Shown here one piece after another: positions 1 through 64,000 of a stretch of DNA of 64,000 bases (within the stretch, counting starts at the first letter, position 1; every line of letters starts with the position of its first letter). The notes under the pieces are model-generated. The model was not told the origin of the DNA. It ran no database searches and saw nothing but the letters and a program-made list of their open reading frames with translations. Source of the DNA: Silvibacterium acidisoli (GTDB taxonomy: Bacteria > Acidobacteriota > Terriglobia > Terriglobales > Acidobacteriaceae); NCBI GenBank assembly GCA_022870745.1, contig CP085323.1, positions 3,906,001 through 3,970,000 on the forward strand, given 5' to 3'. Both the position numbers and the translations under genes were made by a program.

Positions 1-88
1 ATGCCGCGCGGTGATCAATGGCGTAGCGCATAGCCGCTCCTGCCAGGTAGCGTGCCGCGAGGGTATGACGGTGGAGACGCAGCGATGA
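1..88 (+). CDS. (2Fe-2S)-binding subunit of D-hydroxyproline dehydrogenase-type complex, 3' end only
   Basis: The first 88 bases hold only the C-terminal 28 codons of a gene that begins outside the window; the reading frame starts at base 2 and stops with TGA at 86-88. The visible residues include SRSCQ and then CREGMTVET. This is the tail I know from the small HcnA-like ferredoxin subunit encoded just before FAD-dependent D-hydroxyproline or opine dehydrogenase subunits. The stop overlaps the next start (ATGA), so the two subunits are probably translationally coupled. The cluster-binding cysteines are mostly beyond the edge. The family call is good for so short a piece because motif and neighbour agree. 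Confidence 0.75.
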   Translation, partial: CRAVINGVAHSRSCQVACREGMTVETQR

Positions 89-1395
89 GCATGCGTTGGG
101 ACGTGTTGATTGTAGGAGCCGGCCCTGCGGGCATGGCGGCTGCGGTTGCGGCATCACGCGGACGTCTTCGCGTGGCGGTTCTCGATGACAACGCCGCGGC
201 TGGAGGACAGATCTGGCGTCGTGGACTGGGTGAGACCGCTGAGCCCGCGAAACAGAAAATGTTGCACGCCTTCAAGGAATGCGGTGCGGTGCTGCTGGCG
301 GGGCGCCGAGTGGTGCAGGCTCCTGAGCCGGGAGTGCTCGAGGCGTGGTGCGACGAGACGAATGTGCTCGAGCGCTATCACTACGACCGGTTGATTCTTG
401 CGACCGGTGCACGTGAACGTTTTCTGCCGTTTCCGGGATGGACGCTTCCCGGCGTGATGGGTGCGGGTGGCCTGCAGGCCCTGGTGCGCGGGGGATACGA
501 TGTGCGTGGCAAGAGAGTTGTCGTCGCTGGCACTGGGCCGTTGTTGATGGCTGTGGCCGCGCACCTGAAGCACGATGGGGCGAAGGTGGTTGCCATCTGC
601 GAGCAGGCTTCGATGGCGCGGATGCTTCCGTTTGCGGCGCAGCTGGCGAAGAAGCCGTCCAAGATCTTGCAGGCGGTTGCCCTCGGTGCGAATCTGCGCG
701 GTGTGAGTTACAAAACCGGCTGCTGGCCTGTAGCGGCGATTGGCAACGGCAGGCTGCAGCACGTGGAGCTGACGGATGGACGTCGCCGCTGGACGGAGCA
801 ATGCGACCTGCTGGCCTGCGGCTTTCATCTTGTTCCGAATCTCGAGTTGCCTCTGCTCTTTGGGTGTCGTGTCGAGAATGACGCGGTTGCGGTGAATGCT
901 ATGCAGCAGACTTCGGTAGCAGGCGTGTATTGCGCGGGCGAGCCGACAGGCATTGCGGGTGTGGATGCGGCGCTGCTGCAGGGCGAGATTGCAGGGCTGG
1001 CGGCTGCGGGCAACACAGGCGGCGCGGAGAAGCTGGTGGCTCGCAGCAAGGCGGAGCGCGCATTCGGAGAGGCGATGACGAGTGCGTTTCGCCTGCGCGA
1101 CGAAGTGCTGCGGCTGTGCGATGCCAACACGATTGTGTGCCGCTGCGAGGATGTTTCCTATGGATCGCTGAAGGCGCTTGCGGATGAAAAGAATAACTGG
1201 ACCGATGCCAAGCTGCTGACGCGCTGTGGCATGGGGCCCTGCCAGGGGCGCGTGTGCGGCCCTGCGGTGGAGGCGCTCTTCGGCTGGAAGAATGCTTCGG
1301 TGCGTCCACCTGTGTTTCCCGTTCCCATCGCGGCTTTTATCACCGAGCCGCAGAGTGAATTCGATAACCAACAAGCTTTACAGGAGATGCAATGA
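85..1395 (+). CDS. FAD/NAD(P)-dependent oxidoreductase with C-terminal BFD-like 2Fe-2S domain (D-hydroxyproline dehydrogenase alpha-type subunit)
   Basis: Likely oxidises an imino acid (cis-4-hydroxy-D-proline to pyrroline-4-hydroxy-2-carboxylate) as part of a membrane-linked dehydrogenase. The ATG at 85 was chosen because it overlaps the upstream stop and puts the dinucleotide-binding GAGPAG motif at residues 11-16. A second Rossmann motif (AGTGPL) lies near residue 145. The C-terminus carries a BFD-type cluster site with Cys352, Cys354, Cys381 and Cys386. Length (436 residues) fits the HcnB/OoxA family. The following DapA-family and semialdehyde dehydrogenase genes favour hydroxyproline over opine as substrate. 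Substrate assignment is inference from context; the fold call is firm. Confidence 0.85.
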   Translation: MSMRWDVLIVGAGPAGMAAAVAASRGRLRVAVLDDNAAAGGQIWRRGLGETAEPAKQKMLHAFKECGAVLLAGRRVVQAPEPGVLEAWCDETNVLERYHYDRLILATGARERFLPFPGWTLPGVMGAGGLQALVRGGYDVRGKRVVVAGTGPLLMAVAAHLKHDGAKVVAICEQASMARMLPFAAQLAKKPSKILQAVALGANLRGVSYKTGCWPVAAIGNGRLQHVELTDGRRRWTEQCDLLACGFHLVPNLELPLLFGCRVENDAVAVNAMQQTSVAGVYCAGEPTGIAGVDAALLQGEIAGLAAAGNTGGAEKLVARSKAERAFGEAMTSAFRLRDEVLRLCDANTIVCRCEDVSYGSLKALADEKNNWTDAKLLTRCGMGPCQGRVCGPAVEALFGWKNASVRPPVFPVPIAAFITEPQSEFDNQQALQEMQ

Positions 1396-2321
1396 ACTGG
1401 TTTGGCGTAATGCCTGCAATGACGACTTCCTTCGACGCGAACCTCGCTGTCGATCACGCGTTTCTGGCGCAGCACGCGGCGTGGCTGCTTGAGAACGGAT
1501 GCAAGGGCCTGGTGATGCTTGGCTCGCTCGGCGAAGGTGCGACGCTTGAGCACGACGAGAAGATCGCCATTCTGAAGACAGCTGTGAAGGCTTCGGAGAA
1601 GTTTGGTACGCCAGTGATTGCGGCAATCTCTTCTCTGTCGACAGCCAATGCTGTTCGTCTTGCCAAGGAAGCGGAAGAGGCGGGATGCAGCGGCTTGATG
1701 GTGCTGCCTCCTTATGTCTACACTTCCGACTGGCGCGAGATGAAGGCGCATGTGTCGGCGATTATCGGCGCAACGAAGCTTTCGTGCATGCTCTACAACA
1801 ATCCTGTTGCTTATAAGACGGACTTTCTGCCGGAGCAGATTGCGGAGCTGGCGGCGGAGCACGAGAACCTTGAGGCAGTGAAGGAATCGAGCGCGGATGT
1901 GCGTCGCGTGGCGGCGATTCGTGGCGTGGTGGGCGATCGCCTGAAGATCTTTGTGGGCGTGGATGACGTGCTGGTCGAAGCGGTCGATGCAGGCGCGACC
2001 GGATGGGTCGCCGGCCTGGTGAATGCCTTCCCCAAGGAATCTGTGGAGCTGTTCGAGCTGGCGCTCGCAGGCAAGCGCAAGGAAGCTTATGAGCTGTACG
2101 GGTGGTTCCTGCCGCTGCTGCGCATGGATACTGTGCCGAAGTTTGTGCAGCTGATCAAGTGGGTGCAGGGCGAGACGGGAAGCGGCTCGGCACGCGTGCG
2201 TGCGCCGCGCCTGGAGCTTGCCGGTGCCGATCTTTCCGATGCGCAGGCTGTGCTGGCCAAGGCGCTGGCGAATCGTCCGGCGGTGAAGTCGACTGCGTTT
2301 CCAGCGCTGCAGGAGGCCTAA
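1392..2321 (+). CDS. DapA/NAL-family lyase, probable 1-pyrroline-4-hydroxy-2-carboxylate deaminase
   Basis: A 309-residue TIM-barrel protein of the dihydrodipicolinate synthase/N-acetylneuraminate lyase family. The Schiff-base lysine is seen as AVKES (Lys164) and the partner tyrosine as LYNNP (Tyr135). In the hydroxyproline pathway this family converts pyrroline-4-hydroxy-2-carboxylate to alpha-ketoglutarate semialdehyde and ammonia. It starts inside the stop of the oxidoreductase (ATGA overlap) and is followed one base later by an aldehyde dehydrogenase, which matches that pathway order. Many family members act on other keto acids, so the specific substrate is an inference from the operon. 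True lysine-biosynthetic DapA is unlikely in this setting. Confidence 0.85.
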   Translation: MNWFGVMPAMTTSFDANLAVDHAFLAQHAAWLLENGCKGLVMLGSLGEGATLEHDEKIAILKTAVKASEKFGTPVIAAISSLSTANAVRLAKEAEEAGCSGLMVLPPYVYTSDWREMKAHVSAIIGATKLSCMLYNNPVAYKTDFLPEQIAELAAEHENLEAVKESSADVRRVAAIRGVVGDRLKIFVGVDDVLVEAVDAGATGWVAGLVNAFPKESVELFELALAGKRKEAYELYGWFLPLLRMDTVPKFVQLIKWVQGETGSGSARVRAPRLELAGADLSDAQAVLAKALANRPAVKSTAFPALQEA

Positions 2322-2322
2322 C

Positions 2323-3897
2323 GTGACAGTCGCCGTGGAGAAACTGCGCGGATCTTCGTGGATTGCTGGCGTCGCCTCTAGCAGCGGCGGCGCCAGCTTC
2401 CATGGCTATAACCCTGTCGATGGCAGCAGGCTTGAGCCTGCGTACGCATCGGCCTCGCCTGCGGAGGTAGACAGCGCTGTAGCTGTCGCGGAAGAGGCTG
2501 CGGGTTTCCTGGCGGCGAGTTCGGGCAAGGATCGCGCGAAGCTGCTGCGGGCGATTGCCGATGGCATCGATGCTGCTGCCGAAGCGTTGATTGTGCGAGC
2601 GAATCTGGAGACAGCGTTGCCGCGTCCTCGCTTGACGGGCGAGGTGGGCCGCACGAGCAACCAGCTTCGCCTGTTTGCCGGTGTGATCGAAGAGGGTTCG
2701 TGGGTGAACGCGCGCATTGACACGGCGGACCCGGCGCGTATGCCTCCCAAACCGGATGTTCGTTCCATGCTGCGTCCTCTCGGACCAGTTGTCGTGTTTG
2801 GCGCGAGCAATTTTCCTCTGGCGTTTTCTGTTGCAGGTGGCGATACGGCGTCGGCTCTCGCTGCTGGCAATCCTGTGATTGTGAAGGCGCATCCGGCGCA
2901 TCCCGGCACGAGTGAGCTGGTTGCACAGATCATCGTGGAAGCGGTGAAGGCGAATGGTTTTCCTGCTGGCACATTTGCGCTGCTTTTCGATGCTGGACAT
3001 GAAGTGGGTGCGAAGCTGGTGCAGCATCCGGCGGTGCGTGCTGTGGGCTTTACCGGTTCTTTCCGTGGTGGCCGTGCGTTGATGGATCTTGCGGCGAAGC
3101 GTGAAGTGCCGATCCCGGTATATGCGGAGATGGGCAGCACCAACCCGGTGTTCATTCTGCCGGGCGCGTTGAAGACGAAGAGCGAAGCGCTGGCTGTGGG
3201 GTTGCATCAATCGTTCACGTTGGGCGGCGGGCAGTTCTGCACCAAGCCCGGCATGGTGTTCGTGGAAGACCAGCACGCGGCCGACTTCACGGCAAAGCTG
3301 CGGGGCAGTGTGGCGGAGAGCCCTTCGTTCAGCCTGCTGACCGAAGGCATTGCCAGGGTCTATGGCGAGGGCATCGAAGAGCGAGGCAAACTTGCCACCG
3401 TGACAGGCACAAAATCAGATGAGGGCTTTGCCGCTCAGGGAACGTTGCTGGAAGTGGGGGCGGATGCATTCCTCGCGGACAAGCATCTTTCCGAAGAGGT
3501 CTTTGGACCGACGACGCTGCTGGTGCATTGCGACTCTACCGAACAGATGATGCGTGCGGCGCGTGAGCTTGAGGGGCACCTGACGGCTACGGTTCTTGGA
3601 ACGGACGAAGACCTTGCCGCGCATGGCGAGCTTCTGCGCGTGCTCGAGACGAAGGTAGGGCGCGTGATCTTCAATGCGTTTCCGACCGGCGTCGAGGTGA
3701 ATCATGCGATGGTGCATGGCGGTCCGTATCCTGCGACCTCCGATGGACGCTCGACCTCAGTGGGCAGCCTTGCGATCTTCCGCTTTGCGCGTCCGGTGGC
3801 GTACCAGGGATTGCCGCAATTTGCGCTGCCTATGGAACTGCGTGATGAGAATCCGCTGGGTTTGCATCGCCTGTGGAATGGCAGCTTCGAGAAGTAG
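2323..3897 (+). CDS. NAD(P)-dependent alpha-ketoglutarate semialdehyde dehydrogenase
   Basis: A 524-residue aldehyde dehydrogenase in the size class of alpha-ketoglutaric semialdehyde dehydrogenases of sugar-acid and hydroxyproline pathways. The catalytic cysteine is in GGGQFCTKPG (Cys306) and the general base glutamate in AEMGSTNP (Glu269). The GFTGS cofactor motif is present (near residue 245). The start is a GTG one base after the preceding stop; no better ATG lies near the N-terminus. It would oxidise alpha-ketoglutarate semialdehyde to alpha-ketoglutarate, the end of the hydroxyproline route. The same enzyme also closes L-arabinose and glucarate pathways, which matters because arabinose-releasing enzymes lie in the same locus. 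Confidence 0.88.
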   Translation: MTVAVEKLRGSSWIAGVASSSGGASFHGYNPVDGSRLEPAYASASPAEVDSAVAVAEEAAGFLAASSGKDRAKLLRAIADGIDAAAEALIVRANLETALPRPRLTGEVGRTSNQLRLFAGVIEEGSWVNARIDTADPARMPPKPDVRSMLRPLGPVVVFGASNFPLAFSVAGGDTASALAAGNPVIVKAHPAHPGTSELVAQIIVEAVKANGFPAGTFALLFDAGHEVGAKLVQHPAVRAVGFTGSFRGGRALMDLAAKREVPIPVYAEMGSTNPVFILPGALKTKSEALAVGLHQSFTLGGGQFCTKPGMVFVEDQHAADFTAKLRGSVAESPSFSLLTEGIARVYGEGIEERGKLATVTGTKSDEGFAAQGTLLEVGADAFLADKHLSEEVFGPTTLLVHCDSTEQMMRAARELEGHLTATVLGTDEDLAAHGELLRVLETKVGRVIFNAFPTGVEVNHAMVHGGPYPATSDGRSTSVGSLAIFRFARPVAYQGLPQFALPMELRDENPLGLHRLWNGSFEK

Positions 3898-3933
3898 CAG
3901 GATCGCAGAGGAAATTCAGTTCGAGGTTCCGGG

Positions 3934-5124
3934 ATGAAGCTCACGTCGTTGTTGGCAGGCTGCGTGGTATTGGGCCTGCAGGCTTTCTGTATGGGTGCGC
4001 AGGCGCAGGGTGTGCTGGCGCCGACTCCGCCGATGGGGTGGAACAGCTGGAACCATTTTGCGGAGAAGGTGACGGACAAGGATGTACGTGCGGCTGCCGA
4101 TGCGATGGTTGCGAGCGGCATGCGCGATGCGGGCTACGTCTACGTGAACATCGACGATGGCTGGCAAGGAAAGCGTGATGCAGCGGGCAACATCCAGGCG
4201 AATGAACGCTTTCCTGACATGAAGGCGCTTGCCGATTATGTGCATGGCAAAGGTTTGAAGCTTGGTATCTACACCTCACCCGGTGCGCATACCTGCGCGG
4301 GTTTTGAAGGTTCGCTTGGGCACGAGAAGCAGGATGCCGCCATGTATGCGAAGTGGGGCGTCGATTATCTGAAGTATGACCTTTGCTCTTACACAGAGAA
4401 CCTGAAGCAGCGCGCGGGCAACGACCATGCGAAGTCGCAGGCAGTGATGGAAGAGGTCTACCGCACGATGCATGATGCGCTTGCTTCGACGGGCCGGCCG
4501 ATTGTGCTGTCACTCTGCCAATACGGATGGGAAGCGGTGTGGCGCTGGGGTGCGGAGACGGGCGGCAGCCTGTGGCGGACGACGGGAGATATCGAGGACA
4601 ACTATGCTTCGATGGAGCGGATCGGCTTTTCGCAGGCGGGTCTCGCGAAGTTTGCCGGGCCGGGGCGCTGGAACGATCCTGACATGCTGGAAGTGGGCAA
4701 TGGCGGCATGAACAGCGAGGAATATCGTTCGCACATGACGCTGTGGGCGATGCTGGCTGCTCCGCTGCTGGCGGGCAATGATCTCTCCAAAATGACCGAT
4801 GACACGAAATCGATCCTGATGAATCGTGAAGTGATCGCGGTCGATCAGGATGCCGCGGGGCACCAGGGCGATCGTGTGTATACCGAGGGCCCGCTCGAGG
4901 TATGGAGCAAGCCGCTTGCCGACGGCAGCGTGGCCGTGGCTATCTTCAGCCGCTGGCGTATGCCTCTGGATTTCGATGTGCCGATGACGAAGCTTGGCTT
5001 TGGCGAGAACGAAGCGGTGAAGGCTCGCGACCTTTGGGCACATCAGGATCTGCCGGAGATTCGTGGCGCGTTTCATACGAAGCTTAAGCCGCACAGTGTT
5101 GTGTTGCTTCGTCTGAGCCGGTGA
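3934..5124 (+). CDS. Secreted glycoside hydrolase family 27 alpha-galactosidase
   Basis: A 396-residue protein with a cleavable signal peptide (hydrophobic stretch to about residue 25) and the GH27 opening PPMGWNSWNHF. The nucleophile motif is YLKYDLC with Asp149; the acid/base aspartate lies in WNDPDMLEVG (Asp248). It removes terminal alpha-galactose, probably in the periplasm or outside the cell. It is 36 bases downstream of the hydroxyproline genes on the same strand, probably in the same transcript. Plant extensins carry single alpha-galactose residues on serine, so this substrate would fit the context, although galactomannan or melibiose remain possible. Confidence 0.93.
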   Translation: MKLTSLLAGCVVLGLQAFCMGAQAQGVLAPTPPMGWNSWNHFAEKVTDKDVRAAADAMVASGMRDAGYVYVNIDDGWQGKRDAAGNIQANERFPDMKALADYVHGKGLKLGIYTSPGAHTCAGFEGSLGHEKQDAAMYAKWGVDYLKYDLCSYTENLKQRAGNDHAKSQAVMEEVYRTMHDALASTGRPIVLSLCQYGWEAVWRWGAETGGSLWRTTGDIEDNYASMERIGFSQAGLAKFAGPGRWNDPDMLEVGNGGMNSEEYRSHMTLWAMLAAPLLAGNDLSKMTDDTKSILMNREVIAVDQDAAGHQGDRVYTEGPLEVWSKPLADGSVAVAIFSRWRMPLDFDVPMTKLGFGENEAVKARDLWAHQDLPEIRGAFHTKLKPHSVVLLRLSR

Positions 5125-5150
5125 TTGTTATTTAAGTACGGAGCCTAGCC

Positions 5151-7940
5151 ATGCCGTCGTTGAAGCCTCTCTCGTATCTTGCACTTTCCGCATTGTTGAG
5201 TTGCGCGGCGCTGGCGCAACGTCCTAAGCCTCTGCCGCCCGGTCCGATGCTCGATGGCGGGCACGTTACGCTTGCGAGTCCTGCGCTCACGCTCGACCTC
5301 TTGCGCTACTCGGGGACGGCGGCAAAGCTGACGACGGCTGCTGATCCTTCTTTCGATTACACACCGGGCGACAAGCTAAAGGAACGCTCGGCGGACACTT
5401 TCTATCACCTTGGCGACCTCGAGCTGCGGTTGAAGGTCGAGGGCGAAAGCGATTGGACGGACTACTCGACGGCGTATCGCCGCCAGCCGGTGCGGGTATT
5501 GAAGAGCGATGCTTCGAGCTTTGTGGCGGATCTTGGCCCGTCGCTAGCTGCTGAGATTCCGCTGCAGGTGACGCGGACGTGGCAGGTGACGAAGCAGGGC
5601 CTGGTGCTGAGCTATACGTTGCGGAATCGCAGCGCGAAGCCGGTGCATATCGGTGGTCTCGGCATTCCGATGGTCTTCAACAACATCATGAATGGCCGCA
5701 CGCTTGAGCAGTCGTATACCGTATGCAGCTTTTACGATCCTTATATCGGCGAAGATGCGGGCTATGTGCAGGTGGTTCGGTTGAAGGGGACTGGGCCGGT
5801 TCTGCTGCTGGTTCCGGATGGGCATACGCCGCTTGAGGCATGGAAGCCGATTCTGGATCGCAGAAATCGTGCCGATGGCAGTGGCTTATTGGGGAACGAT
5901 CCTACTCCGCGTGGCATGACCTTTGAAGGTTCATACGACTGGATGGTGCACTCGCAGGGCTTTGCCGAGACCGACTGGAAGAAGACGACCGGGCAATTGC
6001 CTCAGGAGTGGAATCCGTCGACCGAAGAGGTGTTGCAGCCGGGCAAGGAAGTAGCTTACGGCGTGAAGCTGCTGGTTGCGCCTTCGGTACGTGAGATCGA
6101 GAACACGCTGGCTGAGAATCATCGTCCGGTTGCTGTGGGTGTGCCGGGGTACGTCTTGCCGCAGGATACGCCAGGCAGACTCTTTCTTCACTACGCTTCG
6201 CCGGTGCACAGTATTGTGAGCGAGCCTGCGGGCGCGGTGAAGATCCATGACGATGGGCCGGCTGCAGACCATGACTGGCATGCTTATACGCTCGATGGTG
6301 TGCAGTTCGGCCGCGCGCGGCTGCGCGTGGAGTACGCGGACGGGACTGTCCAGAGTATCGGTTATCGCACCATCAAGCCGGAGCGGGAAGCGGTTGCCGA
6401 CATGGGACGTTTCCTTTTTCATCAGCAGTGGTTTGTGGATGCGAACGATCCCTTCCATCGCTCGCCGTCGATCATCAGCTATGACGATGAAGCGGGAACT
6501 ATCCTGAAGCAGGAGCCGCGCGTGTGGATTGCGGGGCTGAGCGATGAAGGTGGAGCGGGCTCCTACTTAGCCGCGGCGATGAAGGAGGCTTTGCAGCCCG
6601 ATCGCGAAGAGGTTGCGAAGCTTGAGGACTTTGTGAACCAGACGGTGTGGGGACATCTGCAGGTCAGCGATGGTCCTGAGAAGTTTGGCGTGCACAAGAG
6701 CTTGTTCTACTACGATCCGCAGTCGATGCCTGCCGGCTATTACGACTCGAAGTATGACTGGAAGTCATGGACGAGCTGGAAGCCGAAGGATGCGGCTGAC
6801 CTTGGGCGCACCTACAACTATCCGCATGTTGTTGCTGCTTACTGGGCGCTGTATCACGTGGCTCGCAACAGCCAGTCGCTGGCGACGCAGAAGACCTGGG
6901 ACTGGTACCTGAACCAGGCATACGAGACGACGCTGGCCATGCACACGCTTGCTCCGTACTACACGCAGTTTGGATTGATGGAAGGCACGATCTTTCTGAA
7001 GCTGCTGGAGGACCTGAAGGCCGAAGGGTGGAATGACAAGGCTGCGAAGCTCGAGGCGATGATGCGCGAGCGTGCGGAGCATTGGAAGACGGAGCCGTAT
7101 CCTTTCGGCAGCGAGATGCCGTGGGATTCGACGGGGCAGGAAGAGGTTTATGACTGGTCGCGCTACTTCGGCATGAAGGACAAGGCCGATGTGACGCTGA
7201 ATGCGATCCTTGCGTACACGCCGGTTGAGCCTTTGTGGGGATACAACGGCAGCGCGCGTCGCTTCTGGGATTTTCTCTATGGCGGTAAGTATCCGCGTAT
7301 CGAGCGGCAGCTGCATCACTATGGCTCGGGCTTGAATGCTATTCCGCTGCTGGCTGAGTATCGCTCGCATCCGGAAGACCTTTACCTGCTGCGTGCCGGA
7401 TATGGCGGCGTGATGGGGCCGCTGACGAACATTGACGAGAAGGGCTTTGCTTCGGCGGCGTTTCACTCTTTTCCGGATCGCATGGCTTTCGATCCATACA
7501 CGGGAGACTATGGCCCGAACTTCTTTGGCCATGCCATGAATACGGGCGCATACCTTGTGCATGATTCCCGTTTCGGCTGGCTGGCTTTCGGCGGGACTGT
7601 TGCCGCGACGAAGAATGATGTCACCATCACGGTTACGGATTCCTCGCGCAGCCGTTTGTTCGTTGCTCCGCTTGGGCTTTGGATTACGCTGGAGGCAGGA
7701 CAGATTGAGTCGGCGGAGTATCGTCCTTCGGACGGACGGGTGACTTTTAAGCTGGCCCCCTCCTCGGAGTTTGTGAAACTTGCGCGTTTCCATGTGGCCT
7801 TGACTGCGGAAGAGGCGAAGAGCTTCAGCGTGACGGGTGCGAAGCAGGCGGCGGGAGAGATGTACGAAGCTCCGCTGGGTGGCGACGAGACGACGATTAC
7901 GGTCGAGACGGCAGGGAAGTCTGGCAAGCGAGGAATGTAA
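5151..7940 (+). CDS. Large secreted protein of DUF5695 type (first copy), probable carbohydrate-active protein
   Basis: 929 residues with a signal peptide ending near ALAQR. The N-terminal half reads as beta-sandwich. The C-terminal half reads as helical and toroid-like, with TYNYPHVVAAYWALYHVAR around residues 550-570 and a FGSEMPWDSTG motif near 650. A homologue sits at 20985-23741 with the same landmarks (Y-Y-H, VAR, FGSE..DSTG). I assign DUF5695 from memory of Terriglobia annotations. The two-domain layout resembles six-hairpin glycosidases. The position between GH27 and a permease supports a glycan role. No catalytic residues can be assigned. The start has CGGAG about 9 bases upstream. 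Confidence 0.7.
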   Translation: MPSLKPLSYLALSALLSCAALAQRPKPLPPGPMLDGGHVTLASPALTLDLLRYSGTAAKLTTAADPSFDYTPGDKLKERSADTFYHLGDLELRLKVEGESDWTDYSTAYRRQPVRVLKSDASSFVADLGPSLAAEIPLQVTRTWQVTKQGLVLSYTLRNRSAKPVHIGGLGIPMVFNNIMNGRTLEQSYTVCSFYDPYIGEDAGYVQVVRLKGTGPVLLLVPDGHTPLEAWKPILDRRNRADGSGLLGNDPTPRGMTFEGSYDWMVHSQGFAETDWKKTTGQLPQEWNPSTEEVLQPGKEVAYGVKLLVAPSVREIENTLAENHRPVAVGVPGYVLPQDTPGRLFLHYASPVHSIVSEPAGAVKIHDDGPAADHDWHAYTLDGVQFGRARLRVEYADGTVQSIGYRTIKPEREAVADMGRFLFHQQWFVDANDPFHRSPSIISYDDEAGTILKQEPRVWIAGLSDEGGAGSYLAAAMKEALQPDREEVAKLEDFVNQTVWGHLQVSDGPEKFGVHKSLFYYDPQSMPAGYYDSKYDWKSWTSWKPKDAADLGRTYNYPHVVAAYWALYHVARNSQSLATQKTWDWYLNQAYETTLAMHTLAPYYTQFGLMEGTIFLKLLEDLKAEGWNDKAAKLEAMMRERAEHWKTEPYPFGSEMPWDSTGQEEVYDWSRYFGMKDKADVTLNAILAYTPVEPLWGYNGSARRFWDFLYGGKYPRIERQLHHYGSGLNAIPLLAEYRSHPEDLYLLRAGYGGVMGPLTNIDEKGFASAAFHSFPDRMAFDPYTGDYGPNFFGHAMNTGAYLVHDSRFGWLAFGGTVAATKNDVTITVTDSSRSRLFVAPLGLWITLEAGQIESAEYRPSDGRVTFKLAPSSEFVKLARFHVALTAEEAKSFSVTGAKQAAGEMYEAPLGGDETTITVETAGKSGKRGM

Positions 7941-7965
7941 AGGAATGCGACAGGAGCTCAGTGTC

Positions 7966-9438
7966 ATGGATCAGCAACCGGCCGCCAGTGAGGTTCATCC
8001 GCAGCGGCAGCTTGGGCTCTTTGATTGCACGATGATCGTGGTGGGCGGCATGGTTGGTTCGGGCATCTTCATTGTGCCTGCGGCCATGTCGCGCACGATC
8101 GGCAGTCCCGGATGGTTGATGCTGGCGTGGCTGCTGACCAGCCTGCTGACGGTGGGTGCGGCCGCTACTTACGGGGAGCTTTCGTCAGCCATGCCTGAGT
8201 CGGGAGGCATGTATCGCTACCTGCGTGAATGCTTTTCTCCTCTGTGGGGATTTTTGTACGGATGGACTTTCTTCACGGTCATCCAGACGGGAACGATTGC
8301 TGCGGTTGCGGTTGCTTTTGCGCGCTTCTTTGGATTCTTCGTTCCGTGGATCTCCGAATCGCATTACATCGTTGCTCCAATTCGCCTGACGGCTCATTAC
8401 GCGGTTAGCCTCTCGACAGCGCAGCTGATTGCGATCGGGGTCATCCTGTTGCTGAGCGGCACGAACATGCTTGGGCTGCGCTATGGCAAGTGGGTGCAGA
8501 ATACGCTGACGGTGGTGAAGATAGGCTCGCTTGCTGGGCTGATGGTCTTAGGGCTTCTCAGCGCGAAGCTTGGCATCGTTCATGCCAACTTCAGCCATTT
8601 CTTTGCCGTGCATCCGATGTCGCATGCTCCTGAGAATTTTCATGCGATTGGTTTGTTGGCCCCGCTGATTGCGATCTGTGTTTCCCAGTCGGGATCGCTG
8701 TTCTCCGCCGACTCCTGGCACAATGTTGCGTTCGCGTCAGAGGAAGTGCGTGAGCCGCGGAAGGTTCTGCCACGCGCCCTGATCCTGGGCAGTGCCATGG
8801 TCGTCGGGATTTACTTGTGCGTGAACCTGATCTATCTCTGCAACCTGAGCTTTGATGACATTGCGAACGCACCGCAGGATCGCGTAGCCACGGCGATGTT
8901 AAGAGCGATCTTTCCGCGTTATGGCGGCATGTTAATGTCAGGCGCGATCATGATTTCGACTTTTGGCTGCATCAATGGGCTGGTGCTTGCCGGGGCGCGC
9001 GCTTACTATGCGATGGCGCGTGACGGACTTTTTCTGAAGCCGGCCGAGCGGTTGAATCGCTTCGGTGTGCCCGGTTGGTCGCTTGCTTTACAGACTTTGT
9101 GGTCGGTGGGCCTGTTGCTGGTGAACACTTATTCTCCGCAGGCCGGGTATGGAAATCTTTACAGCGACCTGCTTGACTATGTGATTTCCGCGGCGCTCTT
9201 TTTCTACATCCTGACGATTGCCGGAGTAATGGTATTGCGTCGTCGACGTCCCGAATTGGCAAGACTTTACCGGGTTCCGTTCTATCCTTTTACCCCGCTG
9301 CTTTATATCATTGGCGGGGCAGCGATTCTGCTTTGTCTTGGTATCTATCGTCCGGCTACGACGTGGCCAGGCGCCCTGATCGTCGGGTGTGGCGTTCCGG
9401 TGTACTTTGTTTTTCGCCGCCGAGCGGAACGTACCTAA
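7966..9438 (+). CDS. APC-superfamily amino acid permease
   Basis: 490 residues with about twelve hydrophobic segments and the typical first-helix motif IVVGGMVGSGIFIVP. This is the signature of APC-type amino acid/polyamine permeases. I chose ATG 7966 because AGGAG lies at 7952-7956, nine bases upstream; an in-frame extension to 7837 overlaps the previous gene and lacks such support. It lies in the inner membrane. Downstream of hydroxyproline genes and upstream of the GntR regulator, it is a good candidate for uptake of hydroxyproline or a proline-rich breakdown product. That substrate is an inference only. Confidence 0.9.
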   Translation: MDQQPAASEVHPQRQLGLFDCTMIVVGGMVGSGIFIVPAAMSRTIGSPGWLMLAWLLTSLLTVGAAATYGELSSAMPESGGMYRYLRECFSPLWGFLYGWTFFTVIQTGTIAAVAVAFARFFGFFVPWISESHYIVAPIRLTAHYAVSLSTAQLIAIGVILLLSGTNMLGLRYGKWVQNTLTVVKIGSLAGLMVLGLLSAKLGIVHANFSHFFAVHPMSHAPENFHAIGLLAPLIAICVSQSGSLFSADSWHNVAFASEEVREPRKVLPRALILGSAMVVGIYLCVNLIYLCNLSFDDIANAPQDRVATAMLRAIFPRYGGMLMSGAIMISTFGCINGLVLAGARAYYAMARDGLFLKPAERLNRFGVPGWSLALQTLWSVGLLLVNTYSPQAGYGNLYSDLLDYVISAALFFYILTIAGVMVLRRRRPELARLYRVPFYPFTPLLYIIGGAAILLCLGIYRPATTWPGALIVGCGVPVYFVFRRRAERT

Positions 9439-9477
9439 AGACCGCCCCGCAGTAGCGCATTGTTCGAAGAAGAAATT

Positions 9478-9499
9478 ATTATCATCTATGCTCGATAAT
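9478..9499. promoter_or_regulatory. Inverted repeat ahead of the GntR gene, possible operator
   Basis: ATTATC (9478-9483) and GATAAT (9494-9499) form a perfect 6-bp inverted repeat with a 10-base spacer. A possible -10 box TAATAC follows at 9506-9511 and the GntR start is at 9526. It does not resemble the TGTATACA motif found elsewhere in the locus. It may be a regulator site or chance in an AT-rich leader. Confidence 0.25.
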
Positions 9500-9525
9500 C
9501 TGCTCTAATACTTCAGTTCAACTAC

Positions 9526-10263
9526 ATGCCAGTTACCAGTAAGAAGGAAAAGGATCTCAAGCCCGCGCAGGCTGCAGCACATGGCAGCAGCATCGACATT
9601 GCGTTTCAACAGATTCGGCAGCTGATTGTCCACGGCAATCTTGCGCCGGGGACGTGGATCATTGAAGCGGATCTGAGCCGCAAGCTGGGCATGAGCCGTA
9701 CTCCGGTGCGAGGCGCTTTGCAATGGCTGCAGCGTGAGGGTTACGTCATCGAGCAGAAGGCGCGGCTGAACTCGCGCATGATCGTGGCTCCGCTGACGTA
9801 TGAGGACGCGCGTGAGCTGTATGCGATCGTCGCCCGTATCGAGGGTCTTGCGGGGCTGAATACGGCTTCGCTGCCGCGCCCTGAGCGCATGGAAGTGGTA
9901 CGCCGCATCAAGCCGATCAACGATGAGCTCCACGATATCGCCGAGACGGGAAAGCTGAACGGCCGAAGCATCTTCGACCTGGATATGCGATTCCATCGCG
10001 CTATCGTCGAAGCTGGTGCGGGACCGCGCCTGATGCTGTTGCACAACGCTATCAAGCCGCAGACGGAGCGTTACTGGCGCTTGTATGCCAGCAATATTCT
10101 CGACCAGCTACACATTGCTGTGTCGGAACACGAGGCGGCGGTGCAGGCAATTCGTTCGGGCGATACTCTGGCTGCGGAGGCTGCACTGATTGCCAACTGG
10201 GTGAATGGTGCTGAGCGCATCGCGCACGTGATTTCTCAGCAGGGCGAGCGCGGCACCTGGTGA
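9526..10263 (+). CDS. GntR-family transcriptional regulator with FCD ligand domain
   Basis: 245 residues with an N-terminal winged helix (about residues 20-90, including AFQQIRQLIVHGNLAPGTWI and MSRTPVRGALQWLQREGYV) and a helical FCD (FadR C-terminal) domain (about 95-225). The metal-site pattern FDLDMRFHRAIVEAG is visible. FCD regulators usually sense small organic acids. It sits between the catabolic operon and the first TonB receptor. FadR-type GntR proteins commonly bind short palindromes with a GTATAC-like core, and such sites occur at 14278-14295 and 18556-18563. I infer that it controls the whole locus, perhaps in response to hydroxyproline or a pathway intermediate. Confidence 0.9.
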   Translation: MPVTSKKEKDLKPAQAAAHGSSIDIAFQQIRQLIVHGNLAPGTWIIEADLSRKLGMSRTPVRGALQWLQREGYVIEQKARLNSRMIVAPLTYEDARELYAIVARIEGLAGLNTASLPRPERMEVVRRIKPINDELHDIAETGKLNGRSIFDLDMRFHRAIVEAGAGPRLMLLHNAIKPQTERYWRLYASNILDQLHIAVSEHEAAVQAIRSGDTLAAEAALIANWVNGAERIAHVISQQGERGTW

Positions 10264-10285
10264 TAGCTCTACAGCGCAAAAAATA

Positions 10286-10311
10286 CGGCCGGAGCAGGTT
10301 TGCTCCGGCCG
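10286..10311. terminator. Bidirectional intrinsic terminator between convergent genes
   Basis: A perfect 11-bp stem, CGGCCGGAGCA (10286-10296) and TGCTCCGGCCG (10301-10311), with a 4-base loop. It is preceded by an A-run (AAAAAATA) that serves as the T-tract for leftward transcripts; rightward it is followed by GTTTCC. It lies between the stop of the GntR gene and the stop of the TonB receptor gene. Confidence 0.85.
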
Positions 10312-10332
10312 TTTCCATTAGGAGGAAAGTGT

Positions 10333-13300
10333 TTAGAATTCCAGGTTGGCGCGAATCTCGATCTGACGCGGTGTATTTGTGACATTGGCGGTTGCGAAGC
10401 TCGTGCTTTGAATACTGTCGTAGTAGCCGCCGTTGGATGCGGGATCGAAGCTGCCTGGAATCGATCCGAATACCGGGTGGTTCCACACATTCAGGAACTC
10501 GCCCTGCACGCGGAACTGAACGGATTCACGGATGGGGAAGGACTTCGACACGGACATGTCGTGATAGAAGCCACTCGGTCCGTAGAGGTAAACGATCTGT
10601 CCAATGGTTCCGGGCGTCGTGTTGGGCTCGATGTAGCTTGAGTTCGCGCCATCGTTGCCGTCCGGCGAGCCGAGATAGCGCGGGTTGAGGAGCGTTGCGT
10701 AACCGGTTCCGGGAACGCGCTTGACTTCGACAGCTTTTTGCAACTGCTTGGCTGTGATGCCGTGGAGCGTGATTCCGCCATCAGCGTAATCGTTGTAAGT
10801 TGCATTGCCGCCGTTGAGGCGGGTAGCAGAGCCGCTCATGATGCTCATGATTGACCCGACGGTCCAGTTGCCCACGATGCTGCTGAGCAGGCTGTTGTTC
10901 GACAGGAACATCTTTCCTTTGCCGAAGGGCAGGTCGTAGGTAGAGGTGAAGTGGAAGGTGTGCTTGATGTCAAAGGGCGACGGTCCATAGCCCTTTGCGA
11001 AGTTGCGCAGGGTATAGAGGCTGTCGGCTCCGCCGGTGTAGTTGTTGGTTGAACCTACGCCGAGCGTCTTGCCATAGGTGTAATTGGCGTCGATGGTCCA
11101 GCCCTTCCATTCCTGCTGGCGGAAGTCGACCTGCAGGGCGTTGTAGTTGGAGTAGGCCGCGGCGGTCATGAGCGAGGTGCTCTGGCCGGCTGCATACGGG
11201 TTGGCCTGGAAGAAGTTGATGGGGTAGCCCGCGCCTGTACCGCTGAATCCTGCATTTGTCGCGCAGGGTGCAAAGCTTGCGCCGACCAGGTTGCAGAAGT
11301 AGGTTGTGGTCCCGCCGATGCCTGCGAGCGTATTCGCCATTGAGCCTACCTGGCCTGTCTGGAGCACGGTAGTGAATTGGCCGTTGTCGTAATCGTCGAG
11401 GTGGCCGTACTGACCGACCGCTTCACCGGCAAATGCAGCGTCGAAGATAGGAGTTGGAAGTGAGCCTTTGAAGGTCTTGCCGCCGCTTGCGGCAAGGTTC
11501 TGCTGAGCATTCTTGAACTGCTGCAGGAAGCCATTCTCGAAGATGTTGACTTCGTTGAGATTGATCGGCGTCCACTGGTGGACGGTGCGGTTGCCGTCAT
11601 AGCGAACTTCGATCGCGCGCTTTCCAAACTTGCGCTCGATGCCGAAGTTCCAGGACTCGGTGTAGGGCTGGTGGATGTGCTTTTCCATGCCCGCGAAGGT
11701 TTGCGAGTTGAGGAAGGTGAAGTCAGACTGCGCTTCAGTCTGCACATAGCTTGCCGGCGCGAGGCCATAGGCGGGCAGGGAATCGCCCAGTGAGAGCGAG
11801 CCGGGCGCGAAGGTTCCAGTGGTGCCCGTGGTATTAGCGTTCAGATAGAAATTCTGATAGAAGAACGAGCCGTAGGACGAAGCATTGTTCCAGAAATACT
11901 GTTCGGGCATGGTGAAGCGCTTGAGGCTGAAGCCGCCGCGAATCACAGTGTCTCCATGGCCAAGGATCTTGCCGAAGGTGTCGCCCGAGGGGTTCCAGGC
12001 AAAACCGATCTGCGGTTCCGGTGCGACGTTCCACCCGTTGTAGGCGCGGGGAATGGTGTCGATGGTGGGGTTCAGATTACCGCCGAGTGTCCCGGGAGTG
12101 AAAAGGCTTGTCGAGGGGCCGAGCAGGTTGGCCGGGGTAATGGAATGATATGCGTGTGTCACGTCGTGATCGTCGCCGGTGAAATCCCAACGCAGGCCGT
12201 AGTTGAGGGTAACGGTGTGAGATACGCGCCATGAATCCTGAGCGAAGAGTGCCCACTGGCCCTGTACTTCGTCGAGATTGTATGAACCGATCGTTTGCTC
12301 GTATGCGCCTGTCTTGGCCGAGTAGGGGAATTGGCCATAGACGGAGCTGACGCGCCCGGTGAGCACGGCATAAAGCTGTTTGGCTTCGCCAATGTTGGAA
12401 GTGGAAGCGCCAGGCATGGTTCCGGTCGTGAAGGCATTCGCCGCCGGATCACCGCCAGCAAGACCGAGGACGATGTTGGGGAAGCCGGCGGGATTGTTGT
12501 AGTAGTGATCCTGCTCACGGTTCCAGGAACCGCCGAACTTGATGGAGTGATCACCCTTCTGCCAGGAGATGGAGTCGGCAACGTTCATGACCGGATAGAA
12601 ACGCGAGCTGGGTGTGGTGTAGGTCTGGCCGGACATGGTGTAGGAGCCCCAGCCGCCCGAATCGAATCCCCAGTAAATGGTAGGGTTCTGTGCGTAAAGC
12701 GGAGGGATGTCGTTGGCGAAAGCAGCGGTGTAATAGAGGTATCCGAGCTTGAGCTGGTTGATCATGCTTGGCGTGATGGAGTAATCGGCGCCGAAGCCTC
12801 CAGTAATCGAACGCGTATGATAGCCGCCGTTCTGATTGCTGAAATCGCTACCGGGAAAGGGAGGCGGATACTCGCCGGTGACCGTTTCCTGGCTCCAATT
12901 ACTGGAAACGTACATATGCAGCTTCGAGGTGGTGTTCCAGTCCACACGTACGGTTGGCCAGTAGTAAACGGTTGGCTGCGACGCATTCCAGCGAACCTGA
13001 CCGATATTTGGATCGCCCGTCGCGATAGTGCCACCCGAACCAATCGACTTATTGATGAGCGCGATCTGGTTGGCAACGGCAGTGTTGGGGGTGGTCGGTT
13101 GTCCCGCGGCCGCCGCCAGATCAAACACGTTCACGGTGGTGCCACCGTAGGTGTAAAGGCCTGATTGTGCAGCCTGTGTTAGATAGTTATTGGTCTGTGT
13201 TGTGCTGCCCGGTACGCGGCGTGTAGAGAAGCTGCCGAAAAAGAAGAGCTGGTCGTGAAGGATCGGACCACCCAGGCTACCTCCGAAATCGTTATAGATG

Positions 13301-14145
13301 AGCTTGGTACGACGGACTCCTGCCGCGTTGTTGGCGTAGGTGTTGGCGTTAAGGCCGTCGTTGCGGGAGTCGACGTAGAGGCGGCCGTGAAACTGGTTAG
13401 TGCCCGAGCGGGTGACGTAGCTGATCTGCATGGTCGAGAGACCGAAGCCCTGATCGAGATCGATCTGGTCGGTCTGCACGGCCATTTCGGCGATGTTCTC
13501 AATACGCGGCGATGCGGCAGCCTGTGCATTCCCGCTGTATTTGCCGCGAGAAGCGGAACCGACGACGCCGTCGATATTTACACCCTGGTTGGAGAGCGGC
13601 TGGCCGTTCCAGACGCCAATGCTGGTGGTGCCGGCATAGCCTGGAGTGAGGCGGGCGAGGGCGGTGAGGTCGCGGCCGGTGAGCGGCAGGCTTTCGATGC
13701 CTTTCATGTCGATGACCGAACCGAGTGAGTTCGATGTCGAGTCGAGCAGGGGCGTTGCGGCGGCTTCGACAGTTACCGTTTCGGTGGCCTTGCCCGGCTT
13801 GAGGACGACAGCTACCGGGGTGGTCTGCGAGGCTTCGACGACGATCTGTGCGAGTTCTGTGGTGGCAAAGCCTGGGTGGGAGATGGAGAGGCGGTAGATG
13901 CCGATCGGCAGGCCTACGAAGTTGAAGGTGCCTTTGCCCTCGGTCTTGCTCTGACGCATGGTGTTCGTGCTCACCGCGGTCAGTTCGAGGACGGCATCGG
14001 AAATTGCCGCAGCAGACGTATCGGTCACGGAGATGGCAATGGTGCCTTGCGTGCCGGCCTGTCCAAAAAGTGAAGGAGTACAGCCGGCAGAGAGCGTTAC
14101 CGCGACTGAGCCGGCGAGAAACCCTCGCCATAGACGATCCAACAT
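10333..14145 (-). CDS. TonB-dependent receptor, Oar-like, with N-terminal carboxypeptidase-regulatory domain
   Basis: About 1270 residues. After a signal peptide comes a carboxypeptidase-regulatory-like beta-sandwich (GTIAISVTDTSAAAISDAVL onward, about residues 35-120). A plug domain follows (near GIESLPLTGRDLTALARLTP), then a long barrel ending in NLEF, with the C-terminal phenylalanine typical of outer-membrane proteins. I chose ATG 14145 because AGGAGG lies at 14151-14156, giving MLDRLWRGFLAG; a start nine codons upstream lacks this. Such receptors import or anchor large oligosaccharides or peptides in Acidobacteriota. A perfect palindrome with a GTATAC core lies about 130 bases upstream. 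Confidence 0.93.
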   Translation of the reverse strand: MLDRLWRGFLAGSVAVTLSAGCTPSLFGQAGTQGTIAISVTDTSAAAISDAVLELTAVSTNTMRQSKTEGKGTFNFVGLPIGIYRLSISHPGFATTELAQIVVEASQTTPVAVVLKPGKATETVTVEAAATPLLDSTSNSLGSVIDMKGIESLPLTGRDLTALARLTPGYAGTTSIGVWNGQPLSNQGVNIDGVVGSASRGKYSGNAQAAASPRIENIAEMAVQTDQIDLDQGFGLSTMQISYVTRSGTNQFHGRLYVDSRNDGLNANTYANNAAGVRRTKLIYNDFGGSLGGPILHDQLFFFGSFSTRRVPGSTTQTNNYLTQAAQSGLYTYGGTTVNVFDLAAAAGQPTTPNTAVANQIALINKSIGSGGTIATGDPNIGQVRWNASQPTVYYWPTVRVDWNTTSKLHMYVSSNWSQETVTGEYPPPFPGSDFSNQNGGYHTRSITGGFGADYSITPSMINQLKLGYLYYTAAFANDIPPLYAQNPTIYWGFDSGGWGSYTMSGQTYTTPSSRFYPVMNVADSISWQKGDHSIKFGGSWNREQDHYYNNPAGFPNIVLGLAGGDPAANAFTTGTMPGASTSNIGEAKQLYAVLTGRVSSVYGQFPYSAKTGAYEQTIGSYNLDEVQGQWALFAQDSWRVSHTVTLNYGLRWDFTGDDHDVTHAYHSITPANLLGPSTSLFTPGTLGGNLNPTIDTIPRAYNGWNVAPEPQIGFAWNPSGDTFGKILGHGDTVIRGGFSLKRFTMPEQYFWNNASSYGSFFYQNFYLNANTTGTTGTFAPGSLSLGDSLPAYGLAPASYVQTEAQSDFTFLNSQTFAGMEKHIHQPYTESWNFGIERKFGKRAIEVRYDGNRTVHQWTPINLNEVNIFENGFLQQFKNAQQNLAASGGKTFKGSLPTPIFDAAFAGEAVGQYGHLDDYDNGQFTTVLQTGQVGSMANTLAGIGGTTTYFCNLVGASFAPCATNAGFSGTGAGYPINFFQANPYAAGQSTSLMTAAAYSNYNALQVDFRQQEWKGWTIDANYTYGKTLGVGSTNNYTGGADSLYTLRNFAKGYGPSPFDIKHTFHFTSTYDLPFGKGKMFLSNNSLLSSIVGNWTVGSIMSIMSGSATRLNGGNATYNDYADGGITLHGITAKQLQKAVEVKRVPGTGYATLLNPRYLGSPDGNDGANSSYIEPNTTPGTIGQIVYLYGPSGFYHDMSVSKSFPIRESVQFRVQGEFLNVWNHPVFGSIPGSFDPASNGGYYDSIQSTSFATANVTNTPRQIEIRANLEF

Positions 14146-14277
14146 AAAGCCTCCTAAATAACGAAAATGCACCGCGTCAGGGAAATCCGGGGCCGGAAGT
14201 AGCGGAATCTGAATACATTCCGGGAAAGAAATTGTTCACTGGCGGCTTGAATTGGGAACCGTTGAGGAAGTATCCGA

Positions 14278-14295
14278 CGTTTTGTATACAAAACG
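14278..14295. promoter_or_regulatory. 18-bp perfect palindrome, probable GntR-type operator
   Basis: The sequence CGTTTTGTATACAAAACG is a perfect 18-bp palindrome in the 5' region of the minus-strand TonB receptor gene. Its core TGTATACA recurs at 18556-18563 in the next regulatory region of the same locus. Cores of this kind are typical of FadR/FCD GntR operators, and a GntR/FCD gene lies at 9526. The rest of the 14146-14407 gap holds only AT-rich sequence and a terminator at 14361-14390. Confidence 0.6.
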
Positions 14296-14360
14296 CAATA
14301 CAGTTTTAGCGATTTTTTCGCATTCAATTCACACGCTCGCTGCTTTTGGGCAAAGAAAAA

Positions 14361-14390
14361 GCGCAACGCTCCGGGAAAGAAGCGTTGCGC
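14361..14390 (-). terminator. Intrinsic terminator of the peptidase operon
   Basis: A perfect 10-bp stem, GCGCAACGCT (14361-14370) and AGCGTTGCGC (14381-14390), with a 10-base loop. On the minus strand it is followed by TTTTTCTTTG. It lies just after the stop of the S9 peptidase gene, so it should end that transcript before the TonB receptor promoter. Confidence 0.85.
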
Positions 14391-14407
14391 CGACTTTGTA
14401 AGCTTTC

Positions 14408-16696
14408 TTACCTGGCCTGGGGTGCGTTTTTCGCAGTGTCTTCGTTCCAGCTGGGCACCGGTTCACCCAGCAGGTTCCTGACGAAGAAGCTTTGCAGCTT
14501 GCGCTGACCGTAGGCTCCGCCTGCTCCGTGCTTGCCTCCTGGCACGTAGAGGAGGTCGAAGTCCTTGTCAGCTTTTTCGAGGCGATCGGCTACCTGGAAG
14601 GTTGAAGAGGGATCGACATTGTCGTCCAGCTCTCCGACGACGAGCATGAGCTTGCCCTGCAGGCGCCATGCGTTGTCGACATTGGACGACTCGGAGTATT
14701 GCGGGCCAATGGGCCAGCTCATCCACTGCTCGTTCCACCAGATTTTATCCATCCGATTGTCGTGACATCCACTGTTGGCGACGGCAACCTTGTAGAACTC
14801 GGGATGAAAGAGCAGCGCGCCCATGGCGTTCTGGCCGCCCGCGGAGGTTCCGAAGATGCCTACGCGGGTGATGTCATACCACGGGTGCGTTGCCGCGTAG
14901 GCTTTGTGCCAGAGGATGCGATCGGGGAAGCCGGCATCCTTGAGGTTCTTCCATGCGACGTTGTGGAAGGCCTTCGAGCGGTTGTTGGTGCCCATGCCGT
15001 CGATCTGCACGACGACGAAACCCAGCTCGGTAAGCGGCTGGGCGCGGGTGGTGAAGCTCTTGGGAACGAAAGAGCCCTGCGGGCCGGCGTAGATGTCTTC
15101 GATGACAGGATAGTGGGCTTTGGGGTCGAAGTGCGCGGGCTTGTAGACAACGCCCCAGATTTCGGTTTTGCCGTCGCGGCCCTTGGCGTGGAAGGGCTCG
15201 GGCGGTGCCCAGCCAGCGGCCTTGAGCTTTGTCACATCTCCATGCAACAGCTCTACCGGCTGCGATGTGCCTTCGGTGTGAGCGATGCTGAGGATGGGAG
15301 GGTTTTCGACGGTGCTGACGAGGTCGGCCATCATGGTGCCGTCGCTCGAGTAGTTGACCGTGTGGTTGCCTGCGGAGGGTGTCAGCTCGGTGAGGTTGGA
15401 GCCGTCGAAGTTGATGCGGTAGGCGTGGACGAAGTAGGGATCTTCATCGGGATGGCGGCCGCTGGCGGAGAACCAGATGACGCGATTCTTTTCATCAACG
15501 CGATCAACTGAGCGCACGACCCATTCACCGTGCGTGATCTGATTCTTGATGGCTCCGGTTGCGCCGTCGAGCAGGTAGAGATGTTCCCATCCGTCACGCT
15601 CCGATGCCCAGATGATTTCCTTGCCGTCGTCGATCTCGTGACGATAGATCTTGCCGGTGTCCTGCTGCGAGGGGATGAGGCGGCGGTAATCGACAAAGGT
15701 GTCGCTGGGTTCGTCGATCCGTGTACGCGCTTTGCCAGTTGTGGCGTCGACTTCGATGACGCGGTAAAGCTGGTGTCCGCGCTGGTTGTACTCGAAGGTG
15801 AAGCCTCGGCTGTCCTTCCACCAGTCGAGCGAGGAGAGATCGAATGGGTTGGGGAAGAGCGTGTTGTCGATGTTTGTCTGGTTGTGCGAGGCGATGTCGA
15901 AGAGTACTGGTTGTTGCAGGTCAAGCACGTCGCCGGGCTTGGTGTAGACCGTCTCGGGGTAGAGCGGCTGCAACTGGTTCTTCGGCGAGGATTCGACGAA
16001 GCGCAGGATTCTGCGATAGCCGGGACGGATGCGATAGACGGCAAGGTGCTTCGAGTCGGGCGACCAGGAGAGCGATCCTAAGTCGTAGTAATTGCCTTCG
16101 GAGCCGTCGGTGCTCAGGTTGATGGTCTGCTTGCCGTCTGACGACTGGAGCACGACGTTGTAGCTGAGCACCATCGCCTTCCACTTACCGTCAGGCGAGG
16201 CCGATTGGTGATCGTGACTATTACGTGTTTCAGGATGCAGGTTGGGATCTTCGACCGGCTGATCGTCGTCATCGTGCGGACGCTGGCAGGTGTACTTTGT
16301 GAGATCGCAGTTCCAGCGGTTGTAGCCGATGAGGAAGTGCAGCTTTGTGTGGTGATCGCGCAGCTCGACGCCGTGGATGGGCAGGTCGTCTGGTTTGACC
16401 TCGTCGTGCATCGCGGAGGAGAGCGCTGCTGCGATCTTCTGCCGATCGAAGGCGAGGGTGGTCTTGCCGGCGTCCGCGTCGTAGAGATAGTAGTCGAGCT
16501 TGCCGGAGTCGTTCTCTCCGTAGAGCAGGACGTGTTCGTCTTCGACCCAGTGTGCTTCGGTGGCCATCTTTGTGGCGAGACCGTGGTATTTCTTTTGCAG
16601 GTCGGCGGCGTGCGTGAAGTTTTCACGCGTGACCGCTGCAACGGCTGGAACGGAGGCAGAGATGGCTGCGAGCAGCAGCAGGGCAGGCGTTTTCAC
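14408..16696 (-). CDS. Secreted S9-family serine peptidase (dipeptidyl peptidase IV/prolyl oligopeptidase type)
   Basis: About 762 residues. A signal peptide (VKTPALLLLAAISASVPAVAA) is followed by a DPP IV-type beta-propeller (about residues 60-500). The C-terminal alpha/beta-hydrolase domain has the serine elbow GIFGTSAGGQNA, the acid motif GELDDNVDP and the histidine in PGGKHGAGG. The start is a GTG overlapping the previous gene's stop (GTGA) with AGGAGG five bases upstream; an upstream ATG lies inside the neighbour. This family typically cleaves after proline, which suits breakdown of proline-rich glycoproteins. Cellular location is probably periplasm or outer surface. Confidence 0.92.
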   Translation of the reverse strand: MKTPALLLLAAISASVPAVAAVTRENFTHAADLQKKYHGLATKMATEAHWVEDEHVLLYGENDSGKLDYYLYDADAGKTTLAFDRQKIAAALSSAMHDEVKPDDLPIHGVELRDHHTKLHFLIGYNRWNCDLTKYTCQRPHDDDDQPVEDPNLHPETRNSHDHQSASPDGKWKAMVLSYNVVLQSSDGKQTINLSTDGSEGNYYDLGSLSWSPDSKHLAVYRIRPGYRRILRFVESSPKNQLQPLYPETVYTKPGDVLDLQQPVLFDIASHNQTNIDNTLFPNPFDLSSLDWWKDSRGFTFEYNQRGHQLYRVIEVDATTGKARTRIDEPSDTFVDYRRLIPSQQDTGKIYRHEIDDGKEIIWASERDGWEHLYLLDGATGAIKNQITHGEWVVRSVDRVDEKNRVIWFSASGRHPDEDPYFVHAYRINFDGSNLTELTPSAGNHTVNYSSDGTMMADLVSTVENPPILSIAHTEGTSQPVELLHGDVTKLKAAGWAPPEPFHAKGRDGKTEIWGVVYKPAHFDPKAHYPVIEDIYAGPQGSFVPKSFTTRAQPLTELGFVVVQIDGMGTNNRSKAFHNVAWKNLKDAGFPDRILWHKAYAATHPWYDITRVGIFGTSAGGQNAMGALLFHPEFYKVAVANSGCHDNRMDKIWWNEQWMSWPIGPQYSESSNVDNAWRLQGKLMLVVGELDDNVDPSSTFQVADRLEKADKDFDLLYVPGGKHGAGGAYGQRKLQSFFVRNLLGEPVPSWNEDTAKNAPQAR

Positions 16697-18474
16697 TTGG
16701 CCTCCTGAACATTGGCGGGGGTGTTTGTCGGCGCGCTGGTTGGCGCGTGCTCGGGATGCTCGCCGTAGAACTTCCACTGAGGCGTGTAGTCGGCGGTGAG
16801 TTTTTCGTGTTCGAGATAGGCGCGCAGGTAGGCGATGGGCATGGCGTTTTGCTGCAGGATGGCGTCGTGGAACTGGCGGTCGGTCATCTTGTGCGAATCG
16901 ACGAGCTCGTGATGCATGGCGCGGAATTGCAATCCACCCATGAGGTAGGCGGTTTGATAGAGCGGTCCAACTGATCCATCGAAAGACCGGCGGACTTCGG
17001 CGGTGGCGTTGTCCGGCTCAAAGCCTACGGCATTGATGAGGAACTGCACGCACTGCTGCGGCGTCCACTTGCCGAGGTGGAAGTTCATGGTGAAGATGAC
17101 GCGGGCGGAGCGATGCATGCGCCATACCAGCGCGCCGACACGCTCTTCGGGCGTCTGGTCGAAGCCGCGATCCCAGAAGAGCATCTCCCACCAGAGCGAG
17201 TTGCCTTCGACCCAGAAGGGTGTTTCGAATGGCCGGCGATAGGGATGGTAGCGCTGCCCCATGTAGTACTGCAGGAAGTGGCCGGGGATCATCTCGTGGA
17301 AGGCCGTGGCGCGCGCGAAGGGGATGTTGTTGCCGCGCATGCTCATCTCGCGCTGCGGATAGGTCATGGTGTCGGTGGGATACGACACGCTGATCTCGTC
17401 GCCGCCGGTGAAGAAGGGATTTACGAGCTGGCGCTCGGGCGTCATCATAATCATGCGCCAGGTTTCGTCTGCCAGCGGCGGCACGGTGACGAGATCGTTC
17501 TTCTTGACGAACTCAGCGCCCTCGATCACCAGCTTGCGGATCAGCTCGGGCTGCTCGCCAGGCGGCACGTGCATGGTCTTGACCTTTTCGACGGCGCGAT
17601 GCCAGTCGTCGCCGTATCCCATTTCATGGGAGGCGGCCAGCATCTGCTTCATACACCAGTCGTACTCGGTTTCGGCAATGGCGATGAGTTCTTCGGGCGT
17701 GTAGGGGATGCCGTCGACGGCAAGCTCTTTCATCAGCGCGTCGCGGCCGACGGGATCGCCGATGATGGTGGTCTTGTCGTCAGGCGCGATACCGATGAGG
17801 GACTTCTTCAGGAACTCGATGTAGCCGGTGAGGGCCTTGTCGGTTTCGTGATAGGGATTGGCGTCCCACCAGGTGAATTGCGGGTCGTAGGCGTTGTACT
17901 GGTCGAACCAGGTGTGCAGGTTGCGCTGCAGATCGGTAACTGCTCCGACGGCGCGATTGGCGGTGACGGCATCGACTGCCGGATGGCCGGGAGTCTTGTG
18001 CGGATCGAGATCGCGCTCGGCATGCTGGATGGTCTCCGTGATCTGCGTCAGCGTGGCGGCGGTGCTTTCCGCATCGGGGCGCTCCATCAGGCGCTTCTTC
18101 TCGAGGATCTGCTCGATTGCCGGCGCGAAGGGCAGCACTGGCGACATGGCCTGCCTTTGCGTGCGGAGCAGCGAAATCTGATGCAGGTCGCCGCGCAGCA
18201 GGTTTTGCAGGAGCAGGTAATCGAGCTGGTCGTCTGGAGAGAAGCTGTTGAAGTTCTGCTTCTTCAGTGCGGCGAGCTGGTCCTCGTCGAAGCGCTGGAT
18301 GCGGTCGAGGCGCGCCGCGGAGTAGCGCACCGTGTAGGACTCCTCGAGCGCGCGCAGGTCGGCATGGTAGCGGGTGATGACGTCCGGCATGACTGGCGCG
18401 CCCGAAGCGGACGCGGCCATGGCGGTGAAGGGTAGAGCAAAGGCGAGAGCTGACAGCCAGCTTTGACGTCGCAT
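16693..18474 (-). CDS. DUF885-family secreted metallopeptidase-like protein
   Basis: 593 residues with a signal peptide ending near ASASGAP. The family hallmark HEMIPGH (in ATAFHEMIPGHFLQ) is present, a zincin-like motif. The length is normal for DUF885. The start ATG 18474 is preceded by AGGAG; the same frame happens to stay open far upstream across the antisense of the GH127 gene, but that extension is not coding. It is the first gene of a two-gene operon with the S9 peptidase (4-base overlap), divergent from GH127. Its substrate is unknown; a role in peptide degradation is inferred from the motif and partner. Confidence 0.88.
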   Translation of the reverse strand: MRRQSWLSALAFALPFTAMAASASGAPVMPDVITRYHADLRALEESYTVRYSAARLDRIQRFDEDQLAALKKQNFNSFSPDDQLDYLLLQNLLRGDLHQISLLRTQRQAMSPVLPFAPAIEQILEKKRLMERPDAESTAATLTQITETIQHAERDLDPHKTPGHPAVDAVTANRAVGAVTDLQRNLHTWFDQYNAYDPQFTWWDANPYHETDKALTGYIEFLKKSLIGIAPDDKTTIIGDPVGRDALMKELAVDGIPYTPEELIAIAETEYDWCMKQMLAASHEMGYGDDWHRAVEKVKTMHVPPGEQPELIRKLVIEGAEFVKKNDLVTVPPLADETWRMIMMTPERQLVNPFFTGGDEISVSYPTDTMTYPQREMSMRGNNIPFARATAFHEMIPGHFLQYYMGQRYHPYRRPFETPFWVEGNSLWWEMLFWDRGFDQTPEERVGALVWRMHRSARVIFTMNFHLGKWTPQQCVQFLINAVGFEPDNATAEVRRSFDGSVGPLYQTAYLMGGLQFRAMHHELVDSHKMTDRQFHDAILQQNAMPIAYLRAYLEHEKLTADYTPQWKFYGEHPEHAPTSAPTNTPANVQEAK

Positions 18475-18553
18475 TCCTACTCCTGGAGGCCTGGCGCCGT
18501 TTTCGGGGGGCGCCGAGGAAAAATTGACAGGATGCTTCAAGGTAGCATACGAA

Positions 18554-18563
18554 TTTGTATACA
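18554..18563. promoter_or_regulatory. TGTATACA operator in the divergent peptidase/GH127 promoter region
   Basis: TTTGTATACA at 18554-18563 is identical over ten bases to half of the 18-bp palindrome at 14278-14295, and its inner eight bases (18556-18563) form a perfect palindrome. The intergenic region 18475-18582 separates two divergent operons, so one bound regulator could control both. ATAC at 18547-18550 also pairs with GTAT at 18557-18560. Confidence 0.55.
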
Positions 18564-18582
18564 CTCTAGCCGAGGTGCCGGA

Positions 18583-20967
18583 ATGGCTGCGAATCGCCGT
18601 GAGTTTCTGCTGGGAGCTGCCACTGTGGCTGCCAGTGCTGGTTTTCCCCGTTATGCGTTTGGCGCGGCCGCTTTGCAGCTGCCGTCGCATGCCGACCCAC
18701 TGCCGCTGGCTTCGGTCCGGCTGCTGCCTTCGCCCTATGCGACGGCGGTCGATAAGAATCGCCAGTACCTGCTGAGCTTGAGCGCGGATCGGCTGCTCCA
18801 CAACTTCATGCTCTATGCGGGCCTGCAGCCGAAGGGAGAGATTTATGGCGGCTGGGAGCGCGACACCATTGCTGGCCATACGCTCGGCCATTATATGACC
18901 GCACTGGTGGAGGTCTATCAGCAGACCGGTGACACGGATTGCCGAGACAGCGCTGTTTACATCGTCGGGGAACTGGCGCGTGCGCAGAAGGCGCGCGGCA
19001 ACGGCTATGTGGGCGCGCTGGGGCGCAAGCGCAAGGACGGCACGATCGTCGATGGCATCGAGATCTTCGATGAAGTGAAGCGCGGGGATATTCACTCGGG
19101 TGGTTTCGATCTGAACGGCTCGTGGTCGCCGCTTTATACGGTACATAAAGTCTTTGCGGGACTGCTGGATGTGAATGCCGGTTGCGATAACGCGACGGCG
19201 CTCGAAGTGGCGACGGGGCTGGCGACATATTTTGCCAACGTCTTTGACGCGCTCAACGACGACCAGATGCAGAAGATGCTCAACACCGAGTATGGCGGCC
19301 TGAATGAGAGCTACGCGGAGCTGTATGCGCGCACGAAGAACGACCGCTGGCTGAAGATCTCGGAGCGGCTCTATGACCGGCGCGTGCTCGATCCACTGGA
19401 GGCCGGGCAGGACAAGCTGGCGAACTTCCATGCGAATACGCAGGTGCCGAAGCTGGTGGGGTTGGCGCGTATTCATGAGCTGACGGGCGATGCCGCGCCG
19501 GGCGATGCGGCGCGCTTCTTCTGGACGGCGGTGACGGAGCACCACAGCTATGTGATCGGCGGCAATGCCGACCGCGAGTATTTTTCGGAGCCCGACACCA
19601 TCTCGGCGCACATCACCGAGCAGACCTGCGAGCACTGCAACACCTACAACATGCTCAAGCTCACGCGCCACCTTTACAGCTGGCAGCCGGATGGAAGCTG
19701 GTTCGACTACTACGAGCGCGCGCACCTGAATCACGTGATGGCGGCGCAGGATCCGGAGACGGGGGGCTTTACGTACATGACTCCGCTGATGACGGGCGCG
19801 GAGCGCGGCTATTCGACGCGGCACGAGGACGCCTTCTGGTGCTGCGTGGGCACGGGGATGGAGAGTCACGCGAAGCATGGTGAGTCGATCTATTGGCAGG
19901 GCGACGGCACGCTGATGGTGAACCTGTACATTCCTTCGGAGGTGGAGTGGAAGGAGCGTAAGGCGAAGGTGCGGCTGGAAACCAACTATCCTTTCGAGCC
20001 TGAATCGAAGCTGACGCTTAGTGAGTTGAAAAAGTCCGAGCACTTCACAATTGCGATGCGTGTGCCTGCATGGGCTGCGGGCCGTGCAAAGGCGACGGTC
20101 AACGGTAAGGCTGCCGAGTTCGACACGCAGCGCGGCTATGCTCTGGTGAACCGCAAGTGGAAGCAGGGCGATGTGATTGCGATTGCGCTTCCGCTTGAGG
20201 TACGGCAGGAGCAGACGCCGGGCGATGCGCACGTGGTGGCGTTCCTGCGCGGGCCGATGGTGCTTGCGGCCGATCTCGGATCGGTCGATGAGAAGTGGGA
20301 GAGCGACGATCCGGCGATGGTAGGCGAGAACCTTGTGCAGGCTTTCACAGCTAAAGATGCGGACAAGGGTATTTATGCGACGCATGGCATTGTGCGTCCC
20401 GCAGACCTGACCTTTGTGCCTTTCTACTCGCAGTATCGCCGCCGCAGCGCGGTTTATTTCATCCGCTTTACCGAGGTCGAGTGGGCGGAGCAGGAGAAGA
20501 TCTTCGCCGCGGAGCAGGCGCATGCGCGCGATATCGCGGCGCGTTCGGTCGATGTGATGCACCTGGGCGAAATGCAGCCGGAGCGCGATCACAGCCTGAC
20601 TTCGGAGCAGTCTTACCCGGTGACCTATCGCGGCAAGCAGGGACGCGATGCGCGTTCGGGTGGATACTTCGAGTTCACGATGAAGACCAAGCCGGGTCCG
20701 CTGGTGCTGCAGGCGACGTACTGGGGCGGCGAGCGCGGGAACTCGTTCGACATTCTTGTCGATGACGAAAAGGTCGCGACGCAGACATTGAAGAACGACC
20801 ATCCGGGCAAGTTCTTTGACGTTGAGTATCCGCTGCCGGAGGCGCTGACGAAGGGCAAGAGCTCTTTGAAGATTCGCTTTCTGCCGCATAACCGTTCGAC
20901 GGCCGGACCGGTCTTCGGCGTGCGGCTGTTCACTGCGAACGGCTCGGCGGCACAACCTACAGCGTAA
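18583..20967 (+). CDS. Glycoside hydrolase family 127 beta-L-arabinofuranosidase (DUF1680 type), Tat-exported
   Basis: 794 residues. I chose ATG 18583 because it gives NRREFLLGAATVAAS, a twin-arginine signal, with GAGG seven bases upstream. An alpha/alpha-barrel core is followed by beta-sandwich domains. The zinc-cysteine active-site pattern of GH127 is visible: Glu350 and Cys352 in EHCNTYNMLK, and the Cys420-Cys421 pair in FWCCVGTGMES. The characterised family member HypBA1 releases beta-L-arabinose from hydroxyproline-linked oligosaccharides of extensin. This match with the hydroxyproline operon upstream is the strongest functional clue in the region. Several GH127 subgroups have other specificities, so substrate remains inferred. 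Confidence 0.88.
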   Translation: MAANRREFLLGAATVAASAGFPRYAFGAAALQLPSHADPLPLASVRLLPSPYATAVDKNRQYLLSLSADRLLHNFMLYAGLQPKGEIYGGWERDTIAGHTLGHYMTALVEVYQQTGDTDCRDSAVYIVGELARAQKARGNGYVGALGRKRKDGTIVDGIEIFDEVKRGDIHSGGFDLNGSWSPLYTVHKVFAGLLDVNAGCDNATALEVATGLATYFANVFDALNDDQMQKMLNTEYGGLNESYAELYARTKNDRWLKISERLYDRRVLDPLEAGQDKLANFHANTQVPKLVGLARIHELTGDAAPGDAARFFWTAVTEHHSYVIGGNADREYFSEPDTISAHITEQTCEHCNTYNMLKLTRHLYSWQPDGSWFDYYERAHLNHVMAAQDPETGGFTYMTPLMTGAERGYSTRHEDAFWCCVGTGMESHAKHGESIYWQGDGTLMVNLYIPSEVEWKERKAKVRLETNYPFEPESKLTLSELKKSEHFTIAMRVPAWAAGRAKATVNGKAAEFDTQRGYALVNRKWKQGDVIAIALPLEVRQEQTPGDAHVVAFLRGPMVLAADLGSVDEKWESDDPAMVGENLVQAFTAKDADKGIYATHGIVRPADLTFVPFYSQYRRRSAVYFIRFTEVEWAEQEKIFAAEQAHARDIAARSVDVMHLGEMQPERDHSLTSEQSYPVTYRGKQGRDARSGGYFEFTMKTKPGPLVLQATYWGGERGNSFDILVDDEKVATQTLKNDHPGKFFDVEYPLPEALTKGKSSLKIRFLPHNRSTAGPVFGVRLFTANGSAAQPTA

Positions 20968-20984
20968 GAAATCTGGAGAGCACG

Positions 20985-23741
20985 ATGAGCGACTCGATTG
21001 CAGAGCTGAGCAGGCGCGCGTTTCTGAAGGGGCCGGTTATGGGTGGAGCGGCGCTTGCGCTGGCCTCGCGGAAGAACGCGCTGGCCATGGTTAGCGGGGG
21101 AGGTTCGCCCTTCGTGCTCACCTCTGCGAATGGCGTGCTTACCAGCCTGCGCTTCGCTGGGGATGCTTTCCCAACCGACTACATTGCCAACGGCGAGGCG
21201 CTTGGAACGATCGTTATCGCATGGCGGCGCACTGGCGGAGCGTGGCAGAAGCTCGATTCGAAGACGCTTGCGGCCGCGCAGGTGAAGGTTCTGGAGGCTG
21301 CAGGCGGAGGATGTGCGGCGGAGTACCGTGCATCGGACGAGCACGGCGATGCGCTTTCGATGACGGTTCGTATGGAGCCGCATGACAAGGTGCTGCGCTG
21401 GAGCATTGCGCTGCGAAATCTCTCTGCGGAACAGATCGAGGTAGGCGATGTAGCGCTGCCTTTGCCGATGCACTCGACCTTCAAGGGCGATGAGCCGCCG
21501 ACGGGATCGGTGCTGAAGCACAGCTTTGTTTCGGGCCATGGGTCTTTTCTTTTCTGGATGCGCTCGAACAGTGTGGGACCCTATCTGGTGATGACTCCCG
21601 AGCGTGATACTGCGCTCGAGTACTGGGATCGCACGCCGCACGAGAAGGACAAGCCGCCGGTATATCGCGCTTATGTTCATTCGGCTGCGGCGGGCGAAGC
21701 TGTTGCCGCTGCCGGTGGACGATGGCGACAGCCTCATACGAGTCTTCCGCTTGCTGCCGGGGCGCAGCGGGAATATGCGTTCCAGTTGGGGTGGGCGCAG
21801 GATTATGAGGGTGTGCGTGAGCGGCTGATCGATGCGGACCTGATCGATGTTGAAATTGCTCCGGGTATGACGGTGCCTTCGGATCTCTTCACCTGCATTG
21901 CGCTTCGTTCTCGCGAGCACGTAGTGCAGATTGAAGCGGAGCATCCTCAGGAGACGACGATTGAGCCTGTTGGCGCGAAGAATGGGTACAGCTTGTACCG
22001 GGTTCGTTTCTCGCGGCTGGGCGAAAACATGCTCACACTGCACCAGGCCGGTGGACGGACGACGCGGCTGGAGTTCTTCTCGACCGAACCGCTGGAGACC
22101 TTGATCCACAAGCGCGCTGCCTTCATTGCGAAGCACCAGGTGCGCGACACGAGCAAGTGGTTTAATGGGCTGCTGTGCGAATGGGCGATGGATACGCAGG
22201 TGCAGCTTTCGCCGGAGAACTATGATCGCATCCGCAGCTGGCGCGTGTACGAGGTGACCTGCGACGATCCCGGCTTGAGCAAGCCTGCTTATCTCGCGAG
22301 CAAGAATGCGGAGTTTCCGTTGCAGGCGGAAGTGACGGCGATGGACGACTACATCGAGCACTTTGTGTGGGGCGGGTTGCAGCGGACGACTGAAGAGAGC
22401 GACAGCTACGGCATCTACGGCATTCTTGACTGGAAGCAGAATCGTGACAGCAGCGATCCAGGACCGAAGGGCAAGCGCCACTACTGGCGCGCGTATGACT
22501 ACTCACACATTGTCGTCATGTACTTCGGCATATATCGTGTGGCGCGTGACTTTCCCGGCATTCATACGAGGCTGAGCCGCGATACGTATCTCGATCGTGC
22601 TTATGGCACTGCCATTGCTTTCTTTACCGTGCCCTGGCGCGTTGTGGAGTGGTCGGCCTACCAGACCGGCTACTACAACGAGGTCATTCTTCTGCAATTG
22701 ATGGAAGAGCTGGACGCGGTTGGCCGCCACGAAGACGCCGCTGAGCTGCGCCAGCATTGGGAGAAGAAGGTTCGCTTCTTCGTGAACGGTGGTCCGAACC
22801 TGTTTGGATCGGAGTATGCCTTCGATTCGACCGGCTTTGAATCGACGCAGGCGCTGGCGCGCTATGCGCTGGACCATCCGGAGATGGAAGGCGTTACTCC
22901 AGCGGAGGCGAAGAAGTTTTCGTCGATCCAGATTCGCGCCAACCTCTTTTGCCGCGGTGTGCTCGAGAAGGCTTACTACTACTACGGCAGCGATTATCGC
23001 GGCGAAGGCGGCGATGCCTTCACGCTGACCTACATGTCGCAGATGGGCGGCTGGGGCGTTCTGAATCATGCGCTCTACGATCGCACTGAAGCCGAAGCTT
23101 CGGTGCGCCTGGGTTATGCCTCGTACCTGAGCGCGTGGGCGCTGATGAACACCGGCACGAAGGAATCCGGTTTTGGGTATTGGTTTCCGTCCGAGGCAAA
23201 CGACGGCGGCAGTGGCGGAGGCTTTGAACCGGCGGCCAGAGGAATGACATGGCTGGGGCAGCCGCATCATCGCGGGCCATGGTATTACTCATCTGAATCC
23301 GATCTTGGATTTACCGGCGCGTTGCGTACGGCAGCGACCATTGTTGCAGACGATCCCATCTTCGGTACGTTCTGCTTTGGCGGCGAGATGAAAGCTGAGA
23401 GAGGCACGATGCATATTGTGCCGCGCGATGGCGTGCGCCGCAGGTTTCACGCGCGAACCGGCGAGCACAAGCTTGACATGCAAGTAACAGGCGCAAGGTT
23501 TGCGAAAGAGAAGCCGATCCAGTGGTCTGCCGGTGTGCCGAAGATTGCCTTTACGCTGGAGACGGAAACTGCGGGCACAGGAAGTGCGACGGTCATCGTC
23601 AGGGGACTGCCTCCGCATGACTACAGGCTGGTGTGCGGTGAACAGTCGATTGCCTTCCGTCCGGACGGGGACAAACCGCAGGAGCTGTCTCTGCGGATTT
23701 CGCCTGGTGTGCAGGCTGTTGAGATTTCTCCCGCCAGCTAA
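20985..23741 (+). CDS. Large exported protein of DUF5695 type (second copy)
   Basis: 918 residues with a Tat-like signal (LSRRAFLKGPVMGG and a hydrophobic run to about residue 35). It is a clear paralogue of the protein at 5151-7940: AYDYSHIVVMYFGIYRVAR, YLDRAYGT and FGSEYAFDSTGFES line up with matching segments there. It lies 17 bases after GH127 with a GGAGAG ribosome site and is surely in its operon. Function is unknown; pairing of one copy with GH27 and one with GH127 suggests glycan processing. Its stop overlaps that of the convergent dehydrogenase gene (CTAA read both ways). Confidence 0.7.
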   Translation: MSDSIAELSRRAFLKGPVMGGAALALASRKNALAMVSGGGSPFVLTSANGVLTSLRFAGDAFPTDYIANGEALGTIVIAWRRTGGAWQKLDSKTLAAAQVKVLEAAGGGCAAEYRASDEHGDALSMTVRMEPHDKVLRWSIALRNLSAEQIEVGDVALPLPMHSTFKGDEPPTGSVLKHSFVSGHGSFLFWMRSNSVGPYLVMTPERDTALEYWDRTPHEKDKPPVYRAYVHSAAAGEAVAAAGGRWRQPHTSLPLAAGAQREYAFQLGWAQDYEGVRERLIDADLIDVEIAPGMTVPSDLFTCIALRSREHVVQIEAEHPQETTIEPVGAKNGYSLYRVRFSRLGENMLTLHQAGGRTTRLEFFSTEPLETLIHKRAAFIAKHQVRDTSKWFNGLLCEWAMDTQVQLSPENYDRIRSWRVYEVTCDDPGLSKPAYLASKNAEFPLQAEVTAMDDYIEHFVWGGLQRTTEESDSYGIYGILDWKQNRDSSDPGPKGKRHYWRAYDYSHIVVMYFGIYRVARDFPGIHTRLSRDTYLDRAYGTAIAFFTVPWRVVEWSAYQTGYYNEVILLQLMEELDAVGRHEDAAELRQHWEKKVRFFVNGGPNLFGSEYAFDSTGFESTQALARYALDHPEMEGVTPAEAKKFSSIQIRANLFCRGVLEKAYYYYGSDYRGEGGDAFTLTYMSQMGGWGVLNHALYDRTEAEASVRLGYASYLSAWALMNTGTKESGFGYWFPSEANDGGSGGGFEPAARGMTWLGQPHHRGPWYYSSESDLGFTGALRTAATIVADDPIFGTFCFGGEMKAERGTMHIVPRDGVRRRFHARTGEHKLDMQVTGARFAKEKPIQWSAGVPKIAFTLETETAGTGSATVIVRGLPPHDYRLVCGEQSIAFRPDGDKPQELSLRISPGVQAVEISPAS

Positions 23742-24754
23742 GAGTCGAGAGCGAGCATGATCTTGGTGAAGCGCGCTGGTTCCTGATCCCATGCTCGGAG
23801 CAGCGATGGTGCTTCTTCCAGCGGAGCGATCGTGCTGATGGCCGCGTCGGCAGGGAAGCTGCCGTGCTCGAGCATCGCGATGACCTCGCGGAAATCCTCA
23901 GGCAGCGCGTTGCGTGAGCCGCGGATGTCCAGCTCCTTCTGGACGAAGAGTTTGGTCTCGTAGGCGACAGGTTCCTTCGCGTAGCCGATATACACGACGC
24001 GGCCGGTGAAAGAGACCAATTCGACGGCGGCACGGAAGGTTTCCTCCGTGCCGACGGCCTCTATGACCGCGTCCGGCCCATGTCCGCAGGTGAGTTCGGC
24101 GAGCACGGATGCTACGTCCTGCCGCTGCGAGTGGATCGTGTGGGTGGCTCCGGCGCGGCGTGCTATCTCCAGCTTGCGGTCGTCGATATCGATGGCCACG
24201 GTGATGGCATTGCGGAAGCTCGACGCCGATACGGCTCCCAGTCCGACTCCTCCACAGCCGAAGATTGCCACGAGATCCTGCTCTTTTACCTGGGCGCGCG
24301 CTGCTGCATGAAATCCGACGGTGAGTGGCTCGACGAGGCATAGTTCTTTAATGCCGAGCCGCGCGGTGTAGAGCTTTTCGATTGGCACGCTGATGTATTC
24401 GGCGAGTGCGCCGTCGCGTTGCACACCCATGGTCTGGTTGAACCGGCAGGCGTTGGGGCGATGGTTGCGGCAGGCGGCGCAGCTTCCGCAGGCAGTGTAG
24501 GGCGAGAGTGTTACATCCATGCCGACGCGCAGTATGCCGGTGTCCTCTGGTAGTTCGACGATGGTTGCGGCGATTTCATGGCCGGGAATGCGGGGAAAGC
24601 TAACCAGCGGATTGCGGCCACGGTAAGAATTGAGATCGGTTCCGCAGAGGCCAACACGGCGAACCCGCAACAGGGCTTCGCGTGGCCTGGGCTCCGGCTC
24701 GCGGACATCTTCGACACTGATAACTCCTGGCTCATGCAGTACCAGAGCTTTCAT
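23738..24754 (-). CDS. Zinc-dependent medium-chain alcohol/polyol dehydrogenase
   Basis: 338 residues. The catalytic-zinc segment has LCGTDLNSYRG and PGHEIAATI. The structural-zinc loop has four cysteines in CGSCAACRNHRPNAC. The Rossmann motif is GCGGVGLGA near residue 170. This is the sorbitol/threonine/galactitol dehydrogenase branch. It could oxidise a sugar or polyol released by the nearby glycosidases, such as L-arabinose or galactose derivatives, but the sequence does not fix a substrate. It converges with the DUF5695 gene and diverges from the second TonB receptor. Confidence 0.88.
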   Translation of the reverse strand: MKALVLHEPGVISVEDVREPEPRPREALLRVRRVGLCGTDLNSYRGRNPLVSFPRIPGHEIAATIVELPEDTGILRVGMDVTLSPYTACGSCAACRNHRPNACRFNQTMGVQRDGALAEYISVPIEKLYTARLGIKELCLVEPLTVGFHAAARAQVKEQDLVAIFGCGGVGLGAVSASSFRNAITVAIDIDDRKLEIARRAGATHTIHSQRQDVASVLAELTCGHGPDAVIEAVGTEETFRAAVELVSFTGRVVYIGYAKEPVAYETKLFVQKELDIRGSRNALPEDFREVIAMLEHGSFPADAAISTIAPLEEAPSLLRAWDQEPARFTKIMLALDS

Positions 24755-24881
24755 TCGTTACTCCCTGCGTGAAAGGACACTGTTACGGATCATAGCGGGG
24801 AGGCGGTGCGGAGACATCTGGAGAAGGCCATAAACATTTGTCGGCAAAAGTACGGGTTACGCCAATAAAAATCAGCGAGCG

Positions 24882-24948
24882 AAATCACAAAAAACTCATC
24901 GTGATTTAACAATTTTCTTGACTCCATGAGTCGGCAACGGTAAGTTGC
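24882..24948. promoter_or_regulatory. Cluster of inverted repeats in the promoter region of the second TonB receptor
   Basis: The 24755-25028 gap holds three perfect inverted repeats in a row: AAATCAC/GTGATTT (24882-24888 and 24901-24907), GACTC/GAGTC (24920-24924 and 24928-24932) and GCAAC/GTTGC (24934-24938 and 24944-24948). TTGACT at 24918-24923 could serve as a -35 box, with TAAGTT 17 bases later as a weak -10. None matches the TGTATACA operator, so this receptor may have another regulator. Confidence 0.35.
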
Positions 24949-25028
24949 TCAACAAGCGAAATCAAAAAATAGTAAAAATAACCATTTCGGAACCAACGGT
25001 AACCAGAGATCCATTTATGGAGGCTGCT

Positions 25029-28000
25029 ATGCCTGTGTTCACCCTTCGTGTCTTTGCTTGTCGATTCGCGCTGCTGCTTATGCTCATTCCCGCTCTTGGC
25101 GCACAGTCTGTGCGCGAAGCTGGGCTACGAGGAGTCATTACCGACCCTTCCGGAGCGATTATCACGAATGCTCACCTGACACTTACCGATGTTGCCACCA
25201 ATATTTCACGCAGCGGAGTAACTGACGGCAAGGGCGAATACAACTTCCGCGCGCTCTCGGCTGCTACTTACAAAATGCTGATCGAGGCGCCGGGGTTTGG
25301 TCCCGTAGAGCAGGACAATATCGTGCTGACGGTGAACCAGCAGGCATCGCTCAATGTGACGTTACGGCCGGCGTCGGTTTCGACGAGTGTGTCAGTAAGC
25401 GCGGTGCCGGTGCTTCTGGATGCAGATGACGCGACACTGGGAACTGATGTTGGGAGCAAGTATCTGACCGAGATTCCGTTGGTGAACCGCGATTTCTTTG
25501 GACTTACATTTCTTGCAGGCGGAGTGACGGAGACGACTGGTTCAGGCGTGCAGAACTCTTACCCCTCCGGTACGAACTATGTATCGAACGGGCAGCGCAA
25601 TGCGACTGCAGAGATTCGCCTTGACGGCAACCTGACGAGCGCTCCGGAGCAGGGCGAAGGCGGAACATCGAATGTGTTCTATCAGCCTTCGGTCGAAGCG
25701 TTGCAGGAATTCAAAGTGGAGAACAACAGCTTCTCCGCCGAATACGGCAACAATGGCGGAACGGTTGTGAACACGGTGATGAAGTCGGGCACGAACGACT
25801 TCCATGGCAGTGCCTGGTGGTATGGCCAGCGCTCGACGTTTGACGCCCGCGACTTCTTCAACGATGGGCCGGTGCCTGATCACCAGCGCGACCAGGCAGG
25901 CTTCTCGGTTGGCGGCCCGATCCGGAAGGACAAAACATTTTTCTTTGTCGACCTGGAGTGGATCCGCGACCGTGCGCCGGTCAATATTGTTGCCACGGTG
26001 CCCACGCAGCTTGAGCGGAGCGGCGACTTCTCCAGCACCTACGCGTATGACGCGGATGGCAACCTGGTGCAGAACCAGATCTTCGATCCGTTTACGACTA
26101 CGCCGGATGGTACGCGTACGCCATATGCGGGCAACAAGATTCCTCAGAACGAGATCGACGCGATCGGACAGAAGCTGCTCAATTACTATCCTGCAGCGAA
26201 CCAGGCGGGTGACCCGGGCATTGGCACGAACAACTTTCGGGACGTGATCCTGAGCGGTGATAACAGTGTTCAGTTCGATGTGAAGCTGGACGAGAACTTC
26301 AGCCAGCGCTCGCAGTTGAATCTTCGTTACAGCTTTCTGCATAGCAACGGCAGCACGCCGACGGTGTTCTTCGACGATATCTTCAACGATGGTACGAACT
26401 ATACGACCGATGTTTACAATGATGGCATTGAGTACACTTATACTCCGACTGCCAACACGCTATGGGTGAGCCACTTTGGCGTGGACCGCGTTTCGCAGCC
26501 GAGCTTTTCGAAGACACCTGATCCAACGTCGTTCGGTTTTCCGTCATACATTGAGCAGGACAGCATCAAGCGGATGCCCGCTATTCTGCCGAACTCTTAT
26601 GGCGACTACTCGCGCTTCACTCCGCTCTTCAGCCAGTGCTGCGTCGATACGCAGTTCGCGCATACGCTGGTAAATTACTCGTCTGCGTTTTCGTGGACGC
26701 ATTCCAAGCACAGCCTGAAGTTCGGTGGTGAGCAGCGGCTGTTTTATAACAACTTCTTCCAGCCGAACTATCCGAATGGCTGGTTCAGCTTCGATCCTAC
26801 GGTCAGCTCGGGCTCGCCTTACGATACTGCTAACGGTACGCAGGGCAACTCCTTCGCAAACATCCTGATCGGGTATGGAGACACGGGTGGCATCACCGTG
26901 AGCCGGGCGGTTGCGGACCTTTCACGCGAGACGGCATTTTATGCGATCGATAACTGGAAGCTGACGCAGAAGCTTACGCTCAATCTTGGAGTGCGCTATG
27001 AATGGAGTACTCCTTACACGGAGCGGCATAACCTGGAGCAGTTCGACGACTTTACGGCAAGCAGCGGGTTGAATGTGCCCGGACTGGGGACGCCGCTTGG
27101 CACGACGATTTTCGCTACAGGCTCGCAGCGCAATATCCCGGTGGATCGCAACAACTGGGCTCCGCGCGTGGGTTTTGCCTACCAGGTGAGCAACCAGACG
27201 GTGGTTCGCGGCGGTGCTGGAGTTTATTACGGCATGAACGTTGCTACAAACTTCCAATATCCTGGGACAGCATTCAGCAGCGCGCCGTCGGTCTTCTTCT
27301 CCAAGGACAACTATGTCGATCGTTACGCGACGCTGGGCAATCCGTTTCCAGGAGGCATTCAGCCGGCACAGGGCACGAAGTACGGTGCCCAGGCGGAGTG
27401 GGGTCTTTCCAACGGCAACAACCTGGATTTTGAGGAAGCGCGCAATGCCGAAGTTTACCAATGGAATCTTGGCATTCAGCAGGTGTTTCCGGGACAGATA
27501 GTGCTGGGTATCGACTACTCGGCGAACCACAGTACGCATCTGCCATGGGGCGGTTATAACAGCACCAGTAACCGCAATTTCATTCCGTCTGACGTTCGCC
27601 GAAACTACACCAGCGACCAGCTGAATGCTCTGGTTAACAATCCCTTTCAGCCGCTGTTCTCGGGGGCAAATGCACAGTTTAATGAGCCGGAGTCGCGCTA
27701 TGGAGACGACCAGATTCCGCAGGTGAACCTGCTGCGTCCTTATCCGCAGTTCGATGGGGCTTTCCAGGGACTTCCGAAACTGGCGGCGGTTTCCTGGTAC
27801 AACTCGATGCAGGTGCGCTTCCAGAAGCGGGCGAACGCTTACCTGTCTTTTGAAGGCAACTATACGTGGTCGAAGGCGGAAGATAACTCCTCGACCGGGT
27901 TCAATGCGTTTGTCGGCAATCTGGATAGCGGCAATCCGCAGGAGCTGGACAACCTGAAGCGTGAGTGGTCGCTGAGTGCGAACGATGCGACCAATCGATT

Positions 28001-28550
28001 TGTAGCAGCGGTAGTGGCACAATTGCCTTTCGGCCGGGGAAGGCTGATCGGCAGCAGGATGAATCGCTTTGTCGATCTTGCTGTGGGTGGATGGCAGGGC
28101 TCTACGACCTTCACCTTCCAGAGCGGTCAGCCGATGCCGATCAGCATGGCGAACCCTCGCCTGCAAGATGGAAACCAGCGGCCGGATGTTGTCTGCAGCA
28201 ACGTGAAGATGGGCATGAGTGTGCATCATGCTGCGTACACGGATCAGCCTTATCTCAATTCGGCTTGCTTCGCGGATCCGGGCGATCAGCAGGCCGGCAA
28301 CGCGCCGCGCTACTTCTCGAACATCCGCGCAGATGGGATTCATAACTTTGACGTAGCGTTCTCGAAGAACGTGACGTTGCCACGCGACACGCAGCTGGAA
28401 CTGCATGCCGACTTCTTCAACTTCACCAACACGCCGCGCTTTGCCTTCCCGGCTTATGACTACGAAGATCCTGCGTTCGGCATCATCAGCTCGACGGCCG
28501 CAGGGTACACACCACGACACACCCAGTTCGGTGTTCGGTACCAGTTCTAA
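25029..28550 (+). CDS. TonB-dependent receptor, Oar-like (second copy)
   Basis: 1173 residues with a signal peptide (MPVFTLRVFACRFALLLML), a carboxypeptidase-regulatory domain (LRGVITDPSGAIITNAHLTL, about residues 30-115), a plug region (near KYLTEIPLVNRDFFGLTFLA) and a barrel ending in FGVRYQF. I chose ATG 25029 because GGAGG lies five bases upstream; longer in-frame starts add a charged, AT-rich leader that is not signal-like. It is followed 36 bases later by a secreted TIM-barrel protein. It probably imports a product of the surrounding hydrolases. It differs strongly from the 10333-14145 receptor, so the two likely bind different ligands. Confidence 0.93.
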   Translation: MPVFTLRVFACRFALLLMLIPALGAQSVREAGLRGVITDPSGAIITNAHLTLTDVATNISRSGVTDGKGEYNFRALSAATYKMLIEAPGFGPVEQDNIVLTVNQQASLNVTLRPASVSTSVSVSAVPVLLDADDATLGTDVGSKYLTEIPLVNRDFFGLTFLAGGVTETTGSGVQNSYPSGTNYVSNGQRNATAEIRLDGNLTSAPEQGEGGTSNVFYQPSVEALQEFKVENNSFSAEYGNNGGTVVNTVMKSGTNDFHGSAWWYGQRSTFDARDFFNDGPVPDHQRDQAGFSVGGPIRKDKTFFFVDLEWIRDRAPVNIVATVPTQLERSGDFSSTYAYDADGNLVQNQIFDPFTTTPDGTRTPYAGNKIPQNEIDAIGQKLLNYYPAANQAGDPGIGTNNFRDVILSGDNSVQFDVKLDENFSQRSQLNLRYSFLHSNGSTPTVFFDDIFNDGTNYTTDVYNDGIEYTYTPTANTLWVSHFGVDRVSQPSFSKTPDPTSFGFPSYIEQDSIKRMPAILPNSYGDYSRFTPLFSQCCVDTQFAHTLVNYSSAFSWTHSKHSLKFGGEQRLFYNNFFQPNYPNGWFSFDPTVSSGSPYDTANGTQGNSFANILIGYGDTGGITVSRAVADLSRETAFYAIDNWKLTQKLTLNLGVRYEWSTPYTERHNLEQFDDFTASSGLNVPGLGTPLGTTIFATGSQRNIPVDRNNWAPRVGFAYQVSNQTVVRGGAGVYYGMNVATNFQYPGTAFSSAPSVFFSKDNYVDRYATLGNPFPGGIQPAQGTKYGAQAEWGLSNGNNLDFEEARNAEVYQWNLGIQQVFPGQIVLGIDYSANHSTHLPWGGYNSTSNRNFIPSDVRRNYTSDQLNALVNNPFQPLFSGANAQFNEPESRYGDDQIPQVNLLRPYPQFDGAFQGLPKLAAVSWYNSMQVRFQKRANAYLSFEGNYTWSKAEDNSSTGFNAFVGNLDSGNPQELDNLKREWSLSANDATNRFVAAVVAQLPFGRGRLIGSRMNRFVDLAVGGWQGSTTFTFQSGQPMPISMANPRLQDGNQRPDVVCSNVKMGMSVHHAAYTDQPYLNSACFADPGDQQAGNAPRYFSNIRADGIHNFDVAFSKNVTLPRDTQLELHADFFNFTNTPRFAFPAYDYEDPAFGIISSTAAGYTPRHTQFGVRYQF

Positions 28551-28586
28551 AGGCAGCGAGCGCTTGCCGGGTAAGGATGCGTATTC

Positions 28587-30503
28587 ATGCGTTGCTCAAA
28601 ACGGAATGTCGTTTCGGTGTTGCTGCTCGCGGTTGTCTGCCCTTTGTCTGCGCAGACAGGAGCGACAGCCTCTTTCGATGGGGCGGGACGAAGCTGGCTT
28701 CGGCATGTTCGGATCGCAGCTTATCCGCTGAGTTCCGCAGATGCCGAGAAGATTGTTCAACAAGCAGAAGAGAGCGGTGTGTACGGCATCGAGGTCGACA
28801 ACGATATCCCCGGCCGCTACGAAAGCCTGCTCGATCCCACCGAAAAGCTTGAGGCCATTCGCCGCGTTGCAGCTGCCGCGCATCGTCATCACAATAAGGC
28901 GTTCGTCTACATCGCCGGTACGGAGTGCATTACCGCCAAAGGTGATGGCGCTCATACCCTGGCGAAGGATCATCCCGATTGGTTACAGCGAAAGAAGACA
29001 GGTGAGCCCGCGATCTTCGATACAAAGGCCGCCTTCTGGATTGCCAAGGGCGAAGAAGATGCCTGGATCAGCCCCTATGCTGCAAGCTGGCGCAAACTCT
29101 ACATGCAGCGAGTACGGCAGATCGCGGCGACGGGCATTGACGGTATCTACGTCGATATTCCGTACTGGATGACGCACTTCACCGGCTGGGAAGATACATG
29201 GGCCAGCTTCGATGAAGCGACTATTGCCGCATTCAAACGCGAGACGGGACTCGATGCGCGCCGCGATGTGAAAATCGGGGACTTCCAGGATGAAGCCTTT
29301 CGCCGGTGGGTCGACTTTCGCGTCAGAACGATTACGGACTTCCTGATCGAGATTGGCGCGCAGGCGACCAGCGTGAATCCGAATATCTCGTTGATTCCCG
29401 AAATATACCCCGGTATTGAAGAAGAAGCGCCGAGGGTTGGGGCTGATGTCTACCAGATCTATCCGCACGTGGATGCGATTGCGCACGAGTATGAGTTCGG
29501 CGGAGGGGACGATCATACCGCGGCATCGCGCACCCCATTCGATTGGATGATGTATCAGATCGGCATTCGCAGTTTTCGTGCTTTCGCGGGCGATCGCTCG
29601 ACGTGGATTCTTAATTACTCGTGGGACGGTGCGGCAGGAGTGAAGCCGCATGACGCAATGCTGAATCTGTTTGCATCGGAGTTGGTCGCGGGCGCCAACC
29701 TGTGGGATGCGCGTGGACACGTCATGTCGGGCTCGAATGACATGACAACACGCAGTGAGGTCTATCATTGGGTCGCCATGCACGACTCGCTGTTTGCGGG
29801 GAAGCGTGTTCCGCTTGGGAATGTTGGAGTCTACTTTTCCGACATGACGCGAAATCAGCGTCCGAAGGAGTTTGTTGCTTCATATCGTGGAGTCCTTCTG
29901 ATGCTGCTGCGCTCGCATGTGCAGTTCCAGATCGTAACGCCGCGATCGCTCACGAACTTCTCAGGCAAGACTCTGGTGTTGCCCGATGTGCAGGTGCTGG
30001 ATGCATCGCAGGCAAGCGCCTTACATCGATGGCAGGCGCACGGGGGCCGATTGGTGTTGACGGGAAAGCCGGATGCGAAGCTCAACGATGTTTCCGAGGC
30101 CGAGCGCTTTCCCGATCACCCGGAACGTGGATATCTGGAGCGGGCAGAGCAGCAGCTTGACACACCTCTTGCTCCGGAAGAACGGAAGCTGCTGGATGCA
30201 ATGAGCGGAAAGCAGACGATCGCCATCGATGCGCGGGGGGAAGTCGTAGCGCACGCGGCGATGGTAGACGGAGTTCCGTCACTCTTCTTTGCCAACTTCA
30301 GCGGCCTGCAGGCGGGTAAGAATGCGACACCGACCGAAGAGAAGGGAACAGGAATTGACGTGCCCTCGGCGTGGGGCATCCACATGCACGTGCTTCCATT
30401 CCTCGGCGACGAAAAGGTTGTCGAGGGGGAGAAAGCAGGGTCCGGCATTCACTTTCGATTGCCGGCGCTGGAGCGTGCGTCGTTTGTGTGGTTCACTCGC
30501 TGA
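28587..30503 (+). CDS. Secreted TIM-barrel glycoside-hydrolase-like protein
   Basis: 638 residues with a signal peptide (VVSVLLLAVVCPLSAQ). The first ~350 residues have the pattern of a hydrolase TIM barrel: VYGIEVDNDIPG, KAFVYIAGTE, GIDGIYVDIPYWMTHF and LIPEIYPG. The C-terminal part (about 400-520) resembles a beta-galactosidase trimerisation-like Rossmann domain (YRGVLLMLLRSHVQFQIVTP; KTLVLPDVQVLD). This layout recalls putative GHL-type glycosidases with an A4 trimerisation domain. I cannot name a family number or the catalytic residues with certainty. It follows the second TonB receptor and is probably co-transcribed with it. Confidence 0.6.
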   Translation: MRCSKRNVVSVLLLAVVCPLSAQTGATASFDGAGRSWLRHVRIAAYPLSSADAEKIVQQAEESGVYGIEVDNDIPGRYESLLDPTEKLEAIRRVAAAAHRHHNKAFVYIAGTECITAKGDGAHTLAKDHPDWLQRKKTGEPAIFDTKAAFWIAKGEEDAWISPYAASWRKLYMQRVRQIAATGIDGIYVDIPYWMTHFTGWEDTWASFDEATIAAFKRETGLDARRDVKIGDFQDEAFRRWVDFRVRTITDFLIEIGAQATSVNPNISLIPEIYPGIEEEAPRVGADVYQIYPHVDAIAHEYEFGGGDDHTAASRTPFDWMMYQIGIRSFRAFAGDRSTWILNYSWDGAAGVKPHDAMLNLFASELVAGANLWDARGHVMSGSNDMTTRSEVYHWVAMHDSLFAGKRVPLGNVGVYFSDMTRNQRPKEFVASYRGVLLMLLRSHVQFQIVTPRSLTNFSGKTLVLPDVQVLDASQASALHRWQAHGGRLVLTGKPDAKLNDVSEAERFPDHPERGYLERAEQQLDTPLAPEERKLLDAMSGKQTIAIDARGEVVAHAAMVDGVPSLFFANFSGLQAGKNATPTEEKGTGIDVPSAWGIHMHVLPFLGDEKVVEGEKAGSGIHFRLPALERASFVWFTR

Positions 30504-30517
30504 CGAAATGACATGGC

Positions 30518-31051
30518 TTACTTGTCCAGGTGGGTTACTACGGGCGTTGGTGCTGCTCCCTGTTCGTTGTTAATCAGCCAGTCGATGCGCTCTTCCATCT
30601 CCCCGGGGCGCATCTGTCCGAGAATTCTTGAACGAATGACTCCATCTTGATCGAGAAATGCCGTTGCGGGAACGGCATCGCCCAGTTGGAGACGTTTCAT
30701 GTCATCGTCTGTTGCGCCGGTCCAGATGGGGTAAGAAATCTGGTGGCCGGTGAGGTAGCTGGGGATCTTCTTCTGCGTCTGTGGCGCATCGACAGACACT
30801 CCGATGAAGACGACGTTTTTGCCTGCGTAGGTTGCAGCCGTCTTCACGACCATGGGCATTTCAGCATTGCATGGGCCGCACCATGTTGCCCAGAAATTAA
30901 GCACTACGATCTTGCCGTGCAGATCAGCAATTCGAACTTTGTGCCCCTGAAGGTCTTTCAGTGTGAGCGAAGCGGGTTTCTCGGCAGCATGTGAGACGAG
31001 TGTGGTGGTGGCGAACAGGAATGTTGTGGCGATGCGAAGCGACAGTTCCAC
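30518..31051 (-). CDS. TlpA-family periplasmic thioredoxin
   Basis: About 177 residues with an N-terminal signal sequence and the redox motif WATWCGPCNAEMP. The TlpA/ResA fold continues with FIGVSVDAPQTQKKI and the cis-proline region PATAFLDQDG. I chose the GTG at 31051 because AAGGAAG lies just upstream; an ATG at 31105 is possible but has poor ribosome-site support. It is the second gene after an outer-membrane barrel on the same strand. Role: periplasmic thiol-disulfide chemistry, perhaps cytochrome maturation or folding of the sulfotransferase encoded upstream. Partner is inferred, not shown. Confidence 0.85.
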   Translation of the reverse strand: MELSLRIATTFLFATTTLVSHAAEKPASLTLKDLQGHKVRIADLHGKIVVLNFWATWCGPCNAEMPMVVKTAATYAGKNVVFIGVSVDAPQTQKKIPSYLTGHQISYPIWTGATDDDMKRLQLGDAVPATAFLDQDGVIRSRILGQMRPGEMEERIDWLINNEQGAAPTPVVTHLDK

Positions 31052-31117
31052 GAGCGGACTTCCTTCATAAGGCGGCAGAAAAAGGACATGCTGATGATCC
31101 TGCATGCCTGTTCGAAA

Positions 31118-32245
31118 TTAGAAGCGGTGCTGGAAGCTGGCGAGCCATACCCAGTCGGCGAAGGCGGCGTCACCATGGGTGCCAAGTTGCAGGTCAGGCA
31201 CACTGGCGATGCGATTGCGATAGAGCGCAGGGTCGATATTGGCAATGAGAAGATCGTGTCCGCCATGAAAGCTGTAGATTGCTCCGGGCTCCAGTGAAAC
31301 TGCATAGCCCGGGCGGCGGAAGCCCTCGTTGCTGCCGAGGATATCGTGCGCGGGGACGCCTTCTTTACGCAGGCCGCCGGTGATGGTGAGTCCTGGAACC
31401 TTCTGCACCATGTATGCAACGCCGAGCTGCATGAGATATTCATCAGCGGCGGATACGTATTTATTTTGAGGAGCAGGAGGAGCGGACCCCGGAAGGCTAA
31501 ACGCGAGGATACCGTTGGTCTCCGCGGGAGTAGAGAGATAGCTTGCGTTGAAGTAGGCCTGCAGCGAACTGCTGATCGCCTGGAAGGAGGAGACGGTCAA
31601 GGGAATGGCCCATACGCCGATTCCCGGTTGAATCGAATAGTCGGCGATTGCTGTTACAGGAGCGGTGCCTGGCACCTCTACAAGATTGGTCGCGACATTG
31701 TCGCGGCCCGTAGGAGTTTGCACGCCGAAGCCTACCTGTATGTTGTGTTTCGGATTTCTTGTGGGATCCCAAACCCAGCCCTGAGCCATAAAACTGATGT
31801 CACCGACTCCGGAGGCTGCGAAGGCTCCTATTACATCGGTCTTCGGCGATCCATTACCGAGCGCTCCCTGGCGAATGAAGTAATTGCGACTGGCAAACTC
31901 AAACGGAATGGTAGCGATGACGCTGAAGCGTGGCGTGATCTGGTAGGTCAGGCTTACATCTTGAAGGTTGATGCGATTCTTGACCTGCGACTGCCCCTGC
32001 TCGCGGTACACCTGCTCGACTGAGCCGACATAATGGCGGAACGAATATTGGTGACGGTAGTTGAGGTTGAGCTGCCAATGTCCGGGCGCGAGGTATCCAC
32101 CATTGCTGTCAGGTCCGCCTACTTCGCCGACAGAGTGTGCGACCACGCATCCCTGCGCCGTAAGACGGGGTGCATCGAATGATGCAAAGAACACTACAAC
32201 GGCCAGCAGACAGGCAACTCCAACTACGCGTTTCTTCAGCGACAT
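31118..32245 (-). CDS. Outer-membrane beta-barrel protein, transporter-like
   Basis: 375 residues with a signal peptide (VACLLAVVVFFASFDAPRL). The body is a series of short amphipathic strands, such as WQLNLNYRHQYSFRHY, RFSVIATIPFEFASR and HNIQVGFGVQTPTGRD. It ends in SFQHRF with a C-terminal phenylalanine, as in proteins inserted by the BAM complex. The strand pattern resembles the phenol-degradation/MetA-type transporter barrels. It is followed by the TlpA gene 66 bases later. The transported compound is unknown; aromatic or sulfated compounds would fit the neighbouring sulfotransferases. GGAGAA precedes the ATG. Confidence 0.75.
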   Translation of the reverse strand: MSLKKRVVGVACLLAVVVFFASFDAPRLTAQGCVVAHSVGEVGGPDSNGGYLAPGHWQLNLNYRHQYSFRHYVGSVEQVYREQGQSQVKNRINLQDVSLTYQITPRFSVIATIPFEFASRNYFIRQGALGNGSPKTDVIGAFAASGVGDISFMAQGWVWDPTRNPKHNIQVGFGVQTPTGRDNVATNLVEVPGTAPVTAIADYSIQPGIGVWAIPLTVSSFQAISSSLQAYFNASYLSTPAETNGILAFSLPGSAPPAPQNKYVSAADEYLMQLGVAYMVQKVPGLTITGGLRKEGVPAHDILGSNEGFRRPGYAVSLEPGAIYSFHGGHDLLIANIDPALYRNRIASVPDLQLGTHGDAAFADWVWLASFQHRF

Positions 32246-32410
32246 CCAGTTCTCCAGTACTCGAGGATTCGGGAGAACCTTACTGGCGACGATAGAGCAG
32301 TGTCTTGGACCTGAAGGCTGGGCTCTGTCTCAGCTCTTCGATGGTGAACGAAAAGCAACCGTCGAAGGATAGAGCAGTCAATCGAATGGTGAGCCGGTGG
32401 TCAGAAAAGA

Positions 32411-32447
32411 TATTGCCGCATGAGCTTCAACGACTCATGCGGCAATA
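32411..32447 (-). terminator. Intrinsic terminator after the arylsulfotransferase gene
   Basis: A perfect 14-bp stem: TATTGCCGCATGAG (32411-32424) and its exact complement CTCATGCGGCAATA (32434-32447), with a 9-base loop. Leftward it runs into TATCTTTTCTGA. It sits downstream of the minus-strand sulfotransferase stop at 32506. The remaining gap to 32245 holds the promoter side of the barrel gene; I see nothing else there. Confidence 0.85.
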
Positions 32448-32505
32448 GGCGATGTTGATTTCTAACAGTTGCGTGTCGTGTGCTCGATGTAGAGAGACCG
32501 AGGCG

Positions 32506-34293
32506 TTACCATTGCACCCCCGGGTAGAGGCTGGGAATGCGGATGGCGCGATAGATATCGCCGATTTGTCCCGGCACCTGGACCTTCATCTTCCAGATGG
32601 TCTCGAGTCCTGGCTGCGGAGCCAGTTCGACGACAGACGAGCTATCGTCGACTCCCTTCGTGTTTCTCTGGGAGGAGAGTGCGACGTTGAAGTTGCCGTT
32701 AGCAAGTTGTTCCGCGCTGCCGCCCCATAGAGAAAACTGGCCGGGAGGAAACACTTTTCTAGCTACGATGCGCGCGGTCTTTGCCTGCTCATCGATCTCG
32801 AAGACAGGCACGGTCGAATAACAGGGAGCGCCTTTTCCCGGCATGCCCGGCATCATCTTGCAATGCACGCCATCCGCATCGGGCCTGCCGAGGCCATTGT
32901 CCATCATCGTGAGCTGAAAGACTCCAGCACTGCGCGGACCGACGATTGAAGGGAAGTGTTGTGCGTAGGCCCAGTCCTCGGGGTCATGTCCATTGAGCAG
33001 CTTGAAGTCGCCTCCGGCACCGAGCCTCCACAGGATCTTGCCGGAACCATGGCCATTCTCGTAGTCAATCTTGATGACCCAGCTTTGGTGGCGCATGGAA
33101 AGCAGCAGGTTGCCGTCGTCCGGGGTGTATACGATTGCGTTCGCGTGAGTCCAGTCAGGGGACATCAAGGGCCGGCGATGCAGATCAAGATGATCGAAGG
33201 TGTTCCATGTCCACACGGGCTGGAGGTTGTTATCGAGTTCAATGATCATGTCACCGAAGATGTCTGTCTCTCCCTGGCGTGGATGGGTTCCGGGACGGAA
33301 TTCATTGGCGAGCACAAGCCAGTGTCCATTGGGCAGGACTTCGACATCGTGGTGGAACATCTGCAGTTGTATATCGGGATGTCCGTTGCGGTGCAGAGCC
33401 TCGTTGAGCTGCTCGATGGTGATCTCCCGCACGGTCTTTCCTGCGAGATCTACTTCGCGCACAGCGGAGTGTGCGCCATCGGGAAGCGGACCCACGACCA
33501 GCCCTTGTGCAGCAAATCCGAAGAGCACCGCGAAATTGCCATTCTTCAGCGGTTTGACCGGATTGACGATTTGCAGGTTCGCGATTTCTTTGGACGAATC
33601 CATGTAGGGCGCAGTGCTCTCACGGCGTGCGACTCGTGTCAGGTCGTCTATCGGACTGGGTCGTTGGAAGTAGCTGGAGATCTTCTCCATCCAACGCTGC
33701 TTCCAGCGCAGAAAGCGCAGGTGATGTTGCGACTGCCAATCCGTGAGGTGATACGTCCAGAGAATATGGCCGTCGAGGTCGGTGGCTTCCACCTGTCCCA
33801 ACTCGCCTGTACTGCCGTTGAGCAACTCGAGTCCTGGCTGCTGCGCGGGAGCGCTCTGGAAATGCTGGACGGCGATGTGGATGGGACTGATCGTCTTCGG
33901 CAGCGCGCCGGTCTTGAAGACGTGATCGGGATCGTTCAATATGGCGCCGTCTTTGAATTTGACTTGCGCATGCATGTGATAGACGGAATCTGCTTCCATG
34001 CCTGCGACATATATTGTGAGAGGCTTGCCTTGTCCCGCTGCGGTTTGCGTCCATGTTTTCCGCAGATGACTCTGGTCGGGTCCGAAAAAAATCGTAACGT
34101 CCGCGGGATCTTGAGGCGCAACGGAGTAGGAAGCAACCTGAGGATTCGAGGTATGCGACACGTCACCTTCCGGCATGCTGTGCTGACTGCCGGATGCGGT
34201 CGAAACGGTTGTGACCGGCCGCTCGCGGCACGAGGCAAGCGATATAAGGAACAGAACAGTTGTGTAGATAGAAATGCGCCGGGAAACGGACAA
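32506..34293 (-). CDS. Arylsulfate sulfotransferase (ASST), lipoprotein
   Basis: About 595 residues. The N-terminus is a lipoprotein signal with lipobox SLASC. ASST enzymes move sulfate between phenols in the periplasm without PAPS, through a histidine intermediate. The expected residues are visible (numbering from an alternative GTG at 34311): His in FHHDVEVLPNG (320-321), DWTHANAIVY (His389), SMRHQSWVIKI (Arg407) and YAQHFP (His452). I favour a TTG start at 34293 because GAGG lies five bases upstream; the GTG at 34311 lacks one. The enzyme looks active. A terminator follows at 32411-32447. Confidence 0.85.
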   Translation of the reverse strand: MSVSRRISIYTTVLFLISLASCRERPVTTVSTASGSQHSMPEGDVSHTSNPQVASYSVAPQDPADVTIFFGPDQSHLRKTWTQTAAGQGKPLTIYVAGMEADSVYHMHAQVKFKDGAILNDPDHVFKTGALPKTISPIHIAVQHFQSAPAQQPGLELLNGSTGELGQVEATDLDGHILWTYHLTDWQSQHHLRFLRWKQRWMEKISSYFQRPSPIDDLTRVARRESTAPYMDSSKEIANLQIVNPVKPLKNGNFAVLFGFAAQGLVVGPLPDGAHSAVREVDLAGKTVREITIEQLNEALHRNGHPDIQLQMFHHDVEVLPNGHWLVLANEFRPGTHPRQGETDIFGDMIIELDNNLQPVWTWNTFDHLDLHRRPLMSPDWTHANAIVYTPDDGNLLLSMRHQSWVIKIDYENGHGSGKILWRLGAGGDFKLLNGHDPEDWAYAQHFPSIVGPRSAGVFQLTMMDNGLGRPDADGVHCKMMPGMPGKGAPCYSTVPVFEIDEQAKTARIVARKVFPPGQFSLWGGSAEQLANGNFNVALSSQRNTKGVDDSSSVVELAPQPGLETIWKMKVQVPGQIGDIYRAIRIPSLYPGVQW

Positions 34294-34320
34294 ACTTACC
34301 TCGTCTTTCACAAGCAGAGA

Positions 34321-34359
34321 GGCTTCTCAGTCATGTAGAAGGAGCATGATCGAGAAGCC
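34321..34359. other. Imperfect hairpin between the two sulfotransferase-like genes
   Basis: Two 15-base arms, GGCTTCTCAGTCATG (34321-34335) and CATGATCGAGAAGCC (34345-34359), pair at 13 of 15 positions around a 9-base loop. It sits just upstream of the ASST start and downstream of the second gene's stop. No T-run follows on either side, so it may be a leader structure or a weak terminator. Confidence 0.4.
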
Positions 34360-34445
34360 CGTTTGCAGATCAAACCGCTGCGTCGATCGATGAGGCAATT
34401 CGCGGGCAGCGTGTCCGATGAATTGCCGTGAAGCTCTTCCCGCAG

Positions 34446-35561
34446 CTATACGGGGACTGCTTCGGTTTGCATCGGTTGCTGGAAGGCTGCTTCGTGTTCT
34501 TCAGGAACCACAACCAGTTCGCCCATTCTCCATGCAGCCGGGTATTCGGTTCGGTTCACGATGTTCCAATCGGGGCCGGCCAATTCGACGAGGACATGAT
34601 TGTCGACATCGTTGAGCAGCAAGTTTCCATTAGGCAGGCGTGTGCAGTCCTGAATCCAGCCGCCATCGTATGTGATGGTCCGCTTCAACTTCAGATCGTC
34701 GTCCAGCACAATCAGTTCCTTGCCGAGGGTGTTAGCCAGGATCCATCCACCGGGAATTTTTTCGAGTGCATGCGGCCTCGCGAGTCCTTCGAGAATGATC
34801 TCGCCATTTTGCTCTTCGGGCGGAAGGCTGCGGTCGATCTGAAGCAGCAGTCCCTGATGGAAGAGCAGGCAGAGTACATAGCGCTCTTCTTCGCGATCAC
34901 GGATTGTGGCGCAGTTTACGTGCGTTGCCTGGAACTTCGTGTGGTAGTACCGGTTGCGATGTTCACCGTTGCGGCCGCTGGGGCGTGGTTCTCCTGATGG
35001 CGTCACGGTGTATCCATGTTCGGCAGCCCACCATTCCCATAACAGGTTGCCATCGCGATCGACTTCGATAACGAGATCGGTGCCGCAGGAAGCTGAGAGC
35101 AGTCCGCGCCTGGTTCTTTCCAGGCTGTGCAGATCGTTGAAGTAAGGGTGCGAGATACGCTTCAACAGCTTTCCAGGATGTTGATTGAGGTCGATTTCAA
35201 AGATATTCGAGGCTTCAAAATCGCTGACGTAGAGCTGCCCATCGGCGAAACAAACGCCTGCAGGATTGCCGAGATAATGGCCCCAGTCCGCCTGCCAGGC
35301 AATTTCTTTCCGGTCCCAGTCATAGACGACGAAAGTGCCTGCATAGTTCATGTCGGGGACGAGAGAAGGGCCGAGGTGACCGGCATCGTGAAAGACATAT
35401 TCGTCCTTCGTCCACGTTAAGGGTGATGTTGTGCTTCCGGGGCCGGTGACGGCGGGTGTATGGACCTTTTGCCCAGGCACTGCGGGCAGGCCCGACTCAA
35501 GCTTCCAGCGAGCGCGAAGCTGCTCACTGTTTGTCGTGTAAACCGATGCGGCGATCAACAT
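34446..35561 (-). CDS. ASST-like beta-propeller protein, probably altered in the active site
   Basis: 371 residues resembling the propeller part of arylsulfotransferases. FQATHVNCATI matches the DWTHANAIVY region of the neighbour (His kept), but the following arginine motif SMRHQ is replaced by LLFHQG, so the key Arg seems to be Phe. Other histidines are in FNDLHSLERT and ARPHALEKIP. This is an alignment by eye. The ATG at 35561 gives a very short hydrophobic N-terminus, while the same frame continues upstream to 35657 with a signal-anchor-like stretch but no ATG, GTG or TTG. It may be a sensor, a binding protein or an enzyme with other chemistry. Confidence 0.7.
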   Translation of the reverse strand: MLIAASVYTTNSEQLRARWKLESGLPAVPGQKVHTPAVTGPGSTTSPLTWTKDEYVFHDAGHLGPSLVPDMNYAGTFVVYDWDRKEIAWQADWGHYLGNPAGVCFADGQLYVSDFEASNIFEIDLNQHPGKLLKRISHPYFNDLHSLERTRRGLLSASCGTDLVIEVDRDGNLLWEWWAAEHGYTVTPSGEPRPSGRNGEHRNRYYHTKFQATHVNCATIRDREEERYVLCLLFHQGLLLQIDRSLPPEEQNGEIILEGLARPHALEKIPGGWILANTLGKELIVLDDDLKLKRTITYDGGWIQDCTRLPNGNLLLNDVDNHVLVELAGPDWNIVNRTEYPAAWRMGELVVVPEEHEAAFQQPMQTEAVPV

Positions 35562-35755
35562 AGTTATGAAGATAAGCGAGGCGAGCGTTTGCGTAAACGC
35601 TGCAATCGATAATCTGGGCCCTTTGATGAGATATCTGCGATAGAGAGAGCCAAGAAATTAAAAAAAGACATTCATAAATACAAATATGCAACTTGTACGT
35701 GACGAATGCCGTCTCACTTCTACTTAGCTTCTTTTTTAAAAGGACCGTCTCTGTT

Positions 35756-36616
35756 GTGATCGATCTTCACTGTCATACGGACTGTTCTGACGGCAGTGAT
35801 GCGCCGGTTGATGTGGTGCGCCTCGCTACAGAACTGGGCCTTGAAGCGCTTGCGATCACCGACCATGACACGCTTGACGGCTACGATATGGCAAGAAAGC
35901 AGAGCGACCTGGCAGGATGCAGCCTGATATGTGGAGTGGAGCTAAGTACGCACTCCAGTCGATGCAGTCGTTCGGTGCACTTGCTTGCATATTTTTTCAG
36001 GGAGCCCGGCAGCGAATTTCGCTCGTGGCTCCAGGAGCTGCGGGAAGGAAGATGCGAACGGAATATCCTCCTGCAACAGCGGCTGCAGTCGCTGGGCATG
36101 GAGATTTCCTGGTCGGAGCTTGAGGCGATCAGCGGGAAGCAGCTGGGCAGGCCTCACTTTGCCCGCCTGATGGTGAAAAAGGGTTATGCCGCATCGCTGC
36201 AGGACGCTTTCGATCGATATCTTGCGGAAGGCCGGCCAGCATACGTGGAGCGTAATGAGCCTGCTCTCGAAGAGGCTGTAGAGAGAGTCGCCGCCGCCGG
36301 CGGAATCGCCACTCTCGCGCATCCTGCGCGCATTACTCGTGACCCACACACTTTACGCTCGCTTGTCGCCGATCTGATTCCATATGGCCTTAATGCAATC
36401 GAATGTTTTCATCCTGAGCATTCGGCAGAGGACACAAATCATTGGCTCGCAATTGCCTCAGAGCTTGATCTTGCCGTTACAGGCGGATCGGACTATCACG
36501 GAAGTTACAAACCAGATATTCGACTGGGGACAGGAAGGTCCGGAACGCTGCATGTTCCTTCGTCGCTGTTCCTTGAGCTGAAAAGGCGTTTCGCAGAAAC
36601 AGTCGTGAACGCCTGA
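35756..36616 (+). CDS. PHP-domain phosphoesterase (TrpH/RNase AM type)
   Basis: 286 residues from a GTG start; the frame runs upstream to 35693 but the family begins at IDLHCHTDCSDGS, and AGGA lies 11 bases before the GTG. Metal-binding motifs are HCHTD, ITDHDTLDGY, CGVELS, ATLAHPARI and GGSDYHGS, a complete set. Members of this PHP group have been shown to dephosphorylate 3',5'-nucleotide bisphosphates such as pAp or to degrade short RNAs. The next gene carries an APS kinase domain that makes PAPS, whose use generates pAp, so a clean-up role for this enzyme is attractive but inferred. Confidence 0.88.
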   Translation: MIDLHCHTDCSDGSDAPVDVVRLATELGLEALAITDHDTLDGYDMARKQSDLAGCSLICGVELSTHSSRCSRSVHLLAYFFREPGSEFRSWLQELREGRCERNILLQQRLQSLGMEISWSELEAISGKQLGRPHFARLMVKKGYAASLQDAFDRYLAEGRPAYVERNEPALEEAVERVAAAGGIATLAHPARITRDPHTLRSLVADLIPYGLNAIECFHPEHSAEDTNHWLAIASELDLAVTGGSDYHGSYKPDIRLGTGRSGTLHVPSSLFLELKRRFAETVVNA

Positions 36617-36667
36617 GCATCAATCTTTCCAATCGATGGTTTCTTCTGCTTTGTTTAAGAGCTTTCG

Positions 36668-38377
36668 ATGACGTCTGTATTCATGAAAAATGTTCATACT
36701 CCCATTTCTTCGGCTTCCAGGGTTCTGACGTCTCCGCGTAACGGGGCGCTCATTCCTTTCATGGCTGCTGCGAAAGACAAGCGGCAGTTGATGAAAGAGG
36801 CGGGCGGGCTTGAGTCTCTGCAAATTTCCGCAGCCTCGGCCTCTCACCTGGCGATGCTGGCCAGCGGAGCATTTTTGCCGATCGACCGCTTTCTCGGCGA
36901 GCGCGACTACCGCAGCGTAATGCAATCCATGCGACTGACGAACGGAGTTCTCTGGCCGGTACCGATCACATTGCCTGCAGGGGAAGGCAAAGGGTTTCGC
37001 GCAGGATCGCGCATCGCGTTGCGCGACATGCAGAATCGTCTCCTGGCCTGCATGACCGTCGAGGAATCTTTCGAGGTCATGCGTACTGAGTTGCGGCACG
37101 CTCGCAACGGCGGGAGCCGAGGTGCCGGTCACACATGGTCGGAGCGGGCCATCAGCGGCCCGATGGACGTTTTTTATATCCCGGCAGATTTGCAATTTCC
37201 CGATTTGTGGCGAGATCCGGCGGCAGTGCACAAGGAACTGTCTCTGCATGGCGGGAAAGCCGTTATATCCGTGGATGCCTGGGAACCGCGCGATGCGGAG
37301 AGCACTGAGTGGCTGCGCGCACTAGCCCACGATCGAAATGCAGTTCTGCTATTGAACCTGGCCGGTGCCGAGCAGCGGTTGGATGAGCTGAGTCATTTTC
37401 GGCATCTGCGCGAGTGCGTCGACGCATTCCATAACTGTTTTTCTTCGTCGCGCGCCATGCTCAACTTCGTACACCTGGATGCGCAGCTTTCCTCTGAGCA
37501 GCAGATCTTGTGGCACGCCATCGTTCACAAGAATTACGGAGCCAGCAGCTATGTCGTCGACACTTCGCGCTGGCGCGGCCGCAAAAATGTGGCAGATGGT
37601 GAGATGCTCAGAGCGTCGAAGCTGCTTCAGGATGGAGCCGCGGAAATCGGCGTGGAACTGATCTTCAATGCCGCGCGGACCGGTACTTCGCGCAAAGCCT
37701 TCCCCATTACGGCAGCGCAGCCATCAGCTGGACCTGCATCCGGCATTATGGATGAGCTTCCATGCCAGACGTCGCGAAGCGCTTTTCCTCCGCCAACGAT
37801 TCTCCAGGTGCCCTCTGAGTGGGGCGTTTGCCTATGGTTTACGGGCTTGCCTTGTTCCGGAAAATCTACGATCGCGGAACAGCTTCTGGTGCTGCTGATG
37901 GAAGGCGGCCTGCGTGTAACGCTGTTGGATGGCGACACCGTGCGCACGCATCTCTCGAAGGGGCTCAGCTTCTCAAAAGAAGATCGAGACACAAACGTAC
38001 AAAGAATAGGATTTGTCGCTTCAGAGATTGTGCGGCATCGAGGCATCGTGATCTGCGCTGCTGTGAGCCCCTGGCGGGAAACGCGGGATATTGTGCGCCA
38101 GATGATGCCTGATGCTTCATTTGTGGAGATCTTCGTCGATACACCTGTCGAGGAGTGCGAGCGGCGCGATGTGAAGGGCTTTTACGCGAGGGCGCGGGCC
38201 GGGCAACTGGATCACTTCACCGGCGTGAACGATCCTTATGAGGCGCCGTTGCAGCCGGAGGCCGTGCTGCAGACAGAGGGTGTGACAGAACAGGAAAATG
38301 CAGAATCACTGTTACAGTTTCTGATTCGCGAGAAGTATCTTTCCGACGCCTCAAAAGACGGCGCGGATACGTTGTAG
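36668..38377 (+). CDS. Degenerate ATP-sulfurylase domain fused to adenylylsulfate kinase
   Basis: 569 residues. Residues about 15-130 match the PUA-like N-terminal domain of ATP sulfurylase (LPIDRFLGERDYRSVMQSMR). About 150-340 match its catalytic domain fold (WHAIVHKNYGASSYVV). Yet the QxRNPxHxxHE motif expected near residue 200 reads ISVDAWEPRDAES, and the GRDHAG motif expected near 300 reads VDTSRWRGR. The C-terminal APS kinase (about 385-550) looks intact: P-loop GLPCSGKST (393-401), LLDGDTVRTHLS, DRDTNVQRIGFVA and FTGVNDPYEAP. So it probably makes PAPS from APS, while the N-terminal part is a pseudoenzyme or regulator. It lies 51 bases after the PHP gene. Confidence 0.88.
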   Translation: MTSVFMKNVHTPISSASRVLTSPRNGALIPFMAAAKDKRQLMKEAGGLESLQISAASASHLAMLASGAFLPIDRFLGERDYRSVMQSMRLTNGVLWPVPITLPAGEGKGFRAGSRIALRDMQNRLLACMTVEESFEVMRTELRHARNGGSRGAGHTWSERAISGPMDVFYIPADLQFPDLWRDPAAVHKELSLHGGKAVISVDAWEPRDAESTEWLRALAHDRNAVLLLNLAGAEQRLDELSHFRHLRECVDAFHNCFSSSRAMLNFVHLDAQLSSEQQILWHAIVHKNYGASSYVVDTSRWRGRKNVADGEMLRASKLLQDGAAEIGVELIFNAARTGTSRKAFPITAAQPSAGPASGIMDELPCQTSRSAFPPPTILQVPSEWGVCLWFTGLPCSGKSTIAEQLLVLLMEGGLRVTLLDGDTVRTHLSKGLSFSKEDRDTNVQRIGFVASEIVRHRGIVICAAVSPWRETRDIVRQMMPDASFVEIFVDTPVEECERRDVKGFYARARAGQLDHFTGVNDPYEAPLQPEAVLQTEGVTEQENAESLLQFLIREKYLSDASKDGADTL

Positions 38378-38438
38378 TCCGGCTTGCAGCATCGCGGATC
38401 TCTACACGTCATCGGATAGGCTTGAGAGAATGCGGTCC

Positions 38439-39140
38439 CTAGTAAGGAGGGTCCGGTGTTTTCTCATAAGGCTTGCCGAACATGTTGTCGTGCTCTACGA
38501 CAGCAGGGACTGAAATGTGGACATCTCCCAGATCGGTTTCCGATGCTACCTCGATGTCTCTTTGCATACCGTCGAGCGTTTGTTGCTGGACTCCCTCTAT
38601 CCAGTAATGCAACTTATACGACCCAGGCGGGATATTGCGGATCTGAAGGCTATCGTGCTCGGTGGCGATGGCATAAAGCGGCGTGGAAAGAGCGATGATG
38701 ACGGCGCTCATCTCGGGATGAATATTGCAGAAGATGTAAGACGGTCCTTCGCGCGAGAAGACAACGGACCTGCTGATGCCTGCTTCGTACAGCCCGAGAT
38801 CGAAGCGCTTTCCATCGAAAAGCGAAAACACATTGTGAAAGAAAGGGTCCTTATTCGGGAACTGCACCGTGCTGCCGACAGGAATCACCTGCAGGTGAGG
38901 GATGAACGTGCGGTTCTTCTGGAGCAGGGTGTAGTGCTCGTGGGAGGCAAAGGGAAGAACCGGTGTGCCATTTCTTGCTTCCAGCCAGATGACAGCGGGC
39001 ACTGTGCGCGGGTTTCCCGCCTGCTCTGCGACAAGATGCAGAGTCAGAGAGCCGTTCGCATGACGTTCCTGCGGAAGCGCCACACCGCACGACAGGACGC
39101 AGAGGATGAAGAGTAATCGCGGCTTCTTGCGCAGGGTCAT
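38439..39140 (-). CDS. Secreted cupredoxin-like protein (methylamine-utilisation/plastocyanin type)
   Basis: 233 residues with a signal peptide (RLLFILCVLSCGVALPQ). The cupredoxin fold is marked by VQFPNKDPFFHNVFS with the first histidine ligand, and FCNIHPEMSAVI with Cys, His and Met, a full type-1 copper set. The C-terminal ~70 residues form an extra beta-rich segment. It is the last gene of the regulator-kinase-porin-cupredoxin operon; its ATG shares one base with the upstream TGA. Role: periplasmic copper-dependent electron transfer or copper binding. The convergent gap to 38377 is short and holds nothing notable. Confidence 0.85.
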   Translation of the reverse strand: MTLRKKPRLLFILCVLSCGVALPQERHANGSLTLHLVAEQAGNPRTVPAVIWLEARNGTPVLPFASHEHYTLLQKNRTFIPHLQVIPVGSTVQFPNKDPFFHNVFSLFDGKRFDLGLYEAGISRSVVFSREGPSYIFCNIHPEMSAVIIALSTPLYAIATEHDSLQIRNIPPGSYKLHYWIEGVQQQTLDGMQRDIEVASETDLGDVHISVPAVVEHDNMFGKPYEKTPDPPY

Positions 39141-40705
39141 CAGAATTTGTATCCCGCCCCCAGCATGATGACGTTGCTGCCCGAGGATAGACCCTCCACC
39201 GGCCTGCTTTCGATGCGCCTGTATTCGAGAGAGAACATGATGTAAGAGCTTGGGCTGTAGATGATGTTGCCGGTGTAAGTCTGATTGCGGACGAGGTTCG
39301 CGATAATGCCCGCGGAGGGGACGTAGTAGGGACGCATCTGGCTTGCGAAGAGATTATCCGTACCGAATGCCGCGTTTGTCTCCAGCCGTTGACTCCACTT
39401 TTCTTTCAGCTGCATCCATCCTCCGACGTCGTCCAGCGGCCTCACATAATAGCCGTCTCCATCAGAATCCGCGATAGAGGCGAAGTCTTTATATCCGCCT
39501 GCTCCGAGGCCGCCGAGACCGAGCCCGCGATAGGCGCTGCCGGTGAGCTCGAGTCGCGCGGGTAGATAGAGTTTCATATCGAGAGTAGCTGCCCAGGAGT
39601 CGAAACGATGGCCGAGCGTGGTCTGATGCCGCAGGAAATATCCTCCGGCTCCGAAGCGGCTGCCGGATAGACCGAGTCGGGAGGGGAAGAAGGCGGCGTG
39701 TGCTTCTACTCCAGGTGTGCGGCTGGCTTCTCCGGAGCTGACGAGCGCCCCTGTGGCTGCGCCGGCGCCGGTACTCTGCGGCGTGAGCGGAGCATCGGCG
39801 ACATCGACGACAGCTGCTTCGAGTTGCGCATTGCGGCCGCCGTCCAGTCTGAAATCGTGCCGGAGGGCGACCTCAGGATTCCATGTCCACAGGTTGCCGG
39901 ACCAGGCGAGAGCAGGCACTGCAACAGCAGTGAGCGAAGTAGGGGTATCGGGGCTGAAGATGGGGCGATCGAGCGCGAAATATGCCTGGGTCTGATCCCA
40001 TGCGAGGCCAGCGTGCGCGGTTCGGAGACGGAGCAGGGTGGTATTGGAGTTGTAGTATGTCGTTGCCGAACTCGATTGTCGCATGCCATTGAAGTCGACG
40101 CTGAGGTCGGCATAGCTGCGCGCCCCAAAGAGATGCGGCCCATGCGCTTCAATGCCGAGTACTGTCTGGCGAATGGAGGCGCCTGTGTTTCCGTTACCCG
40201 GTATCGAAACGGTAGGGGTGGCAGGGATATCGACCGCATGGGTGTTGACGAAACCGTTCAGCAGAATGAGCCCCGTGATCTTGACGGGATACTTTGAATC
40301 GCTCTCCACCTTCGCCTGTTCGTGCGTTGCGATCTGCGATGCCTGCATCGCCTGCTGTTCGCGTAGCTCGTCGATGGCCGAGTTCAGATGGGCTGCATTC
40401 GAAGCAGCATTTGACGCATCCTGTGTGGACTGCTTCTGGGTCGCATCGGGACCCTGATGGGCCAACTGCTGTTTGAGAGCAGCAAGCTGTGCACGCATTT
40501 CATTCAGCTCGCGCTGCGACTCCTCTACCTGGGCCTGGGTGCGCGTCATGGCATCGGTGAGTGTCTGTATCTTCTCCTGGAGATCGTCCTGAGCATAGAG
40601 ATGGCCGCAGAAAAGCAGCAGGATGCCTGTCGCGCGAAGACAGACTCCCCGAGCGATTTCCGTGGCCTTCCGTGACTCAAATGTGAGCATCTTCATGTGT
40701 GTCAA
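39140..40705 (-). CDS. Outer-membrane porin-like protein with N-terminal coiled coil
   Basis: About 521 residues. A signal peptide (ending near HLYAQDD) is followed by a coiled coil of about 90 residues rich in heptads (LQEKIQTLTDAMTRTQ, SQRELNEMRAQLAALKQQLA). The barrel part then has many amphipathic strands and ends in IMLGAGYKF with a final phenylalanine. The coiled coil would reach into the periplasm, as in trimeric porins anchored to peptidoglycan. The start overlaps the kinase gene by 29 bases, so translation is probably coupled; ATGs at 40696 and 40690 are alternatives. Substrate is unknown. Confidence 0.75.
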   Translation of the reverse strand: MTHMKMLTFESRKATEIARGVCLRATGILLLFCGHLYAQDDLQEKIQTLTDAMTRTQAQVEESQRELNEMRAQLAALKQQLAHQGPDATQKQSTQDASNAASNAAHLNSAIDELREQQAMQASQIATHEQAKVESDSKYPVKITGLILLNGFVNTHAVDIPATPTVSIPGNGNTGASIRQTVLGIEAHGPHLFGARSYADLSVDFNGMRQSSSATTYYNSNTTLLRLRTAHAGLAWDQTQAYFALDRPIFSPDTPTSLTAVAVPALAWSGNLWTWNPEVALRHDFRLDGGRNAQLEAAVVDVADAPLTPQSTGAGAATGALVSSGEASRTPGVEAHAAFFPSRLGLSGSRFGAGGYFLRHQTTLGHRFDSWAATLDMKLYLPARLELTGSAYRGLGLGGLGAGGYKDFASIADSDGDGYYVRPLDDVGGWMQLKEKWSQRLETNAAFGTDNLFASQMRPYYVPSAGIIANLVRNQTYTGNIIYSPSSYIMFSLEYRRIESRPVEGLSSGSNVIMLGAGYKF

Positions 40706-42563
40706 TCCGGTCGTGGCGATCCGATGGTACGGTGGGATGCTGTTGATCGGACAAGCCTCGAGCGATGGTCATCTGGAAGATGGTTTCTTCGGCGCGGCTG
40801 CTCACGAGTGTTACGTTGCCCCCATGTTCCGTGGCGACACGTGCGGCAAGTGTCAGTCCCAGGCCTGTGCCTTTCTGCTTGCCTTCGCTGACGAAAGGCT
40901 CGAAGAGGCTGGTGCGAATATTCTCGGGGATACCGATGCCGTTGTCCTGAACGAGAAGCGTGATCTCCTGGTCCGTGGCTTTGAGCGTCAAGATCACCTG
41001 TCGGGCTGTACCGGCACTGCGCTGGGCCTGGCAGGCGTTAAGAGCGAGGTTGAAGATGGCGCGTTCAATCTGCTTGCCGTCGACAACTGCCGCGGTTTCG
41101 GTGGGGTCTCCGTAACGCGTGAGGAGCGTGACGGCCTCCGCATCCGGATGCTGCCGCGTGAGAGCTGTCGCGCGTTCGAGTAGGGTCGCCATAAGCTCGG
41201 GAACTCTCCGTATGCTGCTTCCGGTGCGGCTGAAGATCAGCAGTGACTCGATCATATCCGTGGTGCCGTGGACGGCGGTGCGGATATCGGCAAAAATTTC
41301 GGCGCGCTCCTTTGCAGACATTTTGTTAAGAGCGAGGAACTCAGAGTTGGCATAGATCGCGGCGAGATAGTGACGCAAATCATGCGATACGGAGCTGGCC
41401 ATGCGTCCGATCGTGGCGAGGCGCTCTGCCTCGAGCAGCTTCAGATTGACCTGTCGAATCTCGTCACGCATGCGGACGAAAGCTGCACTCAGCTGGCGGA
41501 CCTCCTGCGTGCCGTGAAAAGACACCCGGTAGTATCCGTCGCCTGTTCCGAAGGCGCGCACGCTCCTGGATAGCGATTCGAGTGGACGGGTGACAAAGAG
41601 TGAGACCACGACCATGAAGAGCGTTCCGAGAATAAGAGCAAGCATTCCAGCCGTCAGAACGACGCGGTCGATGCGGCTGATCCAGAACTCGGCAGGCCGC
41701 AGCGACTTCAGCACGACCAGTTGCAGGGGCGAAGTAGCGGAATGAGAAAGGTCCTCGGTTGCGGCGATAAACGGCGTTCCATCGACGGTGACGCCTACTG
41801 AGCCGTCTGAGCTTGCGGAGGGCAGAGAAGGCAGAGAGATCAGATCCTGCTGTGCGTGCGGTTGCAATGTGCTGGCGACCACATGGCCCTGACTGAGAAA
41901 GGTCGCTTCCACGCCGGTAGGCTGGCTGATCTGTTTTACTGTACGTTCGATGGATATGCCGCTGACTACGTAGCCGAGCAGTGTTCCTTCTTCGTTGCTG
42001 CCGAAGTAAAGAGGCCGCACAGCACAGGCATAAAGCGAGTCGCCATCGATGAGGTAGTGCTCGTCATGTGAAGAGATGAGCGCACCGATGTTCTTTCGGA
42101 GAGCGGCGGTTGCCGGAGCGCTCTTTGTGTACGCAGCAACGACCCTGCCGTTTGAGGCCGCCAGCGCAAAAAGATCATTGCCGCTCAGTTGCCAGAAGTC
42201 GACCGCTCCATCCTGGATAGTCAGGTCATCTCCGCTTGTCATCAGCGCTTTGAGCGTGGGGAGATCGGCGAGAAGCGCGTTCTCGCGTTCGAGGGCCGCA
42301 AGCCGCTCTGCCTGGAGATTCTGGAAGGTGATGACGGAGTGGCTCAGGTCTTCGGAGAGATTCTTGGTGACCTGTGCGCGTAATCCCTGTCGAAGCAGGA
42401 ACAGGCTGAGACTGGTGACACTGGCGATGACCAGGGCCATGGCGAAGACGAGCAGGACATGGGTTCGAACGCCCTGCTTCAGGCGCCTTGCCAGGAACAT
42501 CGAATGGTCGGCAGCAGATGGAGCCGAGTGAGAATCAAGGGACAAATTTATATCCTGCTCCAT
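40677..42563 (-). CDS. Membrane sensor histidine kinase
   Basis: 628 residues. A first membrane helix (HVLLVFAMALVIASVTSLSL, about 35-55) and a second near 300 (VVLTAGMLALILGTLFMVVV) bracket a ~240-residue periplasmic sensor that looks like a Cache fold. A HAMP region follows (RPLESLSRSVRAFGTGDGYY). The phosphoacceptor is in SSVSHDLRHYLAAIY. ATP-binding motifs are FNLALNACQAQ, VQDNGIGIP and GTGLGLTLAARV. It overlaps the response regulator by 29 bases and surely forms a pair with it. The signal is unknown; copper and cytochrome genes in the putative regulon suggest a redox or envelope cue. Confidence 0.92.
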   Translation of the reverse strand: MEQDINLSLDSHSAPSAADHSMFLARRLKQGVRTHVLLVFAMALVIASVTSLSLFLLRQGLRAQVTKNLSEDLSHSVITFQNLQAERLAALERENALLADLPTLKALMTSGDDLTIQDGAVDFWQLSGNDLFALAASNGRVVAAYTKSAPATAALRKNIGALISSHDEHYLIDGDSLYACAVRPLYFGSNEEGTLLGYVVSGISIERTVKQISQPTGVEATFLSQGHVVASTLQPHAQQDLISLPSLPSASSDGSVGVTVDGTPFIAATEDLSHSATSPLQLVVLKSLRPAEFWISRIDRVVLTAGMLALILGTLFMVVVSLFVTRPLESLSRSVRAFGTGDGYYRVSFHGTQEVRQLSAAFVRMRDEIRQVNLKLLEAERLATIGRMASSVSHDLRHYLAAIYANSEFLALNKMSAKERAEIFADIRTAVHGTTDMIESLLIFSRTGSSIRRVPELMATLLERATALTRQHPDAEAVTLLTRYGDPTETAAVVDGKQIERAIFNLALNACQAQRSAGTARQVILTLKATDQEITLLVQDNGIGIPENIRTSLFEPFVSEGKQKGTGLGLTLAARVATEHGGNVTLVSSRAEETIFQMTIARGLSDQQHPTVPSDRHDRIDTHEDAHI

Positions 42564-43275
42564 AGATGGTGAGCAGATGCTTAGGATCCGCCGGATCGGG
42601 TTCCAGCTTCTGGCGCAGCTTGAGTATCTGATTATCTACGGTTCTGGTCGTCGGGTAGAAGTTATACCCCCAGACTTCGTTCAGCAAGACCTCCCGCGTC
42701 ATGACCCGTTCGGAATGTTCGGTGAAAAACTTGAGCAGCTTGAACTCATGAGCGGTAAGCACCACCGGGTTTCCTCCGCGGCGGGCGGTCATCTTCTTGA
42801 AGTCGATCTCACAGTCGGCGAAGCGGTAGGTTTCAAGCGAGGTGGTCTTTTTCTGGCGACGAATCGCGGCCTGCACGCGTGCGGTTAACTCGCGCGGGCT
42901 GAATGGCTTGGTTACATAGTCGTCGGCACCCAGCTCGAGCAGAAGAACCTTGTCGACAACCTCGGTGATGGCGCTCAGAACGATCACCGGCGTTTCACTG
43001 GACATGCTCTTGAACATCTGGCAAAGCTCGCGTCCTGAGAACTGGGGCAGGATGAGATCGAGAACGACAGCGAGTGGCCGCTCGCTGCGGAACAGATCGA
43101 GCGCGGTCTGGCCGTCGCCGGCAACCGCCACGGTGTAGCGCTCCTCGGTGAAGATCCGGCGCAGCACCTTCTGCATGCGCGGGTCATCCTCTACGATCAG
43201 GATCGTACCGAGGCTGGCAGACATGACAGCGTCTGGCGTGCTCGCTTCCAATTCCGTATCTTTGCTCTTCGCCAT
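42535..43275 (-). CDS. OmpR-family response regulator
   Basis: 246 residues: receiver domain with DD pair (VEDDPRM), phosphorylation site VLDLILPQ, and lysine in DDYVTKPFSPREL, then a winged-helix output domain (about 150-246; VVLTAHEFKLLKFFTEH, YNFYPTTRTVDNQILKLRQK). I prefer ATG 43275, preceded by GGAAGG, over 43290. It is the first gene of a four-gene operon. OmpR-family proteins bind direct repeats with an 11-bp period, which is exactly the layout of the TGACA boxes upstream of five neighbouring transcription units. I see no such boxes before its own operon (43276-43343). Confidence 0.93.
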   Translation of the reverse strand: MAKSKDTELEASTPDAVMSASLGTILIVEDDPRMQKVLRRIFTEERYTVAVAGDGQTALDLFRSERPLAVVLDLILPQFSGRELCQMFKSMSSETPVIVLSAITEVVDKVLLLELGADDYVTKPFSPRELTARVQAAIRRQKKTTSLETYRFADCEIDFKKMTARRGGNPVVLTAHEFKLLKFFTEHSERVMTREVLLNEVWGYNFYPTTRTVDNQILKLRQKLEPDPADPKHLLTIYGAGYKFVP

Positions 43276-43343
43276 GTTTGAACCTTCCATACATCTCTAT
43301 TTTGGTTGAAAGGGGTATGTATCAGGCAAGCGAAATCCTGAAA

Positions 43344-44588
43344 TTACAATGGGATGACAATTGACTTGTCTTTTTTCATTGCGCGTTGTCCCTGGGGCAT
43401 CAGCATGCCCATGAAGATAATCATCCAGAGCGGCAGAGACAAGTCAAATGGCTCGGTGTCGGCCAGGCCGCGTACCAATATAAAGATCAGCAGACTGTAA
43501 AAGAATGTCTTCGCCGGACCGTTAGCCAGCCTGCGAATCTGCAGAAAGAAGCTGCTGTAAATTCCTGCGAACAGGACCACTCCGCAGATGCCGTATGCGT
43601 AGAACTGCTGCAGAAGCTCGTTATGCGCATGCCGGGCCTCGAACTGATCCGGACCGAATGGGGGAATCACCTTCCATACAGAATGAAATCCGTGACCGAA
43701 CCATGGCTTGTCGACCGCTTCCGCGAGGAGATAGGCCCAGATGCCGAGACGCCCGGTGAGCGTTTCAGACTGGTTTCCGGCGTTGAGATAGACATCGTAG
43801 TAGCTGCCCAGCAACCCGGCGAAGGCTATTACGGCTGCGAGGGCAGCGGCTGTTAGAAATGCTTTCTGGCGGCGGGTCATAGAGCTATCCCTCAGCAGGA
43901 GGAATGCCTGGCTGAGGATGAAGGCCGCGATCGTGGTTTTACTCAGGCTGCGCAGAAGGGTCAACGCCAGCAGCAGAATGGGTATACCCCAGCGGCCGGC
44001 ACGATTTCGCGAGAGGTACTGGGCGAGGTATACGGCGAATGCGCAAAGGAAACCGATCTGGTTGGGGCCTAGAAGCTCTTCGTCGCCCAGGCGAAGATCG
44101 GACTGCGCGGGCATGATCCACGCGATGATGGCGATGGCGCATGCTCCCCACACGTAGCCCTTCATAAGCGAGCAGACTGTAAGATTTGTTGATCGAGCGC
44201 GCAGCAGCAGGATCGCGAGCAGCGCGTCGGCAGCCATGGCGCACCAGTATGCAATGGCCGCGGGCACAGATGCGGCCACTGTCCACAGCAGGCTGCATCC
44301 TGAGAAAGCAAGAAACAACATGGCCCAGCGTACGCTTGCCGGACGAAGGATAGATCGGAGTGGATGCCGACTAACACCGGGCGACGCAAGTGCGACTACC
44401 GGGAGAAGAAGAATATTCAGGACGAGGCTTGCCTCGACCCCTGTTTGAGGATCTGTGCCAAGTACCCGTACCGACAGCAGCATGATGAATGAGCGAAAGG
44501 CAAAGTAAAACCCCACGGCCCATGGGAGGCCGAGGGTCGATTGCCCGAATTCCTGCTCTCTGCTAACAGTGTAGGTTGCGGTCGTCAT
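43344..44588 (-). CDS. O-antigen ligase/polymerase-like (Wzy_C) membrane protein
   Basis: 414 residues with about eleven hydrophobic segments and a large periplasmic loop bearing WFGHGFHSVWKVIPPFGPDQFEARHAHNE split across two motifs (GHGFHS and HAHNELLQ). This is typical of the O-antigen ligase/Wzy family that polymerises or transfers lipid-linked glycans. ATG 44588 was chosen, eight bases after the cytochrome gene stop; an extension to 44744 would overlap that gene. It is the last gene of a three-gene operon with a CuA protein and a cytochrome c. It probably polymerises the repeat unit made by the genes at 49-57 kb. Confidence 0.88.
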   Translation of the reverse strand: MTTATYTVSREQEFGQSTLGLPWAVGFYFAFRSFIMLLSVRVLGTDPQTGVEASLVLNILLLPVVALASPGVSRHPLRSILRPASVRWAMLFLAFSGCSLLWTVAASVPAAIAYWCAMAADALLAILLLRARSTNLTVCSLMKGYVWGACAIAIIAWIMPAQSDLRLGDEELLGPNQIGFLCAFAVYLAQYLSRNRAGRWGIPILLLALTLLRSLSKTTIAAFILSQAFLLLRDSSMTRRQKAFLTAAALAAVIAFAGLLGSYYDVYLNAGNQSETLTGRLGIWAYLLAEAVDKPWFGHGFHSVWKVIPPFGPDQFEARHAHNELLQQFYAYGICGVVLFAGIYSSFFLQIRRLANGPAKTFFYSLLIFILVRGLADTEPFDLSLPLWMIIFMGMLMPQGQRAMKKDKSIVIPL

Positions 44589-44596
44589 GGACGATC

Positions 44597-45061
44597 TCAG
44601 TGCGTATACATTTCGGGCATGCCCTGGCTCCCCTGCGCCGGCAGGTGCCGCAGGAATGCAATGATGGACCAGAGTTCGTCGTCGCTGAGAGTTCCCTTGG
44701 AGCCAGGCATGCCGGAGGGACGGATGCCATTGTCCAGAATCCATTTCAGCTGCCCGTCGGTGTACTGTTGCACGTCGGGTGAAGCGAGGGAAGGGATGGG
44801 CGGTGAGATGTGATCCGCGAAAGGAACGCCTGTGTTCTGGCCGTCATTTCCATGACAGGCGACGCAGTAATGAGAGAAGGCCTCTTTGCCGTCTGTCCGT
44901 GTCTGTGCGGTGTCTGGTAAAGGGTTCTTCTCGTCTTTGTTTCCGATGAAGATGTGATGTTTGGCGGAAGTGATTACAGCCGTTTCAAGTCCGCCGGGTC
45001 GATCGGCTTTGCAGCCGGTCAACCCAACAAGGACGAGTGCTGAAATGAGCAGGCGACGCAT
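44597..45061 (-). CDS. Lipoprotein cytochrome c, single haem
   Basis: 154 residues with a lipoprotein signal (LVGLTGC) and one haem site CVACHGND (Cys-x-x-Cys-His). The distal methionine is probably in GIRPSGMPGSKG. This is a class I cytochrome c held to a membrane. It starts two bases after the CuA cupredoxin stop, so the two are probably partners: CuA domains pass electrons to or from cytochrome c. Its place in front of a polysaccharide polymerase gene is unusual. Confidence 0.9.
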   Translation of the reverse strand: MRRLLISALVLVGLTGCKADRPGGLETAVITSAKHHIFIGNKDEKNPLPDTAQTRTDGKEAFSHYCVACHGNDGQNTGVPFADHISPPIPSLASPDVQQYTDGQLKWILDNGIRPSGMPGSKGTLSDDELWSIIAFLRHLPAQGSQGMPEMYTH

Positions 45062-45063
45062 CG

Positions 45064-45429
45064 CTAGTCCACCACGTGAAGTTTGAGTGCCATGGATCCA
45101 TGACCGGATCCGCAGAAGACAGAGCAGTGGCCTGTGAAGTCGCCCGTCTTATCCGGTGTGAAGTGCGCTTCGACTGTTTTGCCTGCGCCGACCTTGATGT
45201 TGACATTGAAGTCGCGAAAGCTGAGCCCGTGCGGCACGTCTTCGCTCTTAAGAACCAGCACAACCGGCTGCCCCTTTTTCAGAGTGACATCGCCAGGGGT
45301 GAAAGAAAACTTCTTTGCGGTGATTTCAACCCGCTTCGGGGCATCCTGCGAATGCAGGAGCCTCGTTTGCGAGGCAACGCAGAACAGAATCGCGATGAGC
45401 ATTGCCGCACGCGTCCACTTCTTCAGCAT
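45064..45429 (-). CDS. Stand-alone CuA-type cupredoxin
   Basis: 121 residues with a signal peptide (AMLIAILFCVASQTRLLHSQ). The copper motif is CSVFCGSGHGSM, that is Cys-x3-Cys-x3-His-x2-Met, together with His in DVPHGLSF, the full binuclear CuA ligand set of cytochrome oxidase subunit II. There is no membrane hairpin and no oxidase subunit I nearby. The start has AGAGGAG six bases upstream. A TGACA-repeat promoter (45450-45513) lies directly ahead. It probably shuttles electrons with the cytochrome c encoded next. Confidence 0.88.
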   Translation of the reverse strand: MLKKWTRAAMLIAILFCVASQTRLLHSQDAPKRVEITAKKFSFTPGDVTLKKGQPVVLVLKSEDVPHGLSFRDFNVNIKVGAGKTVEAHFTPDKTGDFTGHCSVFCGSGHGSMALKLHVVD

Positions 45430-45449
45430 AGAACTCTCCTCTGGAAGTG

Positions 45450-45513
45450 ATCCTAGGCAGGTTGCATCGAGGGGTTGTCATGCTTCGGTTAGACAATTGT
45501 CACGGTTTTGTCG
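45450..45513 (-). promoter_or_regulatory. TGACA-repeat promoter for the CuA/cytochrome/ligase operon
   Basis: Read on the minus strand, boxes CGACA (45509-45513), TGACA (45498-45502), TAACC (45487-45491) and TGACA (45476-45480) follow each other every 11 bp. Exactly 20 bases after the last box comes TAGGAT (45455-45450), a -10-like hexamer. A short leader with AGAGGAG leads to the ATG at 45429. Confidence 0.7.
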
Positions 45514-45544
45514 GAAGGACGATGGACTCAAAATAGCTGCTTCG

Positions 45545-45597
45545 AAACAATCGAGTGACAAGCCGATAACAATCCGGCACGGAAGCCTCAGTATCCT
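45545..45597 (+). promoter_or_regulatory. TGACA-repeat promoter for the HprK-like gene
   Basis: Boxes AAACA (45545-45549), TGACA (45556-45560) and TAACA (45567-45571) repeat every 11 bp. After exactly 20 bases comes TATCCT (45592-45597) as the -10 box. The layout equals that of four other promoters in this region. It is divergent from the CuA promoter in the same 190-base gap. Confidence 0.6.
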
Positions 45598-45621
45598 CTT
45601 GAGCAGGAGTGATACGGATTG

Positions 45622-46623
45622 ATGCTGAGCCTTGAGCAGATAGAGGCAGCATGCGCGGCCGGGAAGATGCCCGTAGTTTGCCGGCATGAACTGGAAGTGC
45701 CGGAGCTGACTTTTAGCAGGATCTACTACCCATTTGGTTTTCCGATGGAGGTTCGCAGTAACTCTAACGAGGTGCTCGAACATTTCACCGCGATGTGGGG
45801 AAAATTCAGGCCGCATTTCGAGGCTGATATGCTGCGGACCGAAGTGGTTCTCGTTGACGATGGGTCTACTGACTGTCCGCCGGAGCCGAGCCATCAGATC
45901 TTCGGTTCCTGGTTGATCTGCGTGGCCGACTCCCGCAATTCAGTTGTCGCCGATCTGCAGAATGGGATTACACGCATCACCGTCTCGCGTGGCGCACTGC
46001 GGCACCCTCTATACGTGCAGTACTTCCTGTTGGGGCTGGCTTCCTCATGCATCTCCACTTGTCTTGCGACCCCCATTCATGCCGGATGCGTCGCGTTCAA
46101 CGGAAGAGGATTCCTGCTGTGCGGAGATTCGGGAGCGGGGAAGTCAACGCTCTCCTATGCCTGTGCGCGGGCGGGATGGAACTACGTCAGCGATGATGCC
46201 AGTTATATGCTCAGCCACGGGGATCGGCGCATGGTTAGTGGAAATCCGCACCAGGTGCGGTTTCGGCCATCAGCTGCGGAGCTGTTCCCTGAACTTCTTG
46301 GACTGGCTGTTACGCCACGCGCGGCCGGAAAGCCTTCGATCGAGCTGCCTACCGCCGGTATGCCTTATATCAAGACGGCAGACACAGCCTGCATCGATTT
46401 CATGGTATTCCTGAAGCGCAGGGATAACGGCTTCGCCGAGATCGAACCTTACAGCGCTGATGCGGCGCGGTTGTTCATGAGGCAGGTATTGTTCGGTCCT
46501 GAGCCTACGCTGACAGCCCAGCATGCGGCGATCGAACGCATGCTGGGCGCCCGGCTGGTTGCTCTCCACTACAGTGACCTAAGGCTCGCAATTGCACGCC
46601 TTGAGGAACTCAGCATGCAATAG
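45622..46623 (+). CDS. HPr-kinase-like (HprK C-terminal fold) protein of a polysaccharide locus
   Basis: 333 residues. The centre has a Walker A motif CGDSGAGKST near residue 173 and the HprK-like sequence CARAGWNYVSDDAS. There is no HPr or PTS gene nearby. Such HprK-related proteins often accompany nucleotidyltransferase-fold proteins in exopolysaccharide/exosortase loci, and a nucleotidyltransferase is encoded at 48161. Substrate is unknown. The ATG at 45622 is 12 bases after AGGAG; a TTG at 45619 is an alternative. Its stop lies in a 30-bp palindrome. Confidence 0.8.
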   Translation: MLSLEQIEAACAAGKMPVVCRHELEVPELTFSRIYYPFGFPMEVRSNSNEVLEHFTAMWGKFRPHFEADMLRTEVVLVDDGSTDCPPEPSHQIFGSWLICVADSRNSVVADLQNGITRITVSRGALRHPLYVQYFLLGLASSCISTCLATPIHAGCVAFNGRGFLLCGDSGAGKSTLSYACARAGWNYVSDDASYMLSHGDRRMVSGNPHQVRFRPSAAELFPELLGLAVTPRAAGKPSIELPTAGMPYIKTADTACIDFMVFLKRRDNGFAEIEPYSADAARLFMRQVLFGPEPTLTAQHAAIERMLGARLVALHYSDLRLAIARLEELSMQ

Positions 46624-46644
46624 CGGCACGTGCCGCTATTGCAT
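46615..46644. terminator. 30-bp perfect palindrome spanning two convergent stop codons
   Basis: Arms ATGCAATAGCGGCAC (46615-46629) and GTGCCGCTATTGCAT (46630-46644) are exact complements with no spacer. It includes the stop of the HprK-like gene (TAG 46621-46623) and reaches the first base of the cytochrome stop (46644-46646). RNA from either strand would fold into a strong hairpin, so it probably acts as a bidirectional terminator or transcript-end stabiliser. No long T-run follows. Confidence 0.7.
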
Positions 46645-46955
46645 CAGGGATTGAAGAATCGCAGTAACTCCTGCTCGTCATGTGCGCTCAGGGATGCACG
46701 CATCCTCATGTGTCGCACGATCGTTCCGGAGATTCTTGGCGAGAAGCCCTCAGGTGCATTGTGGCAGCGTGAGCAGTTTGCCTCGAAGATGCGCTCGCCG
46801 TCGTCTTGATCCTGATGAGACCGCTGGTCTTTCTGCTGCTTATCCGATTTCGTTTCCGTCTTGCCGTTTGAAGCAGCCGGGGCCTCAGAGCGAGCCACAG
46901 GGGCGAGGGACACTGCGGCAAGAGCGAGCATAACTGCAAGTGAGGTCATTTTCAT
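46644..46955 (-). CDS. Small periplasmic cytochrome c
   Basis: 103 residues with a signal peptide ending near APVARSEA. A charged linker rich in Lys, Asp and Gln follows, then one haem motif CSRCHNAPEG (Cys-x-x-Cys-His). A likely axial methionine is in RHMRMRASL. The haem domain is short (about 50 residues). It begins two bases after the stop of the outer-membrane barrel gene and shares its transcript. Electron partners are unknown. Confidence 0.85.
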   Translation of the reverse strand: MKMTSLAVMLALAAVSLAPVARSEAPAASNGKTETKSDKQQKDQRSHQDQDDGERIFEANCSRCHNAPEGFSPRISGTIVRHMRMRASLSAHDEQELLRFFNP

Positions 46956-46957
46956 AC

Positions 46958-47998
46958 CTAGCGTCCTTTCCAGGTGGGGAAGAGGAAGCGGTACACGATG
47001 CCCGTTTCCCAGATGTTGGTATTGCCCGAAGATGAAAACTGTCGCGAGTAGCTGGTCAGGATGCGCGTGTTATGCGGCAGGTTATAGTCGATGCCAAAGT
47101 CCGCACGCTGTGTGTCGACAAGCGGCACGCCATCGCTGACCACGGTGTCGCGGCGGAAAGTCTGCTGCAAGCGAAATACCGGTTCGAATCTGCCGACCCA
47201 GCTGTTGAGGCCGCCAAATGCCTGGGTGCGGTAATCCGCTTCGACCCAGTAACCCTGCGCGTGATGGCCGCGCGCGTATTCGGAGCGAAGTCGAAAAGCT
47301 GTACCGGCAGGTTCCCACCATACGTGTGCGCCGTAAAAGTTTTCGTGTGTGCCCTGCAACTGGCGATCGTATGAGAGGCCGACTTCCAGCCGCTGATCGG
47401 GAAGGTAGAGGCTGGTACGGCCGCCAAAGGCGCGCGTGGCGGTGAACTGCTCGTTGCCGCTCCTGGCAGAGAACCAGCCTGCGTAGTCGATTGAGTAGCT
47501 GTGATGTGAGACGGCCGAACCACGCGCCATGCCGCCGAGACCGGAACCTGAAGAGAGTATGCCGAGGCTGGCAATAAGCGGACCATCCTGGAAATTGTTG
47601 ATCCATACCGGCGAGAGGCGGTCGTTGTAGGTGTTGAAGGGTAGAAGGAAGCTGCCGCCAACGATTGTCAGGTGCGGGTTCACGATGAAGTCGCCCTGCA
47701 AGTACGTAAAACCGGCGAAGTGGCTGTGATCGTAACCGTTACTGGTTGGATTAAAGCTTTCGAGAATTGCAGCCCTCGACTCGATCATGAAGCGCTGACC
47801 GATGGGCATGGCAATCAATGGTTCGATCAGCGGCATATAGCTGGTGTTGCCGCCGTTGGTGTTGCTGAAAAATGCGACGCCGCCCGAAATCAGCGGCGTG
47901 TCCTGGGCGCGAGCCATATGGACTGCACAGAACATGGCTGTGATGAGAGAGGTTGACCAGGCAAACCTCAAGATCCGGGTGAGCAAGGGACGCGACAT
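46958..47998 (-). CDS. Outer-membrane beta-barrel protein
   Basis: 346 residues. The signal peptide runs from MSRPLLTRILRF through VHMARAQD. Alternating strands such as RFMIESRAAILESF, HFAGFTYLQGDFIV and LEVGLSYDRQL point to an outer-membrane barrel. No specific family could be named; it resembles acidobacterial hypothetical barrels next to cytochromes. The predicted -10 box ends only six bases before the ATG, so the mRNA may lack a leader. It is followed by a small cytochrome c gene. A link between barrel and cytochrome (porin-cytochrome conduit) is conceivable but a single-haem cytochrome makes that weak. Confidence 0.7.
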   Translation of the reverse strand: MSRPLLTRILRFAWSTSLITAMFCAVHMARAQDTPLISGGVAFFSNTNGGNTSYMPLIEPLIAMPIGQRFMIESRAAILESFNPTSNGYDHSHFAGFTYLQGDFIVNPHLTIVGGSFLLPFNTYNDRLSPVWINNFQDGPLIASLGILSSGSGLGGMARGSAVSHHSYSIDYAGWFSARSGNEQFTATRAFGGRTSLYLPDQRLEVGLSYDRQLQGTHENFYGAHVWWEPAGTAFRLRSEYARGHHAQGYWVEADYRTQAFGGLNSWVGRFEPVFRLQQTFRRDTVVSDGVPLVDTQRADFGIDYNLPHNTRILTSYSRQFSSSGNTNIWETGIVYRFLFPTWKGR

Positions 47999-48004
47999 GC
48001 CACA

Positions 48005-48068
48005 ACACTAGCCGGAAGCATTCTGCGTCGTGTCTCAGGATCGTCTGCTGTTTGTCAATCTATTGTCG
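48005..48068 (-). promoter_or_regulatory. TGACA-repeat promoter for the barrel/cytochrome operon
   Basis: On the minus strand the boxes CGACA (48068-48064), TGACA (48057-48053), AGACG (48046-48042) and AGACA (48035-48031) repeat every 11 bp. After exactly 20 bases comes TAGTGT (48010-48005). The gene start at 47998 follows within seven bases, which implies a leaderless transcript. Confidence 0.6.
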
Positions 48069-48087
48069 CAGCTGCGGAAACAGGTGG

Positions 48088-48151
48088 AAACAATGCGGTG
48101 ACAATCACCTGACGGCCCCATGACAACAGACGTGTGCCGGGCTTTTAGAGT
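48088..48151 (+). promoter_or_regulatory. TGACA-repeat promoter for the nucleotidyltransferase gene
   Basis: Boxes AAACA (48088-48092), TGACA (48099-48103), TGACG (48110-48114) and TGACA (48121-48125) repeat every 11 bp, then a 20-base gap and TAGAGT (48146-48151). The ATG at 48161 is nine bases after the -10 box and has no ribosome site, again suggesting a leaderless or nearly leaderless mRNA. Confidence 0.7.
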
Positions 48152-48160
48152 CGGTTCGAC

Positions 48161-49477
48161 ATGGAAGCAACAGCGATAAAGCGGCATGAGGGAAGGTGGG
48201 GAGCGCCAGCAGCGCGCGAGGCGGCGGTAAAGCTGTTCTGCGATCCGCTTCCGGAATGCTGCCTGCGCCTGGAAATGCTTAACGCTTCGGAATGGAAGAA
48301 GCTGCTGCACTGGCTGGATGTAAGCGGCCTGGCGCTCTACTTCCTGGATCGTATCCATGAGCTGGAGATACCGTCGGTGCTTCCCGCAGTGGTGCTGGAC
48401 CGGTTGCAGAGAAACCTGCACGACAACACAAGGCGGATGCAGGATCTACTGGAAGAATTCGCAGCAATCCATTTCGAGTTTCAACGCGCGGATTTGTCCT
48501 ATGCGACGGTGAAGGGTTTCGCGCTCTGGCCGGATTCCGTTGCAAGGCCAGAGCTGCGATCGCAGCTCGACCTGGACTTTATCGTCTCTCCGCACAGCGC
48601 AATGCGCGCGCGCGAAATTCTTGAAGCAAGGGGCTACCACCTGCACGCCGCAAGCGGAAGGAGCTGGGAGTTCAAAGCGAATCAGATTGCAGGCATGTCC
48701 TTGCGCGATATCTACACCCCTTCGCCGTACCGCTGCGTGGAGATCCATATCGAAGATCAGGGACCTGGCACAAGATTGGAGCGCAGGGAACGGCGGCAGA
48801 TTCTCGGGGTGGAAGCGTTTGCGCTGACTGCAGGGGATCAGTTTGTCGATCAGGGCATGCACCTCTACAAGCACATCACCCGCGACTTCTTTCGTATGTC
48901 CCACCTGCTTGAATTCCGGCGGCAGGTGGAAAAGCTGAAGGAAGACGATGCCTTCTGGAGGCAGATCGAATCGGATGCGTTGAAGATGCCGGATGCTTCC
49001 GTCGGCCTGGGTGTTGCGATTCTGCTTACATCCCGGGTGCAGGGGAGCTTCGCTCCGGAGTCTCTTACTCGTTGGACGGTGGAACGCGTTCCGCTGGGCG
49101 CACGGCAATGGCTGGAGCGTTACGGAAGCCGGATGGCATGCTCCGATTTTCCCGGCACAAAGCTCGGCATGATGCTGCAGAAGGAACTCTCCATCGCGAC
49201 TGGAAACCAACGACCTGTAAGCCGACCACTGATTCCGCTACGTCTTCCTCCCCCCATTGTTAAGGCTCCTACGCGGGAAAGTGCGGTGCGCCGATTCCGC
49301 CGAAGGTACTTTGAACTGCGCTTCATCCTCTTCCGGCTGCGCTTTCATTGCGTCGAGGGGCTCCGCTATCGGATTGAATCAGCCCGCTGGGCCCGTTACA
49401 GGGATCGGACAAACCGAATCGCAACGTCGCGTGTTCTCTACTCTGACTCGCGCATGAAAAGTGACTCCAGCAATTAG
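48161..49477 (+). CDS. Nucleotidyltransferase-fold family protein of polysaccharide loci
   Basis: 438 residues of the uncharacterised nucleotidyltransferase family found in exopolysaccharide clusters. The active-site pattern is RSQLDLDFIVSPHSA, with the two metal-binding aspartates near residue 140, and ATVKGFALWPD ahead of it. A later helical segment includes DQFVDQGMHLYKHITRDFFRM. The C-terminus is basic and arginine-rich. It probably works with the HprK-like protein at 45622, a pairing known from exosortase-type loci; the substrate is unknown. It has its own TGACA-repeat promoter. Confidence 0.82.
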   Translation: MEATAIKRHEGRWGAPAAREAAVKLFCDPLPECCLRLEMLNASEWKKLLHWLDVSGLALYFLDRIHELEIPSVLPAVVLDRLQRNLHDNTRRMQDLLEEFAAIHFEFQRADLSYATVKGFALWPDSVARPELRSQLDLDFIVSPHSAMRAREILEARGYHLHAASGRSWEFKANQIAGMSLRDIYTPSPYRCVEIHIEDQGPGTRLERRERRQILGVEAFALTAGDQFVDQGMHLYKHITRDFFRMSHLLEFRRQVEKLKEDDAFWRQIESDALKMPDASVGLGVAILLTSRVQGSFAPESLTRWTVERVPLGARQWLERYGSRMACSDFPGTKLGMMLQKELSIATGNQRPVSRPLIPLRLPPPIVKAPTRESAVRRFRRRYFELRFILFRLRFHCVEGLRYRIESARWARYRDRTNRIATSRVLYSDSRMKSDSSN

Positions 49478-49488
49478 CCGTACGCGTT

Positions 49489-49552
49489 CAACAAAGGAAT
49501 GACAATTCTCTGACTGCAATATGACACGTGAAGCGGTGGAGACTTTTACGGT
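49489..49552 (+). promoter_or_regulatory. TGACA-repeat promoter for the polysaccharide export operon
   Basis: Boxes CAACA (49489-49493), TGACA (49500-49504), TGACT (49511-49515) and TGACA (49522-49526) repeat every 11 bp, followed by 20 bases and TACGGT (49547-49552). It probably drives the long operon starting at 49565, possibly through to the polyketide genes near 60 kb. Confidence 0.7.
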
Positions 49553-49564
49553 CGACTAGGAAAG

Positions 49565-52540
49565 ATGCGAGGCATGCGAACCCATTTCATCGGCGGAAAA
49601 ATAGCTCATGCAGTTGTAGCTCTAGCGTTGGCTGGGCTGTTCTTTGCTGTGGAGACAGCGGGCGCTCAACAGGAGCCGCCGCCATTACAGGGAGCGGCCA
49701 GCCAGACCTCTCCACTGGACAACTCCACTTCTTCTGCAACGTCCACGGCAGAGAGCAACAACTTCGGTGAACAACGTACGGCGGATTCTCCCTTGATATC
49801 GGCATCGCTTCCTGCCGACCGCATCATTAGCATCCTCGAGGAAAATCCCGACCTGGTGACGGAGATCAAGTCACAGGTGGCGGATCGTTTACAGACCCAG
49901 GGAACGCCTGTCGACGCGAACGACATCTCGGATGAAATGCTCTATCAGCAGATAGAGAGCAATGCGTCGCTGCGCAGCAGCATTACGACCTTTCTTCGCG
50001 CACGCGGATATGTAAGCGAAGACGATCTGCAGAATGCAAGCCTCTCCCAGGGAGGGTCCGGTTCCGATACAGACAGGCTCGGAAATGCATATGGGTTTCC
50101 GGGCGACGACGGATCGGATATGTCCCGGCTGGCAACGTCTTCTTCGTACGGTATGGTTCAACGCGGACGCGAAGATGACTTTGCACGCGCCATGGATACA
50201 GGGCGCTTCGCGGATCGGGGCGCACGAGCCGGGTTGCCTGCCAGGCCTCGCGATAAGGAGCCGGTGAACAATGCAACCGATGCGCCGAAGGTGCTGCGGC
50301 AGCCGGCGCCCTACAACCTCCGCTCCATGCGCGATCTCTACACGCAGATCCCCGATCAGACGCAACAGCTAAAACGTTTCGGCGCCGAAGTGTTTACGGA
50401 TCGAAGTGTGCGTACGAGCCTGGCGGGTGGATCGACTCCGAATGCTCCGCTCGATGTTCCGCTCGGTCCCGATTACGTGCTGGCTCCGGGGGACACGGTG
50501 GCTGTGAACGTATGGGGCGGCTTGACGCAGACCATCTCCCGGGTGATCAATGGAGACGGCCATATCCTGCTGCCAGAGGCGGGCTCGATCTCTGTCGCGG
50601 GGCTTACGCTTGAACGTGCGCAGTACGCGATAGAGAACGCACTGAAGCAACAGTTTCGAAATGCGCAGGTCGCGGTTACGATTTCACGGCTTCATTCTGT
50701 CAGGGTGTTTGTCGTTGGAGATGTGCAGAGGCCGGGGGGCTATGACCTGAATGCCCTGGCAACGCCGGTAAGCGCGCTGCACGCGGCTGGCGGGCCTACG
50801 GCAGCCGGCTCGTTGCGCACCGTGCGGCATTATCGCGGCGAGCAGCTGGTCGAAGAGGTCGACCTTTACGACTTTCTGCTTCATGGTGTGCGTTACGGCA
50901 GCAAGCGGTTCGAGAATGGAGATTCGCTGCTCGTGCCTCCCGTGGGACCGCAGGTGGCGATCTCCGGTGCGGTGAGGCGGCCTGCAATCTATGAATTGAA
51001 GGCCAATACGGCGGCATCCCTTGCCTCGGTTGTCGAAGACGCGGGCGGATTCACTGCAGCCGCTTCTTTCTCACACATTGTGATCGAACGAATCGACACA
51101 AACCAGAGGCGCGAGACGCTTACCGTAGCTGCATCGTCTCAGTCCGGAGTGGCTGCTGATTCCGCCGCGATGGCTGCCTTCGATGTGAAGGACGGCGACC
51201 GGGTGAAGGTCGAACCCGTTCTGCCATACAGCCAGCGCGCAGTGTACCTGGAGGGGCATGTGGCTCGTCCGGGACGTCTGGCGTACTTCGATGGGATGCG
51301 GCTGGGCGATGTAATTCGCAGCTATCGCGACCTGCTTCCGGAGCCTGCGGATCGCGGGGAGATTGTGCGCCTGGTTGCGCCCGATCTGCATGCCGAGCTG
51401 ATCGACTTCAGCGTCCCGGAGGTCCTGGCCGGCAATCACGGTATCGAACTGCAGCCCTTCGACACGGTACGGATTCTGGGCCGCTATCAACTGGATGCGC
51501 CCAAGGTGGAGATACGAGGAGAGGTGTTGCGCCCAGGCAAGTACCCACTGTCAAGCGGAATGACAGCGGCACAGCTTGTACGAATGGCCGGAGGATTTAA
51601 GCGAGATGCACTGGAAGATACGGCTGATCTCACGAGTTATGGCGTGATTGATGGCAAGCGCATCTCGGAGCAGCTCTCCAGCATACGCATCGGAGATGCG
51701 GTTTCAGGGACAGCTTCCGCAGATGTTGAGTTGAAAGCAGGAGACGTGCTCGCGATCCACCAGATCACGGGATGGAACGATATCGGTGAGTCTGTAACAG
51801 TCGAAGGGCAGGTTCGCTACCCCGGCAGCTTCGGCTTTCAGGATGGAGAACGGCTCAGCTCGGTGCTGCGTCGCGCCGGAGGTCTTCTGCCTGCCGCCTA
51901 TCCCGCAGGTGCAGTGCTTGTGCGCGAGCAGGTGCGGGAACTTGAGCAGAAGAGCCGCGAGGAGCTGATCCGCCAGATTGAGACGAACTCGGCGGCGGCG
52001 CGTCTCTCACCCAATCTTGGCGCTGGTGACACCGGTCCCACACTGCAGTTGATCAAGGCACAGCAAGATCAGGTGCTTGCCGATCTGAAGAGTCATCCGC
52101 CAAGCGGAAGGATGGTGATTCACATCACTGCCGACCTGAACTCGTGGGCCAACACGCCGGCAGATATCGAGTTGCGACGCGGCGATGTCATCACCATACC
52201 TAAAGTTCCTGGCTTTGTTCTTGTCACCGGGCAGGTTTATAACTCCACCGCTCTCACCTTTACTCCTGGAAAGACTGCGGGTTGGTATCTGCGGCGTGCC
52301 GGCGGCACAAACTCTGCGGCGAACAGGAAAGATATCTTCGTCATTCGGGCGAATGGAACAGTTGTAGGACGGGGCTCGGGTGGAATCTTCGACGATGTGC
52401 TTTCGACAAAGCTCGATCCGGGCGATGTCGTGGTGGTGCCGCAAAAGGTCATCGGCTCATCGTTGTTCTGGCGCAACCTGCTGGCCACTGCGCAGCTTGC
52501 TTCGTCTATCGCCATCACGGCAGCGGTGGCTTCGATTTGA
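49565..52540 (+). CDS. Polysaccharide export protein with multiple SLBB domains (Wza-like)
   Basis: 991 residues, much longer than Wza (~380). After a signal peptide (ending near ETAGAQQE) there is a low-complexity region of about 230 residues. The Poly_export domain follows (about 295-380; DYVLAPGDTVAVNVWG, LLPEAGSISVAGLTLERAQ). Several SLBB units come next (VFVVGDVQRPGGY; VAISGAVRRPAIYEL; VYLEGHVARPGRLAYFDG; VEIRGEVLRPGKYPLSSG; VTVEGQVRYPGSFGFQDG; FVLVTGQVYNSTALTF). The C-terminus has a hydrophobic segment. It forms the outer-membrane export channel. A second ATG at 49574 is an alternative start. Confidence 0.92.
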   Translation: MRGMRTHFIGGKIAHAVVALALAGLFFAVETAGAQQEPPPLQGAASQTSPLDNSTSSATSTAESNNFGEQRTADSPLISASLPADRIISILEENPDLVTEIKSQVADRLQTQGTPVDANDISDEMLYQQIESNASLRSSITTFLRARGYVSEDDLQNASLSQGGSGSDTDRLGNAYGFPGDDGSDMSRLATSSSYGMVQRGREDDFARAMDTGRFADRGARAGLPARPRDKEPVNNATDAPKVLRQPAPYNLRSMRDLYTQIPDQTQQLKRFGAEVFTDRSVRTSLAGGSTPNAPLDVPLGPDYVLAPGDTVAVNVWGGLTQTISRVINGDGHILLPEAGSISVAGLTLERAQYAIENALKQQFRNAQVAVTISRLHSVRVFVVGDVQRPGGYDLNALATPVSALHAAGGPTAAGSLRTVRHYRGEQLVEEVDLYDFLLHGVRYGSKRFENGDSLLVPPVGPQVAISGAVRRPAIYELKANTAASLASVVEDAGGFTAAASFSHIVIERIDTNQRRETLTVAASSQSGVAADSAAMAAFDVKDGDRVKVEPVLPYSQRAVYLEGHVARPGRLAYFDGMRLGDVIRSYRDLLPEPADRGEIVRLVAPDLHAELIDFSVPEVLAGNHGIELQPFDTVRILGRYQLDAPKVEIRGEVLRPGKYPLSSGMTAAQLVRMAGGFKRDALEDTADLTSYGVIDGKRISEQLSSIRIGDAVSGTASADVELKAGDVLAIHQITGWNDIGESVTVEGQVRYPGSFGFQDGERLSSVLRRAGGLLPAAYPAGAVLVREQVRELEQKSREELIRQIETNSAAARLSPNLGAGDTGPTLQLIKAQQDQVLADLKSHPPSGRMVIHITADLNSWANTPADIELRRGDVITIPKVPGFVLVTGQVYNSTALTFTPGKTAGWYLRRAGGTNSAANRKDIFVIRANGTVVGRGSGGIFDDVLSTKLDPGDVVVVPQKVIGSSLFWRNLLATAQLASSIAITAAVASI

Positions 52541-52595
52541 CAATGATTATCGCTCGCCATGCCGTTAGCACCGATCGCTCAAGGGAGGCGAAACC

Positions 52596-53882
52596 ATGCT
52601 GCCTCCCACGATGACGGAATTCGAGACCGAAGCAGGGTCTGCACCCGTTGCCTCTACAGACTGGGCCGTACGCGGCATGCTGCTGTGGAGCCGGCGCAAG
52701 ACACTTGCACGCGTGGCAGCGATCGGGTTGATTCTGGGCCTCCTCATAGCTTTTTCGATACCCAAGCAATACAAGTCGACAGCGCGCATCATGCCGCCAG
52801 ATCAACAGTCGGGTTCGGGCGCCATGATGCTGGCAGCGCTGGCGTCGCGATCGACGGGCCTCGGCGGCCTGGGCACTCTGGCAAGCATGCTTGGCGGGCG
52901 TACGACGACCGCGTTGTTTATCAGCCTGCTGCGCAGCGGCACGGTGAGTGGGGAACTGATTGATCGCTTTCAGCTGCTGCATGTGTATCACAAGCGATAC
53001 CGCGTCGATGCAGCCAAGCGGCTGGCCAGCAGGACAAGCATTACTGACGACAAGAAGAGCGGCGTCATTACGATCGAGGTCGTGGACACTGACCCCGTAC
53101 GTGCTCGCGACCTGACGCTGGCATACCTGGATGGGCTAAACAAGCTGGTCACGGAAACCAGCACATCATCTGCACGCCGTGAGCGCATTTTTATTGAGCA
53201 GCGCCTGCATTCGGTGGAGCGAGATCTCGAACAAGCCCAGGTTTCCCTCAGCGAGTTCTCAAGCAAGACGAACGCTATCGACATTAAAGAACAGACCCGT
53301 GCCATGGTGGATGCCGGCGCGAAGGTCGAAGGTGAATTGCTTGTCGAGCAGTCTGGTCTGCAATCCCTTCGCCAGATTTATGGCGACGGAAATATCCGTG
53401 TCCGCGAAACCGAGGCGCGTATTGCTTCTCTAAAGGCCGAGCTCAATAAGATGGCGGGATCATCTGCCGCGGTTCCATCAGGCACTTCGGATGAAGAGGC
53501 TGACAAGGGTGAGCTCTATCCTCCACTCCGGCAGATTCCACGGCTGGCTGTTCCTTATGCGGATCTCTACAGGAAGGTACGCGTGCAGGAAACTGTCTTT
53601 GAATTGCTCACACAGCAGTACGAGATGGCCAGGATAGATGAAGCGCGCGATATCCCGGTAGTGAGCGTGATCGATGCTCCTGGCATCGCGGAGAAAAAAT
53701 CATTTCCGCCACGGCTGATCGTTGCTCTCGCACTTACCTTTCTAACACTGCTGGTCTCGTCGGCACTGATCATCCTCGAGGACTCGTGGTCGAGGGTCGA
53801 TCCTCTCGATCCGCGAAAAAGACTTGCGGCTGAAGTATCGGCAGCCACACGCCGGCGGACGGCAAGGTGGAAGCGGCGATGA
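52596..53882 (+). CDS. Wzz/GumC-type chain-length determinant
   Basis: 428 residues with membrane helices near the N-terminus (ARVAAIGLILGLLIAFSI, about 45-62) and near the C-terminus (LIVALALTFLTLLVSSALII, about 370-390). Between them lies a periplasmic coiled-coil region with SVERDLEQAQVSLSEFSS. The motif QYKSTARIMPP after helix 1 is typical of Wzz proteins. There is no cytoplasmic tyrosine-kinase domain. GGGAGG is eight bases upstream of the ATG. It controls polymer length together with the SLBB exporter and the polymerase. The gene ends with an ATGA overlap to the flippase. Confidence 0.92.
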   Translation: MLPPTMTEFETEAGSAPVASTDWAVRGMLLWSRRKTLARVAAIGLILGLLIAFSIPKQYKSTARIMPPDQQSGSGAMMLAALASRSTGLGGLGTLASMLGGRTTTALFISLLRSGTVSGELIDRFQLLHVYHKRYRVDAAKRLASRTSITDDKKSGVITIEVVDTDPVRARDLTLAYLDGLNKLVTETSTSSARRERIFIEQRLHSVERDLEQAQVSLSEFSSKTNAIDIKEQTRAMVDAGAKVEGELLVEQSGLQSLRQIYGDGNIRVRETEARIASLKAELNKMAGSSAAVPSGTSDEEADKGELYPPLRQIPRLAVPYADLYRKVRVQETVFELLTQQYEMARIDEARDIPVVSVIDAPGIAEKKSFPPRLIVALALTFLTLLVSSALIILEDSWSRVDPLDPRKRLAAEVSAATRRRTARWKRR

Positions 53883-55219
53883 GAAAGCACCTGAGTAATG
53901 CTGCTTACGGAGCCCTGGATTACGCCGCTCATCCACTTGTCATGCTGCTGGTGGCGCCCATCATCCTGAATAGGCTGGGTGTGGCCGAGTATGGTATCTG
54001 GACGATTGCCACGGCGGTCATCAGCGTGGGAGGAATCGTTGCGTCGGGATTTTCGGACGCGAATATCCAACGCATTGCCAGCCTGCGCAGCGCGAATGAA
54101 ACGCAAACGATGAAGCTCACCACCGGGAGCATTTTTGCGATCAATCTGACAGCTGGAATATTTCTTGCGGCATGCGCCTGGATTGGGGCGCCCTATGCTG
54201 TTCCGCGCATCGTGGTTGCGCAACCCGCGCTTGCCCATGAATGCCTCGCGGCCTTGCGTATTGCCGCGGTCATTGTTCTTGTCCGCTCCATCGAAAGCGT
54301 AGCTGTGAGCACGCAACGTGGATTTGAGGCCTATCGGGAGTCTGTTCGAATCAGTACCGCTGTGCGAATCCTTACCCTCGTTGCAGCAGCGGTGCTGGCG
54401 TTGTGCGGGCAACGATGTGTCAGCATTCTCGTCGCGACTGGTGTCTTCCTGGTTGCTGGAACGGCACTGCAGTTTCTACAGCTGCCTCGATTTTTAAGAG
54501 AGGCATCGGTCCTTCCGATATTTCATCGCGAGGAAGGGCAGCGGTTGCTTCGCATGGGTATCTTCAGCTGGATCCAGGCGCTGGGAAGTGTTGTGCTGGG
54601 GCAGCTGGATCGGCTGCTGCTTGGAGTGTCGCTGGGTGCGGTCGCCGTTGCTCCCTATGCGCTGTGCGTGCAGTTTGCCCAGCCTCTCTCAGGTTTTACG
54701 GCTTCCACACTGCAGTTTCTGTTTCCGTATCTCTCAGGGCGTTTTGGGCAGGCCGGTACCGTCGACATTCGCCGGATAGTGTTTAAGGCATTCCTCTGCA
54801 ATTTCATGATCGTCGCGGTCGAGGCTGTCGCGATCCTCGCTGTTGGCCCGCATCTGGTGCGCGCCTGGGCTGGCCCCGTTGTCGCGCGGGCAGCCGCTCC
54901 GATATTTCCGGTCATCATTGTGGGCGCGGCGATCATGGGCCTCAGCGTGACGGCGAACTATGCGCTGCTTGCATTCGGAATGTTTCGTGCCGTAACAGCA
55001 ATCAGCCTCTCCAGCCGAGTAGCGACCCTCCTGCTGATGGTGTATCTGCTTCATCATGGCGGACTGAAGGAGATGGCCATCTCGCGCTTGAGCTATGGAG
55101 TGCTGACACTGCTGCTCTATGTGCCACTCATGCAGAAGCTTGAAGTTGCGAATCCGGTCTCGATGATTCGTTCCAGGTTGTTTGCAAGAAGCGATTTTGC
55201 CGAGGAGCGGAGACCATGA
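53879..55219 (+). CDS. Polysaccharide flippase (Wzx-type, MOP superfamily)
   Basis: 446 residues with about twelve hydrophobic segments, beginning HLSNAAYGALDYAAHPLVML and including ILNRLGVAEYGIWTIATAV, a typical Wzx opening. ATG 53879 overlaps the stop of the chain-length gene (ATGA). It moves lipid-linked repeat units across the inner membrane. It also overlaps the next glycosyltransferase start by four bases, so it is part of a tightly coupled run of genes. Confidence 0.9.
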   Translation: MRKHLSNAAYGALDYAAHPLVMLLVAPIILNRLGVAEYGIWTIATAVISVGGIVASGFSDANIQRIASLRSANETQTMKLTTGSIFAINLTAGIFLAACAWIGAPYAVPRIVVAQPALAHECLAALRIAAVIVLVRSIESVAVSTQRGFEAYRESVRISTAVRILTLVAAAVLALCGQRCVSILVATGVFLVAGTALQFLQLPRFLREASVLPIFHREEGQRLLRMGIFSWIQALGSVVLGQLDRLLLGVSLGAVAVAPYALCVQFAQPLSGFTASTLQFLFPYLSGRFGQAGTVDIRRIVFKAFLCNFMIVAVEAVAILAVGPHLVRAWAGPVVARAAAPIFPVIIVGAAIMGLSVTANYALLAFGMFRAVTAISLSSRVATLLLMVYLLHHGGLKEMAISRLSYGVLTLLLYVPLMQKLEVANPVSMIRSRLFARSDFAEERRP

Positions 55220-56385
55220 AAGTTCTTATCGCAGCAGTCGCCTTTTCTTCCGAAATCTCGGGGGTGCAGCGTCATGCATTCAATGTCGTCAGGTGTCTTT
55301 TGCGGCTTCCTGAAATTGCAGAAGTGCATTTGGTTGTCGCTCCATGGCAGATCAAGATCGTCAAAGAAGCCGGCTTCGATGCTTCTCCCCGGTTCGTATT
55401 GCATCCCGCTCAGGTGAGCAACAGTAGCACCAGCCGCAACCTCTGGTACTTACGGAAGCTGCCGGAGATGGCGGCTGTTCTTTCGGTCGATATCGTTCAT
55501 CTCTCGTACCCGGTTCCGGTGAATGCGAAACGATTTCCATGTCCCGTCGTTCTCACGCTGCATGACCTGTACCCCTACGAGATTCCACGAAACTTCGGCT
55601 TTCCGCAGCTGATCTTTAACTGGCTGATCCTGCGTTCGTGTCTACGGCAGGTGCATTCGATCGCCTGCGTGTCTGACACCACGTTGGGACGCCTCAGGCA
55701 TTACGTGCCCGCCAGGGTATGGAACCGTTCCCTGCGTATTTATAACTGCGTGGAAGCGGGTCCATCTCCATCCCTGGAATCGCCGCTTGCAGGCTGGCAT
55801 GGAGAGCCCTTTCTCTTATGCGTCGCACAACACCGAAGGAACAAGAATCTCCCATTGCTGATACGTGCGTTTTACCAGATGTTGAATCAAGGCCAGATTG
55901 AGCCCAGCACCGGCCTGGTCATAGTCGGAATTGCGGGGCCAGAGACACCGAGCATTCTGAAGCAGATTGTTGCGTTGGGTTTATCGCGCCGCGTGCAGCT
56001 GATAGAGGGGCTATCAGAGGCGGAGTTGCAATGGTGCTACCAGAATTGCAGCTGCCTGCTCGCACCCTCGAGTACGGAGGGCTTCGGTTTGCCGGTTGCC
56101 GAAGGCCTGCTCGCCGGATGCCGGGTTGTCTGTTCGGATATTCCCGCCTTTCGTGAGGTGGGAGGAGATTCCTGCCACTACTTCGCGCTCGAAAAGCAGA
56201 ACCCGGATCCGGTCGTGCGTGCGGTGCCGCAGGCGCTCAAAGGCGCCGCGCCTGCAGTGATAAGTCTTTCCCAGTTCTCGGCGAAGGTGCTTGCGGCACA
56301 GTACGCCGCCTTTTATGCCGCCGCATGCAGGACCCAGGTTGCTGCATCGCAGCAGCCCTCGGCTTCGAAAAGGGTGGCGCTATGA
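55216..56385 (+). CDS. GT4-type glycosyltransferase
   Basis: 389 residues with the GT-B fold. The N-terminal domain includes SGVQRHAFNVVRCLL and TLHDLYPYEIPRNFG. The C-terminal nucleotide-sugar domain has LCVAQHRRNKNLPLLIRAF and the family signature PSSTEGFGLPVAEGLLAG with the conserved glutamates. It adds a sugar to the lipid-linked repeat unit on the cytoplasmic side. ATGA overlaps exist at both ends. The donor and acceptor cannot be read from sequence. Confidence 0.9.
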   Translation: MKVLIAAVAFSSEISGVQRHAFNVVRCLLRLPEIAEVHLVVAPWQIKIVKEAGFDASPRFVLHPAQVSNSSTSRNLWYLRKLPEMAAVLSVDIVHLSYPVPVNAKRFPCPVVLTLHDLYPYEIPRNFGFPQLIFNWLILRSCLRQVHSIACVSDTTLGRLRHYVPARVWNRSLRIYNCVEAGPSPSLESPLAGWHGEPFLLCVAQHRRNKNLPLLIRAFYQMLNQGQIEPSTGLVIVGIAGPETPSILKQIVALGLSRRVQLIEGLSEAELQWCYQNCSCLLAPSSTEGFGLPVAEGLLAGCRVVCSDIPAFREVGGDSCHYFALEKQNPDPVVRAVPQALKGAAPAVISLSQFSAKVLAAQYAAFYAAACRTQVAASQQPSASKRVAL

Positions 56386-57227
56386 AGCCGGGTGGAGACA
56401 GGCCTTCTGCAAATGTTCTCGGGGTAGATGTTGATGCGATCGACATGGAGCGTGCGCTTGCACACATCTCTTCCGTATTGAATGGACGTCGTAAAGGTTA
56501 TGTCTGTGTTGCTGGGGTCCATGGCGTGATTGAAGCGCAGAGGTCAAAGGAGCTCTTCGACGCGTATATGCACTCAGAGATGACGATTCCTGACGGAATG
56601 CCCCTTGTGTGGGTGGGTCATCAGCAGGGGCACGAGGCGATGCGGAGGGTGACAGGGCCAGACCTGATGCGTGAGGTTTTCAAGAGGGACCAGTTTTCAG
56701 AACTCACGCATTTCCTCTATGGAGGGCGGCCCGGAGTTGCTGGAGAGCTGCGCGACAAGCTGCTGGCACGGTTTCCATGGGCGAGAATCGTCGGCACATA
56801 CACTCCGCCATTTCGCGATCTCTCATCAGAAGAAGAAGAGGACTTTGTTCGGACTATTCGAGAAGTAAAGCCCGATATTATCTGGGTCGGTATCAGTTGC
56901 CCGCGCCAGGAAGTGTTCATGGCGCGATGTCTTCCTCTGCTTGAAACCCGGTTAATGTTCGGGGTTGGGGCGGCATTTGACTACCATACGGGGCGCATCC
57001 GCGATTGTGCCGACTGGGTCAAGAATGCGGGACTGCAATGGCTGCATCGATTGGCGCAGGATCCTCGGCGGCTATGGCGGCGTTACCTGAAGACGAACCC
57101 GGCGTTTCTCTGGCATATTGCGTGGCAGATCAGCGGAGTGCGCCAGTATCCTCAAAAAGAGGAAGGCTGGAAGCCAGAAGCACAACATCCTGCCGGTCCA
57201 AGTGTAGAAGGGTGTATCTCGAAGTGA
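56382..57227 (+). CDS. WecB/TagA/CpsF-family (GT26) glycosyltransferase
   Basis: 281 residues from ATG 56382, which overlaps the previous stop. Family motifs: VCVAGVHGVIEAQRS, MTIPDGMPLVWVG, RVTGPDLM, LYGGRPGVAGEL, PDIIWVGISCPRQEVFM and GVGAAFDYHTG. GT26 enzymes transfer sugars such as ManNAc or GlcNAc-type residues to lipid-linked acceptors. The stop overlaps a GTG start of the polyketide synthase (GTGA), an unusual coupling of glycan and polyketide genes. Confidence 0.92.
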   Translation: MKPGGDRPSANVLGVDVDAIDMERALAHISSVLNGRRKGYVCVAGVHGVIEAQRSKELFDAYMHSEMTIPDGMPLVWVGHQQGHEAMRRVTGPDLMREVFKRDQFSELTHFLYGGRPGVAGELRDKLLARFPWARIVGTYTPPFRDLSSEEEEDFVRTIREVKPDIIWVGISCPRQEVFMARCLPLLETRLMFGVGAAFDYHTGRIRDCADWVKNAGLQWLHRLAQDPRRLWRRYLKTNPAFLWHIAWQISGVRQYPQKEEGWKPEAQHPAGPSVEGCISK

Positions 57228-58288
57228 CGAAGCCCACAGCAATTACCAGGATTGCAACTGCTACTCCTCCCTACGATGTACACAACGCTTTTGTGGATCA
57301 CGCAGCCGGAATGTTTCAGAACCCGCGAACACGCGCTCTCTTCAGCCTCATGGAGCAGCGCTCGGGTATCAGGCATCGTTACTCTTACATTCAGGCGAGC
57401 GGCGAAGACATCCCCGATTCTCTCAACGGAGGGGCACTCTTTCGTACGGGAAGGTTCCCGGAAACGGCGGAGAGGATGGGGTTCTACGAGAAGTTCGCCC
57501 CGCGCCTGCTCCGCGAGACTCTCGATCGCCTGGAGCTGACCGAGGAGGAACGGCGCAGTATTCGCCACGTAATCGTAACCACCTGCACTGGTCTTTTTGC
57601 ACCGGGACTGGATTTTACCGCGATTGAACATCTGCAGCTTTCACCCGAAACAGAGCGCACGACGGTAGGCTTCATGGGTTGTTACGCGGCAATCAACGGC
57701 CTGAAATTGGCCGACTACATTGTGCGAGCCAATCCGGAGTCGTCCGTCCTGCTGATCAACCTGGAGCTTTGCACGCTGCACTTCCAGGAGTCCCAGGATA
57801 TACAGAAGCTGTTGTCGTTCCTTCTCTTCGGTGACGGCTGCGCTGCCAGCCTGATTCGCGCCGCAGATCACGGCGTAGCGATCGACAGCTTTCGAGCCAT
57901 CACCATTCCGCAGAGCCAGGATCTTATCCAGTGGCGGATCGGCGCAAGCGGATTCGACATGGACCTCTCGGGGCAAATTCCGATTGTGCTACGCAAGACC
58001 CTGCGTGAGTGTGCGGAACAGTTTCCCCGCAAGGAGGAGATTGATCTCTGGGCTGTTCACCCAGGCGGCCGTTCGATTCTCGATGCAGTTTCCGATGGCT
58101 TCGAGCTGGAAGCGTCGAAGCTGTCGCATTCGCGTTCGGTGCTCGATCGCTTTGGAAATATGAGCTCTGCGACGATCATGTTCGTGCTTCAAGAGCTTGC
58201 CGAATCGGCATCGCGTGGGCAGAGAGGTTACGCGATGGGGTTTGGTCCGGGCGTGACGGCGGAAACGATGAGCTTCCATGTCCTCTGA
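57224..58288 (+). CDS. Type III polyketide synthase (chalcone/alkylresorcinol synthase type)
   Basis: 354 residues. The catalytic triad is complete: Cys153 in GFMGCYAAING, His279 in WAVHPGGRSIL and Asn312 in DRFGNMSSAT. The C-terminal GFGPGVTAE motif is present. I chose the GTG at 57224, which overlaps the previous stop; a longer frame upstream runs antisense-like through the GT26 gene and is not family sequence. Such enzymes build resorcinols, pyrones or phloroglucinols from fatty-acyl and malonyl-CoA. The following methyltransferase and FAD oxidoreductase are classic tailoring partners. Product is likely an alkylresorcinol- or quinone-like lipid, by inference. Confidence 0.93.
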   Translation: MTKPTAITRIATATPPYDVHNAFVDHAAGMFQNPRTRALFSLMEQRSGIRHRYSYIQASGEDIPDSLNGGALFRTGRFPETAERMGFYEKFAPRLLRETLDRLELTEEERRSIRHVIVTTCTGLFAPGLDFTAIEHLQLSPETERTTVGFMGCYAAINGLKLADYIVRANPESSVLLINLELCTLHFQESQDIQKLLSFLLFGDGCAASLIRAADHGVAIDSFRAITIPQSQDLIQWRIGASGFDMDLSGQIPIVLRKTLRECAEQFPRKEEIDLWAVHPGGRSILDAVSDGFELEASKLSHSRSVLDRFGNMSSATIMFVLQELAESASRGQRGYAMGFGPGVTAETMSFHVL

Positions 58289-59054
58289 GGCGATCAAAAC
58301 GGCTGCCGGAAAGTCTCCATGGGATAGTGTGAGATTTTCGCGGCGCCACGACCTTCCGGAACAGATGGATCAACCTTGCTCCGATGAAGATCTACGAGAG
58401 TGCCTCAAAGATCTTGCGAAGGTAAATCGCGTGACCTTTGCGCATCGGAAGGTGATGCGTTGGGTGCGGTCATTCTTTCGTAACGGAGATCCAAATCGCC
58501 CGTTGCACCTGGTCGATGTGGGGTGCGGTGGCGGCGACCTGCTTCGCTCCATCGAACGGTGGTCGATACAGGCGGGACTGGAGATGAAGTTGACCGGTAT
58601 CGATCTCAATCCTGCGTGCATCCGCATCGCTCGCGAGTTTGGTCCATCGCAGAGCAGAATCGAATGGCGCTCCGGGAGTTTCGACTCGTTCCCGGCAGGC
58701 GATGAGCCGGTAGACCTGGTCGTCAGCTCGCTCTTTACGCATCATCTTACGGATGCACAGATCGTTTGCTTTCTGCGCTGGATGGAAAAGAGCGCACAAA
58801 AGGGCTGGTTGATCAGCGATCTGTATCGCAGCCGGGTGTCTTACGTCGGATTTTCAATGCTGGCGTCCGCGGCCCGGTGGCATCGCTTTGTCCGGCATGA
58901 TGGGCCGGTTTCAATCCGTCGCGGATTTTTGCCACGTGACTGGAATACTTATCTCGTAGCAGCGGAAGTCCCCGTGGATGAGGTAAAGATTGAGAGCCAC
59001 TGGCCGGCGCGTGTTTTCGTTAACAGGTGCAGGGTGAGAGGAAGCAAGCCATGA
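58278..59054 (+). CDS. Class I SAM-dependent methyltransferase
   Basis: 258 residues. The SAM-binding loop is LVDVGCGGGDLLRS near residue 80, with the acidic partner in LTGIDLNPACI and motif VVSSLFTHHL. The start overlaps the polyketide synthase by 11 bases and the end overlaps the FAD oxidoreductase by four. Methyltransferases of this group commonly methylate phenolic lipids made by type III polyketide synthases. The target atom is not known. Confidence 0.9.
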   Translation: MSSEAIKTAAGKSPWDSVRFSRRHDLPEQMDQPCSDEDLRECLKDLAKVNRVTFAHRKVMRWVRSFFRNGDPNRPLHLVDVGCGGGDLLRSIERWSIQAGLEMKLTGIDLNPACIRIAREFGPSQSRIEWRSGSFDSFPAGDEPVDLVVSSLFTHHLTDAQIVCFLRWMEKSAQKGWLISDLYRSRVSYVGFSMLASAARWHRFVRHDGPVSIRRGFLPRDWNTYLVAAEVPVDEVKIESHWPARVFVNRCRVRGSKP

Positions 59055-60199
59055 TGGCTTCTCTCCACTGCGATGCCATGGTCGCTGGGGGCGGGCCTTC
59101 AGGGTCTTCTCTTGCAATCCGTCTGGCCCGCTCGGGGCGCCGTGTCATTCTGATCGAGAGATGCCGTGAGCCTCAACATAAAGTGTGCGGAGAGTTCCTG
59201 AGTCCGGAGACGGTGCCGCTTCTCTCTGAGCTGGGCATCGATGCAAAAGAGCTGGGGGCGCGGTGCATCCGTCGCGTTCGGCTGATCGCACGGGATGTGT
59301 TCGCCGAAGCGGAGCTTCCGGAGCCCGCTTTGTCACTCACGCGCATCACACTGGATGAGGTTCTTCTGCGGCGTGCACAGTGCGCCGGAGTCAGTCTTAT
59401 GCGCGGATACAATGTGGAGTCGCTTGAGCATGCCTCTGACGGTTGGTACGCCTCTGCTGTAGCATCGAGCAGGCAGGAGCATCTATCGGTGTTCGCAGAC
59501 GACGCCTTTCTTGCAACCGGAAAGCACGATCTAAGGGCATGGCAACGCACCAGTGCAAAAGCGCAGAGTGGCCTCGTGGCCATGAAGATGTACTTCACGT
59601 TGTCGCCACGGCAACAGGCAGAACTGGAAGAGAATATCGAACTCATTCTGTACCCAGGGGGATATGCAGGATTACAGTTGGTTGAGGGTGGTTGCGCCAA
59701 CCTTTGCACGCTGACGACCCGCGAAAAGCTGCGCAGCCTGGGCAACCAATGGCATCCCTTGCTTGAACACATGATGCATTCTTCGCGACACCTGGCGCTT
59801 CGTCTTTCAGGTGCGACTCCGTTGGAGTCGAGGCCGCTCGCCCTTTCGTCGATTCCTTATGGATACACTGTTGAAGATGTGGACATGGCTCCCACTCCGT
59901 GGCGTCTCGGCGACCAGGCAGCGGTGATTCCGTCCTTTTGCGGAGGCGGTGTTGCGATCGCCCTTCATACCGCGCGTATTGCTGCTGGGATGTATCTGGC
60001 TGGATCCACTCAACACGACTATCATGCTGAGATACGGCGGCAGTTTGAGCAGCGGCTCTACTACTCCACGCTGCTTTCACGGCTGATGATCGCTGTTCCC
60101 GGTGCAGTCCAGGCGGTTCGTTTGTGGCCTGCGCTGATCTCTTCTATTTTTACTGCTACTCGTGTACCTGGGAGTTCTATCCATGCTGTTGTCAACTGA
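59051..60199 (+). CDS. FAD-dependent oxidoreductase (geranylgeranyl-reductase/aromatic hydroxylase type)
   Basis: 382 residues from ATG 59051, overlapping the previous stop. The FAD motif GGGPSGSSLAIRLARSG is at the N-terminus; RCREPQHKVCGEFLSPE is typical of the family. The second FAD region is in RLGDQAAVIPSFCGGGVAIA. Together with the polyketide synthase and methyltransferase it forms a three-gene tailoring unit that may oxidise a resorcinol to a quinone. The end overlaps a small DUF2147 gene by 17 bases. Confidence 0.9.
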   Translation: MMASLHCDAMVAGGGPSGSSLAIRLARSGRRVILIERCREPQHKVCGEFLSPETVPLLSELGIDAKELGARCIRRVRLIARDVFAEAELPEPALSLTRITLDEVLLRRAQCAGVSLMRGYNVESLEHASDGWYASAVASSRQEHLSVFADDAFLATGKHDLRAWQRTSAKAQSGLVAMKMYFTLSPRQQAELEENIELILYPGGYAGLQLVEGGCANLCTLTTREKLRSLGNQWHPLLEHMMHSSRHLALRLSGATPLESRPLALSSIPYGYTVEDVDMAPTPWRLGDQAAVIPSFCGGGVAIALHTARIAAGMYLAGSTQHDYHAEIRRQFEQRLYYSTLLSRLMIAVPGAVQAVRLWPALISSIFTATRVPGSSIHAVVN

Positions 60200-60644
60200 A
60201 CGATTTGCGCAGTGCTTCTGCCTGCTGATCGTTCTCACAATCACTTGCGGAGCGGTCGCTCAGTCACAGATGCTCGGCGACTGGAAGGAGCCGGGCGGCG
60301 GTGTGGTTCGTGTCGCGCCGTGCCAGGGTGGATTGTGCTTTCGAATCCTCATGTTGAGTAAGGACGCTCCGTCGAAGTTCGACCATGAAAATCCGGACAG
60401 CGCAAAGCGAACTCGTCCCTTATGCGGACTGATGATCGGAACCGGCTTTCGCGTGGTCGACGCTTCGCATGCTGCCGATGGAGTGCTTTACGATCCGCGT
60501 TCCGGTAAGACCTATCACGGTTCGGCATCGCTGAAGGACAACGAGCTCAATCTTCGCGGTTACATTGGTATTTCATTGCTAGGACGTACAGAGGTCTGGC
60601 AGCGAGCACCGAATAATGTTGCTCAGTGCACCCTGCCGAAATGA
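60183..60644 (+). CDS. DUF2147-family secreted protein
   Basis: 153 residues. Signal peptide: FCLLIVLTITCGAVAQS. The DUF2147 domain starts at MLGDWKEPGGGVVRV and ends with GRTEVWQR. I chose ATG 60183 because GGGAG lies eight bases upstream; a GTG seven codons earlier is less likely. It probably is the last gene of the long operon. Function of the family is unknown; it is a small periplasmic beta-barrel-like fold. Confidence 0.82.
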   Translation: MLLSTERFAQCFCLLIVLTITCGAVAQSQMLGDWKEPGGGVVRVAPCQGGLCFRILMLSKDAPSKFDHENPDSAKRTRPLCGLMIGTGFRVVDASHAADGVLYDPRSGKTYHGSASLKDNELNLRGYIGISLLGRTEVWQRAPNNVAQCTLPK

Positions 60645-60662
60645 AAGCCCTCCGAGGTCGAT

Positions 60663-61697
60663 CTATGGCTGCTTTGCGGCCCGATAGTTCAGGGAGCAGA
60701 CGCAGCTGCGGCAGATTTCATTCTCATCGACCTGCAGATTTGAGCGAAAATCGACCGCCGTCTCGCTGTTGATCGCATTCTGCAGGGACTGGCTGGCAAG
60801 GTTCCCGATGGGCTTGTGGAAGAAACATGGACGAAGGGTGCCGTCGACCTCCCATACGGCTGACACCCATGGGGCGTTGCATCGAGGCGCGCGATGTGGA
60901 ATAAGCCCGGCCTCTGCTCTGAAGTGATCTGCGATTCTCTGTAGTTTTTCCCGGCTCTCGGTGACCGTGAAACCCGGCGCGAGAATCCTGCGCAGTTCGC
61001 TGACTGCATCGAGCTGCTCTTCAAGGATGGCAAACTCCCTTTCACCGATGCCGATCGAGTTTTGTCGCTCAACCGGCCAGAGCAGTTCGCGATTGAATGC
61101 TGAAGAAGACAAGTCAGCCGGCAGAAACGAAATGCCGTCGAGGTCCACCTCTGCCGCGGCTCGGACTGTATCTGCGAGGGCTTGAAAGTTCGTTCGTTGC
61201 ACCGTGCACCTGGCGTGAACCGGGAAATTCGGAGCGAGCCGCTTTACTGCACGGACTCCCTCGGCCAGCTTCTGGAACGCTCCGTTGACGCCTCGTATCC
61301 GGTCATGAACTCCGGGTGGGCCGTCGAGAGAAACGATGACGTCTTCAAAGCTATCGACGATCAAATTCGCGTTTCGAGAAAGAAGCAGTCCGCTGCTGAG
61401 CAGCGTCAGGCGGACGCTAAGCTCGCGAAAGAAGCCTGTCAATGCGGGAAGATGCCGATGCATCAACGGCTCACCACCTGTAAAGACAACCTGCTCTACT
61501 CCAAGAGCGATTATGGAGTCGCGTTGTTGCTCGAGCGCTTCGAGTGTCAGCTCCACACTCTCGTCACGCTTCCAGATGTCGCACATGGCACAACGGCAGT
61601 TACAACGGCTGTGCACGTGCAACAACAGGATCGGCATCCGAAGCATCCTGTGAGACTGCCGGGTGTCCTCACTCGAAAGCAGGGCGATATCAGGCAA
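60663..61697 (-). CDS. Radical SAM protein with C-terminal SPASM-like cysteine cluster
   Basis: About 344 residues. The 4Fe-4S SAM motif is CNCRCAMCD (Cys-x3-Cys-x2-Cys), followed by VVFTGGEPLMH. Near the C-terminus are further cysteines: CNAPWVSAVW, LRPCFFHKP and ICRSCVC, as in SPASM/twitch domains that hold extra clusters. A TTG at 61697, with GGAGG ten bases upstream and overlap with the preceding stop, is my preferred start; ATGs at 61769 and 61646 are alternatives. It is the third gene of a coupled minus-strand operon. SPASM enzymes often modify peptides, but no precursor peptide is evident. Confidence 0.85.
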   Translation of the reverse strand: MPDIALLSSEDTRQSHRMLRMPILLLHVHSRCNCRCAMCDIWKRDESVELTLEALEQQRDSIIALGVEQVVFTGGEPLMHRHLPALTGFFRELSVRLTLLSSGLLLSRNANLIVDSFEDVIVSLDGPPGVHDRIRGVNGAFQKLAEGVRAVKRLAPNFPVHARCTVQRTNFQALADTVRAAAEVDLDGISFLPADLSSSAFNRELLWPVERQNSIGIGEREFAILEEQLDAVSELRRILAPGFTVTESREKLQRIADHFRAEAGLIPHRAPRCNAPWVSAVWEVDGTLRPCFFHKPIGNLASQSLQNAINSETAVDFRSNLQVDENEICRSCVCSLNYRAAKQP

Positions 61698-63579
61698 GAG
61701 AGATGGTCCTCCCCCCGAGTCGAAGCTTTCCACTTTCCTGGATGGTCGTAGTAGCTTCAAAGTCGTCATGGAAACTGCCGCGCACCCATCGAAACTCATC
61801 GTCTATGGCAAGCCGGGTGAACTGAGTTCGTCGCTCTTGCGGAATGAGATGAAGCAATTCTTCCGAGGCCATTCTGATAACTCCGGCGCGAATGACCAGG
61901 TGTACGTCTTTCCATGTAAGTGCTTGCAGAGTTTGTGCCGGTGACTGACCGTAATCCCTTACCACGATCAGGTCGGCAATGCCCCCCGCATGGATCTGTG
62001 CGTATTCCTGAGAGAGACGCAGCATTGCAGCCGGAGAGGTGGTCAGCATCGAGTAGAGCTTGCCGGCCGGCAAATCATAACGTGAGGTTGCGTATGCAGC
62101 TTCATCCAGCAGGTCTCCGCAGGCTGTCAGCGGAGAGTCGCTTCCGATGGCGGCGAGCTCGAAACCATTTACCAGTTGTGGCAGAGGTATTGCGCCGAAC
62201 AGGAACTGGTTGGAGCTGGGACAGAATACAAGCGCCACGCCTGAGCTCTGTAAGGTTGCGATGTCATCGTGACCGACAGCTAAGCCGTGAACGAGAATCG
62301 TTCCGCTGCGCATCAATCCAAGGTGATGTAGATCCCGCAATTCCGCTGCGGCCGATGCACTAAGCCCTTCGCAGGCGTGGAGAATAAACGGAATGTCGGA
62401 CTGAACGCTCTCCTGGGCCCTGAGGCCTTCGGGATCGAATGCTGGGGAATGAATCCAACGCATCCTGTCGACCACACGAACGGGGAAGCTGGGATCGAGC
62501 ATTCCGGGCGAGATGGGATTGTGGTGACATACCGTCGTCACTCCGCAGAGAAGATTTCTTACTGCTCCCCAGCGCACGCGCACATCGTGTGGAACCATCC
62601 GGTGAAGAGCAATCTCGTCGGCGTAACGTGAGTGAATGTCATTCGCCCACTCCCTTGTGTCTTGGTACGGTCCCTCGCCGAGTTGCCGGAAAAGGCTGAA
62701 ATCAAGGTGATCGTGAGCGTTGATCAGCCCAGGCAGCAACATGTATCCATCAAGCGAGAGCTCTCGAGCTTCAGCTTTGTTGTCCTGTTGAAGGAAGCTG
62801 ATCTTTTCCCCGTTGATCCCAAGCGTGGCCTGCAATCCAAGATCGCTTGTGATCGCGCAACGCGCTCCAGAGATGCTGTACTCCGCAGCCAGAGGGTCGT
62901 GCGTGAGCTGAAGCAGGTAAAGCGCAGGATCATTCTTGATCTTTTCGAAGGCGTCGATTCGTCCGGCATCATTGAATAGGAAGCGCTCAGCTTCAGAAAA
63001 TGGAACTTCCAAGTCGGTCCGAAGATGAAGAGCTTGTTGTTGCAATAAGGTGCGGATGTTCGAGAGGCATCGATGGTTCCATTGAATCGATACCTCTTCA
63101 CCCTCTGTATGGAACGAGCGCTTCCATGCGAACTTATCTGCCGTGCCTGGATGCATGTCTACAAGGAACATCTGCCCTTCGGGCCGCAGTAACCGCTTCA
63201 TCTCGCAGCAGAAAGCGTGAAGGTCCTGCACGTAACTCAGAACGAAGGAGCAGACGATAACATCCACGCTCCGATCGGCCAGTGGAACCGTCGTGCAGTC
63301 TGAGCGGTGCAGCTTGCTATGTTGCGGAAGGCGCAGGCGAGCGAGTTCCAGCATCTGCTCCGAGTAATCGACACCGTGCAGAGAGGAAGCGCCTTTACGC
63401 ATGAAAAGATCAAAGTGCCTGCCGGTGCCGCAACCTGCATCCAGGATGGTCTTTCCATCCAGCGATGGCAATAGGGCGTCCAGCAGTCGAGCTTCGAGCG
63501 TGCAGAATGGATTGCTTGCGTCGTTGTAAACAGCGGCCCAGCGATTGAAAACATCCGGTGTTGGAGACGCGGAAATCAC
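61690..63579 (-). CDS. Fusion of a SAM-dependent methyltransferase and an amidohydrolase
   Basis: 629 residues from a GTG that overlaps the upstream stop (GTGA). The N-terminal ~200 residues are a class I methyltransferase: TILDAGCGTGRHFDLFM, LHGVDYSEQMLELAR and VDVIVCSFVLSYV. From about residue 215 an amidohydrolase of the SsnA/MtaD kind follows: MLLPGLINAHDHLDF with the metal HxH, then HACEGLS, LVHGLAVGHDD and IGSDSPLTACGD with the metal aspartate. No stop or frame change lies between the two, so it is one polypeptide. A deaminase or hydrolase plus methylation within a radical SAM operon suggests a dedicated small-molecule pathway. Substrate is unknown. Confidence 0.88.
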   Translation of the reverse strand: MISASPTPDVFNRWAAVYNDASNPFCTLEARLLDALLPSLDGKTILDAGCGTGRHFDLFMRKGASSLHGVDYSEQMLELARLRLPQHSKLHRSDCTTVPLADRSVDVIVCSFVLSYVQDLHAFCCEMKRLLRPEGQMFLVDMHPGTADKFAWKRSFHTEGEEVSIQWNHRCLSNIRTLLQQQALHLRTDLEVPFSEAERFLFNDAGRIDAFEKIKNDPALYLLQLTHDPLAAEYSISGARCAITSDLGLQATLGINGEKISFLQQDNKAEARELSLDGYMLLPGLINAHDHLDFSLFRQLGEGPYQDTREWANDIHSRYADEIALHRMVPHDVRVRWGAVRNLLCGVTTVCHHNPISPGMLDPSFPVRVVDRMRWIHSPAFDPEGLRAQESVQSDIPFILHACEGLSASAAAELRDLHHLGLMRSGTILVHGLAVGHDDIATLQSSGVALVFCPSSNQFLFGAIPLPQLVNGFELAAIGSDSPLTACGDLLDEAAYATSRYDLPAGKLYSMLTTSPAAMLRLSQEYAQIHAGGIADLIVVRDYGQSPAQTLQALTWKDVHLVIRAGVIRMASEELLHLIPQERRTQFTRLAIDDEFRWVRGSFHDDFEATTTIQESGKLRLGGRTISLA

Positions 63580-64000
63580 AGGCTTTCCCGCTTCGGTTTG
63601 CGTAGGTCTATGAAGCGTTGAGCCCACACAAGTTCGTATGGCGCGCTGTATACACCGGTCGCATAACGCCACGCGCTCAGGGTTTGCAGCAAGTATCTTC
63701 CCCAGCGCGGCGCGCGAATGTCCTGCACGGTAGGCCAGCGTGAGGCTACCACTGTCTCGAAATTGTCGATCAGGCGTTTGGTCTCGCGCTTCATCCATGG
63801 AGCCCTTGTGTCCACGCGTAAAGTGAAGTCCATCCACTCTTTGCTGGCCCACTCTGCGGGGCTGGAGGGGAAGCTGACTTTGTCGTCCACATCGCCGTAC
63901 ATCGCGCCTCTCTGTGGGGTCGGCGTGTAGTGTTGAATGATGATCTCGGCGTCAGGGTTGATGCGTTTGATCTTGCGGACAAATGCGAGCGTTTCGCGGG
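63576..64000 (-). CDS. Radical SAM/cobalamin-binding-type protein, C-terminal part only
   Basis: About 141 residues are visible; the gene continues beyond the right edge. The visible start reads RETLAFVRKIKRINPDAEII and then YTPTPQRGAMY, a pattern I know from the end of the SAM barrel in B12-binding-domain radical SAM proteins. The rest is the usual helical C-terminal tail. The catalytic cysteines are outside the window. The stop overlaps the GTG of the fusion gene. It is the most upstream visible member of the operon. Confidence 0.72.
   Translation of the reverse strand, partial: RETLAFVRKIKRINPDAEIIIQHYTPTPQRGAMYGDVDDKVSFPSSPAEWASKEWMDFTLRVDTRAPWMKRETKRLIDNFETVVASRWPTVQDIRAPRWGRYLLQTLSAWRYATGVYSAPYELVWAQRFIDLRKPKRESL

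Follow-up and report, generated by a model that had tools for sequence, protein, structure and literature searches.

Five promoters of a single architecture were found in a 64,000-nucleotide stretch of the Silvibacterium acidisoli genome (hereafter the window, numbered from its first base), and from their sequence all five are likely to depend on activation by a single two-component system whose genes lie in that locus. Each carries TGACA-like boxes with an 11-bp period, and all five are present at the coordinates and on the strands given in a sequence-only reading of this DNA (Table 1). Four boxes are found in four of the sites and three are recognisable in the site at 45545 (+), which scores 23.2 bits with a position weight matrix compared with 41.5–49.6 bits for the other four; the training set of the matrix included all five window sites. 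The box words are variable (TAACC, AGACG, AGACA, AAACA and others), with TGACA as their consensus, and the last box lies exactly 20 nt from a -10 hexamer in every case. Two divergent promoter pairs lie inside the window.

Table 1. Promoters, regulatory genes and target genes of the locus (window coordinates).
Feature	Position	Strand	Description
Promoter A	45450..45513	-	CGACA-TGACA-TAACC-TGACA, 20 nt, TAGGAT
Promoter B	45545..45597	+	AAACA-TGACA-TAACA, 20 nt, TATCCT; weakest of the five
Promoter C	48005..48068	-	CGACA-TGACA-AGACG-AGACA, 20 nt, TAGTGT
Promoter D	48088..48151	+	AAACA-TGACA-TGACG-TGACA, 20 nt, TAGAGT
Promoter E	49489..49552	+	CAACA-TGACA-TGACT-TGACA, 20 nt, TACGGT; promoter of the polysaccharide export genes from 49565 onward
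Cupredoxin-like protein (by reading)	38439..39140	-	no Pfam match; last gene of the promoter A run
Porin-like protein (by reading)	39140..40705	-	only DUF4763, below cut-off; distal in the tightly packed promoter A run
Sensor histidine kinase	40677..42563	-	HAMP, HATPase_c; HisKA and dCache_3 just below cut-offs
OmpR-family response regulator	42535..43290	-	Response_reg and Trans_reg_C; proposed binder
O-antigen ligase/polymerase	43344..44744	-	Wzy_C
Cytochrome c	44597..45061	-	Cytochrome_CBB3
Cupredoxin	45064..45429	-	COX2/CuA-type domain; promoter-proximal gene of the promoter A run
HPr-kinase-like protein	45622..46623	+	Hpr_kinase_C below cut-off, HprK_rel_A far below; promoter B target
Small cytochrome c-like protein	46644..46955	-	Cytochrome_CBB3 just below cut-off; located after 46958
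Secreted or outer-membrane-like protein (by reading)	46958..47998	-	promoter C target
NTP_transf_5 nucleotidyltransferase	48161..49477	+	promoter D target
Polysaccharide export protein, Wza type	49565..52540	+	Poly_export and SLBB; promoter E target
Wzz-type chain-length protein, flippase-like and glycosyltransferase-like genes	52596..56385	+	downstream of 49565; flippase-like from MatE just below cut-off, glycosyltransferase-like by reading

Chance and base composition were excluded as the source of the pattern using shuffled, reversed-sequence and reversed-pattern controls. Scored on three boxes (15 points at most) plus a TANNNT 20 nt away, the five sites reached 12–14, the runner-up place in the 64 kb reached 10, and the top score in 30 dinucleotide shuffles was 11 at most. 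A free search of the region from 38 to 56 kb (any 5-mer, period 9–13, gap 15–25) returned five sites of one kind, compared with one or two per shuffle in 12 shuffles. Ordinary sigma-70 promoters with a TTGACA-like -35 element 16–18 nt from the -10 were also rejected: a consensus scan of positions 45000–49700 gave none (1.4 in shuffles), and the last box is 20 nt off in all five sites. An RNA element was rejected as well, there being no Rfam match at the gathering threshold between positions 45000 and 50000.

In the S. acidisoli genome, with three mismatches or fewer allowed, the four-box pattern occurs at five places (control 0), four of them window sites. Additional sites were found beyond the window: a divergent pair lies roughly 8 kb from its end, at a GT87 protein and a B12-binding radical SAM protein, and a single distant site precedes a ferritin-like protein; the 16 kb to the left of the window contained no site. 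Judged by the searches made, the regulon in this genome therefore looks small, consisting of the five window sites, the divergent pair and the distant site. Across the order, 94 of 200 genomes and 26 of 57 genera matched the pattern (283 sites in total), while the reversed-pattern control matched in none of the 200; a lack of genome-wide enrichment, which the sequence-only reading had named as refuting it, was thus not observed. Three exact TGACA boxes were found in 20 of 44 genomes of the family compared with 12 of 352 others, the reversed control scoring in one genome of each group.

These surveys also bear on whether the sites are simply an architectural or chance feature of the locus, such as duplicated promoter DNA or skewed composition, with no dedicated regulator. 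Adjoining promoters in one locus could indeed be duplicates, and the window has two divergent pairs. However, the 20-nt gap sequences differ among the five window sites, the between-box and gap positions carry little information over 64 sites, the pattern is absent from shuffles and reversed sequences, and among relatives it is found before unrelated genes. The order-wide matches and the co-occurrence with a regulator described below refute this explanation as far as sequence allows, and we consider it barely credible.

Both the period and the spacing are sharp. Period 11 was observed at 107 places scoring at least 13 of 15, compared with 0–2 for periods 8–10 and 12–14; these counts come from regions picked by hits to the 20-nt pattern, in which gap counts are biased. 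In a less biased test, the boxes were also scored alone in 40 regulator loci, using only the box columns of a matrix trained on 20-nt-pattern sites and selecting without the -10. This yielded 66 sites, 59 of them intergenic by simple gene calls, with TANNNT at a gap of 20 nt in 31, at 21 nt in 12, and at each other gap in two at most. The exact 20-nt spacing that had been claimed thus holds for the window but widens to 20 or 21 nt across relatives. No gap peak was seen in the 10 loci read outside the family. Matrix hits of at least 18 bits numbered 57 in 26 of the 40 regulator loci, with none in reversed sequence; the other 14 had no such site in the stretch fetched.

On present sequence evidence, the binder of the sites is very probably the OmpR-family regulator at 42535, whose Response_reg and Trans_reg_C domains score 96.6 bits (cut-off 30.2) and 88.3 bits (cut-off 26.2), respectively. 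Its recognition helix, TRTVDN(Q/H)xxKLRQKLE, is found in all 38 aligned regulators, window copy included. The nomination of this gene as candidate regulator gained support from its distribution: homologs with a best E-value of 1e-70 or lower occur in 93 of 94 motif-positive genomes versus 19 of 106 motif-negative ones (Fisher p = 2e-36; within-genus permutation p ≤ 5e-5), the threshold having been chosen after inspection of the table, where it falls between best E-values per genome of 4.2e-74 and 5.3e-66. Among the matches listed, 66 of 149 motif places lie within 20 kb of the regulator compared with 1.2 expected, a count covering the 49 genomes with a regulator place also among those matches. 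In a 100-genome subset, none of the 43 motif-positive genomes lacked the regulator, which 10 of the 57 motif-negative ones also had; the motif-positive genomes without a cupredoxin (E ≤ 1e-15) numbered seven, and those without an NTP_transf_5 protein (E ≤ 1e-3) eight. The motif is thus tracked better by the presence of the regulator than by these two target genes. Gain or loss of the whole locus in one piece, with regulator and sites together, could nevertheless account for part of the link.

Exceptions occur in both directions. Of the 112 genomes with the regulator, 19 gave no match to the strict pattern; G028, G037 and G047 among them have a site with a 21-nt gap, and in G072 two strong sites lie close to the regulator. 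Regulator-positive genomes G195 and G010 have weak sites only (21.5 and 19.8 bits), and G076 and G102 have no site of at least 14 bits. Genome G133 is regulator-negative yet matched the full pattern. Three further genomes without the regulator carry three exact TGACA boxes: in G036 a TANNNT follows at 21 nt, which is not so in G026 or G032.

A real OmpR-type site might instead be read by another regulator, for example a PhoB-like protein, with the 42535 gene being merely another target. The 11-bp TGACA repeats do resemble an inverted Pho box (excerpts of PMC4415409), and genome G000 has 67 candidate regulators on first look, of which PhoB was the sole competitor compared. However, PhoB-like proteins were found in 93 of the 100 genomes, including 50 of the 57 motif-negative ones, and a regulator so nearly universal cannot explain the motif distribution. 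Moreover, the 42535 regulator sits among the sites, and the 25 Pfam families listed for 144 target proteins (19 further families lie outside that listing) include none for phosphate uptake or phosphatases. PhoB is therefore an unlikely binder, and we regard a reader other than the 42535 regulator as improbable.

The regulator and kinase genes overlap at the 3' end of the former, and a kinase directly follows the regulator in 36 of the 37 related loci, out of 40, in which the regulator was recovered by gene calls; the adjacent kinase is presumably its cognate partner. Promoter A reads a gene run in the order cupredoxin, cytochrome, Wzy, regulator, kinase, and this layout recurs in relatives. 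With promoter A at the head of the operon that contains regulator and kinase, self-regulation is expected. The sequence-only reading had overlooked this placement of the regulator, as well as the sites beyond the window and the use of a 21-nt gap. Of the 20 closest loci, 11 have a sense site within the 3 kb upstream of the regulator (the distance in the window is about 2.2 kb), and one of 17 more distant regulators (56–63% identical) has such a site, a weak one. When a motif promoter was strictly required immediately ahead of the operon containing the regulator, only 9 of 37 loci qualified.

What the sequences show is a conserved pattern that lies before genes and co-occurs with the regulator, and the proposal that the repeats are OmpR-family sites defining a regulon of cytochrome, CuA-protein and polysaccharide genes is supported, binding itself being presumed. 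In the mechanism we envisage, the sensor kinase would respond to a signal by phosphorylating the regulator, which would then bind head-to-tail to three or four TGACA-like half-sites one helical turn apart; we infer this orientation and stoichiometry, as well as the activator role. If TANNNT is the -10, the half-site centres would lie at approximately -35, -46, -57 and -68, with the last half-site filling the sigma-70 -35 position. Since a -35 element appears to be absent there, the bound regulator would recruit RNA polymerase. Promoter A would place the regulator and kinase in their own regulon, giving positive feedback, and the remaining promoters would turn on the exopolysaccharide assembly/export locus, with the CuA-cupredoxin, cytochrome c and outer-membrane-like protein switched on along with it.

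Geometry alone cannot tell activation from repression, and OmpR-family proteins do both; boxes at -35 to -68 could serve to block or hold polymerase until it is released by a signal. On the other hand, the consensus scan found no -35/-10 promoter, and the constant 20–21 nt between box and -10 fits polymerase contact, whereas repressor sites need no register. Repression is therefore highly unlikely in our estimation, and activation is the preferred reading.

Among the targets, the true start of the Wzy_C gene is probably downstream of the listed ATG, past the cytochrome gene. The promoter C target, for which no Pfam or NCBIfam match was found, has its ATG only 12 nt past the first base of the -10. 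No other window-protein type is as frequent among motif targets as the relatives of this protein (23 of 160), and from the ATG position this one family appears to have leaderless mRNAs. The target alignment was drawn from 160 proteins, with 12 left out (truncated, duplicate, or from L059, L196 or L197) and four long ones also left out before later comparison; downstream start codons in the target-gene calls reflect a mechanical choice among start codons.

Pho regulons are among the closest parallels. A PhoB site stands in for the -35 element, and at E. coli phoA the last box is closer to the -10 than the 20–21 nt seen here. The regulons of PhoB in E. coli and PhoP in Streptomyces likewise involve OmpR-family proteins and head-to-tail 11-nt direct repeats, the E. 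coli Pho box CTGTCAT comprising two such units (excerpts of PMC4415409). In contrast, the sense strand here carries TGACA, to which the TGTCA core of CTGTCAT is complementary, and the targets are polysaccharide and redox genes. With the PhoB model TIGR02154, the 42535 regulator scores 195.8 bits, below the cut-off of 296.2; a better PhoB-like gene at C1:4107523 reaches 238.8 bits, itself below the cut-off. The best solved-structure matches by sequence are the actinobacterial MtrA/RegX3 proteins (2gwr, E 1.5e-48; 2oqr, E 1.8e-44), but the similarity to MtrA is at the family level only (model 194.3 versus cut-off 300), in another phylum and with other targets. The regulators of ChvG/ChvI, CenK/CenR and ColRS are OmpR-family proteins with proteobacterial regulons and other binding motifs. 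These two-component systems share with the present one a tie to envelope or exopolysaccharide genes (excerpts of PMC9731502, PMC3687685, PMC9275681 and PMC2689224). XrtA/PEP-CTERM loci give weak model matches here, all below cut-off: HprK_rel_A 35.2 bits (200), pepcterm_export 107.7 (180) and PrsK 71.3 (300). PrsR is an NtrC-type sigma-54 activator, and the PrsK/PrsR pair was rejected on the basis of the OmpR-type regulator and the low kinase score.

The sources searched, in the parts available, describe no regulon like this in Acidobacteria and contain nothing on the motif or system; the available part of PMC7074687 likewise has nothing on a 42535-type regulator. The regulon appears to be new and is of the already known OmpR/PhoB two-component kind, and the sharp promoter motif very probably identifies a gene set, seemingly undescribed so far, that combines polysaccharide export with copper and cytochrome proteins. 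More tentatively, and with the odds somewhat against it, the system may be an Acidobacteriaceae-wide self-activating switch that runs a periplasmic copper/haem electron path and the assembly of extracellular polysaccharide within a single programme, through an array inverted relative to the Pho box and wholly replacing the -35, with one conserved outer-membrane target being leaderless. Acidobacteria are widespread in soils. From a motif this sharp, target genes can be proposed for genomes across the family, and the motif also points to their probable regulator; the five promoters are directly testable. Polysaccharide export is thereby linked to CuA-cupredoxins, cytochromes, HPr-kinase-like, NTP_transf_5 and radical SAM proteins, and an outer-membrane-like protein of unknown function, and this link provides a functional clue for each uncharacterised protein of the set.

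The sequence-only reading had proposed five promoters with one architecture, and this was borne out. At each of them the TGACA-like boxes recur with a period of exactly 11 bp and are followed, read towards the gene, by 20 nt and then by TANNNT. Four sites have four boxes and 45545(+), the weakest, has three. When three boxes were scored (maximum 15), the five sites reached 14, 14, 13, 12 and 12, with 10 for the best other place in the window and a peak of 11 in 30 shuffles. A free search of the 38–56 kb region for any 5-mer (period 9–13, gap 15–25) returned 5 sites, and 12 shuffles gave 1 or 2 each. No −35 element was found by a consensus scan of the promoter region.

Promoters of the window and the genes that they read, with genes named in the text
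Feature	Position	Strand	Genes read or product
Promoter A	45450	minus	tightly packed run: COX2-type cupredoxin, cytochrome c, Wzy_C polymerase/ligase, OmpR-family regulator, kinase, two further genes
Promoter B	45545	plus	HPr-kinase-like gene
Promoter C	48005	minus	outer-membrane-like protein without family and small cytochrome-like protein
Promoter D	48088	plus	NTP_transf_5 protein
Promoter E	49489	plus	Wza-type export protein, then Wzz, flippase-like and glycosyltransferase-like genes
42535	42535..43290	minus	OmpR-family response regulator
Kinase	40677..42563	minus	
46958	46958..47998	minus	

A genome scan, which the same reading had suggested as a check, found the pattern to be enriched. Of 200 genomes from the order, 94, spread over 26 of 57 genera, contain TGACA-N6-TGAC-N7-TGACA-N20-TANNNT (the strict pattern) with at most one mismatch, as compared with 0 for the reversed pattern; the strict pattern is absent from all 14 sister-family genomes in this set. 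Phylum-wide, three exact boxes were found in 20 of 44 own-family genomes versus 12 of 352 others, while the reversed control matched one genome in each group. A search by boxes alone picked out 21 places in the own family (several being near-duplicates from sister species); TANNNT follows after 20 nt at 4 of them, after 21 nt at 8 and after 13–19 or 22–40 nt at none. The 10 such places outside the family show no gap peak. The 66 box sites in 40 loci fetched by regulator, 59 of them intergenic by simple gene calls, have a gap of 20 in 31 cases, of 21 in 12 and of any other length in at most 2. Two genomes outside the family, G368 (locus L155) and G379, each carry two exact three-box TGACA arrays; TANNNT at 20–21 nt was absent from the one that was read, and the arrays possibly belong to a different regulator with a similar word.

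The motif closely tracks the regulator. Homologs of 42535 (best E ≤ 1e-70, a threshold set post hoc in a natural gap) were detected in 93 of 94 motif-positive versus 19 of 106 motif-negative genomes, and the link is kept within genera (permutation p ≤ 5e-5). Among the matches listed, 149 motif places (of 283 sites in all) were compared with the listed regulator places of 49 genomes: 19, 31, 66 and 74 lie within 5, 10, 20 and 35 kb of the regulator, with 0.3, 0.6, 1.2 and 2.1 expected. In a 100-genome subset, counted as both/only protein/only motif/neither, the regulator gave 43/10/0/47, the cupredoxin 36/12/7/45 and the NTP_transf_5 protein 35/7/8/50. The regulator is thus the better predictor; in this subset some genomes have the motif without the cupredoxin or the NTP_transf_5 protein but none has it without the regulator, so that the motif follows the regulator also in the absence of these targets. 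Regulator and motif may have been lost or gained jointly with one locus, inflating the association, although the genomes that lack target genes speak against this being the full explanation. Nineteen genomes have the regulator but not the strict pattern. Among the 8 of them that were inspected, other sites are present in G028, G037, G047 and G072, weak sites only in G195 and G010, and no site, in the stretch read, in G076 and G102. No site of at least 18 bits is present in 14 of the 40 regulator loci, and two regulator-negative genomes (G133, G036) have a site-like match.

Named relatives of the regulator (60–86% identical) are Acidobacteriaceae or Acidobacteriales, including Edaphobacter, Granulicella, Silvibacterium, Acidobacterium sp. 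S8 and metagenome bins. Gene calls recovered it in 37 of the 40 loci, with the kinase directly after it in 36, and its recognition helix is almost invariant in 38 sequences, the window one included. One genome, G131, has two regulators of this family (C2:873708 and C2:1553817; 80% and 58% identical to 42535), both adjoining motif sites, and these are possible paralogs with a common site type. Identification of 42535 as PhoB was rejected (195.8 bits versus a cut-off of 296.2); a PhoB-like protein is present in 93 of the 100 genomes (43/50/0/7 against the motif).

Because 42535 lies within the run read by promoter A, the regulator singled out by the sequence-only reading would itself be controlled by a promoter of this set, provided that the run, as its spacing suggests, is a single transcript. 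Among the 20 loci whose regulators are closest, 11 (L178, L179, L180, L183, L185, L186, L187, L189, L190, L196, L197) have a sense site within the 3 kb upstream of the regulator gene, as does 1 of the 17 loci with more distant regulators (L200, weak); 9 of 37 loci satisfied a strict operon-promoter rule. The gene order of the window (cupredoxin, cytochrome c, Wzy_C, regulator, kinase) is found again in L178, L183 and L197, and in part at other loci.

Among 160 genes after matrix-detected sites, drawn from loci picked by motif or regulator rather than at random, 92 resemble window proteins: the 46958 type is commonest (23), followed by cupredoxin (22), NTP_transf_5 (13), HPr-kinase-like (10), export protein (10), cytochromes (9) and a few others. 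Pfam scanning of 144 added radical SAM proteins with B12-binding (12), PhyH (9), ABC_tran (7), GT87 (5) and others. The window 46958 protein has no Pfam or NCBIfam match and, by reading, a signal-peptide-like start and an outer-membrane look. In 15 of the 23 sites ahead of 46958-type genes, whose promoters are homologous and not independent, the mechanically chosen ATG falls 12 or 13 nt past the first −10 base (TAGTGT-TGTGGC-ATG in the window, 47998–48010, minus strand). This spacing supports the −10 assignment and predicts conserved leaderless mRNAs, with transcription expected to start at the ATG.

The anatomy is that of an OmpR-family direct-repeat regulon, so this kind of regulon is already known; no description of this particular one was found in a literature search covering mostly open-access papers. 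The E. coli Pho word is CTGTCAT (PMC4415409). The TGACA boxes here lie on the strand opposite to that word, and the last of them is farther from the −10 than in E. coli phoA. Most likely, the regulator, phosphorylated in response to a presumed signal, would fill the boxes head-to-tail, with the promoter-proximal subunit near −35, and would so recruit polymerase to a promoter that lacks a −35 element. The sequences directly show the pattern, its conservation and its co-occurrence with the regulator, whereas binding, activation and the signal are inferred.

In the own genome as a whole (5.36 Mb; the window is C1:3906001-3970000), three exact TGACA boxes do not occur, and the four-box pattern with at most 3 mismatches matches 5 places versus 0 in the control. 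Four of these are window sites and the fifth, C1:275493-275555 (locus L010), precedes a Ferritin_2 protein; Ferritin_2 accounts for 3 of the 144 scanned targets, this case counted. A looser two-box search gave 40 places versus 22 in the control, so its matches are mostly chance. It included a divergent pair outside the window, C1:3977877/3977969 (L036:6301-10084 = C1:3976301-3980084), separating a B12-binding radical SAM gene (start codon uncertain) from a GT87 gene; the 12 radical SAM/B12 targets include one from this pair. By these searches, the regulon of this organism is small and centred on the window locus.
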